In this document: positions 1 through 46,792 of the stretch, piece by piece
How positions within the stretch are numbered: position 1 is the first letter of the stretch
Layout: each line of letters opens with the position of its first letter
NCBI GenBank assembly: GCA_017527155.1
Contig: JAFXQI010000046.1
Location: 1-46,792 of the forward strand
Direction of reading: 5' to 3'
DNA: 46,792 nucleotides
Source: Kiritimatiellia bacterium
Lineage (GTDB): Bacteria > Verrucomicrobiota > Kiritimatiellia > CAIQIC01 > Lenti-01
The notes under the pieces: generated by a model
What the model saw: the letters and a program-made list of their open reading frames with translations, nothing else
Databases searched by the model: none
Told to the model about the DNA's origin: nothing
Translations under genes and position numbers: made by a program

Positions 1-480
1 CGGGGACGGCGCCGCCGGGGCCGGCGCCGGTGCGGGCGCCGGAGCCGGAGCCGGGGCGGGGGCGGCGGCGGGCGCGGCGGGTTCCTCGGGGACGATGTCG
101 TCGACGATTTCCTTGAGGATGGTGGAGTAGCCCTTGCCTTCCTGCATGTCGGTGCCGACGTTGCCCATGGCCTGCGCGGCTTCTTCCTGGCGGGAGGCGT
201 CTTCCATCACGAAGACCGTCGAGCCGATCTGGATGCGGTCGCCCGCCTTGATCTCGGCCGTGTCTTCGACGCGTTCGCCGTTGACGTAGGTGCCGTTGCG
301 GGACTTCAAATCCTTCAGGTAGAACTTGCCGTCGGAAAGCCGGATGCCGCAGTGGACGCGGGAGACCTTGTCGTCCAGCAGCGGGATGTCGGCCTCGCGG
401 GAACGCCCGATGGAGAGGGGTTCGGTGGTCAGCTCGATGTCCTTCGGGATGCCGAGTTTGTTGACGTAGCGCAGATGCAT
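1..480 (-). CDS. FHA-domain protein, C-terminus cut by window edge
   Basis: Reading frame open from ATG at 480 to the window edge (160 codons seen). Residues about 1-95 form a forkhead-associated domain: the SIGRSREADI stretch (GR-S core), the VSRVHCGI stretch (S-x-x-H phosphopeptide-binding core) and LKSRNGTYVNG (N-G-T-x-V-N-G) are all present. After a short acidic helix (about 115-135) it enters an Ala/Pro repeat linker, which probably connects to a second domain outside the window. FHA domains bind phosphothreonine peptides, so a Ser/Thr kinase partner is expected, but none is visible. A ribosome site (AAAGGAA) lies about 10 bp before the ATG. It follows the epimerase gene by 23 bp and is probably the last visible gene of the exosortase operon. 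Confidence 0.9.
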   Translation of the reverse strand, partial: MHLRYVNKLGIPKDIELTTEPLSIGRSREADIPLLDDKVSRVHCGIRLSDGKFYLKDLKSRNGTYVNGERVEDTAEIKAGDRIQIGSTVFVMEDASRQEEAAQAMGNVGTDMQEGKGYSTILKEIVDDIVPEEPAAPAAAPAPAPAPAPAPAPAPAAPSP

Positions 481-503
481 GGCGGGTTCCTTTCGTGGGT
501 TGA

Positions 504-1474
<971 letters not shown>

Positions 1475-1478
<4 letters not shown>

Positions 1479-2272
1479 GGCGTTTCGTCCTTTTCTGTCA
1501 AAGGGGTGGGGCCGGCCTCGGCGTCCTCCGGCACGAGCAGGAGCGGATGGAGGGCGGCGGCGAAGTTGGCGATCTGCTGGAGGTGGGCGTCGCTGCCGGG
1601 GTCGCGCGGAGCGGAGAGCGCGATGTAGGCCCAGCGGTGGGAGACGCCGCGGAGGACGCGGTCGGTGGCCATCCAGACCATGCGCTGGACGTGGGACGCG
1701 GTCTCGCGCCCCTTGCCGACGAACCAGTAGGCGTAGTAGATGGTTTCGGTGCGCCCGTCGGCGCCGGTGCGGTTCATGTCCAGCACCATCACGTCCAGCG
1801 GCTCGCGCCCCCCGCCGAGCGGGATGCGCAGGAGCGTGTCGTTGACGATTTCGTACCCGGCCGCCGTCATGCACACCTGCGGACGGTGGATGCTGGAGCG
1901 GTCGTTGCCGCTGAGGACGATCGACGCGTGGACGGGCGCGGCGCCGTCGCGCAGGTAGTACTTGCGGACCAGCCCCGTGTCCGCCGGGAGCATCCGCTTC
2001 TCCGCGTGGTTCATGTACTGCAGCGGCTTGCCGCAGGCCGGGCACGGCGTCCCCGGCGGAACGTCCACGCAGACGCGCGCGCAGAGCTCGTCGGGGCAGT
2101 TGACCAGGTCGTGCCCGGTCCAGCCGGCGACGCGCTCCGGCAGGGCGAGCACGATGCCCGCCTCGTCGGAGTCCGCCACGCCGGTCCTGTTGACCATGAA
2201 CCAGCCGGCGACCGCCAGGACCGCGACTACGAAGAGACGCGCGGCAAGAAGATGTTTTTGGCTTTTGTCCAT
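1475..2272 (-). CDS. EpsI-like exosortase-associated protein (DUF3485)
   Basis: 265 residues. One N-terminal membrane segment (about residues 9-26, [20 protein letters not shown]) is followed by an exported domain with the HRPQVCM motif, the counterpart of the HRPxxCYP motif of EpsI/DUF3485 proteins. In this family the domain is found fused to, or directly behind, exosortases. A feature I do not know from the family is a five-cysteine insert at about residues 57-79 ([11 protein letters not shown], then CPACG), which looks like a metal or disulfide knot. The ATG at 2272 lies inside the exosortase gene (46-bp overlap); later starts would remove the membrane segment. The stop overlaps the epimerase start. 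The biochemical role of EpsI is not settled. Confidence 0.85.
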
Positions 2273-3192
2273 GTCGATGCCCAGTCCATGTTCAGCGCGC
2301 GGTCCAGCAGCAGGACCAGCGCGATGCTGATCAGGAAAATCGGATACCCCGAGTAATCGTGCCAGAGCCCCATCGCCAGCTCCTGCCCCCAGAAGCGCGC
2401 CACCACCACCACCAGCACGATGCGGCACACGTTCGCGACGATCGCCACCGGGATGCTCAGCAGAAACAGCGCCCACTTCTTCCACTGCGTCTTCTGGCTG
2501 TACCACGCGTAGAAGGCGATCAGCGCCGTCATCGCCAGCAGCGACCGCAACCCGCTGCATTCCGGCGCCACGTTGAAGCTGTTGCCGTCCGCCGCGTAGA
2601 GGCCCGAGCCGACCCGCTCCACCGCGATGCCGATGCCGTTGAGCGTCCACGCCGCCATCTTCGTCGCGAAGATGCGCAGCGGCGACGTCATGCTGTCGAT
2701 GAAGTTCAGCGGAATCGCGAGGACAAGATAGGCGCATGGGAAAATCGTCAGTTTCGCCACTTCCCACCCATACATCAGGAACGGCAACCCCCACAGCACC
2801 CCGATCAGCCCTGCCGCCGAGATGCGCGGCTGCTGCGCCAGCACCCCCACCCAGTGCAAAAGCAGCCCCGCCAGGAGCGGCAGCGCCCCGAGCCAATCCA
2901 CCCGCTTCGGCGCCGCCGCGAGCTTCTTCCGCTGCATCCAGAGCGCGAGCAGCGACGCCAGCGGCAGGAACATGCAGTACGCGAAATCATTGACCCACCG
3001 GCTCTTCAGCCACAGGAACAGCGAATTCCGGCACGTCGCCACCTCCTGGCTGTTCCCGTGCAGGTGGAAGAGGAAAAACAGCTCCCCGCACACCACCGCC
3101 CAGAACGCCAATTCCGTCCACGCGCCCCGTCCGAGTCCCGACCACCGGAACCCGCCGAGCCACTTGCCGAAACTGGAATCGCTTTTCTGCAT
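2227..3192 (-). CDS. xrt: Exosortase (cysteine transpeptidase of the PEP-CTERM system)
   Basis: 321 residues, mostly hydrophobic with about eight membrane segments. The exosortase catalytic triad is visible: Cys212 in APECSGLRS, Arg257 in NVCRIV and His278 in LWHDYSGYP. Exosortases cleave short C-terminal sorting signals (PEP-CTERM and variants) at the outer side of the inner membrane and pass the protein on to the cell surface. Start choice: ATG 3192 follows a -10 box (3200-3205) by 7 bp. The other in-frame ATG at 3204 lies within that -10 box, so it is unlikely to be used. No protein with an obvious PEP-CTERM tail is coded in the window. The subfamily (xrtA, xrtD and so on) cannot be fixed by eye. 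Confidence 0.92.
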
Positions 3193-3199
3193 CCCCTCC

Positions 3200-3229
3200 A
3201 CCATACCCCATCCCCCTCCCCCCTTGCAA
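3200..3229 (-). promoter_or_regulatory. Promoter of exosortase operon, leaderless
   Basis: TTGCAA (3224-3229), 18-bp spacer, TATGGT (3200-3205), then 7 bp to the ATG at 3192. The transcript should begin at or next to the start codon. The distance and box pattern recur at six other genes here. Confidence 0.6.
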
Positions 3230-3311
3230 CCGCCTTTTCCGCGCCGCCGCCGCCGGCGGCGGCATCTCCCGCCGGAAGACGGCAACCGGGATTCCAACGG
3301 CTGGATGCTTT

Positions 3312-3431
3312 TTCCAATGATTGGAAAAAAAGTTTCCAATGATTGGAAAAATTCCGTCGTTTTTTCCAATGATTGGAAAAATATTTCAGCAATTTTCCAA
3401 TGATTGGAAAAAAGTTTTCCAATGGTTGGAA
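3312..3431. repeat. Array of five 15-bp palindromes TTCCAATGATTGGAA
   Basis: Five copies at 3312-3326, 3334-3348, 3364-3378, 3395-3409 and 3417-3431 (the last has G for A after the centre), each flanked by A/T tracts in otherwise GC-rich DNA. Centre-to-centre distances are 22, 30, 31 and 22 bp, close to two or three helical turns. The array lies between the divergent promoters of the exosortase operon and the parvulin gene. It probably holds protein-binding sites; the protein is unknown. The rest of the 3193-3655 intergenic stretch holds only those promoters. Confidence 0.85.
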
Positions 3432-3578
3432 AAACCGGAGCGGCCGCGGAGGGAATCGGATACATCGGAGTTTGTCCTTTCTCCCCGGCGGGGACAACGG
3501 CACCAATTCCCAGAATAGCTTATCCAAAGTCGCAATCCCCTCCTGCGCCCTCCATTTCCTCCCGTCCCCGATTGGGAC

Positions 3579-3606
3579 TTGCATTCCGCCCCGAGTGATG
3601 GAAAAT
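3579..3606 (+). promoter_or_regulatory. Probable promoter of parvulin lipoprotein gene
   Basis: TTGCAT (3579-3584), 16-bp spacer, GAAAAT (3601-3606). The leader of about 43 nt carries GGAG at 3647, five bases before the ATG. Confidence 0.4.
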
Positions 3607-3655
3607 GGCGCGCGAACCTGACGGCCCCCGCGCCGTCCACCCCATTGGAGAAACG

Positions 3656-4753
3656 ATGATGAAAAAACTTCTGCTGACCGCCCTCGCCCTGCTCCTCGCG
3701 CTGGGCCTTTCCGCGTGCAAGGACAAGGCCGCCAAGGTCGTCAACCCCGAAGAACGGGATTGGTCGAACAAGGACATCGTGATCTGGGTCGACGAATCCG
3801 GCATCCCGCTCGGCGAACTCCGCTCCGAGATGCACCGCCAGATGCTCCACATGCCGCAGGGCCTCTCGGAGGACCAGACCAAGGCCTACCAGGCCCGCGC
3901 CACCCAGATTTCCATCGAGAACCTCATCGTGCGCCGCCTGCTCGAACGCGAACTGGACCGCTCCGGCATCCTGATTCCGCAGAGCGAGGTGGACGAGGCC
4001 AAGAAGGTCCTCGAAGCCGGCCTCGGCGAGGGCCGCACGCTCACGATGCTGATCGCGGAAGTCAACCTGCCGATGGACGTCCTGGAGGCGAACCTCCGCC
4101 TGGACCTCTTCAAGAACAAGGTCCTCTCGAACGAATTCGCGACCGCCTGGGCCGCCATCACCGACGACTACGCGAAGACCTACTACGACGAGCATCCCGA
4201 CGAGTTCACGCAGCCCGCGGGCCGCTTCGCCTCGCACATCCTCATCCGCGTCCCGCAGGATGCCGACGACATGGCCCGCATGAAGGCCCGCAACAAGGCG
4301 GAAGAAGTCCGCAAGGCCCTCCTCGAAGGCGCCGACTTCGCGCAGCTGGCCGCGACGTCCTCCGAATGCGCGAGCCGCACCCGCGGCGGCGATCTCGGCT
4401 TCATCCCGCGCGGCCGCGAAGCCCCGGCCTTCGAGGAAGCGGTCTATTCGCAGCCCATCGGCCAGATCGGCGCCGTCGTCGAATCCCCCGTCGGCTACCA
4501 CGTCATCAAGGTCACCCGCGAGCAGGAAGAGCGCCTGGTGCCCTTCGAGGAAGTCCGCCAGACGCTGGTCAACGGCCTCAAGCGCCGCGAGCAGCAGCGC
4601 ATCATCGCCGAGTTCATCAAGGGACTCCGCGAGAAATCCCTCATCCGCTTCGACGGTCCCCTCGCCCCGCAGCAGAACGCGGACCAGCCCGCCTCCACCG
4701 ACGCCGCCCCGGCGGAAGACGCCCCCGCGGCCCCCGCGGAGGGCGAAGGCTGA
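3656..4753 (+). CDS. Parvulin-type peptidyl-prolyl isomerase lipoprotein (SurA/PrsA-like)
   Basis: 365 residues. A lipoprotein signal (MMKKLLLT to LSAC) puts the mature N-terminus at Cys21, so it is anchored to a membrane on the exported side. Residues about 40-180 are a helical SurA/PrsA-like chaperone region. Residues about 188-290 are a parvulin domain with SHILIRV, GADFAQLAATSS, GGDLGFIPRG and PVGYHVIKV, which are typical of the fold. The tail after about residue 335 is Ala/Pro/Glu-rich and disordered. It should help secreted or outer-membrane proteins fold. The start at 3656 is set by GGAG five bases upstream; a second ATG at 3659 is also possible. A strong hairpin terminator follows. 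Confidence 0.93.
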   Translation: MMKKLLLTALALLLALGLSACKDKAAKVVNPEERDWSNKDIVIWVDESGIPLGELRSEMHRQMLHMPQGLSEDQTKAYQARATQISIENLIVRRLLERELDRSGILIPQSEVDEAKKVLEAGLGEGRTLTMLIAEVNLPMDVLEANLRLDLFKNKVLSNEFATAWAAITDDYAKTYYDEHPDEFTQPAGRFASHILIRVPQDADDMARMKARNKAEEVRKALLEGADFAQLAATSSECASRTRGGDLGFIPRGREAPAFEEAVYSQPIGQIGAVVESPVGYHVIKVTREQEERLVPFEEVRQTLVNGLKRREQQRIIAEFIKGLREKSLIRFDGPLAPQQNADQPASTDAAPAEDAPAAPAEGEG

Positions 4754-4774
4754 CCCCCGCGCCGACCGCGCGGC

Positions 4775-4808
4775 GGCGGCGGACCGAGACGTCCGCCGCC
4801 TTCTTTTT
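4775..4808 (+). terminator. Rho-independent terminator
   Basis: Perfect 10-bp stem (GGCGGCGGAC at 4775-4784, GTCCGCCGCC at 4791-4800), 6-base loop, then TTCTTTTT. It lies 21 bp past the parvulin stop codon. Confidence 0.9.
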
Positions 4809-4924
4809 GCGCGCGGGCGGGAAGAGGAAGCGGCTGGGAAACCGAGGACGGACAATGGTGAGAAGCGCATTGCCCCATCGCATCCGCGCGAGCCGGACGC
4901 ATTGCATGGACGTCCCACGGGCGC

Positions 4925-5018
4925 GGCGGGCAGGGGACTGCCCGCCCTACCCGGGTCCCGCTTGGAAAACGCATTCCCCGCGCGAAGCCCGGGCAGGGCG
5001 GCGAGTCCCTTCGCCGCC
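4925..5018. repeat. Two REP-like GC hairpins
   Basis: Hairpin one is 4925-4946 (GGCGGGCAG, loop GGGA, CTGCCCGCC); hairpin two is 4997-5018 (GGCGGCGA, loop, TCGCCGCC). Both belong to a family flanked by CTACCC/GGGTAG that recurs at 30477-30831. They fill the 346-bp gap between the parvulin terminator and the helicase; nothing else is seen there. Confidence 0.8.
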
Positions 5019-5099
5019 GGGTGCATGGCGGGCCGCTCCCCGTGTCCGTTTTGCGCGGATGCGGCCCCCGGCCATTTGCCCGCCGCCGGAGGCCCTCCC

Positions 5100-7124
5100 T
5101 TGATCGCGCCGGTACAGATGCCCGGCCTGGCCAGCGACCGCCCCCTCCGCGAACTCGCCGCGATGGCCTTCGCGCAGCTGAGCGGCAGCGCGCCGCCCGC
5201 CGCCGACGGCTTCGCCTACGAATCCCGTCCCCAGCAGCTGGAGATGGCGGCGGCGGTGGCGGACGTGCTGGAGGAGGACGGTTCCCTCCTCGCCGAAGCC
5301 GGCACCGGCGTCGGCAAGAGCCTCGCCTACCTCATCCCGCTCCTCCTCCACGCCAAGCGCGGCAACCGCCGCGTCATGGTATCGACCCACACCATCTCCC
5401 TCCAGGAGCAGCTGCTCGGCAAGGACCTCCCCCTCCTGCGCGAGCGCCTCGGCTGGGACTTCCGCGCCGTCCTCGTCAAGGGCCGCGCCAACTACCTCTG
5501 CCTCCGCCGCCTCGCCCGCGCCCGCAGCGCCCAGCGCGAACTCTTCGCCGACGACCGCTCCGAGCAGCTCGCCCGCATCCGCCGATGGGCCCAGACCACC
5601 ACCGACGGCTCCCTCCAGGACTTCGCCGACCGCCGCCCCGCGCGCGACGTATGGCTCGCCGTCTGCGCCGAACACGGCAACTGCCTCGGCCCCAAGTGCC
5701 CCGAGCACTCCCGCTGCTTCTTCCAGCGCGCCCGCCGCGCGATGAACGACGCCGAACTGCTCGTCGCCAACCACCACATCGTCTTCTCCGACCTCGCCCT
5801 GCGCCGCGAAGGGGCGTCCTTCCTGCCCGACGTCGACGCGCTGGTGCTCGACGAAGCCCATACCGTCGAGGACGCCGCCACCGACCACTTCGGCATCCGC
5901 CTCTCCGCCCGCTCCTTCGAGTACTGGCTCCGGCGCCTCTTCGTGCCCTCCACCGGCAAGGGCCTCCTCGGCCTCCTCCACGCCGGCGAAGCCGCCCACG
6001 CCGTCATGCGCCTCTGGGACGAAGTCTCCGAGTTCTTCCGCCGCGTCCCCTCCGCCGCCGGATTCGCCCCCGACGCCCCCCATCTGGTCCTCTCCGCCCC
6101 CCTCGGCATCGAATCCGGCCTCTGGGGCATCTGGGATACCCTCTCCGGCGAACTGTCCCGCCTCATCGCCTCCGTCCAGGAGAGCGACGAAGACTCCTGC
6201 GCCGAACTCCGCATGCTCCGCGCCCAGGGCGCCGCGCTCATGGAAGAACTCACCGTCTTCCTCGGCCAGACCGCCGGCGACCAGGTCTACTGGCTCGAAC
6301 GCGACCCCTCCACCCGCCTCGTCGAACTCCACTCCGCGCCCGTCGAAGTCGCCCCCATCCTGCGCAAATCCCTGTTCGGCGCCTATCCCACCGTCGTCAT
6401 GACCAGCGCCACCCTGGCCGTCCGCGGCAAGCTCGACTACTTCCGCGACCGCATCGGCGCCGACGAACCCGCCGCCCGCCTGCTGTGCCTCGGCTCCCCC
6501 TTCGACCACGCCCTCCAGATGCGCCTGCACGTCGCGGCCAACGCGCCCGATCCCATGCGGCAGGAAGACGCCTACACCGACGCCGTCGCCCGCGGCATCC
6601 TCCAGTGGGTCCGGCGCACCGACGGACGCGCCTTCGCCCTCTTCACGAGCGACAAGATGATGAAGCGCACCGCCGCCGCCGTCCGCCGCACCCTGGCCGA
6701 CGAAGGCTTCGTCCTCTACGTCCAGGGCGAAGGCCAGTCCAACCGCCACATGCTCGACGCCTACCGCCGCCGCGCCGGCCGCAAATGCGTCCTCTTCGGC
6801 CTCACCAGCTTCTGGATGGGGGTCGACGTCCGCGGCGACGCCCTTTCCAACGTCATCATCACGCGCCTGCCCTTCGCGGTCCCCGACCACCCCGTCACCG
6901 CCGCCCGCCTCCAGCGCATCAAGGACAACGGCGGCAGTCCCTTCCACGACTACTCCCTCCCGGAAGCCGTCCTCAAGTTCCGCCAGGGCTTCGGCCGCCT
7001 CCTCCGCTCCGCGACCGACACCGGCGTCGTGGTCGTCCTCGACTCCCGCCTCCTCAAGAAACCCTACGGCCGCACCTTCCTCTCCTCCCTCCCCGACTGC
7101 CCCGTCGAACCCTTCGACATCTGA
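5100..7124 (+). CDS. dinG: DinG/XPD-family ATP-dependent DNA helicase with Fe-S cluster
   Basis: 674 residues from the proposed TTG start. Superfamily 2 helicase motifs: Walker A AGTGVGKS (about residue 68), STHTISLQ, DEAH box LDEAHTVED (about 251), MTSATL, and motif VI QGFGRLLRS near the end. Four cysteines between Walker A and the DEAH box (NYLCLRR, then CAEHGNC, KCPEHSRC) match the 4Fe-4S pocket of XPD/DinG helicases. The family unwinds DNA 5' to 3' with roles in R-loop, G-quadruplex and damage processing. TTG 5100 is chosen because GGAGG lies 7 bp upstream; ATG 5118 has no such site. The frame is open further upstream, but only through REP repeats. The name dinG versus yoaA cannot be separated by eye. 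Confidence 0.9.
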   Translation: MIAPVQMPGLASDRPLRELAAMAFAQLSGSAPPAADGFAYESRPQQLEMAAAVADVLEEDGSLLAEAGTGVGKSLAYLIPLLLHAKRGNRRVMVSTHTISLQEQLLGKDLPLLRERLGWDFRAVLVKGRANYLCLRRLARARSAQRELFADDRSEQLARIRRWAQTTTDGSLQDFADRRPARDVWLAVCAEHGNCLGPKCPEHSRCFFQRARRAMNDAELLVANHHIVFSDLALRREGASFLPDVDALVLDEAHTVEDAATDHFGIRLSARSFEYWLRRLFVPSTGKGLLGLLHAGEAAHAVMRLWDEVSEFFRRVPSAAGFAPDAPHLVLSAPLGIESGLWGIWDTLSGELSRLIASVQESDEDSCAELRMLRAQGAALMEELTVFLGQTAGDQVYWLERDPSTRLVELHSAPVEVAPILRKSLFGAYPTVVMTSATLAVRGKLDYFRDRIGADEPAARLLCLGSPFDHALQMRLHVAANAPDPMRQEDAYTDAVARGILQWVRRTDGRAFALFTSDKMMKRTAAAVRRTLADEGFVLYVQGEGQSNRHMLDAYRRRAGRKCVLFGLTSFWMGVDVRGDALSNVIITRLPFAVPDHPVTAARLQRIKDNGGSPFHDYSLPEAVLKFRQGFGRLLRSATDTGVVVVLDSRLLKKPYGRTFLSSLPDCPVEPFDI

Positions 7125-7134
7125 GCCCTCCCCC

Positions 7135-7201
7135 CTGTCGGAGCGCGGGCGGCCCGCCCGCTTTCCCCTCCCACATTCCCGCCCGCAGGGCGCACCGCTC
7201 C
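7135..7201. repeat. Dispersed 67-bp repeat after a stop codon, copy 1
   Basis: Starts CTGTCGGAGCGCGGGCGGCC and ends GCAGGGCGCACCGCTCC, with an inner GGGCGG/CCGCCC dyad. It begins 10 bp after the helicase stop. A close copy lies 6 bp after the stop of the second CNNM gene (12822-12887), and a decayed copy is at 46324-46392. Confidence 0.85.
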
Positions 7202-7287
7202 CCCCCCCCTTCCTGACGGCGGGCTGTCAGCCCGCCGCCCCCCGTCCCGCCCGCCCCGCCGTCGCCCCGCATCTTTTCACTTGCCAC

Positions 7288-7316
7288 TTGCATTTCCCCC
7301 CGTTTTCGCCATTCTC
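7288..7316 (+). promoter_or_regulatory. Promoter of mutL, leaderless
   Basis: TTGCAT (7288-7293), 17 bp, ATTCTC (7311-7316) or CATTCT one base earlier, then 7 bp to the GTG start at 7324. No Shine-Dalgarno site is present. Confidence 0.5.
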
Positions 7317-7323
7317 TCCCCTC

Positions 7324-9201
7324 GTGAGCGCCCCTCCCTCCAGCCCCGCCATCCGCCTGCTCCCCGACGCCGTGATCAACCAGATCGCCGCCGGCGAAGT
7401 CGTCGAGCGTCCCGCCTCTGTCCTCAAGGAGCTGGTGGAGAACTCCCTCGACGCGGGCGCGCGGCACATCGACGTCGAAGCCGACGGCGGCGGCGCCCGC
7501 ATGCTCCGCATACGCGACGACGGCTGCGGCATGGACCGCGACAACGCCCTCCTCTCCCTCGAACGCCATGCCACGAGCAAACTGCGCGCCCTCTCCGACC
7601 TCGACACGATCGCCACGATGGGCTTCCGCGGCGAAGCCCTGGCGGCCATTTCCGCCGTGTCGCAGTTCACGATGGTGACCCAGCGCGCGGGCGACCCCGC
7701 CGGCACCGAGATCCAGGTCAACGGCGGCTCCATCGCCGACGTACGCGACGCCGGCGCCCCGCCCGGCACCGAAATCACCGTGCGGAACCTCTTCTACAAC
7801 GTCCCCGCCCGCCGCAAGTTCCTGCGTTCCGCCGCGACCGAGTTCACCCACATCCGCCACGCCTTCACGCTGGAGGCGCTGGCGCATCCCGACGTCGAAT
7901 TCACCCTCACCGCCGACGGCGAAACCCTCCACCGCCTTCCCGCGGCCCCGACCCTGCTCGACCGCGTCCGCGACCTCTACGGCCGCGAACTCGCCTCCCA
8001 CCTGCGCGAAGTCCGCCACGCTTCGGGGGCCGTCTCCATCGGCGGCCTGGCGGGCCTGCCGCCGTTCAGCCGGATGGACCGCGAATGGCAGGTCGTGATG
8101 ATCAACGGCCGCCCCTCCGGCTCCCCGGTCATCAACTACGCCATCCAGACCGCCTACCGCGAGACCCTTCCCGGCGGCCGCTACGCCCCCCTCTTCCTGC
8201 AGATCGCCCTGCCCGCCGACCAAGTCGACGTCAACGTCCATCCGGCCAAGAAGGAAGTCCGCTTCCGCCATCCCACCGAAGTCCGCGACATCATCGTCGA
8301 AGCCCTCCGCCTGGCGATCGGCGGCTCCCCGCGCGAGCCCGCCCGCCCCATCGGCGAGTGGCGCCGCCGCGACGAAAAACCCGCCTACCCCGCCCCCTTC
8401 CCTCCCCCCCCTCCCCCCACCCCTGTCCCCGTTCCGCCGGGGCCGGCCCCGTCCGCCCCCCTCCCGCCCCCTCCCACCTTTTCCATCCAAACCGGCCTCG
8501 ACCTCCCGCCCGCCCCTCCTCCCGCCCCCTCCCCGTCCCCCGCCCCCCCTGTCCCCGTTCCGCAGGGGGCGCCCCCGTCCGCCCCCACCCCCACCCCCTC
8601 CCCCGTCCCTCCCCCCTCCACCCCCTGGTCCACCTTCCACATCCTCGGCCGCACCGGCCCCTACGCCGTCCTCTCGACCCCCGACGGCCTGGTCATCCTC
8701 GACCCCCGCTCCGCGCACGAACGCATCCTCTACGAGCGCATGCTCGCCGCCGCGACCGCGGGCGCCGTCCCCTCCCAGGGCCTCCTCCCGCCCGTCCCGG
8801 TGACCCTGTCCCCCACCCAGCACAACACCCTCCTGCGCCACCTTCCGACCCTGCGCGACATGGGCTTCGGCCTGAGCGAATTCGGCAGCGGCACCCTGCT
8901 GCTCGACGCCCTCCCCGCGGACCTTCCCCCCTCCGCGCCGCCGGCGGAACTCCTCTCCGACCTGGCCGACGCCCTGGCCCAGTCCGGCCGCACGGCGGCC
9001 CGCGACTGGGCGCGCCCGCTGATTGCCGAACGCGCCAGCCGCCTCGCCGTCGCCCGCGAACAACCCCTGACCGACCTCGAACTCGAGACCCTGGTCCGCG
9101 ACCTCTCCCGCACCGAGATGCCCTACACCTCCCCCCGCGGCAAACCCACCGTCATCCTGACCCCCCTCCGCGAACTCCACCGCAAATTCGGCCGCGAATG
9201 A
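7324..9201 (+). CDS. mutL: DNA mismatch repair protein MutL
   Basis: 625 residues. The N-terminal GHKL ATPase is complete: NQIAAGEVVERP, KELVENSLDAG, DDGCGM, TMGFRGEALAAI; then the transducer domain with NVHPAKKEVRF. Residues about 350-440 are a long Pro-rich linker. The C-terminal dimerisation domain (about 440-625) starts at STFHILGRTG. The nuclease motif DQHAxxExxxxE reads DPRSAHERILYE (residues 460-471), so the metal-binding His is Arg, and the CPHGRP-type motif reads SPRGKP (603-608). The endonuclease site therefore looks lost. GTG 7324 is set by the promoter 7 bp upstream; the frame also has TTG at 7288, but that is the -35 box. Its stop overlaps the next gene (ATGA). Confidence 0.95.
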   Translation: MSAPPSSPAIRLLPDAVINQIAAGEVVERPASVLKELVENSLDAGARHIDVEADGGGARMLRIRDDGCGMDRDNALLSLERHATSKLRALSDLDTIATMGFRGEALAAISAVSQFTMVTQRAGDPAGTEIQVNGGSIADVRDAGAPPGTEITVRNLFYNVPARRKFLRSAATEFTHIRHAFTLEALAHPDVEFTLTADGETLHRLPAAPTLLDRVRDLYGRELASHLREVRHASGAVSIGGLAGLPPFSRMDREWQVVMINGRPSGSPVINYAIQTAYRETLPGGRYAPLFLQIALPADQVDVNVHPAKKEVRFRHPTEVRDIIVEALRLAIGGSPREPARPIGEWRRRDEKPAYPAPFPPPPPPTPVPVPPGPAPSAPLPPPPTFSIQTGLDLPPAPPPAPSPSPAPPVPVPQGAPPSAPTPTPSPVPPPSTPWSTFHILGRTGPYAVLSTPDGLVILDPRSAHERILYERMLAAATAGAVPSQGLLPPVPVTLSPTQHNTLLRHLPTLRDMGFGLSEFGSGTLLLDALPADLPPSAPPAELLSDLADALAQSGRTAARDWARPLIAERASRLAVAREQPLTDLELETLVRDLSRTEMPYTSPRGKPTVILTPLRELHRKFGRE

Positions 9202-9707
9202 CCCCCACCCCTCCCATCCCCCCACCCTCCCCGTCCCCGTCTTGCCGGGAGCCCTCTGTGCCGCCCACCCGTCCGCCCTCCTCCCGCCTCCCGTCCGCCC
9301 CCGCATCTGCGGGCCGGAAATTGCTGGCACTGTTGGGTGCGTTCATCGTCGGCCAAGTTGTCGGCATCCTTGCCGCCAACCCGCAGGGATTCTCGTTTTG
9401 CGTTGTCTCGGTCCTCGATGTCCTGGGCCTGCTGCTACTCCCATTGTTTGTCACCGCCACAGCGGCATTGGGACCGTTGATTTTGGTGTGTTGCGGTGGG
9501 TTTGCATTTCATGTGCAAGGCGGGACGTGGGTGGCGATTGGATCATTGTTGGTGGGCGTCCCGTTGCTCTACGCCGCCGTGATCTGGGGCCTCCGCCGTT
9601 GGTGGAAAACGGAAAGCCCGCGCGCGAGGCTTTTCGGCTGGCTTGCCTTGGCGGCCTACAACGCCCTCGTCTCCTTTTGCGTGTTTGGAATTGCCCCCAG
9701 CATTTGA
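9198..9707 (+). CDS. Small multi-pass membrane protein, function unknown
   Basis: 169 residues. The start ATG overlaps the mutL stop by four bases, so it is probably translated by coupling. The first 35 residues are Pro/Ser-rich and low in complexity. About four membrane segments follow (LLALLGAFIVGQVVGIL, VLDVLGLLLLPLFV, ALGPLILVCCGGFAF, WVAIGSLLVGVPLLYAAVIW and a last one near the C-terminus). No known family is recognised. Base composition drops below that of mutL in the membrane part. A GTG at 9257 could be an alternative start lacking part of the Pro-rich head. Its link with mismatch repair is positional only. Confidence 0.7.
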   Translation: MTPTPPIPPPSPSPSCREPSVPPTRPPSSRLPSAPASAGRKLLALLGAFIVGQVVGILAANPQGFSFCVVSVLDVLGLLLLPLFVTATAALGPLILVCCGGFAFHVQGGTWVAIGSLLVGVPLLYAAVIWGLRRWWKTESPRARLFGWLALAAYNALVSFCVFGIAPSI

Positions 9708-9749
9708 CATGCCGAACGAAAACCCCAATCCCTTGCACATCCCTTGCAC

Positions 9750-9848
9750 GACGGCGCGGCAAGATGCCGCACCCCCGGAAGCGGAGCGGCACCTTTTGCA
9801 CAACCGTTGCGTGGCTTCCGGAGGTGCGGCTTCCAGCCGCGCCCCGTC
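9750..9848. repeat. Long imperfect inverted repeat (REP/MITE-like)
   Basis: GGCGCGGC / GCCGCACC / CCGGAAGC on the left pair with GCTTCCGG / GGTGCGGC / GCCGCGCC on the right across about 99 bp. It ends 33 bp before the next gene and fills most of the 9708-9881 gap. Confidence 0.7.
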
Positions 9849-9881
9849 CGCTTGCGGGGAAAGCCCAAAAGGAGCGGCGTG

Positions 9882-10157
9882 ATGAGCCCTTCCGCAAAAC
9901 TCTCGTGCCTCTGTTTCCTGCTGGCGGTGTCGATGCTTGGGCTTGATGGGTACATGTACGAGCGGTGGAAGCGGGCGCAACCCTACAGGCCGCTCGACTT
10001 GATATCGGCCTTCGGGCTCGTTTTCGTCCAGCCCTTTCGGTATTTGAAGCTCGGCTTGGAGGAGAAGGACCGCAAGGCGCCGCTCGTCTTCGGCGCGCAC
10101 TGGCTCTTGTTTGCGGCGGTGATTTGGCTGGCGCTCCTTGCAAAGGCACGGTCATGA
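9882..10157 (+). CDS. Small two-helix membrane protein, function unknown
   Basis: 91 residues with two membrane segments: LSCLCFLLAVSMLGLDGY near the N-terminus and WLLFAAVIWLALLA at the C-terminus. A positively charged loop lies between them (YERWKRAQPYRP, LEEKDRKAP). The start ATG 9882 has AGGAG 8 bp upstream. Its composition is less GC-rich than that of its neighbours, like the preceding membrane gene. No family recognised. Confidence 0.65.
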   Translation: MSPSAKLSCLCFLLAVSMLGLDGYMYERWKRAQPYRPLDLISAFGLVFVQPFRYLKLGLEEKDRKAPLVFGAHWLLFAAVIWLALLAKARS

Positions 10158-10225
10158 ACAACGGCGCACATTCCCTTTCCCCGTCCGCGTCCTGCCGTGG
10201 CCGCGCCGCCGGCCACCCGGAAATT

Positions 10226-10314
10226 ATCCAACCATTGGAAAAAAACTTTCCAATCATTGGAAAAATCCGCCTGAATTTTCCAACCATTGGAAAAAAACTT
10301 TCCAATCATTGGAA
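10226..10314. repeat. Array of four 15-bp palindromes, type TTCCAATCATTGGAA
   Basis: Units at 10226-10240, 10248-10262, 10278-10292 and 10300-10314; cores are CCAACCATTGG or CCAATCATTGG. Centre distances are 22, 30 and 22 bp, the same phasing as the array at 3312-3431. It lies about 215 bp upstream of the CNNM operon, in a 373-bp gap that also holds two simple-repeat tracts. Confidence 0.85.
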
Positions 10315-10403
10315 AACTTCCCCCGCGTCTCCGCGCGAACATCCCTCCCGCATCCCTGCCCTTTCTGCCCTTTTGTGCTTCCCATCCTCCTCTCTCCCTT
10401 ACC

Positions 10404-10433
10404 CCTTTGCGCCCTTTGTGTCCTTTGTGGCTG
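10404..10433 (-). repeat. CACAAAGG-type simple repeat
   Basis: On the minus strand this reads as near-repeats of CACAAAGG/GCGCAAAGG, a short motif I recognise as dispersed in many environmental bacterial genomes. No gene is seen. Confidence 0.6.
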
Positions 10434-10493
10434 AAAAATCACCCCCCTCCCGCCATCCCTCCCGCTTCCCCATCCGCTTTTTCCGCCGCTCTC

Positions 10494-10521
10494 TTTTCAC
10501 TTTTCACTTTTCACTTTTCAC
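10494..10521 (+). repeat. Tandem TTTTCAC x4 before CNNM gene
   Basis: Four perfect TTTTCAC heptamers end 9 bp before the ATG at 10531. Related CTTTTCAC-rich tracts occur at about 12991-13026 and 7272-7285. No clear -35/-10 pair could be placed here. Confidence 0.8.
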
Positions 10522-10530
10522 TTCAACCTT

Positions 10531-11829
10531 ATGACCCTCCTCCTCCTCACCCTCTTCCTCCTCCTCACCGCCTGCTCCGCGTTCTTCTCGAGCTCCGAGA
10601 CCGCGTTCTTCTCGGTGGACCCCCTCCAGCTGCGGCGCATCGGCGAAGAGAACCCCACCGTCGGCGAGCAGCTCCGCCTCATGCTCTCCAACCCGACCCG
10701 GCTGCTCTCCACCATCCTGATCGGCAACACCCTGGTCAACATCGCCCTCTCCAACATTGGCTACACCCTCGTCCACTACCTCGTCCCGCCGGCCTGGCAG
10801 CGCTGGGACGAACTCGTTGCCGTCCCGGCCATCACCATCCTCCTCATCTTCTTCGGCGAAGTCGGCCCCAAGAACGTCGGCCTCCTGCACACCGCCGCCA
10901 TCATCCGCGCCGCCTCCCCCCCGCTGCGCCTGCTCGCGCGCGTCCTGGCGCCCCTGCGGCTCCTCCTCGAACTCGTCAACCGCCGCCTCGCCCGCCACTT
11001 CCGCCCCGCGGGCAAGACCCTGTCCGAAGAAGAATTCGAGACCGTCCTCGACATCTCCGGCGAAGAAGGCGTCATCAACGCCGACGAACTCGCCATGATC
11101 AAATCCATCGTCGATTTGGAAGACCTCTCCGCGGCCGACGTCATGACCCCGCGCGTCGACTTCGCGGGCATCGACCTCGACGACCCCGACGAAGACTACC
11201 TCGCCATCGCCCGCCGCTCCCGCAAACACTACCTCATCCTCTACCGCTCCCACCTCGACAACATCGCCGGCTTCCTCGACGTCCGCAAATACCTCCTCGA
11301 CCCCGCCCACTCCATCCCCGCCGCCACCCTCCCGCCCGTCTTCGTCCCCGAGAGCGCCCAACTCAACCGACTCCTCTCCCGGTTCCAGAAAAACCGCATC
11401 CGCGTCGCCATCGTCGCCGACGAATACGGCGGCGCCGCCGGCATCCTCACCCGCGGCGACATCCTCGAAGAAATCACCGGCGACATCTACACCACCCTCT
11501 CCCGCCCCCGCCCCGTCTTCCAGCCCGTCGCCCCCGACGCCTGGCTCGTCGACGCCTCCATCTCCCTCGAAGAACTCAACCGCAAACTCGCCCTCTCCCT
11601 CGAAGCCGACACCTCCGACCGCCTTTCCGGCTGGATCTCCGAACACCTCGGCAAAGTCCCCGAATCCGGCGACACCGTCGAAGCCCAGGGCGTCCGCGTC
11701 CGCGTCATGCAGACCATCAAACTCCGCGTCCTCATCGCCCACGTCCAGAAACTCCCCTCCCCCCCGTCCTCCCAATCCCCCGCCCCCGACTCCCCCGCCC
11801 CCTCCGCCGAAGGAGGCCTCCCATGGTAG
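10531..11829 (+). CDS. CNNM/CorC-family membrane protein (DUF21, CBS pair, CorC_HlyC)
   Basis: 432 residues. Residues 1 to about 150 form the DUF21 membrane domain, with SAFFSSSETAFFSVDPLQLRRI (the conserved small-residue/SETA/S motif) and LLSTILIGNTLVNI. A CBS-domain pair follows at about 195-330 (ADVMTPRVDFAGIDLDD; RIRVAIVADEYGGAAGILTRGDILEEITGDI), then a CorC_HlyC domain (about 335-415). CNNM/CorC proteins are linked to Mg2+/Co2+ or Na+-coupled export; CBS domains usually bind ATP-Mg. The C-terminal 25 residues are Pro/Ser-rich. The ATG directly follows a CTTTTCAC repeat and has no Shine-Dalgarno site. Overlaps the next, related gene by 7 bp. Confidence 0.92.
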   Translation: MTLLLLTLFLLLTACSAFFSSSETAFFSVDPLQLRRIGEENPTVGEQLRLMLSNPTRLLSTILIGNTLVNIALSNIGYTLVHYLVPPAWQRWDELVAVPAITILLIFFGEVGPKNVGLLHTAAIIRAASPPLRLLARVLAPLRLLLELVNRRLARHFRPAGKTLSEEEFETVLDISGEEGVINADELAMIKSIVDLEDLSAADVMTPRVDFAGIDLDDPDEDYLAIARRSRKHYLILYRSHLDNIAGFLDVRKYLLDPAHSIPAATLPPVFVPESAQLNRLLSRFQKNRIRVAIVADEYGGAAGILTRGDILEEITGDIYTTLSRPRPVFQPVAPDAWLVDASISLEELNRKLALSLEADTSDRLSGWISEHLGKVPESGDTVEAQGVRVRVMQTIKLRVLIAHVQKLPSPPSSQSPAPDSPAPSAEGGLPW

Positions 11830-12815
11830 TCACCCTCGAATTCGAACTCCGGCTCCTCGGCCTCCTCCTCTGCATGGTCGCCTCCGCCTTCTTCGCCGGG
11901 ATGGAGACCGGCATCCTCTCCATGAACCGCCTCCGCCTGCAGCACCTCGTCCGGCGGGGCATCCCGGGCGCCGCGACCATCCGCCACTACCTCACCCACA
12001 CCGACGACCTCCTCGGCACCACCCTCCTCGGCACCAACCTCTCCCAAGTCTTCGCCTCCGTCCTCGCCGCCTCCCTCGGACACGAACTCGCCGGCGCGCC
12101 CGGCGCCGCCGTCATGGGCGCCCTCCTGACCCTGGGCGTCCTCGTCTGCTGCGAATACATCCCCAAGAGCTGGTTCCAGGCCTCCCCCGTTCGCACCCTC
12201 CGCTTCGCGGGCCTCTTCCGCCTCGCCGCGCGCATCCTCCGCCCCCTCTCCATCGCCGTGAACGCCATCATCCACCGCCTCATCCCCGACGCCGCGCAGA
12301 CCGACACCACCCGCAAGATGGCCCTCTCCCGCGAAGAACTCCTCCACCTTGCGGGCGAAGGCCTCCAATCCGGCGTCCTCACCCCCCACGAAACCGAAAT
12401 GATCCACGGCGTCTTCGGCCTCACCCACCACACCTGCCGCACCCTCATGACGCCCCGCCGCGACATCGTCTCCGTCCTGTCGAGCGCCACCGTCCCGCAG
12501 ATTTTGGAAACCGCGCGCCTCCACGAATACAACCGCTTCCCCGTCTACGACCCCGACAAAAAAACCTTCACCGGCATCCTGAACATCTTCGACATCCTCT
12601 CCGACGACGCCCCGGACCTCGCCACCAAGACCGCCACCGACTACATGCGCCCCCCCCAACTCGTCGCCCAGTACCTTCCCGCCGACCATCTCCTCCCCCG
12701 CATGCGCGTCACCCGCCAACCCCTCTTCCTCGTCACCGACGACCGCTGCGAAACCATCGGCCTGATCACCCTGGAAGACGTCCTCCGCGAAATCACCGGC
12801 GAAGAAGATTCCTGA
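11823..12815 (+). CDS. Second CNNM/CorC-family protein (DUF21 plus CBS, no CorC domain)
   Basis: 330 residues. DUF21 membrane domain (about 1-150: ASAFFAGMETGILSMNRLRL, LLGTTLLGTNLSQVFAS) and a CBS pair (about 205-325: CRTLMTPRRDIVSVL, YNRFPVYDPDKKTFTGILNIFDIL, PLFLVTDDRCETIGLITLEDVLREITGEE). It ends where a CorC_HlyC domain would begin, so it is a shorter paralogue of the gene before it. Two adjacent unequal CNNM genes suggest a heteromeric transporter (inference). The start ATG 11823 has GGAGG 7 bp upstream and lies inside the preceding gene. A dispersed repeat starts 6 bp after the stop. Confidence 0.92.
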   Translation: MVVTLEFELRLLGLLLCMVASAFFAGMETGILSMNRLRLQHLVRRGIPGAATIRHYLTHTDDLLGTTLLGTNLSQVFASVLAASLGHELAGAPGAAVMGALLTLGVLVCCEYIPKSWFQASPVRTLRFAGLFRLAARILRPLSIAVNAIIHRLIPDAAQTDTTRKMALSREELLHLAGEGLQSGVLTPHETEMIHGVFGLTHHTCRTLMTPRRDIVSVLSSATVPQILETARLHEYNRFPVYDPDKKTFTGILNIFDILSDDAPDLATKTATDYMRPPQLVAQYLPADHLLPRMRVTRQPLFLVTDDRCETIGLITLEDVLREITGEEDS

Positions 12816-12821
12816 CCCCCT

Positions 12822-12887
12822 CTGTCGGAGCGCGGGCGGCCCACCCGCTTCTCCTTCCACGTCCCCGCCCGCAGGGCGCACCTCTCC
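12822..12887. repeat. Dispersed repeat after a stop codon, copy 2
   Basis: Close match to 7135-7201 across its whole length, with the same GCGGGCGGCC and GCAGGGCGCACC blocks. Confidence 0.85.
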
Positions 12888-13024
12888 GGGGGTTCGAGGG
12901 CCCAACCCCCCGTCGTTTGTCCCCTCCCTCCTCCCTCCCCCCATCCGAGTCCTGCCCCGGCCCGCCCCGTCGGGCCGGTTCCCCTCCCGCCTCTTTTCAC
13001 TTTTCCCTTTTCTCCTTTCCCTTC

Positions 13025-13888
13025 TCACTCCGGCGCCTCGAAACTCAACGCCAAATGCGTCCTGTCCACATTCGCCGTCAAGTAGAGCGCCACCGCCCCG
13101 TCCGTCGCCGTCCAATTGCACTCCCAGTGGAACGGCCTCTCCCCCTCCGGCAGCGCCTCGCACTCCTCGTGGATGGCCTGCTGGATCTGGTGCTGCTCGC
13201 TCTTCAGGGCCATCAACTTCCGCTGCGCCGTCTGCATCGCCTTCTCCGTCTCCACGAGCCCGGCCGCCACCATCGCGTTCTTGTTCTTCTTCCCCGCGTA
13301 CTGGCGTTGCAGATCGTGCCGCTTTGCCTCCATCTCCCGTTCCAGCGCGCGGACCTCCTTCTCCGCGGCCTTCACCCGGTCCCCGGCCACCCGCGACTGG
13401 CTCTCCAGCTTCACGCTCACGGCCACCTCCTGCGTGACCACCGACGCCCTGCCGAGCTTCGCCTCCACCGACTTCCGGACCGTCCCGAACACCTCCGCCG
13501 CCTGCGCCCGCGACATCGACGGCAGGAACGCCGCCCGCTTCGGATGCGCCAGATACACGATCTTCCGCACCAGCTCCCGCTGTCCCCCGTTGGCCGTCCC
13601 CTGGCGGAACACATACTGCGCCAGCGCCGCCTTCCCCTCGAATTGCACCGGATAGTAATCCGACGTCTTCGACTGCAGCTCCGGCGCCTTTCCCAGCCCG
13701 GTGCGGATATCGGCGGGCGTCATGCCCCAGCGCTCCCCGTCCATCCACGGCGCCCGCTGCACGGTGGTGCCCTTTTCCGGAAGCAGCACCTGGACCTCGT
13801 CCGGCTCCTTTTCCGAACACCCCAGCAGCCCGGCCGCCAGCGCCACGCACGCCACGGCCCAAACCATCCATTTTTCCGCTTTTCTCAT
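13025..13888 (-). CDS. Lipoprotein with coiled coil, function unknown
   Basis: 287 residues. A lipoprotein signal ends at AAGLLGC (Cys at residue 23). The middle (about 160-235) is a long charged helix (AAEKEVRALEREMEAKRHDL and onward), a likely coiled coil. The N-terminal half contains a WGMTPADI segment and the C-terminal half ends in a Trp-containing beta-rich stretch (FHWECNWTATDGAVALYL). No family recognised. ATG 13888 has GGAG 11 bp upstream and its own promoter. It is transcribed away from the aldo/keto reductase gene. Confidence 0.8.
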   Translation of the reverse strand: MRKAEKWMVWAVACVALAAGLLGCSEKEPDEVQVLLPEKGTTVQRAPWMDGERWGMTPADIRTGLGKAPELQSKTSDYYPVQFEGKAALAQYVFRQGTANGGQRELVRKIVYLAHPKRAAFLPSMSRAQAAEVFGTVRKSVEAKLGRASVVTQEVAVSVKLESQSRVAGDRVKAAEKEVRALEREMEAKRHDLQRQYAGKKNKNAMVAAGLVETEKAMQTAQRKLMALKSEQHQIQQAIHEECEALPEGERPFHWECNWTATDGAVALYLTANVDRTHLALSFEAPE

Positions 13889-13926
13889 GATCGCGATTTC
13901 TCCATTCAAAACGTCAATCCGTTTGT

Positions 13927-13955
13927 ACCATACCGACCATCCCCCTCCCGCACAA
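13927..13955 (-). promoter_or_regulatory. Promoter of coiled-coil lipoprotein gene
   Basis: TTGTGC (13950-13955), 17 bp, TATGGT (13927-13932). The leader would be about 30 nt with a GGAG ribosome site, so this one is not leaderless. Confidence 0.55.
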
Positions 13956-13998
13956 CCCATTTTTGCTTCACCCTCCCCATCCGCCCTCCTCCCCGCCG

Positions 13999-14014
13999 TT
14001 TGCAATCACGTGAA
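13999..14014 (+). promoter_or_regulatory. TTTGCAATCACGTGAA motif, copy 1
   Basis: A 16-bp sequence identical to 15187-15202. It contains CACGTG and lies 67 bp upstream of the -35 box of the aldo/keto reductase gene. Possible regulator site. Confidence 0.4.
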
Positions 14015-14080
14015 ATCCCCGCCAATCCCCCCTTCCCCACCCATCCTCCCTTCCATGAACATCCCCCTCCGAATCCAAGG

Positions 14081-14109
14081 TTGCCCCCCGTCTTCCCCCG
14101 TGGCAAAGT
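14081..14109 (+). promoter_or_regulatory. Promoter of aldo/keto reductase gene, leaderless
   Basis: TTGCCC (14081-14086), 17 bp, CAAAGT (14104-14109), then 7 bp to ATG 14117. No Shine-Dalgarno site. Confidence 0.5.
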
Positions 14110-14116
14110 CTCCCCC

Positions 14117-15148
14117 ATGAACCTCGAAACCATCCCCCTCGGCCGCACCGGCATCACCACCCCCCGCAACGCCTTCGGCGCCCTCCCCGTCCAGCGCGTG
14201 CCGACCTCCGACGCCGTCCGCCTCCTCCGCCGCGCCCGCGACGGCGGCATGACCTACTTCGACACCGCCCGCGCCTACAGCGACAGCGAAGAAAAGCTCG
14301 GCCGCGCCTTCGGCGGCTCCTGGACCGGCCTCCGCATCGCCACCAAGACCATGGCCCGCACCCCCGCCGGCGTCCGCGCCGACCTGGAAACCTCCCTCCG
14401 CGCCCTCAAGACCGACTGCATCGACGTCTACCAGTTCCACTGCGCCCCCCGCTGCTGGCGTCCCGGGGACGGCACCGGCATGGTCGAAGAACTCCTCAAG
14501 GCCAAGACCGAAGGCAAAATCCGCCACATCGGCATCACCGCCCACCTCATCGCCGTCGCCGAAGAATGCGCCGGGTCCGGCATCTACGAAACCCTCCAGT
14601 TCCCCTTCTCCCACCTCGCCACGCCCCGCGAAGAAGCCCTCGTCCGGCGCTGCGCCGACCTCGGCGTCGGCTTCGTCGCCATGAAAGGCCTGGCCGGCGG
14701 ACTCATCCGCCGCGCCGACGCCGCGATGGCCTACATCCGCCAATTCCCCGGCGTCCTCCCCATCTGGGGCATCCAGCGCGAAACCGAACTCGACGAATGG
14801 CTCCGCTTCATGGACGCCCCGCCCGCCATGAACGCCGACCGCGCCGCCGCCATCGCCCGCGACCGCGAAGAACTCTCCGGCTCCTTCTGCCGCGGCTGCG
14901 GCTACTGCATGCCCTGCCCACAGGGAATCCAGATCAACAACTGCGCCCGCACCTCCCTTCTCCTCCGCCGCGCACCGTCCAAGGCCTGGCTCACCCCCGG
15001 GTGGCAGGCCGAGATGGCCAAGATCGACCATTGCACCCACTGCAACCGCTGCGCCTCGCGCTGTCCCTACGGCCTCGACACCCCGGCCCTTCTCCGCGCC
15101 AACCTGGAAGACTACCGCCGCGTCCTCTCCGGCCAAACCCGGGTCTGA
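14117..15148 (+). CDS. Aldo/keto reductase with C-terminal 4Fe-4S ferredoxin domain
   Basis: 343 residues. Residues 1 to about 250 form the TIM-barrel reductase with the catalytic set Asp and Tyr in FDTARAYSDSE, Lys in ATKTM and His in YQFHC. Residues about 250-343 hold two cysteine clusters: CRGCGYCMPCPQGI and CTHCNRCASRCPYG, the latter a classic CxxCxxCxxxCP iron-sulfur motif. This fusion is a known family of predicted oxidoreductases of the YakC/COG1453 type; the substrate is unknown. It probably couples an iron-sulfur electron path to a carbonyl reduction. The start is set by the promoter 7 bp upstream. Confidence 0.9.
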   Translation: MNLETIPLGRTGITTPRNAFGALPVQRVPTSDAVRLLRRARDGGMTYFDTARAYSDSEEKLGRAFGGSWTGLRIATKTMARTPAGVRADLETSLRALKTDCIDVYQFHCAPRCWRPGDGTGMVEELLKAKTEGKIRHIGITAHLIAVAEECAGSGIYETLQFPFSHLATPREEALVRRCADLGVGFVAMKGLAGGLIRRADAAMAYIRQFPGVLPIWGIQRETELDEWLRFMDAPPAMNADRAAAIARDREELSGSFCRGCGYCMPCPQGIQINNCARTSLLLRRAPSKAWLTPGWQAEMAKIDHCTHCNRCASRCPYGLDTPALLRANLEDYRRVLSGQTRV

Positions 15149-15186
15149 CCCCGCCCCCTCCCCTGCAACCGCCCCGCCATCGCACT

Positions 15187-15202
15187 TTTGCAATCACGTG
15201 AA
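15187..15202 (+). promoter_or_regulatory. TTTGCAATCACGTGAA motif, copy 2
   Basis: Identical to 13999-14014. Here it ends 5 bp before the -35 box of the next gene, so a protein bound here would touch RNA polymerase. Confidence 0.45.
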
Positions 15203-15207
15203 TTTCC

Positions 15208-15236
15208 TTGACATCCCCCCGTTTCCCCGTCACACT
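15208..15236 (+). promoter_or_regulatory. Promoter with consensus -35, leaderless
   Basis: TTGACA (15208-15213), 17 bp, CACACT (15231-15236), then 7 bp to ATG 15244. It is the clearest case of the leaderless layout in the window. Confidence 0.65.
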
Positions 15237-15243
15237 CCCCGCC

Positions 15244-16155
15244 ATGAACATCCTCAAGACCGCCTCCTCCCGCACCACCCCCATCACCCGCGCCGGCCTC
15301 GACATCGCCGGGAGCCAACATCCCGGCATCGCCCTCGGTCTCGTTCCCCTCGTCCTCGGCGTGAGCGTCGCCGCGTTCACGGTGTTCGCCGCCACCGAGA
15401 CGGGACTCGCCATCGTCCGCGAACTCAAGCGCCGCCAGCGCCTCCGCGAAACGCTCCCGGAAAGCCCGTCCCTGCGCGGCGCCCCCACGCCCGCCGAACT
15501 CGCGGCCGACATCGGAATCCAGCCCCGCACCCTCGCCGTGCGCCTGCGCCTCGGCTCCCGCCTGGCCGACCTCGAACCCACGCTCGACCACTCGAAGCTC
15601 GGCTTCAAGAAACTCGGCAACGGCCAGAAACGCATCCACTCCCGCGCCCCCGGCATGAAGGGGTGGCTTGCCGACCGCCGCATCCCCGCCAACTATTCCA
15701 CCCTCGTCCGCTACAAGAAGCTCGCCCAGCGCCTCCGCCAGCTCCTCGCCCTCGACAACCGCCTCCCGCTCGAATGGCTTCTTCCCGGCGCCACGCCCGA
15801 CCGCGCCATTCCCGCCGACCTCCGCGAGCCATACGCGACCGCCCGCCGCCGTCTCGCACGCCTCCTGCGCGACCACCGGAACTTCTCGCGCCTGCGGAAG
15901 CACGTCGAAGAAAAGCTCGGCATCCCGCAGCTGCTGGGCCCCCGCCGCATCCGCCCCTCACGCGAGCGCCACACCAGACGCCCGGCGCGCCCCCTGCCGC
16001 CGCCGCCGCCGCCCCGGCCCGACCTCGTGGACGCGACCAAGCACGAACTCATCGGCTTCCTGCGCGAGAAGGAACTCTCTCCGAAACTCTCGCGCCTCCG
16101 CGACCAAGCCATCGACTGGTTCCGCGCGGTCCCCGAAGAGCATCCGGCACGATAG
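15244..16155 (+). CDS. Unknown membrane-anchored basic protein
   Basis: 303 residues, rich in Arg. One membrane segment (about residues 28-50, GIALGLVPLVLGVSVAAFTVF) follows a polar head. The rest is basic and helical: a possible helix-turn-helix at about 78-98 (TPAELAADIGIQPRTLAVRL), then a conserved-looking block (MKGWLADRRIPANYSTLVRYKK, LPLEWLLPG) and a Pro stretch near 255. The combination suggests a membrane-tethered nucleic-acid-binding protein, but no family is recognised. ATG 15244 is set by the promoter; an in-frame TTG at 15208 is part of the -35 box. Confidence 0.7.
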   Translation: MNILKTASSRTTPITRAGLDIAGSQHPGIALGLVPLVLGVSVAAFTVFAATETGLAIVRELKRRQRLRETLPESPSLRGAPTPAELAADIGIQPRTLAVRLRLGSRLADLEPTLDHSKLGFKKLGNGQKRIHSRAPGMKGWLADRRIPANYSTLVRYKKLAQRLRQLLALDNRLPLEWLLPGATPDRAIPADLREPYATARRRLARLLRDHRNFSRLRKHVEEKLGIPQLLGPRRIRPSRERHTRRPARPLPPPPPPRPDLVDATKHELIGFLREKELSPKLSRLRDQAIDWFRAVPEEHPAR

Positions 16156-16195
16156 CCGGCGGCGAAACGCTTGACCGAGGTCCTTCCCTCGCGGC

Positions 16196-16224
16196 TTGCG
16201 CGCGGGCGCGCGAAGCGCCACACT
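16196..16224 (+). promoter_or_regulatory. Promoter of nucleoside phosphorylase pair
   Basis: TTGCGC (16196-16201), 17 bp, CACACT (16219-16224), the same -10 sequence as at 15231. The leader of about 30 nt holds AAAGGAG before ATG 16261. Confidence 0.5.
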
Positions 16225-16260
16225 GGCGGAACAACCAGAAACCCAAGCAAAGGAGTCCCC

Positions 16261-17100
16261 ATGATCGACCACCAAGCGATGGAATCGGCCTACGCCGCCG
16301 TCAAATCCGCCTTCCCGGGCGCCGCACCCAAGATCGCCCTCGTGCTGGGCAGCGGCTGGAGCGAAGTCGCCGCCGCCTTCGACAAGCTCGGCGAGATATC
16401 CTATTCCGACATCCCCGGCCTCGGCGCGACCGGCGTCGTGGGGCACGCGGGACGCCTCCTCCGGGGCAAACTTTCCGGCATCGAAACGTTCGTGTTCCAG
16501 GGCCGCCGCCACTACTACGAGGGCGTCGGCTGGGACGCCGTCGCCATCCCGACCGCCATCTCCAAGATGGCCGGATGCAAGGCCCTCTTCCTGACCAACG
16601 CCGCGGGCGGCACCGTCCCCGAGTGGCGGCCCGGCGACCTGATGGTGATCCGCGACCACATCAACATGATGGGTGTCACGCCGCTCCTCGGCGCGCACGA
16701 CCCGTTCTGGGGCCCGCGGTTCCCGGACCAGTCGCGCGTGTACGACCGCGGCCTCCAGGCGCTGCTGGAGAAGGCGGGCGCGGCGGCCGGCGTCGCCCTG
16801 CGCGCGGGCGTCTACCTCGCCGGGACCGGCCCGACCTACGAAACGCCCGCCGAAATCCGCGCCTGGCGCGCGCTCGGCGCCGACGCCGTCGGCATGAGCA
16901 CCGTGCCCGAGGCGATGATCGGCAACGCGGCCGGACTGCGCGTCCTCGGCCTCTCGTGCATCACGAACATGGCCAGCGGCATCCTGGACCAGCCGCTCAC
17001 CCACCAGGAAGTCACCGAAACCACCCAGCGCGCGATGGCGAACATGAAGAAGCTGATCGTCCAGTTCTTCGCCGAACTCGCCGCCGCCAACATCCTCTAA
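16261..17100 (+). CDS. Purine-nucleoside phosphorylase, trimeric type
   Basis: 279 residues, the usual length. Motifs of the trimeric PNP family are present: LVLGSGWSE (phosphate loop), VVGHAGRL, FQGRRHYYEG, TNAAGG, GPTYETPAEIRAWRALGADAVGMSTVPEA and SCITNMASG. The enzyme splits inosine/guanosine-type nucleosides with phosphate to base plus ribose-1-phosphate in the cytoplasm. AAAGGAG lies 7 bp before the ATG. It forms an operon with the next phosphorylase gene (23-bp gap). Confidence 0.95.
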   Translation: MIDHQAMESAYAAVKSAFPGAAPKIALVLGSGWSEVAAAFDKLGEISYSDIPGLGATGVVGHAGRLLRGKLSGIETFVFQGRRHYYEGVGWDAVAIPTAISKMAGCKALFLTNAAGGTVPEWRPGDLMVIRDHINMMGVTPLLGAHDPFWGPRFPDQSRVYDRGLQALLEKAGAAAGVALRAGVYLAGTGPTYETPAEIRAWRALGADAVGMSTVPEAMIGNAAGLRVLGLSCITNMASGILDQPLTHQEVTETTQRAMANMKKLIVQFFAELAAANIL

Positions 17101-17123
17101 CCCCAACCCAAGGAGAAACCCCC

Positions 17124-17948
17124 ATGGCCACCGCCAAGAAACCCGTCCAGAAGCCCGCCGCCAAGAAACCCGCCGCGAAGAAACCGGCCAAGAAGGCCGC
17201 CCCCGCCGAGATGCAGTACCACGTCCACCTCAAGCGCGGCGACATCGGCCGCTACGTCATCCTGCCCGGCGACCCCGGCCGCACGCCGCTGATCGCGTCC
17301 TTCTTCGACGACGCGAAGGAAGTCGCCTTCAACCGCGAGTACCGGACCTTCACCGGCACCGTGGACGGCATCAAGGTCTCCTGCTGCTCCACCGGCATCG
17401 GATGCCCCTCCACGGCCATCGCCGTCGAGGAACTCATCAAGTGCGGCGCCGACACCTTCATCCGCATCGGCACCTGCGGCGCCTTGCAGCCCGAAGTCAA
17501 GCTCGGCGACCTCTGCATCACGACCGGCGCCGTCCGCGAGGAAGGCACCACCCGCCAGTACGTGCCGATTTCCTACCCGGCCGTGGCCGACCTCGACGTC
17601 ACGCTCGCCCTGCGCCAGGCCGCCGCGAACCTCGGCTACCCCGCGCACACCGGCATCGGGCACTGCAAGGACGCGTTCTTCATCGAAGACAAGGACATCC
17701 CGATCCGCGAAGACATCGAAGCCAAGTGGAACGCCTGGTACAAGTCGAACGTCATCTCCACCTCGATGGAGTCGGCGGCGCTGTTCGTGGTGTCGAGCAT
17801 CCGCCGCGTCCGCGCCGGCGAAGTCCTGGCGACGATCGGCCTGACCTACGCCGACACCCCCATCGTGGCGAAGGTCGGCATCGAAGAAGGCATCAAGACC
17901 GCCATCGAAGCCATCCGCATCCTCGCCAAGCAGGACGCCGCCCGCTGA
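17124..17948 (+). CDS. Nucleoside phosphorylase, uridine phosphorylase/DeoD (hexameric) family, with Lys-rich head
   Basis: 274 residues. Residues 1-29 are a histone-like tail of KPAAKK repeats. The enzyme domain follows, with VILPGDPGR, NREYRTFTG, CCSTGIGCPSTAIAVEEL, FIRIGTCGALQP and the ribose-binding STSMESAALF, all typical of the PNP_UDP_1 family; uridine phosphorylase is the best guess. It covers a different substrate class from the preceding trimeric enzyme, so the pair can salvage purine and pyrimidine nucleosides. The AAGGAG ribosome site is 8 bp before the ATG. The lysine tail is unusual for this enzyme class. Confidence 0.9.
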   Translation: MATAKKPVQKPAAKKPAAKKPAKKAAPAEMQYHVHLKRGDIGRYVILPGDPGRTPLIASFFDDAKEVAFNREYRTFTGTVDGIKVSCCSTGIGCPSTAIAVEELIKCGADTFIRIGTCGALQPEVKLGDLCITTGAVREEGTTRQYVPISYPAVADLDVTLALRQAAANLGYPAHTGIGHCKDAFFIEDKDIPIREDIEAKWNAWYKSNVISTSMESAALFVVSSIRRVRAGEVLATIGLTYADTPIVAKVGIEEGIKTAIEAIRILAKQDAAR

Positions 17949-17977
17949 GCGGCCCCCCTCCCCTCCCTGCGAAGGCG

Positions 17978-18051
17978 TACCCCGGACAGGGATCGAACCT
18001 GCGACCTGCGGTTTAGGAAACCACCGCTCTGTCCAACTGAGCTACCGGGGC
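17978..18051 (-). tRNA. tRNA-Arg (anticodon CCU)
   Basis: 74 nt that fold fully: acceptor GCCCCGG with CCGGGGT, D arm GCTC/GAGC, anticodon stem GTGGT/ACCGC with loop TTCCTAA (anticodon CCT, reads AGG), T arm GCAGG TTCGATC CCTGT, discriminator A. CCA is not encoded. It lies between the convergent phosphorylase operon and the transglycosylase operon. Confidence 0.95.
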
Positions 18052-18063
18052 AACGCAGGGAGG

Positions 18064-18092
18064 ATTCGACCACAAAACGGACCGCTTTTCAA
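18064..18092 (-). promoter_or_regulatory. Promoter of tRNA-Arg
   Basis: TTGAAA (18087-18092), 17 bp, TCGAAT (18064-18069); the -10 box ends 12 bp before the mature tRNA 5' end. Confidence 0.6.
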
Positions 18093-18120
18093 GTCCGGCG
18101 TATCCGGCGCGGGCCTGAAG

Positions 18121-18166
18121 GGCGCTTCTCCGCATCCTGGGGGCTTGTACAAGGCGGAGATGCGCC
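18121..18166. terminator. Hairpin downstream of the transglycosylase operon
   Basis: 13-bp stem with one mismatch (GGCGCTTCTCCGC / GCGGAGATGCGCC) around a 20-base loop, 19 bp past the last stop codon. No T tract, so its terminator role is uncertain. Confidence 0.4.
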
Positions 18167-18185
18167 GGGCCTGAAGGAAGAGCGG

Positions 18186-19325
18186 TCACAAGGCGGCGAG
18201 CGAGGTGTGCTCGCGGAGTTGCAGGAGGGCGTCGATCTTGGGAACGTACAAGCGGGTTTCGGAGGGGAGGGAAGACTGCACGTCGGCGAAGGTCCTGGCG
18301 CCGGTCCTGGCGAGGGCCTTGGAGAGGCGGGCGGGGCCGCAGTTGTAGGCGGCCAGCGCGAGGGACCAGTCGCCGAAGTGGTCGTGGAGCCTGGAGAGAT
18401 AGCGGGCCGCCGCCGCCGCGCTCTTGGCGGGGTCGAGGCGTTCGTCGGCGGGCTCGAGGGAGAGGCCGTACTCCCTGGCGGTCGCCGGCATGAATTGGAA
18501 GAGGCCGCGCGCCCCGACGGGACTTTGCGCCGCGGGATTGAAGGAGGATTCCGCTTCCGCCTGCCAGACGAGGGCCTCGGGGACGCCTTGTGCACGGAAC
18601 GCGGCCTTCACCCCCGGAAGCAGCGCCGCCGCGCGGGAGGGGGCGGGACGTTTCTCCAGCCTGCGGATCCACGTCCGGGTACTCTCCGCGTAGCGTTCGC
18701 GGGCGAGTTCGGCGCGGGATTTCGCGGGAGGCGCGGTCGGCTTGGCTGCGGACTTTCCGCCGGTGGAAGGAGAAGGCTTCGGCTTGCCCGATACAACCGG
18801 TTTGGAGGGCGCGACGGGCCCGGGGATGGCGCGCACGGCTTCGGCGGCGACATCGAGGTAGTCCAGGCGGGCGGAGAGCCAGTCCGCGACGCCCTGGGTC
18901 TGGGGGAGAGCGGACAGGAACGCCAGCGCCTGCCGGGCGGCGGGCTGGAAATCGGCCAGCGCGGCCAGGTCGTCGCCGTCCAGCGCGCCGCGGAGCATCC
19001 CGAACCAGGACGCGAGTTCGCCCGGCGACGCGAAATCGAACTGCTTGCGGATGGCGTCCGGCGCATACCGGTCGAGGATGGTCTGGCCCGTGGAGGAGAT
19101 GAGCTCGTAGTCGGGTTCCCAATTCCCGAACTGCGCGCGCGCGGTGCCCGCAAACAGGAGGAGGAGGAATGCCAAGACCGCCGTTCCGGAGAGGGGTAGG
19201 GCGAGCACTCCGTGCGAGCCGCCCAGACGCTCGGCACGGCTCGCTCGGAGAGCTCGCCCTACCCGTCCGGGGGACCCAAACCGGCCGTACCTTTTTTGGA
19301 CCCGCTCCAGGATGGACTTTTTCAT
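18186..19325 (-). CDS. Lytic murein transglycosylase (SLT family)
   Basis: 379 residues. The C-terminal 150 residues are an SLT domain: catalytic Glu259 in AEAESSFNP, then GARGLFQFMPATAREYGL, and LALAAYNCGPARL. It cleaves peptidoglycan glycan strands to 1,6-anhydro ends outside the inner membrane. A signal-type segment (LSGTAVLAFLLLLFAGTARA) ends near residue 62. The 40 residues before it are coded by a REP palindrome (GRALRASRAERLG), so the N-terminus is oddly long. ATG 19325 overlaps the previous stop (ATGA); an internal GTG or TTG start just before the signal segment is also possible. Last gene of a six-gene operon. Confidence 0.9.
   Translation of the reverse strand: MKKSILERVQKRYGRFGSPGRVGRALRASRAERLGGSHGVLALPLSGTAVLAFLLLLFAGTARAQFGNWEPDYELISSTGQTILDRYAPDAIRKQFDFASPGELASWFGMLRGALDGDDLAALADFQPAARQALAFLSALPQTQGVADWLSARLDYLDVAAEAVRAIPGPVAPSKPVVSGKPKPSPSTGGKSAAKPTAPPAKSRAELARERYAESTRTWIRRLEKRPAPSRAAALLPGVKAAFRAQGVPEALVWQAEAESSFNPAAQSPVGARGLFQFMPATAREYGLSLEPADERLDPAKSAAAAARYLSRLHDHFGDWSLALAAYNCGPARLSKALARTGARTFADVQSSLPSETRLYVPKIDALLQLREHTSLAAL
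19195..19263. repeat. REP-like inverted repeat inside transglycosylase gene
   Basis: 69-bp near-perfect inverted repeat: GGTAGGGCGAGC ... GCTCGCCCTACC, with inner GCGAGCCG/CGGCTCGC arms. It keeps the frame open and codes for residues about 21-44. Confidence 0.85.
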
Positions 19326-20158
19326 GGCACGGAAAAGGATGCCGGGAAATCCGGCAAAAGGGAAGTCCCATCCACGGACAAGGCCAGCAGGCACAAAACC
19401 AGATCCGGAGCTTCTCCGGGAGCCGGCCGCATCCAGCGGCCTTCCAGACGGGACGGGATGCCCGGCAGCTCCGCCGCGCATTCCAGCGTGAACCCGCCGT
19501 CCTGCCGCGCCGTCACCGTGGCGTCATGGAAATCCGCCCAGCGTCCGGTCAGGGGCTGGAAGAGCTTGTAGAAGGCCTCCTTCGCGGAGAACCCGATGCC
19601 CGCGGAGAGGGTTTGCCACTCGCCCTCCGGCATGGCTTCCAGGGCACGCCGTTCCGCTTCGTTGAAGAGCCGCGACCACAGCCGCTCCCCTACCCTCCCT
19701 GCCCATTCCAGGTCGATTCCGATTCCCCGCACGGCGTCTGCCCGGCCCACCGCCGCCGCCGCCCAGCCATCCTGCCCCTTCCGTCCCGATGCGTGGCCCA
19801 GCGCCCCCGTCACGCCCTCCGGCCAGCGCGGGGCGCGTTCCGAACGCAACACAGGGGCGGCCGCCACCCCGAGCTTCTCCATCGCCTCGTGCGCCAGCCC
19901 CCGCGCCGCGGCAAACTCCCGCCGACGGCACTCCGCCGCTCCCTCCACGAGCGCCGCTTCTTCCGGGAACCATCCGCTCCGCACCTCCCCGATCCTCCGG
20001 CAGAACACCACCAGCGCCCTTCCGGAAACGCCATGGCCGCACGGGTGGGGCGAGCTCTCCGAGCGAGCCGCCCTGGTTCCATTCGGCTCGTACGGAGTGC
20101 CCGCCCCACCCGTGGAGTCATGCTCTCCGCTTTTTCCCAAGCATTCCATGCCGTTCAT
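19322..20158 (-). CDS. 4'-phosphopantetheinyl transferase, EntD/Sfp-like
   Basis: 278 residues. The Mg-binding GIGIDLEW and the FSAKEAFYKLFQPL segment (W/F-S-x-K-E-A) are the two signatures of the superfamily; the EntD-type LFNEAERRAL lies between them. The enzyme moves phosphopantetheine from CoA to Ser of acyl or peptidyl carrier proteins. No synthase or carrier protein is nearby, so its target may be fatty-acid ACP or a remote cluster. The start ATG 20158 overlaps the queH stop (ATGA) but the first about 40 residues are REP-coded (PYEPNGTRAARSESS), so the working domain starts later. The stop overlaps the transglycosylase start. Confidence 0.85.
   Translation of the reverse strand: MNGMECLGKSGEHDSTGGAGTPYEPNGTRAARSESSPHPCGHGVSGRALVVFCRRIGEVRSGWFPEEAALVEGAAECRRREFAAARGLAHEAMEKLGVAAAPVLRSERAPRWPEGVTGALGHASGRKGQDGWAAAAVGRADAVRGIGIDLEWAGRVGERLWSRLFNEAERRALEAMPEGEWQTLSAGIGFSAKEAFYKLFQPLTGRWADFHDATVTARQDGGFTLECAAELPGIPSRLEGRWMRPAPGEAPDLVLCLLALSVDGTSLLPDFPASFSVP
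20041..20113. repeat. REP-like inverted repeat inside phosphopantetheinyl transferase gene
   Basis: 73 bp, ACGGGTGGGGCGAGC ... GCCCGCCCCACCCGT, with inner GAGCGAGCCG/CGGCTCGTAC arms. Same family as 19195-19263, and again read in frame. Confidence 0.85.
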
Positions 20159-20742
20159 GCGGGACCGCCCTCCCCGCCCCCGCCCGGCGGCGGCCAGAGG
20201 TGGGTCGTGGTGGCGCGGTAGCGGTCGTATTCGCTGAAGACGCACCCGCAGTACGATTGCTTGTAGAGCCACTTGAGGAGCGCCGGGTCCGCGGTCTCGC
20301 CGCGCCAATCGCGGTAGAGGAACGCCACGCCGAACTCTTCCGCCGCCGCCTCGCCCGCCGCGCGCAGCAGCTCGTGGTGCTGCTGGAGGCTCGTCAGGAG
20401 GGTCGTCGTGAACGCGTCGTATCCGCCCTCCTTCGCCGCGCGCGCCGCCCGCCGCATCCGCATGGCGTAGCAGATGCCGCACCGAGCGGGCACCGTCTCG
20501 CGCCCGTGGATGGCGCGGCAGAACTCCACCAGACCGTATTCGTCCTCCGTCTCCAGCGGCAAGCGCGCCCGTTCGCACAGCATCTTGAGCGCCTTGAGCC
20601 GCCGCCGGTACTCGATGAGCGGATGGATGTTCGGATTGTACCAGAACACCGTCGCCCCGCCGTCCCCCACCCCTTCCTTTGCCAGCCCCGGCAGGGCCTT
20701 GCCGAGACACCAGGCGCAGCAGGCGTGGACGAGCAGTTTCAC
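20155..20742 (-). CDS. queH: Epoxyqueuosine reductase QueH (DUF208)
   Basis: 195 residues. The paired cysteines VHACCAWC near the N-terminus, RCGICYAMRM in the middle and QSYCGCVFSEYDR near the C-terminus are diagnostic of QueH, which makes the last step of queuosine synthesis in tRNA using an Fe-S cluster. The YNPNIHP segment also fits. GTG 20742 overlaps the preceding stop (GTGA). The last 15 residues are Gly/Pro-rich and run into the next gene start. No other queuosine genes are in the window. Confidence 0.92.
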   Translation of the reverse strand: MKLLVHACCAWCLGKALPGLAKEGVGDGGATVFWYNPNIHPLIEYRRRLKALKMLCERARLPLETEDEYGLVEFCRAIHGRETVPARCGICYAMRMRRAARAAKEGGYDAFTTTLLTSLQQHHELLRAAGEAAAEEFGVAFLYRDWRGETADPALLKWLYKQSYCGCVFSEYDRYRATTTHLWPPPGGGGEGGPA

Positions 20743-21332
20743 GGCGCGGACGCGGGAATCTTGCGGTAGACGCGGACGTCCTCCGGCCCGAGGCACACGA
20801 GCAGGTAGGTTCCCTCGTCCGCCGTGTCCTCGAACAGCCGCAAAAAGAACGCCTCCTCGCCCGGCCACGGATACACGTACACCGCCGCGCGCCCCTCCGC
20901 CGTCACCACGTCGATGTCCGGGTCCGCCGACTCCGGGTCGTACGTCCCCCGCACGAACCGCGCCAGCGTGTCGAACCGCGCCGCCAGCTCGCGCGACTCC
21001 AGGACCAGCCGCGGGTCCAGTTCGACGCCCGTCGCCTCCAGCCCCAGCAGCTGGGCCAGGATCGCGACCATCCCCTGCCCGCTGCCCCACTCCAGGAACT
21101 TCGCCCCGCGCGCGATCCGCTTCGTCCTCAGCAGCCACAGCAGCACCTGGAACGCATAGCGGTAGTCGCCCGGCGCGAAGCGTCCCCCGCCCATGTCCGG
21201 CGGGTATCCCTCCGCGCGCCGCTCCGCGTCCTGGATGTAGCAGTCCACGTAGCGCGGCACGTCCGCCTCCCCCGCCTCGAAGGGCACCTCCACCCGCTCC
21301 AGCCCGGGATAAACGCCGTATTCGCGAAGCAT
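20739..21332 (-). CDS. Class I SAM-dependent methyltransferase-like protein
   Basis: 197 residues. AKFLEWGSGQGMVAILAQLLG matches motif I of the Rossmann methyltransferase fold (E-x-G-x-G-x-G) and GVELDPRLV the acidic post-I strand. No known substrate motif is seen. The last third (YVYPWPGEEAFFLRLFEDT, TYLLVCLGPEDVRVY) could be the C-terminal sheet. ATG 21332 lies 19 bp after the DJ-1 gene stop with only a weak GAGGGA upstream. The stop overlaps the queH start. Target unknown. Confidence 0.75.
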   Translation of the reverse strand: MLREYGVYPGLERVEVPFEAGEADVPRYVDCYIQDAERRAEGYPPDMGGGRFAPGDYRYAFQVLLWLLRTKRIARGAKFLEWGSGQGMVAILAQLLGLEATGVELDPRLVLESRELAARFDTLARFVRGTYDPESADPDIDVVTAEGRAAVYVYPWPGEEAFFLRLFEDTADEGTYLLVCLGPEDVRVYRKIPASAP

Positions 21333-21351
21333 GGCCGGAAAATCCCGTCCC

Positions 21352-21921
21352 TCACGCCTCTTCCGGCGGCCACTCCAGCAGCATCCCCGCCGCCGTGCGC
21401 TGCGCCGCATCCAGCCCCTCCAGCAGCTCCGCCAGCGTCAGCGCGAACGCCACCGCCGTGCCCGGTCCCTGGCTCGTCACGAGCTTCCCGTCCACGACCA
21501 CCGGCTCGTCCTGCCACGCGCCGGAGCGGATCGCGCTCCGGTTCAGCCCCGGATAGCACGTGTACCGCTTGCCCTCCAGCACCCCCGCCCTGTCCAGCAC
21601 CTGCGGTCCCGCGCAGATGGCGGCCACCCACTTGCCGGCCGCCGCGGCCCGCCGCAACGCTTCCAGCACGCCGGCGTCCGCGCCGATGGCCTCCACGCCG
21701 CCCATGCCGCCGGGCACGACCAGTGCGTCGAACCCGTCCGCCGCCGCCGCATCCCACGCCGCATCCGGAACCAGCCCCACGCCGCGCGACGCCTTCACCG
21801 GACGCGCCCCGGCCACCCCCGCGAGGACCACTTCCGCGCCCGCCCGCCGCAGAACGTCCACGACCGCCACGGTTTCCAGCTCTTCCGAGCCGTCCGCCAC
21901 CAGCACGCACACCCTGGCCAT
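21352..21921 (-). CDS. DJ-1/PfpI family protein
   Basis: 189 residues, the usual length. MARVCVLVADGSEELETV carries the conserved Glu, DALVVPGGMGG the oxyanion loop, and AAICAGPQVL the nucleophile elbow with reactive Cys (A-x-I-C-A-G). Then KRYTCYPG and VTSQGPGTAVAFALTLAELL. Members of the DJ-1/ThiJ/YajL branch act as glyoxalase or stress-linked chaperone/deglycase; the exact activity is debated. Start ATG 21921, 8 bp after the pseudopilin stop. Confidence 0.92.
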   Translation of the reverse strand: MARVCVLVADGSEELETVAVVDVLRRAGAEVVLAGVAGARPVKASRGVGLVPDAAWDAAAADGFDALVVPGGMGGVEAIGADAGVLEALRRAAAAGKWVAAICAGPQVLDRAGVLEGKRYTCYPGLNRSAIRSGAWQDEPVVVDGKLVTSQGPGTAVAFALTLAELLEGLDAAQRTAAGMLLEWPPEEA

Positions 21922-21929
21922 GGCGCCGC

Positions 21930-22319
21930 TCACTCCCCGCCGGGGGTGTTGCCGATCCACTGCGCGGCGTTCGTTTCCGAGCCACCGTAGGAGTAGAGGT
22001 AGAACGTCTGCTTCGACGTGTTGCTGTATACGTACGTCATGCCCCACGGATCGACCATGTTCGTCAGCGCGTGCCCCGCCTCGGCCAGCGCGTTGCTCAG
22101 CGCCGCCGGCGAACTCGGAACCCGCCCGTACTCCGCGAGGTAGTCCGTCACGAAACTCGACAGCTGCTCGACCTCCGACGCCGCCCGCTTGCGCGCCGCC
22201 GTCTTCTGCGCGTTCCCGGCCAGCCCCAGCACCAGCGCCGACAGCAACGCCATGATCGCGATGACCGTCATCAATTCCACCAACGTGAACCCGGACTTCC
22301 TGTTACCATTCGTCTGCAT
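21930..22319 (-). CDS. Type II secretion/type IV pilin-like prepilin (GspG type)
   Basis: 129 residues. A class III signal with short basic leader and cleavage site KSG|FTLVELMTVIAIMALL, Glu at position +5 as required. The C-terminal part (DYLAEYGRVPSS, VDPWGMTYVYSN, FYLYSYGG) matches GspG-like major pseudopilins, where PWG is typical. It would be cleaved by a prepilin peptidase and built into a fibre; no secretion genes lie next to it, as is common for the many lone GspG-like proteins of the PVC group. AAGGAGG lies 4 bp before the ATG. First gene of the six-gene operon. Confidence 0.9.
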   Translation of the reverse strand: MQTNGNRKSGFTLVELMTVIAIMALLSALVLGLAGNAQKTAARKRAASEVEQLSSFVTDYLAEYGRVPSSPAALSNALAEAGHALTNMVDPWGMTYVYSNTSKQTFYLYSYGGSETNAAQWIGNTPGGE

Positions 22320-22345
22320 GAAACCTCCTTGCGGTTGACCGTCCC

Positions 22346-22374
22346 CTTGTACCCCATCCCGCCCGCCGAATCAA
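22346..22374 (-). promoter_or_regulatory. Promoter of pseudopilin operon
   Basis: TTGATT (22369-22374), 17 bp, TACAAG (22346-22351); the leader is about 20 nt with AAGGAGG. Confidence 0.5.
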
Positions 22375-22466
22375 CCCCCCACCCCTGCCGGAGCGCGTCC
22401 CCGTCGCTCGTACCCTCCCCCTACCCCACCCACCCTTCCCACCCACCCTCCGCCCCCATCCCACCC

Positions 22467-22529
22467 ACTCGCGATATCAAGGAAAACACAAGCATTTCCT
22501 CCCCGTTTCCACCAACCTTCCGCCCATGA
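22467..22529 (+). repeat. 63-bp element (ACTCGCGATATCAAGGA ... CCATGA), copy 1
   Basis: The first 21 bp are the same as in the copies at 46418 and (one change) 46657. The middle has diverged, but the distance to the closing CCATGA is exactly kept. It lies in the 245-bp gap between rsmD and the pseudopilin operon. Confidence 0.7.
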
Positions 22530-22564
22530 AAAATCCCCCCTCTCTTCCCCCGCCCCCTGTCCCC

Positions 22565-23116
22565 TCACCCCCTCCGCCAAATCCACACCCGCGTCTTCCC
22601 GTACCTCCGATCGCGCACCAGCGTCCACCCCTCCGCCTCCGGCGGCTCCTCCCGCCCCTCCGTCTCGTACACGAAGATGCCGCCCTCCCGCACCCACCCG
22701 TTCGCCGCGAGCAGCCCCGCGATCCGCCCCGCGTATCCCCCCTCCGTCCCCTCCCGGTATGGCGGGTCCGCCATCACCAGATCGAACGCCCCCACCGCCC
22801 GTCCCTCCAGCCACCGAATCGCGTCGGCCGCCCGCACCCGGAACTCCCCCGGCGCTCCCAAATCGGCCAGATTCCGCTTCAGCACCCGCAGCACCGCCGG
22901 CGCGTTCTCCACCCACTCCACGTACGCCGCCCCCCGGCTCCACGCCTCCAGCCCCATCGCCCCGCTCCCCGCGAACAGATCCAGCACCCGCGTCCCCGGC
23001 ACGTACGCCGCCAGCGCCGAGAACACCGCCGCGCGCACCTTCTCCTGCGTCGGTCTCGCCCCCTCCGCCGGCGCCCGCAGGAGCCGCCCGCCCAGTTCGC
23101 CGCCGACGATTCTCAC
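22565..23116 (-). CDS. rsmD: 16S rRNA (guanine966-N2)-methyltransferase RsmD
   Basis: 183 residues. VRIVGGELGGRLL and RPTQEKVRAAVFSAL are the standard RsmD N-terminus; VLDLFAGSGAMGLEAWSRGA is the SAM site; VMADPPYREG is the N-6/N2 methylase DPPY motif. It methylates G966 of 16S rRNA. GTG 23116 overlaps the preceding hydrolase stop by four bases (GTGA). Confidence 0.95.
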   Translation of the reverse strand: MRIVGGELGGRLLRAPAEGARPTQEKVRAAVFSALAAYVPGTRVLDLFAGSGAMGLEAWSRGAAYVEWVENAPAVLRVLKRNLADLGAPGEFRVRAADAIRWLEGRAVGAFDLVMADPPYREGTEGGYAGRIAGLLAANGWVREGGIFVYETEGREEPPEAEGWTLVRDRRYGKTRVWIWRRG

Positions 23117-24081
23117 GACTCCGCCCTCCGTCCCGCCCCCCGCAGCGCCGCCGCCAGCCACCGGCACGTCTCCCGCGCCAGCGCGTCCTCGCATCCGCGG
23201 AATCCGTGTCCCGTCGCCGGCACCAGCCACGACGCGAACCGCGCCGACCGCGTACGCCGCGCCAAGATCGACAGCATCTCCCCCGGCGGCACCGGCGCGA
23301 ACTCCTCCTCCGCCCCGAACACCGCCAGCACCGGACACGCCACCCGCCGGAAGACCGTCAGCGGCCCGTCGTACCGGAACAATCCCGCCTCCGTCTGCCG
23401 CGGGTCCGCCACGCTCAAAAACCGCTTCGCCCCGAACCGCTCGTACAGCCCCGGCACCGGCGCCTCCGGCTTCCCCGCCGCCACCTGCCGCCGCGCCCAA
23501 TCCACGCGCGCCCCGAAGCGCCTCCCCAGCTGCCGCCGCACGATCGCGTGGTCGTCGGCGGGGGCCAGCAGCGCCACCGCCGTCCGCCCCGCCGGACGCC
23601 GCCGCTCCAGCCACCACACGCTCTTCTGGCACCCGGTACTGTGCCCCACCCACACCACCGTCCGGTGCCCCCGCCGCCGCCCGTACGCCGCCGCCGCATC
23701 CAGGTCCCGGAGCGTCTCCCGGAAATCCTCGTTCTCCGTCCCCGACTCCGCCCCCGCGTTGTTGAACGACAGCACCGAGAACCCGAATGCCGGCCCCGCC
23801 TCCAGGAACGCCTTCTTCAGCCGCGACCGGTAGAAATTGCTCCCCATCCCGTGCACGAAGCACAGCACCGGCGTTCCCTTCCCCCCGTCCCGCCAGAACC
23901 CGTCCAGCCGCCGCACGTGCCCCTTCCGGTCCGGCGCCGTCGCGAACGACACCAGCTCTCCCGCGCATTCCCATGCCGCGTCCTCCGCCGCCCCTTCCCG
24001 CTCCATGCCCTCCGGCCACTCCAGCGCCGCCGGCACTGCATGGGCCCGCGATTCATCCACGATATCCTTCGTCTTCTTCAT
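23113..24081 (-). CDS. Alpha/beta-fold hydrolase
   Basis: 322 residues. The fold shows in LCFVHGMGSNFYRSRL (oxyanion loop), VVWVGHSTGCQKSVWWL (nucleophile elbow G-H-S-T-G, Ser), CPVLAVFGAEEEF (acid strand) and PATGHGF (His). The layout recalls DUF1749-type serine hydrolases. No signal peptide, so cytoplasmic; substrate unknown. ATG 24081 follows a -10 box by 6 bp and has no independent ribosome site, so a leaderless message is likely. Co-transcribed with rsmD. Confidence 0.88.
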   Translation of the reverse strand: MKKTKDIVDESRAHAVPAALEWPEGMEREGAAEDAAWECAGELVSFATAPDRKGHVRRLDGFWRDGGKGTPVLCFVHGMGSNFYRSRLKKAFLEAGPAFGFSVLSFNNAGAESGTENEDFRETLRDLDAAAAYGRRRGHRTVVWVGHSTGCQKSVWWLERRRPAGRTAVALLAPADDHAIVRRQLGRRFGARVDWARRQVAAGKPEAPVPGLYERFGAKRFLSVADPRQTEAGLFRYDGPLTVFRRVACPVLAVFGAEEEFAPVPPGEMLSILARRTRSARFASWLVPATGHGFRGCEDALARETCRWLAAALRGAGRRAES

Positions 24082-24087
24082 GCCCCC

Positions 24088-24116
24088 ATGCTATCCCCCT
24101 CCTCCTCCTCCCGCAA
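24088..24116 (-). promoter_or_regulatory. Promoter of hydrolase-rsmD operon, leaderless
   Basis: TTGCGG (24111-24116), 17-bp purine-rich spacer, TAGCAT (24088-24093), then 6 bp to the ATG. Confidence 0.5.
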
Positions 24117-24242
24117 CCGTTTTCCGGTTGTCCTCCCTATCCCGCGCGGGGGCATCGGGTTGATGGCGGAACGGGTGGCACATCAAGGTCGTGCGGTGGG
24201 CTCATCGAACGAGCCGTTCCCGGCCACCCGCGGGGCCGCGCG

Positions 24243-24327
24243 GCGGACGCGCGCAAGCGCGTCCCTCCCCCCTGGAGAGCGCAATGGGAAGGTCGCGCTT
24301 CCGCGCGACCTTGTGGGCGGGAAACGG
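24243..24327. repeat. Two-hairpin GC repeat, copy 1
   Basis: GGACGCGCGCAAGCGCGTCC followed by GGTCGCGCTTCCGCGCGACC and GTGGGCGGGAA. The same arrangement is at 46518-46600. It fills part of the gap between the TPR gene and the hydrolase gene. Confidence 0.8.
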
Positions 24328-24347
24328 CCGGGAGGCGGCAGACCGCG

Positions 24348-26471
24348 CTACAAGTCGTCGAGGAGTTCGTCTTCGGCGTCAGGGAAGCCGAACAGACCGC
24401 CGTCGCCGTCGCCGTCTTCTTCGCCGGACAGCGGACCGGCGGAATCCGGCGCGGGCGTCGCGGCGGGCACCCCTTCGGGCAGTTCGAGGCCGAGGGCTTC
24501 GGCGCGGGAGAGGGCCTCGCGGAGGTGGTCGGTGATGGTTTCGTCGCCCGGACGGAGGCGGGCGGCGCGGTGGAGATGGCGGACGGCTTCGGGAATGTTC
24601 CCCATCTGGTAGTGAATCCAGCCGAGGGTGTCGAGGTAGGCCGCGTTGTCGGGGTCGCCGGCCAGGGAGCGGAGGCTGTAGTCGAGGGCTTCGTCGAGGT
24701 TTTCGCCGGCTTCCGCCCATACGTACGCGAGATGGTTGAGGGCTTCGGCGAAGTCGGGGTCGAGTTCGAGGCAGCGCCGCAGGACGTCGAGAGACGCATC
24801 GCGTTCGCCGGCGCCTTCGAGGGCCACGCCGTACCAGTAGAGGGTGCGCGGAGTCTGGTTGCGCGCCTTCTCGAAGGGATGCTTCTCCATGGTGTCGAAG
24901 GCGCGGCGGAAGGCGCGGACGGCGCCCGGCGCGTCGGCGGCATCCATCAGCAGCGCGGCCTGCGCGATGGACAGGGCGGCGTTTTCGTGGCCGGTGAGCT
25001 TGTCGGCGCGGCGCAGGACGGAGAGGACGTTGCGCCGCTGGGTCCGCGAGGAATAGCGGTCGAGGGCGAGGGCGATGTAGCGGAGGTGGAGGTCGGGTTC
25101 GGCTTCCATGCCGCGGACGAGCCAGCCCGCGGCTTCGTCGAGCCGCCGCACGCGGGTGAGGGCCAGGGCGTAGTTGTTGCAGAAGGAGGCGGAGAGGGGG
25201 GCGACGTCGTCGTCCCCGCCGTCGTCCCCGGCGGCCCGTTCGTGGAGTTCCGCGGCGCGCTCGAAGAGGGCGATGGCCTCGGACGGACGGTCGAGGGCGA
25301 GGGTGAACCCGGCGAGCATCTCGATGATGCCGGGATCGTCGGGAAGGTGCGCGGCGGCGAGCCGGAGGGTCTCGGCGGCTTCGGCGGGATCGTCGCGGTA
25401 CTGGAGGGCGGCGAGGCAGAGCCAGCCGTCGGGATACCCGGGGTCGAGCTCGGTGGCCCGCCGGAACTGGGCCTCGGCTTCGTCGGGAAGGCGGTTTTTC
25501 AGGTAGAGGCGGCCCTGCCGGACGCAGGTGGCGGCGTCGGGGGCCTCGGGCAGGGGCGCTTCGGCGGCGTCACCGCCGCCGGCGCCGGCAATGCGGAAGC
25601 GGGTGAGCAGGATGCGCTCCCGGAGCGCGCTGTCGTCGGGACGGAGCTTGAGGGCTTCCTCGAAGCAGGTCAGCGCCTCCGCGGGATTCCCCGCGCGCAG
25701 ATACAGGGACCCGAGGCCGATCCAGGGGGCGCCGTCGCCGGGCTCCGCCTCGGTGGCGATGCGCAGGTGCGCGATGGCGGCGTCGAGGGAGCGGCGGGCG
25801 TCTTCTTCGCGTCCGGCCCCGAGGGCGTCGAGGCGGGCGAGCTGGATGCGGGCCGCGAGGCGGTGGAGGTCGAGGGCGGGCGGCGCGGCGGCGATGCCGC
25901 GGTCGAGGACGGCCTGGACGGCGGCGACCGCCGCGTCGTCGGTCGGCGAGTCGCCGTGTTCGGCGGCGGCCGCGGCGGAGAGGAGCATCCAGTTGGATTC
26001 CGTGGCGGGGTCGAGCGCGACGAGGCGTTCGAGGAGTTCGCGGGCGCGTCCGGGCTCGTCGTTGGTCGCGTAGTACTGGCCGAGCCAGCCGAGGACCCGG
26101 TCGGAATCGGGATGCCCGGCGAGGAAATCCTCGGCGAGTTCCAGGGCTTCGCGCTCGCGGTGCAGCCGCACCAGCATGGACGCGGCGCCGAGGGCGGCGC
26201 GGGAGGACCCGGGATCGAGGGCGAGGGCGCGGCGGTAGGCGTCGCAGGCGGCGGCGAAGTCGGCCTCCCGCTCCGCGCCCGCCGCGGTGGCGTACCAGGC
26301 GTGGGCCCCGGCGCGGCGCACGGCCGCATCGTCGAGGGGCATTGCCACGAACCCTCCGTCCTGCGGGGGCGGAGGGTTCTGGATGGAGCGGCAACCGGTT
26401 CCCCACGCGGCGACGAGGCCGCAGAGGAGGAACGCGGCGGCCGCCCGGGGCGTGCCGGGAAGGCCGCGCAT
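24348..26471 (-). CDS. Large TPR lipoprotein
   Basis: 707 residues. A lipoprotein signal (AAAAFLLCGLVAAWGTGC) ends with Cys27. Most of the rest is tetratricopeptide repeats: many A-L-x-L-x-P-x-x-x-A and L-x-x-x-P units can be seen (for example ALALDPGSSRAALGAAS, CLELDPDFAEALNHLAYVW, SLAGDPDNAAYLDTLGWIHY). The tail is acidic (EEDGDGDGG). TPR arrays bind partner proteins; in this place it would be a membrane-bound scaffold outside the inner membrane. ATG 26471 lies 11 bp after the small basic-protein gene, with only a weak ribosome site. Confidence 0.9.
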   Translation of the reverse strand: MRGLPGTPRAAAAFLLCGLVAAWGTGCRSIQNPPPPQDGGFVAMPLDDAAVRRAGAHAWYATAAGAEREADFAAACDAYRRALALDPGSSRAALGAASMLVRLHREREALELAEDFLAGHPDSDRVLGWLGQYYATNDEPGRARELLERLVALDPATESNWMLLSAAAAAEHGDSPTDDAAVAAVQAVLDRGIAAAPPALDLHRLAARIQLARLDALGAGREEDARRSLDAAIAHLRIATEAEPGDGAPWIGLGSLYLRAGNPAEALTCFEEALKLRPDDSALRERILLTRFRIAGAGGGDAAEAPLPEAPDAATCVRQGRLYLKNRLPDEAEAQFRRATELDPGYPDGWLCLAALQYRDDPAEAAETLRLAAAHLPDDPGIIEMLAGFTLALDRPSEAIALFERAAELHERAAGDDGGDDDVAPLSASFCNNYALALTRVRRLDEAAGWLVRGMEAEPDLHLRYIALALDRYSSRTQRRNVLSVLRRADKLTGHENAALSIAQAALLMDAADAPGAVRAFRRAFDTMEKHPFEKARNQTPRTLYWYGVALEGAGERDASLDVLRRCLELDPDFAEALNHLAYVWAEAGENLDEALDYSLRSLAGDPDNAAYLDTLGWIHYQMGNIPEAVRHLHRAARLRPGDETITDHLREALSRAEALGLELPEGVPAATPAPDSAGPLSGEEDGDGDGGLFGFPDAEDELLDDL

Positions 26472-26482
26472 GCGCGTTCGCC

Positions 26483-26572
26483 CTACTTGTTCTTGTGGCG
26501 GTCCGCGCGGAGGCGTTTGCGGCGTTTGTGCTTGGCCATCTTGACGCGGCGTTTCTTCTTTACCGAACCCAT
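26483..26572 (-). CDS. 29-aa basic protein, AURKAIP1/COX24 domain (small ribosomal-type)
   Basis: 29 residues, about half Lys/Arg, starting MGSVKKKRRVKMAKHKRRKR and ending RHKNK. This matches the DUF1713/AURKAIP1-COX24 family of tiny basic proteins linked to the small ribosomal subunit. AGGAG sits 8 bp before the ATG. It is below the usual length cut for gene calling. It lies between hisG and the TPR gene on the same strand. Confidence 0.88.
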   Translation of the reverse strand: MGSVKKKRRVKMAKHKRRKRLRADRHKNK

Positions 26573-26614
26573 GTATTGACTCCTGTTGTTTTTTGAAAGG
26601 ATTGTCTTGCCATC

Positions 26615-27487
26615 CTACGGCACGACCTTGTTCAATGCAAGCTCAATCATGCCTTCCGCGCCCGCCGCCTTCAGCTTGGGCAGGATCTCGCGGACGACCG
26701 ATTCGTCCACCACCGCCTCGATCGCGACCCAGCTGGGGTCGGAGAGGGTGTTGACGGTCGGCGCATGCAGCGCGGGCAGGACGGACGCGACGGCGGCCAC
26801 GTCGCCCTTCTTGGCGTTCATCTTCAGCAGGACCTTGCTTTCCGCGCGGAGGGCGCCGGAGAGGAGCATCGCGAGCTGCTCGAGCTTGGCGCGCTTGGCG
26901 GGGTCCGCCCATGCGTCCTTGTTGGCGATCAGGCGGGTGGTGCTGGTCAGCACCGTGTCGATGATGCGCAGGTGGTTGGCGCGCAGGGAGCTGCCCGTCT
27001 CGGTCAGTTCGACGATGGCGTCGACCAGCTCGGGCGCCTTGACTTCGGTCGCGCCCCAGGAGAATTCGACTTCGGCGTGGACGCCGTGTTCGGCGAGGTA
27101 GCGCTTGGTGAGGCCGACGGCTTCGGTGGCGATGCGCTTGCCTTCGAGGTCCTCGACCTTCTGGATGGGGGAGGCTTCGGGGACGGCGACGACCCAGCGG
27201 ACGGGATGGCTGGTGGCCTTGGAGTAGCAGAGTTCGGCGACTTCGACGACGTCGGCGCCGTTCTCGTAGATCCAGTCGTAGCCGGTGAGGCCGGCGTCGA
27301 GGAGGCCCAGCGAAACGTAGCGGGCGATTTCCTGGGGACGGACCAGGCGGGCGGCGATGTCGGGATCGTCGATCGTGGGCACGTACGAGCGCGAACCGCA
27401 CGTGCAATTCCAGCCCGCGCGCTTGAGCAACGCAAAGGTGCTTTCCTGCAAGCTGCCCTTCGGCAGCGCCAATTTCAATGTCGCCAT
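26615..27487 (-). CDS. hisG: ATP phosphoribosyltransferase, long form
   Basis: 290 residues, the length of the homohexameric HisG with a C-terminal regulatory domain. [40 protein letters not shown], then [20 protein letters not shown] (the PRPP-binding region) are present; the last 75 residues ([22 protein letters not shown] onward) are the histidine-binding HisG_C domain. It commits PRPP and ATP to histidine synthesis and should be inhibited by histidine. ATG 27487 has GAGGAG about 10 bp upstream. No other his gene is in the window. Confidence 0.95.
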
Positions 27488-27594
27488 GGGATGTCTCCTC
27501 TTCTTCTTGCTACTGCTGCTTCTTCGTCTTCGCTTCTTGCTTGCCTTCCGGGGGAACCGCGGCGCACGGCCCGGTCCCGACGGATTGGCCGCGC

Positions 27595-27623
27595 ATGATA
27601 CGCCCTCCCCCCGCCGCAATCAA
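27595..27623 (-). promoter_or_regulatory. Promoter of hisG with long purine-rich leader
   Basis: TTGATT (27618-27623), 17 bp, TATCAT (27595-27600). The leader is about 100 nt; its 3' half (27488-27545) is almost only A/G with scattered C (GAAGA, GCAAGA repeats). No leader peptide with His codons was found. Confidence 0.6.
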
Positions 27624-27768
27624 CCCCCGATTCCGGGGGAGAACGGAGAAAAACGTTCATGGAGGGGAGGATGGGGAAAAACCGGGCAGAACGTCCATGT
27701 TTTCCGTATTCCCGAATGCAGGAGAAGCCCCGGGTGCAGGGGGGCGCAGCGGGCCGGGCCGGGAATGC

Positions 27769-30243
27769 TCAGAGGTAGCGGCCGGTGAGGGAGGCGGGGA
27801 CGGAGGGAAGGGCGGAGGGGGGACAGGAGGCGACCAGGCGGCCGCCGTCGGCGCCGCCGCCGGGGCCCAGGTCCAGAACCCAGTCGGCCGCGCGGATGAC
27901 GTCGCGGTCGTGCTCGATGACCACCACCGTCGCGCCGTTCGCCACGAGGCGCCGGAAGACGTCCAGCAGGGTGCGGACGTCGAGGGGATGCAGGCCGATG
28001 GTCGGTTCGTCGAAGACGAACAGGGTGTCCGCCTGGCTGCGGCCCATCTCGCCGGCGAGCTTCAGCCGCTGGGCTTCCCCGCCGGACAGGCCCGGGGTCT
28101 GCTCGCCGAGGGTCAGGTAGCCGAGCCCGAGGTCGTGGAGGGTCTGCAGGCGCTGGCGGACGAGACGGAGTCCGGCGCAGGCGCGCAGGGCGCCGTCGAC
28201 GTTCATCGCCATGAGGGCCGGCAGGGAGACGCCGTCGCGGAGGACGGCCGAGGCGGCCTTGCCATAGCGGGAGCGGCGGCAGTCGGGGCAGGGAATGTCG
28301 ACGTCGGGCAGGAACTGGATGTCGAGGCTGATTTGCCCGGTGCCGTCGCAGGTGGGGCAGCGGAGGGAGCCGGTGTTGTAGGAGAAGTCGCCGGCCTTGA
28401 GTTTGCGGGTTTTGGCGTCGGGGGTGCGGGCGTAGACGCGGCGGAGTTCGTCGTGGATGTCGGCGTAGGTGGCGACGGTGGAGCGGATGTTGATGCCGAT
28501 GGGCGTGGCGTCGATCAGCTGCACGCGCGCGATGCCGGGGGCGTCGAGGGAGCGGACGTGCGGCGGCAGGGGGCGTCCGGCGGCCGCGGCGGCGAGGGCC
28601 GGCACGAGGCTTTCGAGGACGAGGGTGGTCTTGCCGGAGCCGGACACGCCGGTGACGACGGTGAGGGCCCCCTTCGGGAAGGCGACCTTCAGGGGCTTGA
28701 CGGTGTGGATGGCGGCGGTGGAGAGGCGGATTTTCGGGAGGCGGGAGCACTCGACTGCATTCGACTGCAATCGATTGCAGTCGGGCTGCGGCGCGAGGAA
28801 CGGCCCGATGAGCGAGTCGGGGTTCTGGGCGAGGTCGGCGGGGGTGCCCTGGGCGAGGAGGCGGCCGCCGTCGGCGCCGGCGCCGGGGCCGAGTTCGAGG
28901 AGCCAGTCGGCGTGGGCGAGCACGGCGGGGTCGTGGTCGACGACGAGGACGGAGTTGCCGTCGGCGACGAGGTCGTCCATGACGCCGCACAGGCCTTCGA
29001 GGTTCGCCGGATGCAGGCCGATGGAGGGCTCGTCGAGGACGTACAGGACGCCGGTGGTGCGGTTGCGCACGGCGCGGGCGAGCTGCACGCGCTGGCGTTC
29101 GCCGGTGGAAAGGGTGGCGGCGGCGCGGTCGAGGGAGAGGTAGGCGAGGCCGAGGTCGAGGAGCCGGCGGGAGGTGTCGTGGAAGGATTCGCAGATGCGC
29201 TCCGCCATCGGGCGCATGGGGGCGGGCAGCGAGGCGGGGACGCCGCGGACCCAGGCGTCGGCTTCGGCGAGGGTCATGCGGCAGGCGGCGTCGAGGGGGA
29301 TGCCCCGCAGGAGCGGCCCGCGGGCGCGGTCGGAGAGGCGGGTGCCGGAGCAGGCGGGACAGGGGCCCTCCTTGAGGAATTTGGCGACGCGCTTCATGCC
29401 CTTCTCGTCCTTGACGTTCTTGAGGGCGTTTTCGACGGTGTAGACGGCGTTGAAGAAGGTGAAGTCCATCTCGCCGCTCTCGCCGGTCTTCATCTGGTAG
29501 ACCATGTGGCGCTTCTCGGGCGGGGCGTGCAGGACGATGTCGCGTTCGCGGTCGGTCAGGTCGCGCCAGGGGACGTCCGTGCGCACGCCCATGTCGCGCG
29601 CCATGTCCTTCATCAGCGACCACATCAGCGACTGCCAGGGGGCGACGGCGCCTTCGTCGATCGTGAGCGAGTCGTCGGGCACCAGCGTCGCCATGTCCAC
29701 CTCGCGCACGACGCCCGTGCCGTCGCACCGCGGGCACGCCCCCTGCGAATTGAAGGCGAGTTCCTCGGAGCCCGGCGCCATGAAGCGCTCGCCGCATTCG
29801 GGGCAGGCGAGTTCGCGTCCGGCGGCGACGTCGAGCGAGGGCGGCACGCGGTGGCCGTTGGGGCAGCGGTGGGCGGCGAGGCGCGAGTACATGAGGCGGA
29901 GCGAGTTCAGCAGTTCGGTCATGGTCCCGAACGTGGACCGGATGCCCGGCACGCCCGGCCGCTGGTGGAGGGCGAGGGCGGCGGGCACGTGCAGGACGTC
30001 CTCGACGTCGGCGCGGGCGGCCTGGGTCATGCGGCGGCGGGTGTAGGTGGAGAGGGATTCGAGGTAGCGGCGGGAGCCCTCGGCGTAGACGACGCCCAGC
30101 GCGAGGGACGACTTGCCGCTGCCGGAGACCCCGGCAACGCCGACGATGCGGCCCAGCGGGATGTCCACGTCGAGGTTCTTGAGGTTGTTCAGGCGCGCGC
30201 CGCGCACCTGGATGGAAAAGGCTGTCGGGGAAGGCTTGTGCAT
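27769..30243 (-). CDS. UvrA2-like excinuclease ABC subunit A paralogue
   Basis: 824 residues, shorter than UvrA (about 940). Two ABC ATPase halves: Walker A GVSGSGKSSLA near residue 39 and GVSGSGKTTLV near 530; signatures LSTGERQRVQLARA and LSGGEAQRLKLAGEM; Walker B VLYVLDEPSIGLHP and LFVFDEPTIGLHP. Zinc-type pairs CPECG, CPRCDGTG and CPTCDGTG, CPDC are kept. The size fits class II UvrA (UvrA2/DrrC-like), linked to damage tolerance or drug resistance. The linker between halves contains an odd DNA palindrome (28763-28782). ATG 30243 is set by a -10 box 7 bp upstream. Confidence 0.92.
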   Translation of the reverse strand: MHKPSPTAFSIQVRGARLNNLKNLDVDIPLGRIVGVAGVSGSGKSSLALGVVYAEGSRRYLESLSTYTRRRMTQAARADVEDVLHVPAALALHQRPGVPGIRSTFGTMTELLNSLRLMYSRLAAHRCPNGHRVPPSLDVAAGRELACPECGERFMAPGSEELAFNSQGACPRCDGTGVVREVDMATLVPDDSLTIDEGAVAPWQSLMWSLMKDMARDMGVRTDVPWRDLTDRERDIVLHAPPEKRHMVYQMKTGESGEMDFTFFNAVYTVENALKNVKDEKGMKRVAKFLKEGPCPACSGTRLSDRARGPLLRGIPLDAACRMTLAEADAWVRGVPASLPAPMRPMAERICESFHDTSRRLLDLGLAYLSLDRAAATLSTGERQRVQLARAVRNRTTGVLYVLDEPSIGLHPANLEGLCGVMDDLVADGNSVLVVDHDPAVLAHADWLLELGPGAGADGGRLLAQGTPADLAQNPDSLIGPFLAPQPDCNRLQSNAVECSRLPKIRLSTAAIHTVKPLKVAFPKGALTVVTGVSGSGKTTLVLESLVPALAAAAAGRPLPPHVRSLDAPGIARVQLIDATPIGINIRSTVATYADIHDELRRVYARTPDAKTRKLKAGDFSYNTGSLRCPTCDGTGQISLDIQFLPDVDIPCPDCRRSRYGKAASAVLRDGVSLPALMAMNVDGALRACAGLRLVRQRLQTLHDLGLGYLTLGEQTPGLSGGEAQRLKLAGEMGRSQADTLFVFDEPTIGLHPLDVRTLLDVFRRLVANGATVVVIEHDRDVIRAADWVLDLGPGGGADGGRLVASCPPSALPSVPASLTGRYL
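28763..28782. repeat. Perfect 20-bp palindrome in the UvrA2 linker
   Basis: GACTGCAATCGATTGCAGTC, preceded by a further TCGACTGCA half-site at 28751-28759. It codes for part of the stretch CNRLQSNAVECSR between the two ATPase halves. Confidence 0.9.
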
Positions 30244-30250
30244 GGCCGCG

Positions 30251-30279
30251 ACTATAGGCTTCCGCGGCGCCCCTGGCGA
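30251..30279 (-). promoter_or_regulatory. Promoter of UvrA2-like gene, leaderless
   Basis: TCGCCA (30274-30279), 17 bp, TATAGT (30251-30256), 7 bp to the ATG at 30243. The -35 is one base from TTGCCA. Confidence 0.5.
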
Positions 30280-30412
30280 GCGCGAACCGGGGCTGTCGTC
30301 CATGGGAGGGGGAGGACGACAGGAAAAACGTTTGAACGTCAATGTTTCCCGTAATCTCGAAACAGGTTCGCGCCCCCCGTCCGCGGGCCGCCGGGGGGGC
30401 GGGCGGGGCGGT

Positions 30413-30427
30413 TTCCAATGATTGGAA
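30413..30427. repeat. Single TTCCAATGATTGGAA palindrome
   Basis: One perfect copy of the array unit, about 135 bp upstream of the UvrA2 promoter. Confidence 0.75.
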
Positions 30428-30476
30428 CCGAATTGTCAGGCAAAAACGTGTGATTTCGTCCGTGCGAAGCCGGGTA

Positions 30477-30915
30477 GGGCGGCGAGTCCCCTCGCCGCCC
30501 GAAACTGGAACGTGCCTATGCACGTCGTTGGATGCGCGGCCGCAATCCGGCCGGCCCCGGGGAAAACGGCCTCCGCGCATCTCCGGCACCGTCCTTCGGC
30601 ATGACGGACTCCGGCGGGCAGGGACTGCCCGCCCTACCCATCCATGCACAAGGGGAATCGCAAGGTTTTCGTCTGACAACTCCGCCGCCTCGTCTTGGCC
30701 CCTCGTTCGCGCGGCCGCGACGCAGCGCGGCCCTCCCGGTGCCTCATCCCATGCGCCGTCCTTCCGGTCGGGTTTCCAACGTATTTGTCCGCCGTGTCCG
30801 GCTGGGTAGGGCGGGCAGTCCCCTGCCCGCCGAGCGAAATGATTGCGAAACAAGGGCAAATGGAACGCTTTCCCATGCGCTTGGCAGGCACACGGCGGCG
30901 AAGGGACTCGCCCCC
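30477..30915. repeat. Cluster of REP-like hairpins in an 839-bp gene-free gap
   Basis: Hairpins at 30477-30500 (GGGCGGCGAG/CTCGCCGCCC, perfect), 30613-30633 (GGCGGGCAG/CTGCCCGCC), 30810-30831 (same arms) and a decayed one at 30894-30915. The 30244-31082 gap otherwise shows only the UvrA2 promoter, one palindrome and the hairpin after the giant gene. Open frames across it are low-quality and read through the repeats. Confidence 0.8.
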
Positions 30916-31023
30916 CTGCCCAACGAACATGCGAAAGGACAACCTTTACTCCGTACTACCCCCTTGCACGACGCGGAGCGCCCCGCCGTCGCCGGTTGGG
31001 CGCGCTCCCACCCTGTCGTTCAG

Positions 31024-31056
31024 CGCCCGGTGGCGCATCCTGCGCGCCACCGGGCG
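31024..31056. terminator. Perfect 13-bp hairpin after the giant gene
   Basis: CGCCCGGTGGCGC (31024-31036), 7-base loop, GCGCCACCGGGCG (31044-31056), 26 bp past the stop of the giant gene on the minus strand. No T tract follows. Confidence 0.55.
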
Positions 31057-31082
31057 TTCGGCCCATGGCCGTTCCGTCGGGC

Positions 31083-34000
31083 CTACCGGCCCATGTGGCG
31101 GGTCGGGAGCGTGTAGAAGTCGGTCGGCGAGTAGGTCCAGACCCACTCCACCGTCGCGCCATTCTTGCCGTTGCCGCCGGCGGAGATGAGCACGAGCATG
31201 TCGTTCGGGTGGATGGGCGTGCCCGTCACTTCCAGGCTGTTCTTGTTGTAGCGCCAGACGCCCTGCCCATCGCAGTACATCGTCGAATTCCCGCGCACTT
31301 CCTTCGTTGCGCTGTCGATCACGTACAGCTTGTCCGCGTCCACCCAGTTGCCCGCCTTCATCTGGCCCGGCTGGGGCGTGCCATCCGAGTCGGTCTTGAC
31401 CAAGCCCAGCTGCTTCGGATGCACGCTCACCGGCAGGTTCAGCGACAGCGTGTTGTACGTCCCCGCCGCCGCCGTGACGGACTGCGTGAATTTGCCGGCC
31501 GCCGGCCCGTTCGTCGGCACCTGGAGTATCGGGTGCCACATCATGGCCTTCACGGACCGGCTGGCCGAGGCCCGCGCGCCGTCGTAGTCCGCATGGTCCA
31601 GCCACCACCCGGACGTCACTTCGCCGGCGTCGTTCGTGACGGCCTTCGGCAGCACAATCCCGAACGGCTTCGCGAAGAACCCGTCCGCCTGGAGCGTGTC
31701 GGTGACGTCGGTGCCCGTGGAGTTGTACCACTTGCCGTCGGCCCCGAAGAAGTACCACTCGCGCACGCTCGCGCTCGTCCCGGGCTGGTAGAACTCGATG
31801 ACGGCCGCGCTGTTGGTGTCGGCGACGGATTTGCCGCCCGGCCACATGCCGGTGGCCGTCCCGAAGACGCCGCGGAACGTGTTGGTCCACGGCACGCCCT
31901 GGAGGCTCACGTAGTTGAAGCCTTCGGACAGCACCACGTTGTTCATCGAGTACACTTCCTCGCTCGCGAGCGGGTACTGCTTCTCGCTGGTCCCCGGCTT
32001 GGTGTCCTGCCAGCGCCCGGCGTAGCTCGCGCGGTAGAAGCGCATCCGGCCGGGCGTATCCAACCCCGCGTCCGCCTGGTAGTTCCAGTTGGTCTTGGAG
32101 GTGCCGGTGTTGTCCGCGGTCGAGGCCATGTTCCACTGCTCCGTGCCGGTCTCGCTGAAGCTCGCCGCGTCGCGGTAGATCAGGTCGTAGTACTTCTTGA
32201 CCTCGCCCTTGCCGTCCTTCATCCCGGCGCCCATCCAGTAGAGGACGGCGCCCTTCTTCGGCGCGTCGGTGCCGGTGATCTTGGCCATGCCGACCGTGTT
32301 GGTCGCCTTGCCGGAAACCAGAGCGCCCACCGCCGTGTTGATGTCCGCGCTCGCCCGGATCAGTCCCTGCGTGACGGCGAACTTGATCGTGTTGTTCGTC
32401 GCCCAGCTCAAGGCGTTCGCGGGGCCTTCGTTGCCGGCCTTGTCCACGCCGACGACCACGAACAGGTATTCACGGTCGAAGTCCAGGTCGTACACCCGCA
32501 CCGACGAGGTCCCCACGGTCCCCAGCGTGTCGTACTTCGACTTCCCGGCCGACGGATCTGAAATCGGTGCGTCGTTCGTCACCGCGAGCCAGCCCGCGGC
32601 CTCCGTGCCGAAGGAATCGTCGTCGATGTAGTCGTTGTAGATGACATCCGCGGGGGACTGCCCGCCAGTGGCGGCCGCTTCGACCTCCTGCGGATCGTAC
32701 TCGCGGTAGTACACCTTGTACGTCAGCCACGGCGAGAGGATGTCGGTGTCCGCGCGGCCCTTGGCCTTCGCATCCGCCTTCACCGCGTCCGGAATCTTGT
32801 CGTAGTTGTCCTTGTCGCCTTCCGGATCGTCCGGACCGACCGACGCCGCGTTGACCCAGGTGATGTCCATCTGCGTCGTCGGGTCGTCCACCTCGTCGGT
32901 GCTGGCCCCGGTGCCGGTGCCCTTGAGCCGGACCGCGGTCGGCTTGGTGAAGTCGAGCGCCAGCGGGACGTTCGCGGCGGCCCCGGCGAGCGCGTCGCCG
33001 GCGCGGTCCGCGTCCTTGTCGACGGCGAACAGCTGGTTGTTGCCGAAGCCCTGGTCGATGGCGAGGCCGGTAAGGGTCTTGGTGACCTTGTGCTCGGTCG
33101 TGTTGGTGGTGGTGCCGGTCAGATCGGTCCCTTCGGCGACTCCGGGGGTCGTCCCCGGCGCCCCCAGGCGGTACCCGGCGATTCCGGCGACCTTGATGTC
33201 GTTCCCGGCCGTCCCGAAGCCCGCCGGTTCCGGATCGACGGCCTCGGTCCACGCCACCGTCACGCTCGACAGGCTCTGCTTCCACGGCGCGTTGTCGCGC
33301 GTGATCTCCCCGGACGCCACCACCTCCCCGTTCAGCCAGACGCCGGCGGGCGCTTCCGGCGCCGTCGTGTCGTCGTCGCGCACCCGGAGGACCGGCCCTT
33401 CCAGACGCGCGTGCGCCTGGTCCGAAGGCCGGTTCGTGTCGGCGTCGTAGGCCTCGACCAGCACGCGGAAATCGAGCGAGGACTCTCCGGCGGGCAGCAG
33501 CACGCCGACCTCGTTGGTCTCCATGCCGTCCGGCCAGTACCACGTCTGCGGCACCGCCGCCGTGCCACCGCGCGTCGTCCTCGACTTCGAGCTCTTGCTT
33601 TCGTCGAAGTGGGTCGCGAGGTTCGTCAGGACCGTCGCGGAGTTGGACAGGACCATGGTCGTGTTCGTCACGACCATCGTGTCGCCGAACCCGTTCAGGA
33701 CGGTCTGCGTCGTCCGGTTCCCGCGTTGCAGGCCGGAGATGGAGACCCCGGTTCCGCTCTGGAGGGCGTCGCCGACGTTGGCCATCAGGTAGAACTCGCG
33801 GCGCAGCTCCCCGTCGTAGATCAGCTGCACCCGGTCGGACGCCGTGTCGCTGGCGGTGAGGGTCCGCACCTCGTAGTCCGACTTGGCGCTCCAGGCCGCG
33901 TTGCTGATGTTGTTGAGGGCCGTGACGACCGAGTTGGAGCCGACGAACACGCCCTTGAGCGAGCCGCTGGTGCGCATCGCGGGGGCCGTCGTGTCGTTGT

Positions 34001-37000
34001 CCATGAATTTCACGGTTCCCAACTGCGCGGACAGGGACAGGTCGTCCCCGTTCCGGTCGTCGTCGAGGTCGGTGAGGGTCGCGTTGACGGCCATGTCGGC
34101 GGTCCAGGCGGCGAACTGGTCCTGGACGAACGTGTTGGCCCACAGCGCGGAGAGGTCGTAGTGGAACGTGTTGGTGGCGGCGGGGAGGCCGGCGGCGCCC
34201 TCCGTGACGTCGGCGCCGGAGTAGGCGACGGACTTGGCGGCCCCGCCCTCCGTGTAGCCCAGCGCGAGCGCGGTGGTCGTCCACCCGCTCTGGTCGTACC
34301 CGTCGATGTCCAGGTACGCGAGCGTCTGCGAGTCCCGCTTCGCCTCCTCCATCTGGTGGTCCGTGACCACGATCTGCACGCTCGTCCCGCTGCCGTTGTA
34401 GGCCTGCCCGGACCGGTTCCCCAGGCGGATGCCGACCGGACCGCCGAACTTGGCGCCCAGCGAAGGCGCCTGGGTGTCGTCGTCGTACAGCTCGAAGCCC
34501 TTCTCGACCGTCACCGGCAGCGCGTCGTCGGTCCGGTCGCGGTCGTAGTCGTGGACCGTGCTCGCCAGCACGTACTCCCGGCTGCCCGAACCCGTCAGCT
34601 TCTCCGAGAGCGTCAGGTCCTGCTTGGGCACGTCGGCGGTCTGCAGCGAGAGCTTCGCGCCCCGTTCGCCGTTGGAGAACTCCGTCGTCTCCGCCCCCCA
34701 CGTCGCCACCTGCACGGAGACGTTGTCGACCGCGATTTCAGTCCCCCCGGCCGTTTCCTGCGCGATTTCGACTTCCACGCTGCGCACCAGCGTGCTGTCC
34801 GCGGACCACGGACCGATCTCGTGGCGCCGCCAGCCGACCACCGGCTCGCAGGGGAACACCTTTTCGAGCAGCGTGCTGCCGCCGGAATCCTTCAGCCGCA
34901 CGGTCGCGGCCAGGCCGTTCGCCCCGCCGCTCCCGGAGGCGACGGTGGCGCGCGTTTCGAACACGCCGCTGACGGTCACGCCCGACACCTGGGCCGCCGT
35001 CATGCCCTCCAGGGAGGCGGCGAACGTCTTCCGGGCCGAGGAAGCCGTGTCGTCGCCGCCGGCCAGCTTGAGCACGTGCCCGTGGTTGCCGGTGCCGGTC
35101 GCCTCCTCCACCGTGGCGCCCGTCAGGGTCCACGTCGTGGGGGCGGCCTCGAAGTCGCCGTCCGCCAGGTGCGCGTACGCCGCCTTGCGGATCCTGGAGA
35201 GGGTGAAGGCCCCGGACGCGAACACGCCGGAATGCGCCGTGTCGGCCTCGGGATAGGACAGCGAGTACGTCGGTGCCTTGTCGCCGGTCAGCCACAGCCC
35301 CGACTTGTCCGTGTCGTATCCCGTCGGCTCCCCGTCCACGACCTCCAGCGCGTTCTCCCACGTGTGGTGCCGCAGGTCCCCGTCCGTCACGTCCATCCCC
35401 CGCGGCGTCATCGTGATGCCGAGCAGCTTGACCTTGTTGATGCCCCAGTTCCCGCCGCCGTTCGCCCCGTAGGCGTACAGCCGGTACCGCCACGTCGTCC
35501 CCTCCGCGTTCTCCGTGCCGGCCCAGTTCATCACCACGTTCTTGATTGTCACCTGGTTCGCGTCCGTCGAAGAGTCCGTCATCTTTTCGACCACCAGGTC
35601 CTCCACCAGCGGATGTTCCGTGTTGTACGAGTCCTGGAGCACCACGCTCACGTCCGTCAGCAGGAAGCCCTGCGACCCGTTGACGCCGGTGGCCTCCCAC
35701 GTCACCGTGAAGTTCCCCGCCTGGTCGGTCGGCAGTTCGAAGCTCACCACCTCGTAGTTCTTGTACTTCGCCGCCGCGGACTCCGCGAAGTCGGCGCTGT
35801 TGTGGGTCTGGACGACGGTCCGCGCCCCCGCCCCGATCCGGTACCCGACCGTCAGCGACGCCCCCGCCTTGGGTTCCCCGATCCGTCCCACCCGGTACTG
35901 CACGCGCGTCATCGCCCTGCCGTTCGAGTTCGGCTGGAAGGACGGGCTTGCGAGCGACGCCGACCCGCCCGTGCTTTCCAGCGTGAAGCGCGGGATCCCG
36001 CCTACCTTCTCGAACACCCCGCCCGCCACGTCCCAGACCGGATCCTTCTGCCCGTCGGAGGTCACCGCCGCCAGCGTCGTCACGTTGGCCGCCTCCTGGA
36101 CCGTCAGCGTGTACTTCGTCGGCCCCGTCCCCGTCACGCGGTTGTCGAACTGCAGCGTGTCCGCCGTCCACCGCGTCCCGTTCTCCCCGCTCACGTCGAA
36201 CTGGAAGTATTTCGCCCCCGCCGCCGTCCGGTACGTCGCCCCCTGCATCCCGCCTGCCAGTTGCATGTAGCGCATGCTCATGGCGCTCCAGTCCTGACCA
36301 TCCGGCACGGTCCCGCGTGAGTCCAGCCACGTCGCGCTCTCGCTCGAGTCGCTCGGCGACCCCACGCTCCACGCCGTCATGTTCTCGGCCGAAATCCCCT
36401 TCAACCCCGAGTTCGTCGCCCAGTCGGCGGGGCTGGCCGTCTTCCCCGTCCATTCCCACGACCCCAGCGCCCCGAACTCCACGTAGTTCGTCCCCGACCC
36501 CAGCAGCGCGTAGCCCGGGCTGACCGGCGCCGTCGCGTCGTCGTCCGTCAGCAGGAGCGTGCCGAAGGTGACCTCGGCGTCGGCCTGGTCGCCGTCGCGG
36601 TCGTTGTCGCAGTCCCAGGCGTGGAGCTGGACGAGGTTGGTCACGCCGTCGCTGTGGTGGCCCATGTAGTCGAGGAGGTTGGGGACGCCGAAGAGCGCGC
36701 CGAGGCTGTCGGCGGTGACGGTGCCGAAGTCCCAGGCGAGGATGGTGTCCAGGCCGGTGCCGAGGCCGGTGGTACTGCCGCCGCGGCGGGTCAGGGTGCT
36801 CTTTCCGGAGGCGTAGGCCGCGGTGTTCTCGGCGGAGGTGGCCCACCCGTCGTCCGCGGGCTCGTAGTAGGTCTTGCCGGCCGTGACGGCGGTGTCGGCG
36901 GTCGCCGCGTACGTCCCGCCGGCCCACTCGTACCAGCCCTGCGCCGACGGATCGCCCGAGGGCGACTCCACCGCCGCGTACCCCGTCGCGTTCCAGCTCC

Positions 37001-40000
37001 GCGCCCGGAACGCCGTGTTCGTCAGCGTCCGCGTCAGCCGCGCCCCGCCGTACTCGGTCGTCACGGCGGTCGTCGCGGCCGCCCCCAGCTGCAGGCCGCT
37101 GGTGGTGTGCAGGTCGTAGGCGTTGAAGAGGAACGTCAGGGGCAGCCCGCCGGCGAGCATCGCGTCCGTCAGCTGGTACGTCACCCCCTGCCCCGTCCCT
37201 TCCAGGCGCGGCAGCAGCTTGTTCCCGCCGTGCATCGCCGTCCAGTCCCGTGCCTCCGCCTGCGTGACCGCCTGCGTCGCGACCACCAGCGACGGCGCGA
37301 ACGCCTCCCCGTCGTCGGCGGCCGACCACCGCGTCGCGGAAGCCACCGGCCCTTCGCTGTCGTCGTCGCGCACCGGAATGTGGATCAGGCGGTTCGTCGT
37401 GATGTTCCGCGCGTAGCTCGGCCCGTCGTTGCACGAGCCGCTGGACTCGTCGGTGTCGGCGGAATAGTGGGCATGGCTGTGTCCCTCCGAGGGATTCGAG
37501 TCGTCGTGCCATTCCTCGCCGCGCATCCACCCGTCGGGGACCGTGTTCCCGTCGCCGTAGGCGTTGTCGTCCTCGGCGGAGACCGTCAGGTACAGCGACA
37601 CGTCCGGATCGTAGGCCGGCAGCTTGAACGCCTGCGAGACGAAGTTCGTGATGCACGGCACCCCCGCGTTCGCGTCCGTCCCGTGCGTCGCGTCGTCCCA
37701 CCGCGTCTGGCTGGGCAGGAACGGCAGGTCCTTGTCGTACACGAAGGTCCAGCCGGAGGTCGTGGTCTTCCCGCCGTCCACCGTCGGCAGCTCCAGCGTC
37801 GCGTTCCACTCCCAGTCGATTCCCTCGGCCTGCAGGGTCGGCCGGGCCGGATACTGGTGCGTCGTGTCCACCAGCATCAGGTCCCAGTTCGGGCTGACGC
37901 GCCCGAAGGGTTTCGGCGGCGTGTCCCCCGTCTCGCCGAGGATGTTCCAGGTGAAGGCGCCCTCGCCGCCGCCCGGCGTGTAGCCGTCCAGCCCGAGTCC
38001 CTGGGAGACGCGGGCGGCGTAGCGCGTCGTCGCCGTGTAGCCGCTGTCCCACGAATGGTTCGTCGCGTAGACCCCGCTCGGGTCGTTCCATTCCAGCACG
38101 AAGCCGAACGTCGGCGCCGTCCCCGAACTGTACACCTCGTCCACCACCGCCAGCGCGTCCCCGCTCGCCTCCACGTCATCGCGGTACCCGTCCGTGTTGT
38201 CCAGGAACTTGGCGACCTCCGTCCCCACGTACAGCAGCTTCGGCTCCGGCCCGTCCAGGTCCTTCTGCCCCTCGACGCCGTAGCGGCGGATCGTCCCGGC
38301 GGAAAGCTGCCCGCTGTCGTCGCGCGCCCGCACCCGCCACCAGAACTCCGTCCCCGTCGTCTTCGGCCGGTAGCTCGTGTTGCCGGCCCCCTTGAGGTTG
38401 ATGCGGTAGAGGACCTTGCCGTTCTCCGTCCCGCCGCCGAGGCCGTTGAGCGTCTCGCTGTCCTCGGCCAGCTCGAACAGGTATCCCGTCACGAACCCCT
38501 TCGCGTCCTGGTCGCTGCTCTGCGTCCACTCCAGCGTCGGGCTCCCGTGCCCGCTCGTGGCCCCCGAGAACGCCGGTTCCGTCGGCAGCCGGTTCGCGGC
38601 CACGCCGGCGGCGTCGAAGCCCACGTCCGCCCAGAAGTTCACCTTCTTGTCCACCAGCCCCTCGTCCCACGCGCCCAGGTCCGCGCCCGCGTCGTTCACC
38701 CCGTACGGCACGAACTCCATCGCGTCCACGGCCGCGCTCGTCCCCTCCCCGATGTCCACCGTCGCCTTCGTGTCCTGGTTCCACCCCTTCGCGTTGGCGA
38801 ACGTCGCCACGCTGAACCGCCCCGTCGTCACCGCGCTCCCGGCCGCCGTCAGGCCCAGGTCCGCCCGCGCCACGCGCCATTCGATGCACGGGTCCGTCGC
38901 GGCCCCGGCCGCCGCCACGCTCCACCCCTCCGTCGGCGGCGCGTACCACTTCGCCCCGTCCTCCGCGTACATTTCCACCTGCCACGTGTTCTCGCTGCCC
39001 CCCACCCAGTGCACCGCCATCTGGCGCGACGCGTACCGCTCCGCCGCCGTCCCGTGGTACCCGTCCCCGAACGTCGTCGCGCTCTCGTCCCCCAGCCAGT
39101 TCATCGCCGTGCTCCCCGCGTCCAGCCGCGTGTCCACCCCCACCGCGACGTACGCGTCCTGCAGGTCGATCGTCTTGCCGGCCGCCGCCGCCGCCTGCCG
39201 GCCCAGCCGCACCAGGAAGTACACCCACGTGTCGTCCGCCTTCACCCGGAACTCGTCCAGGTCCCCTGCCAGGCACGCGTCCGAATTCTTCCGCAGGTCC
39301 CCCTTCTTGTCGTTCCACACGAACTCCCCGTCCGACACGTCCGCGCTGTTCCACGTCGCCGCCGCCGTCCCCTCCCAGTCGCTCCCGTCCCCGTCGATCT
39401 CCGGCATCGCCGCCGACCCCGCCGCCGTCGTCGCGTTCGCCGTCCGCCGTCCCGCCGGCGACCCGCCCAGCGTCGAATAGTACCCGTTGTTCGCCGTGAA
39501 GATCGCGTAGTCGTACCGCGTGCTCGCGCTCAGCCGCGTGTCCGCGAACTCCGTCCCCGTCCCCCGGTAGATCACCGTCGCCGTGTGCGTGCTGAAGGCG
39601 AACGTCTGCCCCACCGAGTACGTCGTCCCCTGCGCCGGTTTGAGGTTGGCGACCGATGCCGCCGCCGAACTCGACAGCCGCACCACCAACACCTCGTCGA
39701 ACGTCCGCCCCCCCGCCGAGTACGGCGTCCACGTCAGGTTCACCTTCGTCGCCCCCGCCGCCGTCGCGCTGAACGCCGCCGGCGCCGTCAGCGCGCTCAG
39801 CTCGTACGTGTGCTTCGTGTACGCCGCGTCCGTGTGGTCCATCGAATACATCGTCGTCCCCCCGCCGCTCACCGCCCCGAACCCGTACAGCGGCGTCGTC
39901 GCCACGCTCTCGATCTGGTGCCGCCCGTGCCACACCGTCACCGTGTCGCTCTCCTCCTTCCCGGCGTACGTCGCCTCCGTCGCCGCCGCCTCGAACGCCG

Positions 40001-43000
40001 CCGCCGTCGGAGACGCGCCGGCCAGCAGCGCCGACTTCGCCCCCTGCCGCTCGCCCACCGGACGGCTCCGCACCGCGTTCGTCACCCAGTCGCCCAGGTA
40101 CGCCGTCGTCGTCTGCCCGTCCATCCACACGTACTGCGGCGGCACCCCGCCCAGCAGGTCGTCCCACGAGTCCCCGAACCGCACCTCGTCGAAGTACACG
40201 TCCCCGATCTGCTCCGTGTACAGCGACCCCGCCTGCAGCTGGATGCTCCGCACGTTCGCCAGGTACGCCCCGCCCCAGTGCGCGTGCCAGCTCGTCGGCT
40301 CCGTCGCCTCCAGCGTCGCCCCCACCGCGTACGCCTTCGCGTCGATGTCCGCGTACCCCGCCGCCGTCCACTTCACCCGCGCCACCACCAGGTACGCGTT
40401 CTCCGCCCCGCCCGTTTCCGACAGCGCATTCAGCGTCCCGCTCGCCCCCGACCCCACCGAAGGCGTCCCGCCCGACGACGTCGCCGCCTCGATCCCCAGC
40501 CGCGTGTGCGACAGGTTCCCGTCCGCGTCCGCCGTCGTCCGCCCGATGAACACCCCCTGGCTCCCGCTCGTCGTGTCGATCAGCTTCAGCCCCGCCCACC
40601 GGTTGTTCCCCTGCCACGAATACGCCATGCGGAACGCCACGTAGAACGCGTTGTTGTACTGCCCGCCCCACGCGTCCCCGCCCGTCTGCCGCTCCAGGCA
40701 CCCGCTCCCCCCCTCGCCCGGATTCGACAGCTTCAGCGCGTTGCCCGCCTCCGTCGCGTTCCCGATCGTCCCCGCGATGTCCACCGTCGAGACGACCTCC
40801 GACGGCCGCACCGGCTTCCACGTCCCCGCCACGACCGACCATGCCGCGCCCCACCCCTGGCCGCCGGTCCACGTGCTCCCCGACGCCGCCACCCCGTTCG
40901 TGTAGCTCATCGTGTCCAGGTACTCCCCGCTGTCGTACGTCCCCGTCGCCACCGGACTCCCCGTCGCCGCCGTGTAGTTCGGCGAATACTCCGTCGAATT
41001 CTTCGCGTACGCGAAATACCCGTGCTCCGACCCCGGCGCCACCACGTGGTCCACCGTGCAGCTGTTCCCCGCCGTCGCGTTCGCCACCGCGATCACCTTC
41101 GCGTTCCCCGCCGTCGCCCCCGGCGCCCCGCTCTTCAGCGCCTGTTCCGCGCTCGTCAGCGTCGTCAGGTCCCCGCCCGACTTCGCGATCACCACGATCT
41201 GCTTCGCGTTCGCCGGTGCCGTGGCCGTCACCCGCACCAGTTCCTTCCCGGCCGATGCCGCCGACAGCACCGCGATGTTCTCCGGCGTCAGCACCGCCTG
41301 CCCCAGCAGCGCCTCCCAGCTCGTCGCCACCCGCACCTCGTCGAAGTACACGTCGCCCACCGCCCCTTCGGTCGCGCCCGCCAGCAGCCCGAACCGCGAC
41401 AGGCTCGCCGGCCGGCTCCCGCTCGGCACCGTGTACGTCACGTCCCACGAGCCCGGCTCGTCCGTCGGCACCGTCGCCCCGTGGTAATACCCCTTCACCG
41501 AAACCATGCCCGTCGAGAAGTCGTACTTCAGCACCACCAGGTAGTCGTTGTCGTCGTCCCACTGGAACGGGTTGATCTCGAACGACCCCGAGCGCGTCTT
41601 CTGGTCGTACGCATCGATCCCCAGATGGTAGTCCTCCCCATCGGACCAGATGTGGCCCGCCTTGATGCCCACCCCGCTGCCGTTCCCCAGCCCGATCTGC
41701 GCCCACTTCTTCCCCCCCTGCCACTGGTAGCTCAAGATCGCCGCCGCGTAGACCGACCCGCCCGACACCGCCGCGAAGTCCCGCGTCGCCTCCGTCTGGT
41801 ACGTGTTGCCCGACAAGTCCGTCTTGATCCGGTTCCCCGTGTTGTTCGGGTAGCTCGTGTAGTTCGGGAACACCGGGATGTTGCTCCCCGACTGGCTCAC
41901 GATGGTCGGCGCCGTCGTCCCCCCCGTGTCCCACGCCCCGCTCCACCCGTGCTCCCCGTTCAGCCCGTTCAGGCTCACCCCGTTCGTGTAGCTGAACGTG
42001 TCCACGATCTCCTCCGCCCCGAAGCTCCCCATCGTCACCGTCTGCGACGAAACCTCCGAATACGTCGTGCTCACGTACGAATACAACCGGTACGTGTGCG
42101 TGCTCCCCGACGCCACCACGTGTTCCAGCGTCCCGTTTGCATTCCCCTTCCACAGGATCTTCCCGCCCCCCAGCGTCCCGCCCACGTTCCCCGGCGCCGT
42201 GCTCGGCGTCGCGCTCCCCCCGTCCAGCAGCACCAACCCCGTCATCGCCCCGCTCGGCTTCGTCATCGTCAACCGCACCATCGTCTTCCCGTCCGCCGCC
42301 GCCGCCAGCGTCGGCGTGTTCGGCAGCGTGTAGCCGCTGGCGCTGCCGTATTGAGTCGTGTAATAGTTCACCGTCGTCCCGCTCCCGTTGTAGGCGTACG
42401 CCCGGATGAAATACTGCGTCCCCGCCGTCAGCCCCGTGACCTCCACGCTCGTTCCGTCGCCCACCATCACGATCCGCGCCTTGCTGTCAAGCTGCGGCGC
42501 GCTCGTGTACACGCGGTTTGCGCTGTACGAGGTCCCGTCCGACGGCGCCGCGAAGTAGCTCGACTCGTTCCCGCCCGTGTTCATCTCGATCAGCGTGTAC
42601 GCCGAATTGTTTCCCATTGTCTTCACCGAAATCGTCATCGTCGTCGCCGTCCGCGACGCAATTTCGATGGTCGGCCGCCCTGTCGGCTCCGCCGCCAGCA
42701 CCTTCACCGTGCAGCTCGCCGTCGCCGATGCGTTCCACAAATCGTTCCCCTCCGCCTTCGCGCTGATCGTCACGCTCGCCGCCTCCGCCACGCCCGTCAC
42801 CGTCCCCCCGCTCACCGTCGCCTTGCTCGTGTCCGAACTCGTCCACGTGATCGTCCCGTTCGCGGCCGACGGACTCCGCGTCGCCGTCAGCGTCGTCGTC
42901 CCCCCCACCGCGATCGTCGCCGACGACTTGTTCAGCGTCACCGTCTGCGTCCCCTTGTTCACCGTCTTGTTCACCGTGGTCGACTTCGAATTCCACAGGT

Positions 43001-45587
43001 CGTCCCCCGCCCGCGTCACTGTGATGGGAATCGACCCGCCCGCCTTCACCAGCGTCAGCGACGTCCCCGACACGCTCCCCCACTCCGACGGAACGCTGAA
43101 ACTGTACGCCCCCGCCTTCCCGCCGCTGCCCGTCAGCGTAATGGCCGATCCCGCATACGTGGTCGTGCTCAGCGACACGCCGAGGTCTCCCTGCGTCCCC
43201 TTGTTCAAGGTCAGCGCGAAGCTCTTGCTCTGCGCCGCGTAGATGCCGTTCGCCGCCCTCGTGATTGTGATGTTGAACGTCCCCGCCTTGCTCGGCGACA
43301 AGGTCAGCGTCGTCCCGCTCACGCTCACCGTCCCCGCACCCGTGGGCGACGTGCTGTTGAGCGTCACGCTGTACGCCCCGCTGCCCCCGCCCCCCGAAAT
43401 CGTCGCCGCCGGATTGCTCCCCGCGTACGTCCAGCTCGTCGCCGAAAGCGCAATCTCCGACGCCGTCGTGAAGCTCCCCTCCGCCGTTGTCGTCCCTGCG
43501 CTGTTCTTCACCGTCCACTGGTAGTAGTACGTCGTGTTCGCCGAAAGCCCGCTCATCGACCCGCTCACGGCCCCCGCCGTCACGTCCGCCCCCAGCGTCG
43601 TCGGCGAAACCGTCGCGCTCGACCCGTAGCTCCCGCTCGCCGTCCCGTACTTGAGCGTGATCGCCGCCGTCGTCGCCCCGCCCCCCATGTTCACCGTGAT
43701 CGGCAGGCTCGCCGTCGTCGTCCCCACGCTCTTCGTCCCCTCCGCGATCGTCGGCGCCACCACGCCCGTCGCCGTCGTGAAGGATGCGGATGCAATGTCT
43801 CCGTCGCTACCGCCGGCATAGTCGCTGGTGGTCCCCCGTGCGCGGACGTAATAGGTGGTTCCGGACGAAAGTCCCGACACCGTCACGCTCTCCCCCGCCG
43901 TGCAAACCGTGTTGGGCGTGGTCGAATTGCCTGTCGAAACGATGTATTTGTAGGTCGTTGCGCTGCCGTTGCCGTTCGCGCCGATCGTGAAGGTCACGCT
44001 GTTTGCGGTATACGAGGTCACCGTGACCGTCGGGGCGCCCGGTTTCGTCGCCGTCTCCGCACTCGCCACCGTGCTGTCGTTCCCCCCCGCCGTCGCCATG
44101 ACGCGCACGTAATACTTCGTTCCTTTCGTCATGCCCGTCTTTTGGACCTGGGTTCCCGCCGTGCACGTTGTATCGGGCGTTCCCGAATCCGTCGTGGCGA
44201 CGGTGTATTTGTAGGTCGTCGCGGCCCCGTTCCCGTTTGCATTGGGCGTAAAACGAACATAGGTCGCCGTGTTGGCCCCGATCGTGATCGTCGGTGCGTT
44301 CGGCTTCGTCGTGAAGCTCCCCGTTTTGGTAACCGATCCGGCCGCGTTGGAAATCGTCCACTTGTAGTAGTACGTGGTCCCGGGGGCGAGGCTGGAAAGC
44401 GTGGCGGTGGTCGATCCGCTCGTGGTGGCCGCAGTGAAGGAAGTTGGCGAAGGCGTCGCGCTCGTGCCATAGCTCGTGCTCGTGCCGTACTGGAACGTCA
44501 CCGCCGTGCTCGCCGCCCCTCCCATGTTGATGGTCCCCAGCGTCACCTCCGCCCCGCTCGTCGTGATGCTCGCCGCCGTCGGCGTCCCCGCCGTCGGCGC
44601 CACGGCCTGCGTGAAATGGGCATAGATGGCCGGCGGCGTGGCCGTGTAATTCCCGCTCGTGTAGCTGGTGGAGGTCGAAAGCCGCGTCCCGCTCGCGTTG
44701 TACCACCCGTCGAAGGTGTACCCCGAGGCAACGGAACTGACCGCATACGTGACCGTGTTGCCGAGGACCGTCGTGTGCGTGGTCGAAACCGTGCTGCCTC
44801 CGGCAGTGAGTGTCGCCGTCGACGCCCCCGCCGCCGTCCAGCTCGTCAGCTTGTAGCCGCTCGCCGTGACTTTTGCGGGGGAGGTCGAGGGAGCCGAATA
44901 GGTACTCCCGCCGTAGGTTTTCACCTTGACCCCGACCGTGCCGCTGAGGTTGAGACTGCCGTACGCGGAATAGTACGTCGGCGTGATGGTGGCATCGTTG
45001 GCCGACGACGAACGCGCGAAGAAATAATGAGACCCCGCGTTCAAGCCATACGACCCGTTGTAGTATTTCGTGTAATGCGGCGCGTTCTTGTAGTTGCTGC
45101 TGTTGTCGCCCTCCCAACTCCCCCAGTTGTGGTCATCTGCGGCGAAGCCCATGTACGAGGCTCCCGCCCACGTGCTGCTTTGCGTGTAGTAGTAGAGGTG
45201 CGTGTTGGCAATGGCCGTCATGTCCGAATAGGCCGTCCAGTTGCCGTGTCCAACCCACCATTGCACGTGCGAATAGGTGGTCGTGTCCCACCCCGACGTA
45301 TCGACGATGAAGATACCGGCCCAATCGTAGGCTTTCGCCACCCCCGCGCTGCCCGCCCACATCCCGGCGGCGACGGCCGCGACGGCGGCCCACCGAGCGA
45401 ATTTGGTTTGGTGGTTTGGCCGTTTGGTGGTTTGGTGGTTGGTCTTGGGCACCTCCACTTTCTGTTCTCTTGTGCCCAAACTCCCCTCCGCGCCTCCGCG
45501 CCTCCGCGCGAGCTTTTCCTCCCCCTCGGCGCCTCGGCCTCTCCGCGCCTCTGCGTGACCCAAAATCGTTTTCAGGAATGCGCTCAT
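31083..45587 (-). CDS. Giant secreted multidomain surface protein (4834 aa)
   Basis: Uninterrupted 4834-residue frame. Residues 1-62 are repeat-coded and basic; a signal segment (WAAVAAVAAGMWAGSAGVAKA) ends at Ala86. Then: a Trp/Tyr-rich head (87-280) with an InlB/Flg_new-like motif (YTFDGWY, about 290); fibronectin-III-like units (about 330-705); a Big_2-like domain (about 876-965, TITWTSSDTSKATVS); two LamG-like modules (about 1190-1430 and 1553-1813, both with YFDEVR); a CBM9/DOMON-like domain (about 2060-2310, EIDGDGSDWEG); then five long modules, each marked by DDDTxAP-type motifs (about 2740, 3020, 3703, 3863, 4072); and a compact C-terminal block (about 4390-4834) ending PTRHMGR. It looks like an adhesin or glycan-binding fibre. 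No catalytic domain, LPxTG or PEP-CTERM was seen. AAGGAG lies 9 bp before the ATG. Confidence 0.9.
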   Translation of the reverse strand: MSAFLKTILGHAEARRGRGAEGEEKLARRRGGAEGSLGTREQKVEVPKTNHQTTKRPNHQTKFARWAAVAAVAAGMWAGSAGVAKAYDWAGIFIVDTSGWDTTTYSHVQWWVGHGNWTAYSDMTAIANTHLYYYTQSSTWAGASYMGFAADDHNWGSWEGDNSSNYKNAPHYTKYYNGSYGLNAGSHYFFARSSSANDATITPTYYSAYGSLNLSGTVGVKVKTYGGSTYSAPSTSPAKVTASGYKLTSWTAAGASTATLTAGGSTVSTTHTTVLGNTVTYAVSSVASGYTFDGWYNASGTRLSTSTSYTSGNYTATPPAIYAHFTQAVAPTAGTPTAASITTSGAEVTLGTINMGGAASTAVTFQYGTSTSYGTSATPSPTSFTAATTSGSTTATLSSLAPGTTYYYKWTISNAAGSVTKTGSFTTKPNAPTITIGANTATYVRFTPNANGNGAATTYKYTVATTDSGTPDTTCTAGTQVQKTGMTKGTKYYVRVMATAGGNDSTVASAETATKPGAPTVTVTSYTANSVTFTIGANGNGSATTYKYIVSTGNSTTPNTVCTAGESVTVSGLSSGTTYYVRARGTTSDYAGGSDGDIASASFTTATGVVAPTIAEGTKSVGTTTASLPITVNMGGGATTAAITLKYGTASGSYGSSATVSPTTLGADVTAGAVSGSMSGLSANTTYYYQWTVKNSAGTTTAEGSFTTASEIALSATSWTYAGSNPAATISGGGGSGAYSVTLNSTSPTGAGTVSVSGTTLTLSPSKAGTFNITITRAANGIYAAQSKSFALTLNKGTQGDLGVSLSTTTYAGSAITLTGSGGKAGAYSFSVPSEWGSVSGTSLTLVKAGGSIPITVTRAGDDLWNSKSTTVNKTVNKGTQTVTLNKSSATIAVGGTTTLTATRSPSAANGTITWTSSDTSKATVSGGTVTGVAEAASVTISAKAEGNDLWNASATASCTVKVLAAEPTGRPTIEIASRTATTMTISVKTMGNNSAYTLIEMNTGGNESSYFAAPSDGTSYSANRVYTSAPQLDSKARIVMVGDGTSVEVTGLTAGTQYFIRAYAYNGSGTTVNYYTTQYGSASGYTLPNTPTLAAAADGKTMVRLTMTKPSGAMTGLVLLDGGSATPSTAPGNVGGTLGGGKILWKGNANGTLEHVVASGSTHTYRLYSYVSTTYSEVSSQTVTMGSFGAEEIVDTFSYTNGVSLNGLNGEHGWSGAWDTGGTTAPTIVSQSGSNIPVFPNYTSYPNNTGNRIKTDLSGNTYQTEATRDFAAVSGGSVYAAAILSYQWQGGKKWAQIGLGNGSGVGIKAGHIWSDGEDYHLGIDAYDQKTRSGSFEINPFQWDDDNDYLVVLKYDFSTGMVSVKGYYHGATVPTDEPGSWDVTYTVPSGSRPASLSRFGLLAGATEGAVGDVYFDEVRVATSWEALLGQAVLTPENIAVLSAASAGKELVRVTATAPANAKQIVVIAKSGGDLTTLTSAEQALKSGAPGATAGNAKVIAVANATAGNSCTVDHVVAPGSEHGYFAYAKNSTEYSPNYTAATGSPVATGTYDSGEYLDTMSYTNGVAASGSTWTGGQGWGAAWSVVAGTWKPVRPSEVVSTVDIAGTIGNATEAGNALKLSNPGEGGSGCLERQTGGDAWGGQYNNAFYVAFRMAYSWQGNNRWAGLKLIDTTSGSQGVFIGRTTADADGNLSHTRLGIEAATSSGGTPSVGSGASGTLNALSETGGAENAYLVVARVKWTAAGYADIDAKAYAVGATLEATEPTSWHAHWGGAYLANVRSIQLQAGSLYTEQIGDVYFDEVRFGDSWDDLLGGVPPQYVWMDGQTTTAYLGDWVTNAVRSRPVGERQGAKSALLAGASPTAAAFEAAATEATYAGKEESDTVTVWHGRHQIESVATTPLYGFGAVSGGGTTMYSMDHTDAAYTKHTYELSALTAPAAFSATAAGATKVNLTWTPYSAGGRTFDEVLVVRLSSSAAASVANLKPAQGTTYSVGQTFAFSTHTATVIYRGTGTEFADTRLSASTRYDYAIFTANNGYYSTLGGSPAGRRTANATTAAGSAAMPEIDGDGSDWEGTAAATWNSADVSDGEFVWNDKKGDLRKNSDACLAGDLDEFRVKADDTWVYFLVRLGRQAAAAAGKTIDLQDAYVAVGVDTRLDAGSTAMNWLGDESATTFGDGYHGTAAERYASRQMAVHWVGGSENTWQVEMYAEDGAKWYAPPTEGWSVAAAGAATDPCIEWRVARADLGLTAAGSAVTTGRFSVATFANAKGWNQDTKATVDIGEGTSAAVDAMEFVPYGVNDAGADLGAWDEGLVDKKVNFWADVGFDAAGVAANRLPTEPAFSGATSGHGSPTLEWTQSSDQDAKGFVTGYLFELAEDSETLNGLGGGTENGKVLYRINLKGAGNTSYRPKTTGTEFWWRVRARDDSGQLSAGTIRRYGVEGQKDLDGPEPKLLYVGTEVAKFLDNTDGYRDDVEASGDALAVVDEVYSSGTAPTFGFVLEWNDPSGVYATNHSWDSGYTATTRYAARVSQGLGLDGYTPGGGEGAFTWNILGETGDTPPKPFGRVSPNWDLMLVDTTHQYPARPTLQAEGIDWEWNATLELPTVDGGKTTTSGWTFVYDKDLPFLPSQTRWDDATHGTDANAGVPCITNFVSQAFKLPAYDPDVSLYLTVSAEDDNAYGDGNTVPDGWMRGEEWHDDSNPSEGHSHAHYSADTDESSGSCNDGPSYARNITTNRLIHIPVRDDDSEGPVASATRWSAADDGEAFAPSLVVATQAVTQAEARDWTAMHGGNKLLPRLEGTGQGVTYQLTDAMLAGGLPLTFLFNAYDLHTTSGLQLGAAATTAVTTEYGGARLTRTLTNTAFRARSWNATGYAAVESPSGDPSAQGWYEWAGGTYAATADTAVTAGKTYYEPADDGWATSAENTAAYASGKSTLTRRGGSTTGLGTGLDTILAWDFGTVTADSLGALFGVPNLLDYMGHHSDGVTNLVQLHAWDCDNDRDGDQADAEVTFGTLLLTDDDATAPVSPGYALLGSGTNYVEFGALGSWEWTGKTASPADWATNSGLKGISAENMTAWSVGSPSDSSESATWLDSRGTVPDGQDWSAMSMRYMQLAGGMQGATYRTAAGAKYFQFDVSGENGTRWTADTLQFDNRVTGTGPTKYTLTVQEAANVTTLAAVTSDGQKDPVWDVAGGVFEKVGGIPRFTLESTGGSASLASPSFQPNSNGRAMTRVQYRVGRIGEPKAGASLTVGYRIGAGARTVVQTHNSADFAESAAAKYKNYEVVSFELPTDQAGNFTVTWEATGVNGSQGFLLTDVSVVLQDSYNTEHPLVEDLVVEKMTDSSTDANQVTIKNVVMNWAGTENAEGTTWRYRLYAYGANGGGNWGINKVKLLGITMTPRGMDVTDGDLRHHTWENALEVVDGEPTGYDTDKSGLWLTGDKAPTYSLSYPEADTAHSGVFASGAFTLSRIRKAAYAHLADGDFEAAPTTWTLTGATVEEATGTGNHGHVLKLAGGDDTASSARKTFAASLEGMTAAQVSGVTVSGVFETRATVASGSGGANGLAATVRLKDSGGSTLLEKVFPCEPVVGWRRHEIGPWSADSTLVRSVEVEIAQETAGGTEIAVDNVSVQVATWGAETTEFSNGERGAKLSLQTADVPKQDLTLSEKLTGSGSREYVLASTVHDYDRDRTDDALPVTVEKGFELYDDDTQAPSLGAKFGGPVGIRLGNRSGQAYNGSGTSVQIVVTDHQMEEAKRDSQTLAYLDIDGYDQSGWTTTALALGYTEGGAAKSVAYSGADVTEGAAGLPAATNTFHYDLSALWANTFVQDQFAAWTADMAVNATLTDLDDDRNGDDLSLSAQLGTVKFMDNDTTAPAMRTSGSLKGVFVGSNSVVTALNNISNAAWSAKSDYEVRTLTASDTASDRVQLIYDGELRREFYLMANVGDALQSGTGVSISGLQRGNRTTQTVLNGFGDTMVVTNTTMVLSNSATVLTNLATHFDESKSSKSRTTRGGTAAVPQTWYWPDGMETNEVGVLLPAGESSLDFRVLVEAYDADTNRPSDQAHARLEGPVLRVRDDDTTAPEAPAGVWLNGEVVASGEITRDNAPWKQSLSSVTVAWTEAVDPEPAGFGTAGNDIKVAGIAGYRLGAPGTTPGVAEGTDLTGTTTNTTEHKVTKTLTGLAIDQGFGNNQLFAVDKDADRAGDALAGAAANVPLALDFTKPTAVRLKGTGTGASTDEVDDPTTQMDITWVNAASVGPDDPEGDKDNYDKIPDAVKADAKAKGRADTDILSPWLTYKVYYREYDPQEVEAAATGGQSPADVIYNDYIDDDSFGTEAAGWLAVTNDAPISDPSAGKSKYDTLGTVGTSSVRVYDLDFDREYLFVVVGVDKAGNEGPANALSWATNNTIKFAVTQGLIRASADINTAVGALVSGKATNTVGMAKITGTDAPKKGAVLYWMGAGMKDGKGEVKKYYDLIYRDAASFSETGTEQWNMASTADNTGTSKTNWNYQADAGLDTPGRMRFYRASYAGRWQDTKPGTSEKQYPLASEEVYSMNNVVLSEGFNYVSLQGVPWTNTFRGVFGTATGMWPGGKSVADTNSAAVIEFYQPGTSASVREWYFFGADGKWYNSTGTDVTDTLQADGFFAKPFGIVLPKAVTNDAGEVTSGWWLDHADYDGARASASRSVKAMMWHPILQVPTNGPAAGKFTQSVTAAAGTYNTLSLNLPVSVHPKQLGLVKTDSDGTPQPGQMKAGNWVDADKLYVIDSATKEVRGNSTMYCDGQGVWRYNKNSLEVTGTPIHPNDMLVLISAGGNGKNGATVEWVWTYSPTDFYTLPTRHMGR
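45402..45559. repeat. Simple repeats coding the N-terminus of the giant protein
   Basis: 45485-45559 is a run of GCGCCTCCGC-type units (on the coding strand ACGCAGAGGCGCGGAG-like); 45402-45444 is TTTGGTGG repeats. Between them GGGCAC/GTGCCC arms form an inverted repeat. Together they code residues about 10-62, before the signal segment. Confidence 0.75.
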
Positions 45588-45590
45588 CTC

Positions 45591-45755
45591 TCATTCTCCT
45601 TCCGCGCCCGCGTCCCGGGCCGAACCGCTTTCCATCCCCGAGGGGGACCGGGGGCCTGCCCCCGTCGCTTGCAAACCTTCCCCGTACTCCGGTGCATAGA
45701 AACGCCGCCCTGCGCGGAGGTCATCCATGGCCGGCTCTAGAATCACCCCCCTCAC
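45591..45755 (-). pseudogene. Truncated RelE/ParE-like toxin
   Basis: 54 residues from GTG 45755, overlapping the antitoxin stop (GTGA) as in intact modules. VILEPAMDDLRAGRRFYAPEYGEGL matches the first helix and turn of RelE/ParE toxins (xAxxDLxxGxxFYxxxxxGLG), but the beta-sheet half with catalytic residues is missing. The frame then runs through low-complexity codons and stops 3 bp before the giant gene. Confidence 0.6.
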
Positions 45756-45973
45756 GGCATTTCCCTCTCCAGGAGCTTCCGGGCCTCTTCCCACGGCACG
45801 AACTTCGCCCCGCCCGATTCGGCGAGGCGGCGTCTCTCCGCCAGCACCTCCGCATGCCACGCGGGCGGATCGGCCGTCGCCTCGCCCTCGGCGAGGCTGT
45901 CCCAGAGCCATTCCATCGCGCGGAGTTTCTCCTCGCGGGACATCTTCCCGATTTCTTCCTGCGTTGCCAACAT
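45752..45973 (-). CDS. Addiction-module antitoxin-like protein (PF09720 type)
   Basis: 73 residues, normal for the family. MSREEKLRAMEWLWDSLAEGE matches the helical head of TIGR02574/PF09720 antitoxins, and the tail HAEVLAERRRLAESGGAKFVPWEEARKLL their second half. It would bind and block a RelE/ParE toxin, here broken. ATG 45973 is preferred over 45979 because AAGGAG lies 8 bp before it. It is coupled to a small upstream frame. Confidence 0.8.
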   Translation of the reverse strand: MLATQEEIGKMSREEKLRAMEWLWDSLAEGEATADPPAWHAEVLAERRRLAESGGAKFVPWEEARKLLEREMP

Positions 45974-45975
45974 CG

Positions 45976-46179
45976 TCATTCTCCTTCCCCGCCATCCCGG
46001 GCCAACCCCATTTCCTTCCCCTCCCCGTACTCCGGCGCATCCCCCTCGCACACCAGCATCTTCCGCATTCCAATCATGTCGGAGCCACCATTCATGTCCC
46101 ATCCGGGCGCACGCCAAGCGCCGGGGCCCCCGCGCGCAGGGCTCCGGAAAAACGTTTCGACTGCAAGGCATCTAGACAT
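45976..46179 (-). CDS. Small leader ORF before antitoxin, function unknown
   Basis: 67 codons from ATG 46179, with GGAG 5 bp upstream and a promoter. The stop lies directly before the antitoxin ATG. The C-terminal part (APEYGEG, ARDGGEGE) is almost the same as the end of the broken toxin frame (APEYGEG, ARDAGAEGE), so both derive from a duplicated leader. It may be a remnant, not a working gene. Confidence 0.4.
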   Translation of the reverse strand: MSRCLAVETFFRSPARGGPGAWRAPGWDMNGGSDMIGMRKMLVCEGDAPEYGEGKEMGLARDGGEGE

Positions 46180-46195
46180 GGTCACTCCATTTTAT

Positions 46196-46225
46196 ACTGT
46201 ACCCCTTCCCCGCCACCGATTGCAA
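46196..46225 (-). promoter_or_regulatory. Promoter of the antitoxin/giant gene region
   Basis: TTGCAA (46220-46225), 18 bp, TACAGT (46196-46201), followed by an AT-rich start zone (ATAAAAT). The nearest clear promoter upstream of the giant gene. Confidence 0.5.
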
Positions 46226-46323
46226 TCCGCGCCCGTCCCCGCCGGTAAACCGCTCTACCCGCGTCCGCAGAGCGTCCGCAGCGACGAGTGCCGGGTTAGC
46301 GGCGCGGCCACCAGCCGTTGCTT

Positions 46324-46392
46324 TGTCGGAGGGCGGGCGCCCCGCCCGCCGCCCCTTCCGTATTCCGCGCGTCCAGCGGGCGCACCGTATTT
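46324..46392. repeat. Dispersed repeat, decayed copy 3
   Basis: TGTCGGAGGGCGGGCG ... AGCGGGCGCACCGTA resembles 7135-7201 and 12822-12887. From 46226 to the window end (567 bp) only repeats are seen. Confidence 0.6.
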
Positions 46393-46417
46393 TCCTCCCC
46401 CACCCCACCTGCAACCC

Positions 46418-46553
46418 ACTCGCGATATCAAGGAAAACTCTTTGGTTTTGCCGGTGTTCTCGGCATGTTGGAGTCCATGAACAATCTCCCGCATCCCTGC
46501 CTCCACCTCTCCCGCAGCGGACGCGCGGAAGCGCGTCCCTCCCCCGGCAAGCC
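46418..46553. repeat. 136-bp direct repeat, copy A (contains 63-bp element copy 2)
   Basis: Begins ACTCGCGATATCAAGGAAAAC, reaches CCATGA at 46475-46480, and runs on through ACAATCTCCCGCATCCC to CCCCCGGCAAGCC. Differs from copy B at about nine positions, all in the first half. Confidence 0.9.
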
Positions 46554-46600
46554 CCCCGGGGAGGGTCGCGCTTCCGCGCGACCTCGTGGGCGGGAAGCGA
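46518..46600. repeat. Two-hairpin GC repeat, copy 2
   Basis: GGACGCGCGGAAGCGCGTCC and GGTCGCGCTTCCGCGCGACC followed by GTGGGCGGGAA, as at 24243-24327. A third copy begins at about 46757 and is cut by the window end. Confidence 0.8.
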
Positions 46601-46656
46601 CTGGGCAGCGGCAACCCCTGCTGGTCCGTACCCGCCCCCGGATGGATACCCGCTCC

Positions 46657-46792
46657 ACTCGCGATATCAAGGAGAACTCTTTGATTTTGCCAGCATTCTC
46701 GACATGTTGGGGGCCATGAACAATCTCCCGCATCCCTGCCTCCACCTCTCCCGCAGCGGACGCGCGGAAGCGCGTCCCTCCCCCGGCAAGCC
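46657..46792. repeat. 136-bp direct repeat, copy B, runs to window end (63-bp element copy 3)
   Basis: Starts ACTCGCGATATCAAGGAGAAC, with CCATGA ending at 46719. The identical tail shows the repeat is recent or under selection. Confidence 0.9.

Follow-up and report, generated by a model that had tools for sequence, protein, structure and literature searches.

Six genes in a stretch of DNA from a gut bacterium carry a pair of promoter-like boxes whose downstream member ends only 6-8 bp before the start codon (Table 1), and this raises the question whether their messages begin at the start codon itself and lack a leader. The window, by which we mean the whole analysed stretch of 46,792 nucleotides, is an entire contig (C104) of a metagenome-assembled genome (MAG) with 114 contigs, 3.23 Mb and a GC content of about 65-72%. 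Its source is a high-GC, metagenome-derived gut bacterium of the class Kiritimatiellae (Verrucomicrobiota-related); the MutL protein encoded in the window shares 96% identity with the MutL of RUG11196 (G001), which belongs to the same genus, and the next closest relatives of this MutL stem from Kiritimatiellae and Verrucomicrobia MAGs. The genes of the neighbourhood are ordinary ones, for an exosortase, MutL, an aldo/keto reductase, nucleoside phosphorylases, HisG and a UvrA-like ATPase. On the reverse strand, a single open reading frame spanning some 4,760 codons (31083-45362) probably encodes a giant surface protein; fibronectin type III and purple acid phosphatase N-terminal domains lie close to its start.

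Table 1. Genes with start-adjacent box pairs in the window, their boxes and an upstream element (nats, score of the two-box model).
Feature	Position	Strand	Remarks
Exosortase EpsH family gene, leaderless-type	2227..3192	-	Coding-potential gene call
-35 box TTGCAA, exosortase gene	3224..3229	-	Spacer 18 to -10 box
-10 box TATGGT, exosortase gene	3200..3205	-	7 bp to ATG 3192; 6.8 nats
mutL, DNA mismatch repair protein MutL, leaderless-type	7324..9201	+	GTG start; coding-potential gene call
-35 box TTGCAT, mutL	7288..7293	+	Spacer 16 to -10 box
-10 box CATTCT, mutL	7310..7315	+	8 bp to GTG 7324; 4.3 nats
Gene for aldo/keto reductase with 4Fe-4S domain, leaderless-type	14117..15148	+	Coding-potential gene call
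-35 box TTGCCC, aldo/keto reductase gene	14081..14086	+	Spacer 17 to -10 box
-10 box CAAAGT, aldo/keto reductase gene	14104..14109	+	7 bp to ATG 14117; 6.2 nats
15244 gene, 303 aa, genus-specific family, leaderless-type	15244..16155	+	Coding-potential gene call
-35 box TTGACA, 15244 gene	15208..15213	+	TTGAC or TTGC in ~30 paralogues
-10 box CACACT, 15244 gene	15231..15236	+	Spacer 17, 7 bp to ATG; 8.8 nats; paralogues CAnnCT or TAnACT
Weak match TTTGCAATCACGTGAAT to genus-specific element TTTTGGAAACAGGAAAA	15186..15202	+	Score 16.4; 57 bp before ATG 15244
Alpha/beta hydrolase gene, probable leaderless-type	23113..24081	-	Start by coding potential only, 24036
-35 box TTGCGG, hydrolase gene	24111..24116	-	Spacer 17 to -10 box
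-10 box TAGCAT, hydrolase gene	24088..24093	-	6 bp to ATG 24081; 6.1 nats; start less certain than the other five
Gene for UvrA-like ABC ATPase, leaderless-type	27769..30243	-	Gene call
-35-like box TCGCCA, UvrA-like gene	30274..30279	-	Spacer 17 to -10 box
-10 box TATAGT, UvrA-like gene	30251..30256	-	7 bp to ATG 30243; 6.4 nats

All six box pairs proposed in the first-pass annotation are present, with the correction that the -10 box of mutL is better read as CATTCT, the original ATTCTC being one base out of register. A gene caller relying on coding potential only chose the starts at 3192, 7324, 14117, 15244 and 30243 unaided, and preferred GTG 24036 over ATG 24081. When a two-box model trained outside the window was applied, the six sites scored 4.3-8.8 nats and the remaining genes of the window at most 2.1. 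Since 0.9% of random ATGs reach at least 4 nats, five matches among 23 independently called starts correspond to a p of about 1e-6. The genes had also been described as lacking a Shine-Dalgarno (SD) site at the usual distance, and indeed five of them have no match of at least four bases, while the GGAGG of the exosortase gene lies 2-3 nt from the ATG, too short a distance for a regular SD site. Genes with leaders in the same window keep their ribosome sites, as had been noted, with SD matches of 5-7 bases at 1478, 11823, 17124 and 27487. The further suggestion that the pattern fixes start codons holds for five of the sites; the start at 24081 is uncertain and would add about 33 residues outside the orthologue alignment. 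The mutL gene starts with GTG, yet a genome-wide peak for GTG is absent. In this genome, promoter spacers often consist of G or C tracts (GGGGGGAGGGGG, CCCCCCG), for example at 3205-3229 on the reverse strand and at 7294-7323.

The positional signal was followed genome-wide in 796 genes on 1.33 Mb of the 3.23-Mb MAG, the starts being set from coding potential alone. Relative to these starts, TAnnnT peaks at -13, TTG at -36 and SD words at -10 to -13. At -13, [TC]AnnnT is found in 35 of 360 genes without an SD site, compared with about four per position elsewhere, and in 2 of 258 genes with a strong SD site. A positional check of this kind had been proposed at the outset, and the -10 box does peak at -13/-12 where ribosome sites are lacking and is missing at these positions from genes with a strong SD site. 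When all genes were used, a two-box EM settled on the SD motif AAGGAG; the fit was therefore redone on genes without SD sites, which yielded the boxes TTG[AC]C and [TC]AnnnT with a spacer of 17 bp in 70-75% of the sites and a gap to the start codon of mostly 6-8 nt, reaching 9-10 nt at roughly a quarter of them. For a held-out test, the model was trained on half of the genes without SD sites, the window being excluded, and a threshold of 4 nats was set: 17% of the other half passed, whereas the rates for SD genes and shuffles were 1.2% and 0.2%, beside the above-mentioned 0.9% for random ATGs. With one gene per protein family, the threshold was passed by 29 of 295 genes without and by 1 of 221 genes with an SD site (shuffles, 0.1-0.5%). 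Two candidate signals were dropped. A C at -1 before the ATG (40 of 47), considered as a start-site signature, occurs at the same 77% in SD genes, and GAAA at -44, considered as a general upstream element, disappeared with one gene per family and thus belongs to the element of the 15244 family described below.

Promoter-anchored tests gave a matching picture. Among 111 intergenic sites of the untrained pattern TTGnnn-17-TAnnnT, an ATG follows 6-8 nt downstream in 39 cases where 6.4 are expected (p about 2e-18), and sites with a CAnnnT box yield 37 such cases with 7.5 expected. In the same untrained intergenic test, reversed boxes, ATnnnA boxes and spacers of 12 or 22 bp left the ATG count at background. 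Downstream of strong intergenic promoters as scored by the model, there are 66 ATGs at a distance of exactly 7 nt, with a background of about 8, and no peak is seen for GTG. Over the whole genome the box pattern occurs 169 times compared with 24 times for its reverse, and the corresponding counts in a high-GC Luteimonas genome, used as a control, are 30 and 28. Class-wide counts of the box pattern vary with base composition, and only loose use was made of them.

The signal recurs in relatives. In the held-out contrast, 22 of 100 genes without SD sites passed versus 0 of 51 SD genes in the sister species, and 9 of 89 versus 0 of 44 in another genus of the family (G006); the genes of G001 and G006 were called with a trained model. 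At individual loci, the UvrA-like gene keeps both boxes in the sister species (L229) with a changed spacer, the region upstream of the exosortase gene is identical there (L249), and CATTCT is kept before mutL (L142). Over a wider range, TAnnnT lies 6-8 nt before a plausible mutL start at 20 of 31 loci of the class versus 4 of 20 outgroup loci (p = 0.004), a comparison of phylogenetically non-independent loci with class labels taken from record titles. Beyond the sister species, neither the exosortase gene (3192) nor the hydrolase gene (24081) keeps its boxes at the corresponding start, and for 24081 no conservation was seen. All of the approximately 30 readable paralogues of the 15244 gene, from two species, retain the TTG[AC] box, the [CT]AnnCT box and the distance to the ATG, at protein identities down to about 45-55% and with varying spacers.

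The 15244 family (loci L112-L141) deserves separate consideration. It is genus-specific: the genome under study has about 42 matches and the sister species 41, and a further 10 in G003 are weak. Many copies have a leaderless-type promoter of their own. Comparison with Pfam, NCBIfam, PADLOC and PHROGs yielded no identity for the protein. Upstream of the 15244 promoter lies a weak match to an element, TTTTGGAAACAGGAAAA, with the variants TTTGAGATTACGGAAAA and TTTGCAATTACGGAAAA, which almost always precedes an ATGAA by 56 bp and often has a GGAAAA-n-TTTTCC dyad over the -35 position. There are 50 exact occurrences of TTTGNRANCANGAAA in the genome under study and 54 in that of the sister species, and other relatives have no more than two; the reversed pattern is found in neither of the first two genomes. 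The element is dispersed over about 50 places in G000 (e.g., L312:1500, L086:8138 and L063:5755). In the scanned G000 sample, 31 copies precede frames of at least 150 codons and 40 precede short frames, the low-score end including chance matches. In three pairs with short frames compared between the sister species, indels break the frame after the ATG and the ATG is retained; folding of the regions downstream of the element revealed no clear difference between copies with short and long frames. Tentatively, the copies might constitute a regulon in which the leaderless AUG itself, whether or not a protein follows, serves a function as part of the RNA start. Another weak copy precedes hisG (27660-27716, reverse strand), with a 61-aa frame running into the start of hisG, which has a good SD site, and four near-identical promoter-start units, TTGATGCTCTTTGAGAATGGGATACACT...ATG, stand in tandem within 1.7 kb at G000:C59:78445-80123 (L065, L066).

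What, then, accounts for the start-adjacent boxes? Chance matches, picked from GC-rich sequence by a reader in search of them, come to mind as the boxes are loose (three of six bases each) and one -35 box reads TCGCCA. The held-out model, the SD-gene control, the shuffles, the random ATGs and the reversed and mis-spaced patterns all reject this explanation, as does the conservation of sites in relatives, and we regard it as hardly credible. Scarcely more plausible is that the genome-wide peak stems mainly from the expanded 15244 family and not from a general mode: a promoter common to all of about 42 matches could indeed produce a peak, but the signal persists with one gene per protein family, is also seen with TA-type boxes, which are rare in the family, and is present in G006, a genus without it. 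The box peaks, their absence from SD genes, the promoter-anchored ATG peak and the conservation make leaderless transcription from start-adjacent promoters the best explanation of both the six sites and the genome-wide signal, with a probability that we estimate from the sequences at roughly 0.88.

What is observed is the boxes themselves, the fixed distance at which they precede the ATG, their confinement to genes that lack SD sites, and their conservation; where transcription starts and how the ribosome acts we infer from the established geometry of sigma-70 promoters and from what is known of leaderless translation. A sigma-70 -10 box whose end lies 6-7 bp ahead of the A in the start codon sets +1 on this A or one base before it. 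Housekeeping-sigma promoters of the type found here (TTG[AC]C, 17 bp, [TC]AnnnT) would let the polymerase begin on this A or no more than about 3 nt away, and a message with +1 on or next to the A leaves no room for an SD site. The 5'-terminal AUG of such a leaderless messenger would be recognised by the ribosome via initiator tRNA without SD pairing. As leaderless initiation depends strongly on codon-anticodon pairing, the ATG-only peak fits a leaderless reading. Papers cited in PMC10783764 describe how bacterial ribosomes carrying initiator tRNA accept a 5' AUG directly. Alternatively, transcription could begin 3-8 nt before the start codon and leave a stub leader. The flexible choice of start sites by sigma-70 and the fitted gaps of up to 9-10 nt speak for such messages; the commonest gap of 6-7 nt, however, puts the canonical start on the A of the ATG or one base before it, and we consider short leaders unlikely, if well worth keeping in mind. 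Even with leaderless transcription as the preferred explanation, a second promoter further upstream may give any single gene a leader.

From a mixture weight of 0.19-0.23 among genes without SD sites and their share of about 44% of the non-redundant set, the leaderless mode would be used by about 8-10% of genes, beside the commoner SD initiation. The SD genes and an intact anti-SD sequence in the 16S rRNA of a family member (G006) indicate that both modes coexist; a search for the 16S 3'-end pattern gave a match in G006 only and none in the MAG of the window. The first-pass annotation had spoken of a common mode, which is apt for a large minority (8-10% of genes and about a third of canonical intergenic promoters) and does not extend to the main mode. 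Kiritimatiellae, an almost uncultured class of gut and sediment bacteria, would thereby join the lineages in which SD-led and leaderless genes coexist. Gene finders that consider SD sites only are expected to misplace starts here, an error that a rule placing the -10 box 6-8 nt upstream of ATG would remedy. The sharp preference for ATG amounts to a testable statement on which 5'-terminal codons these ribosomes accept; mycobacterial leaderless genes use GTG too.

The proposed start mode is of a known kind, in a class for which it is apparently undescribed: within the literature searched, an anti-SD survey alone names both leaderless genes and Kiritimatiellae. The TA-led, leaderless genes of Zheng et al. 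(2011; PMC3160421), which make up about 20% in Actinobacteria and up to about 40% in Deinococcus-Thermus and were catalogued in further groups as well, resemble those described here in having TAnnnT about 12-13 nt before starts without SD sites, in coexisting with SD genes and in the weak middle positions of the box that are typical of high-GC genomes. They differ in that here C is nearly as frequent as T at the first position of the -10 box and a clear TTG[AC]C -35 box persists; Verrucomicrobia, Planctomycetes and Chlamydiae are not mentioned in the text of that study. The leaderless transcriptome of Mycobacterium tuberculosis and the leaderless bacterial group of GeneMarkS-2, as cited in PMC9581028, likewise combine SD-led with leaderless genes and have a -10 box adjoining the start codon, but concern a distant phylum, and a preference for ATG alone at the promoter level was seen in the genome studied here. 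A related phylum or class is represented by Akkermansia muciniphila (Verrucomicrobiota), in which Cappable-seq located about 10% of mapped start sites at annotated start codons (PMC4782308). That organism belongs to a different class and its RNA was measured, whereas our estimate derives from sequence alone; its leaderless fraction is close to the one estimated here. The signal in Kiritimatiellae supports leaderless expression being widespread around Verrucomicrobiota.
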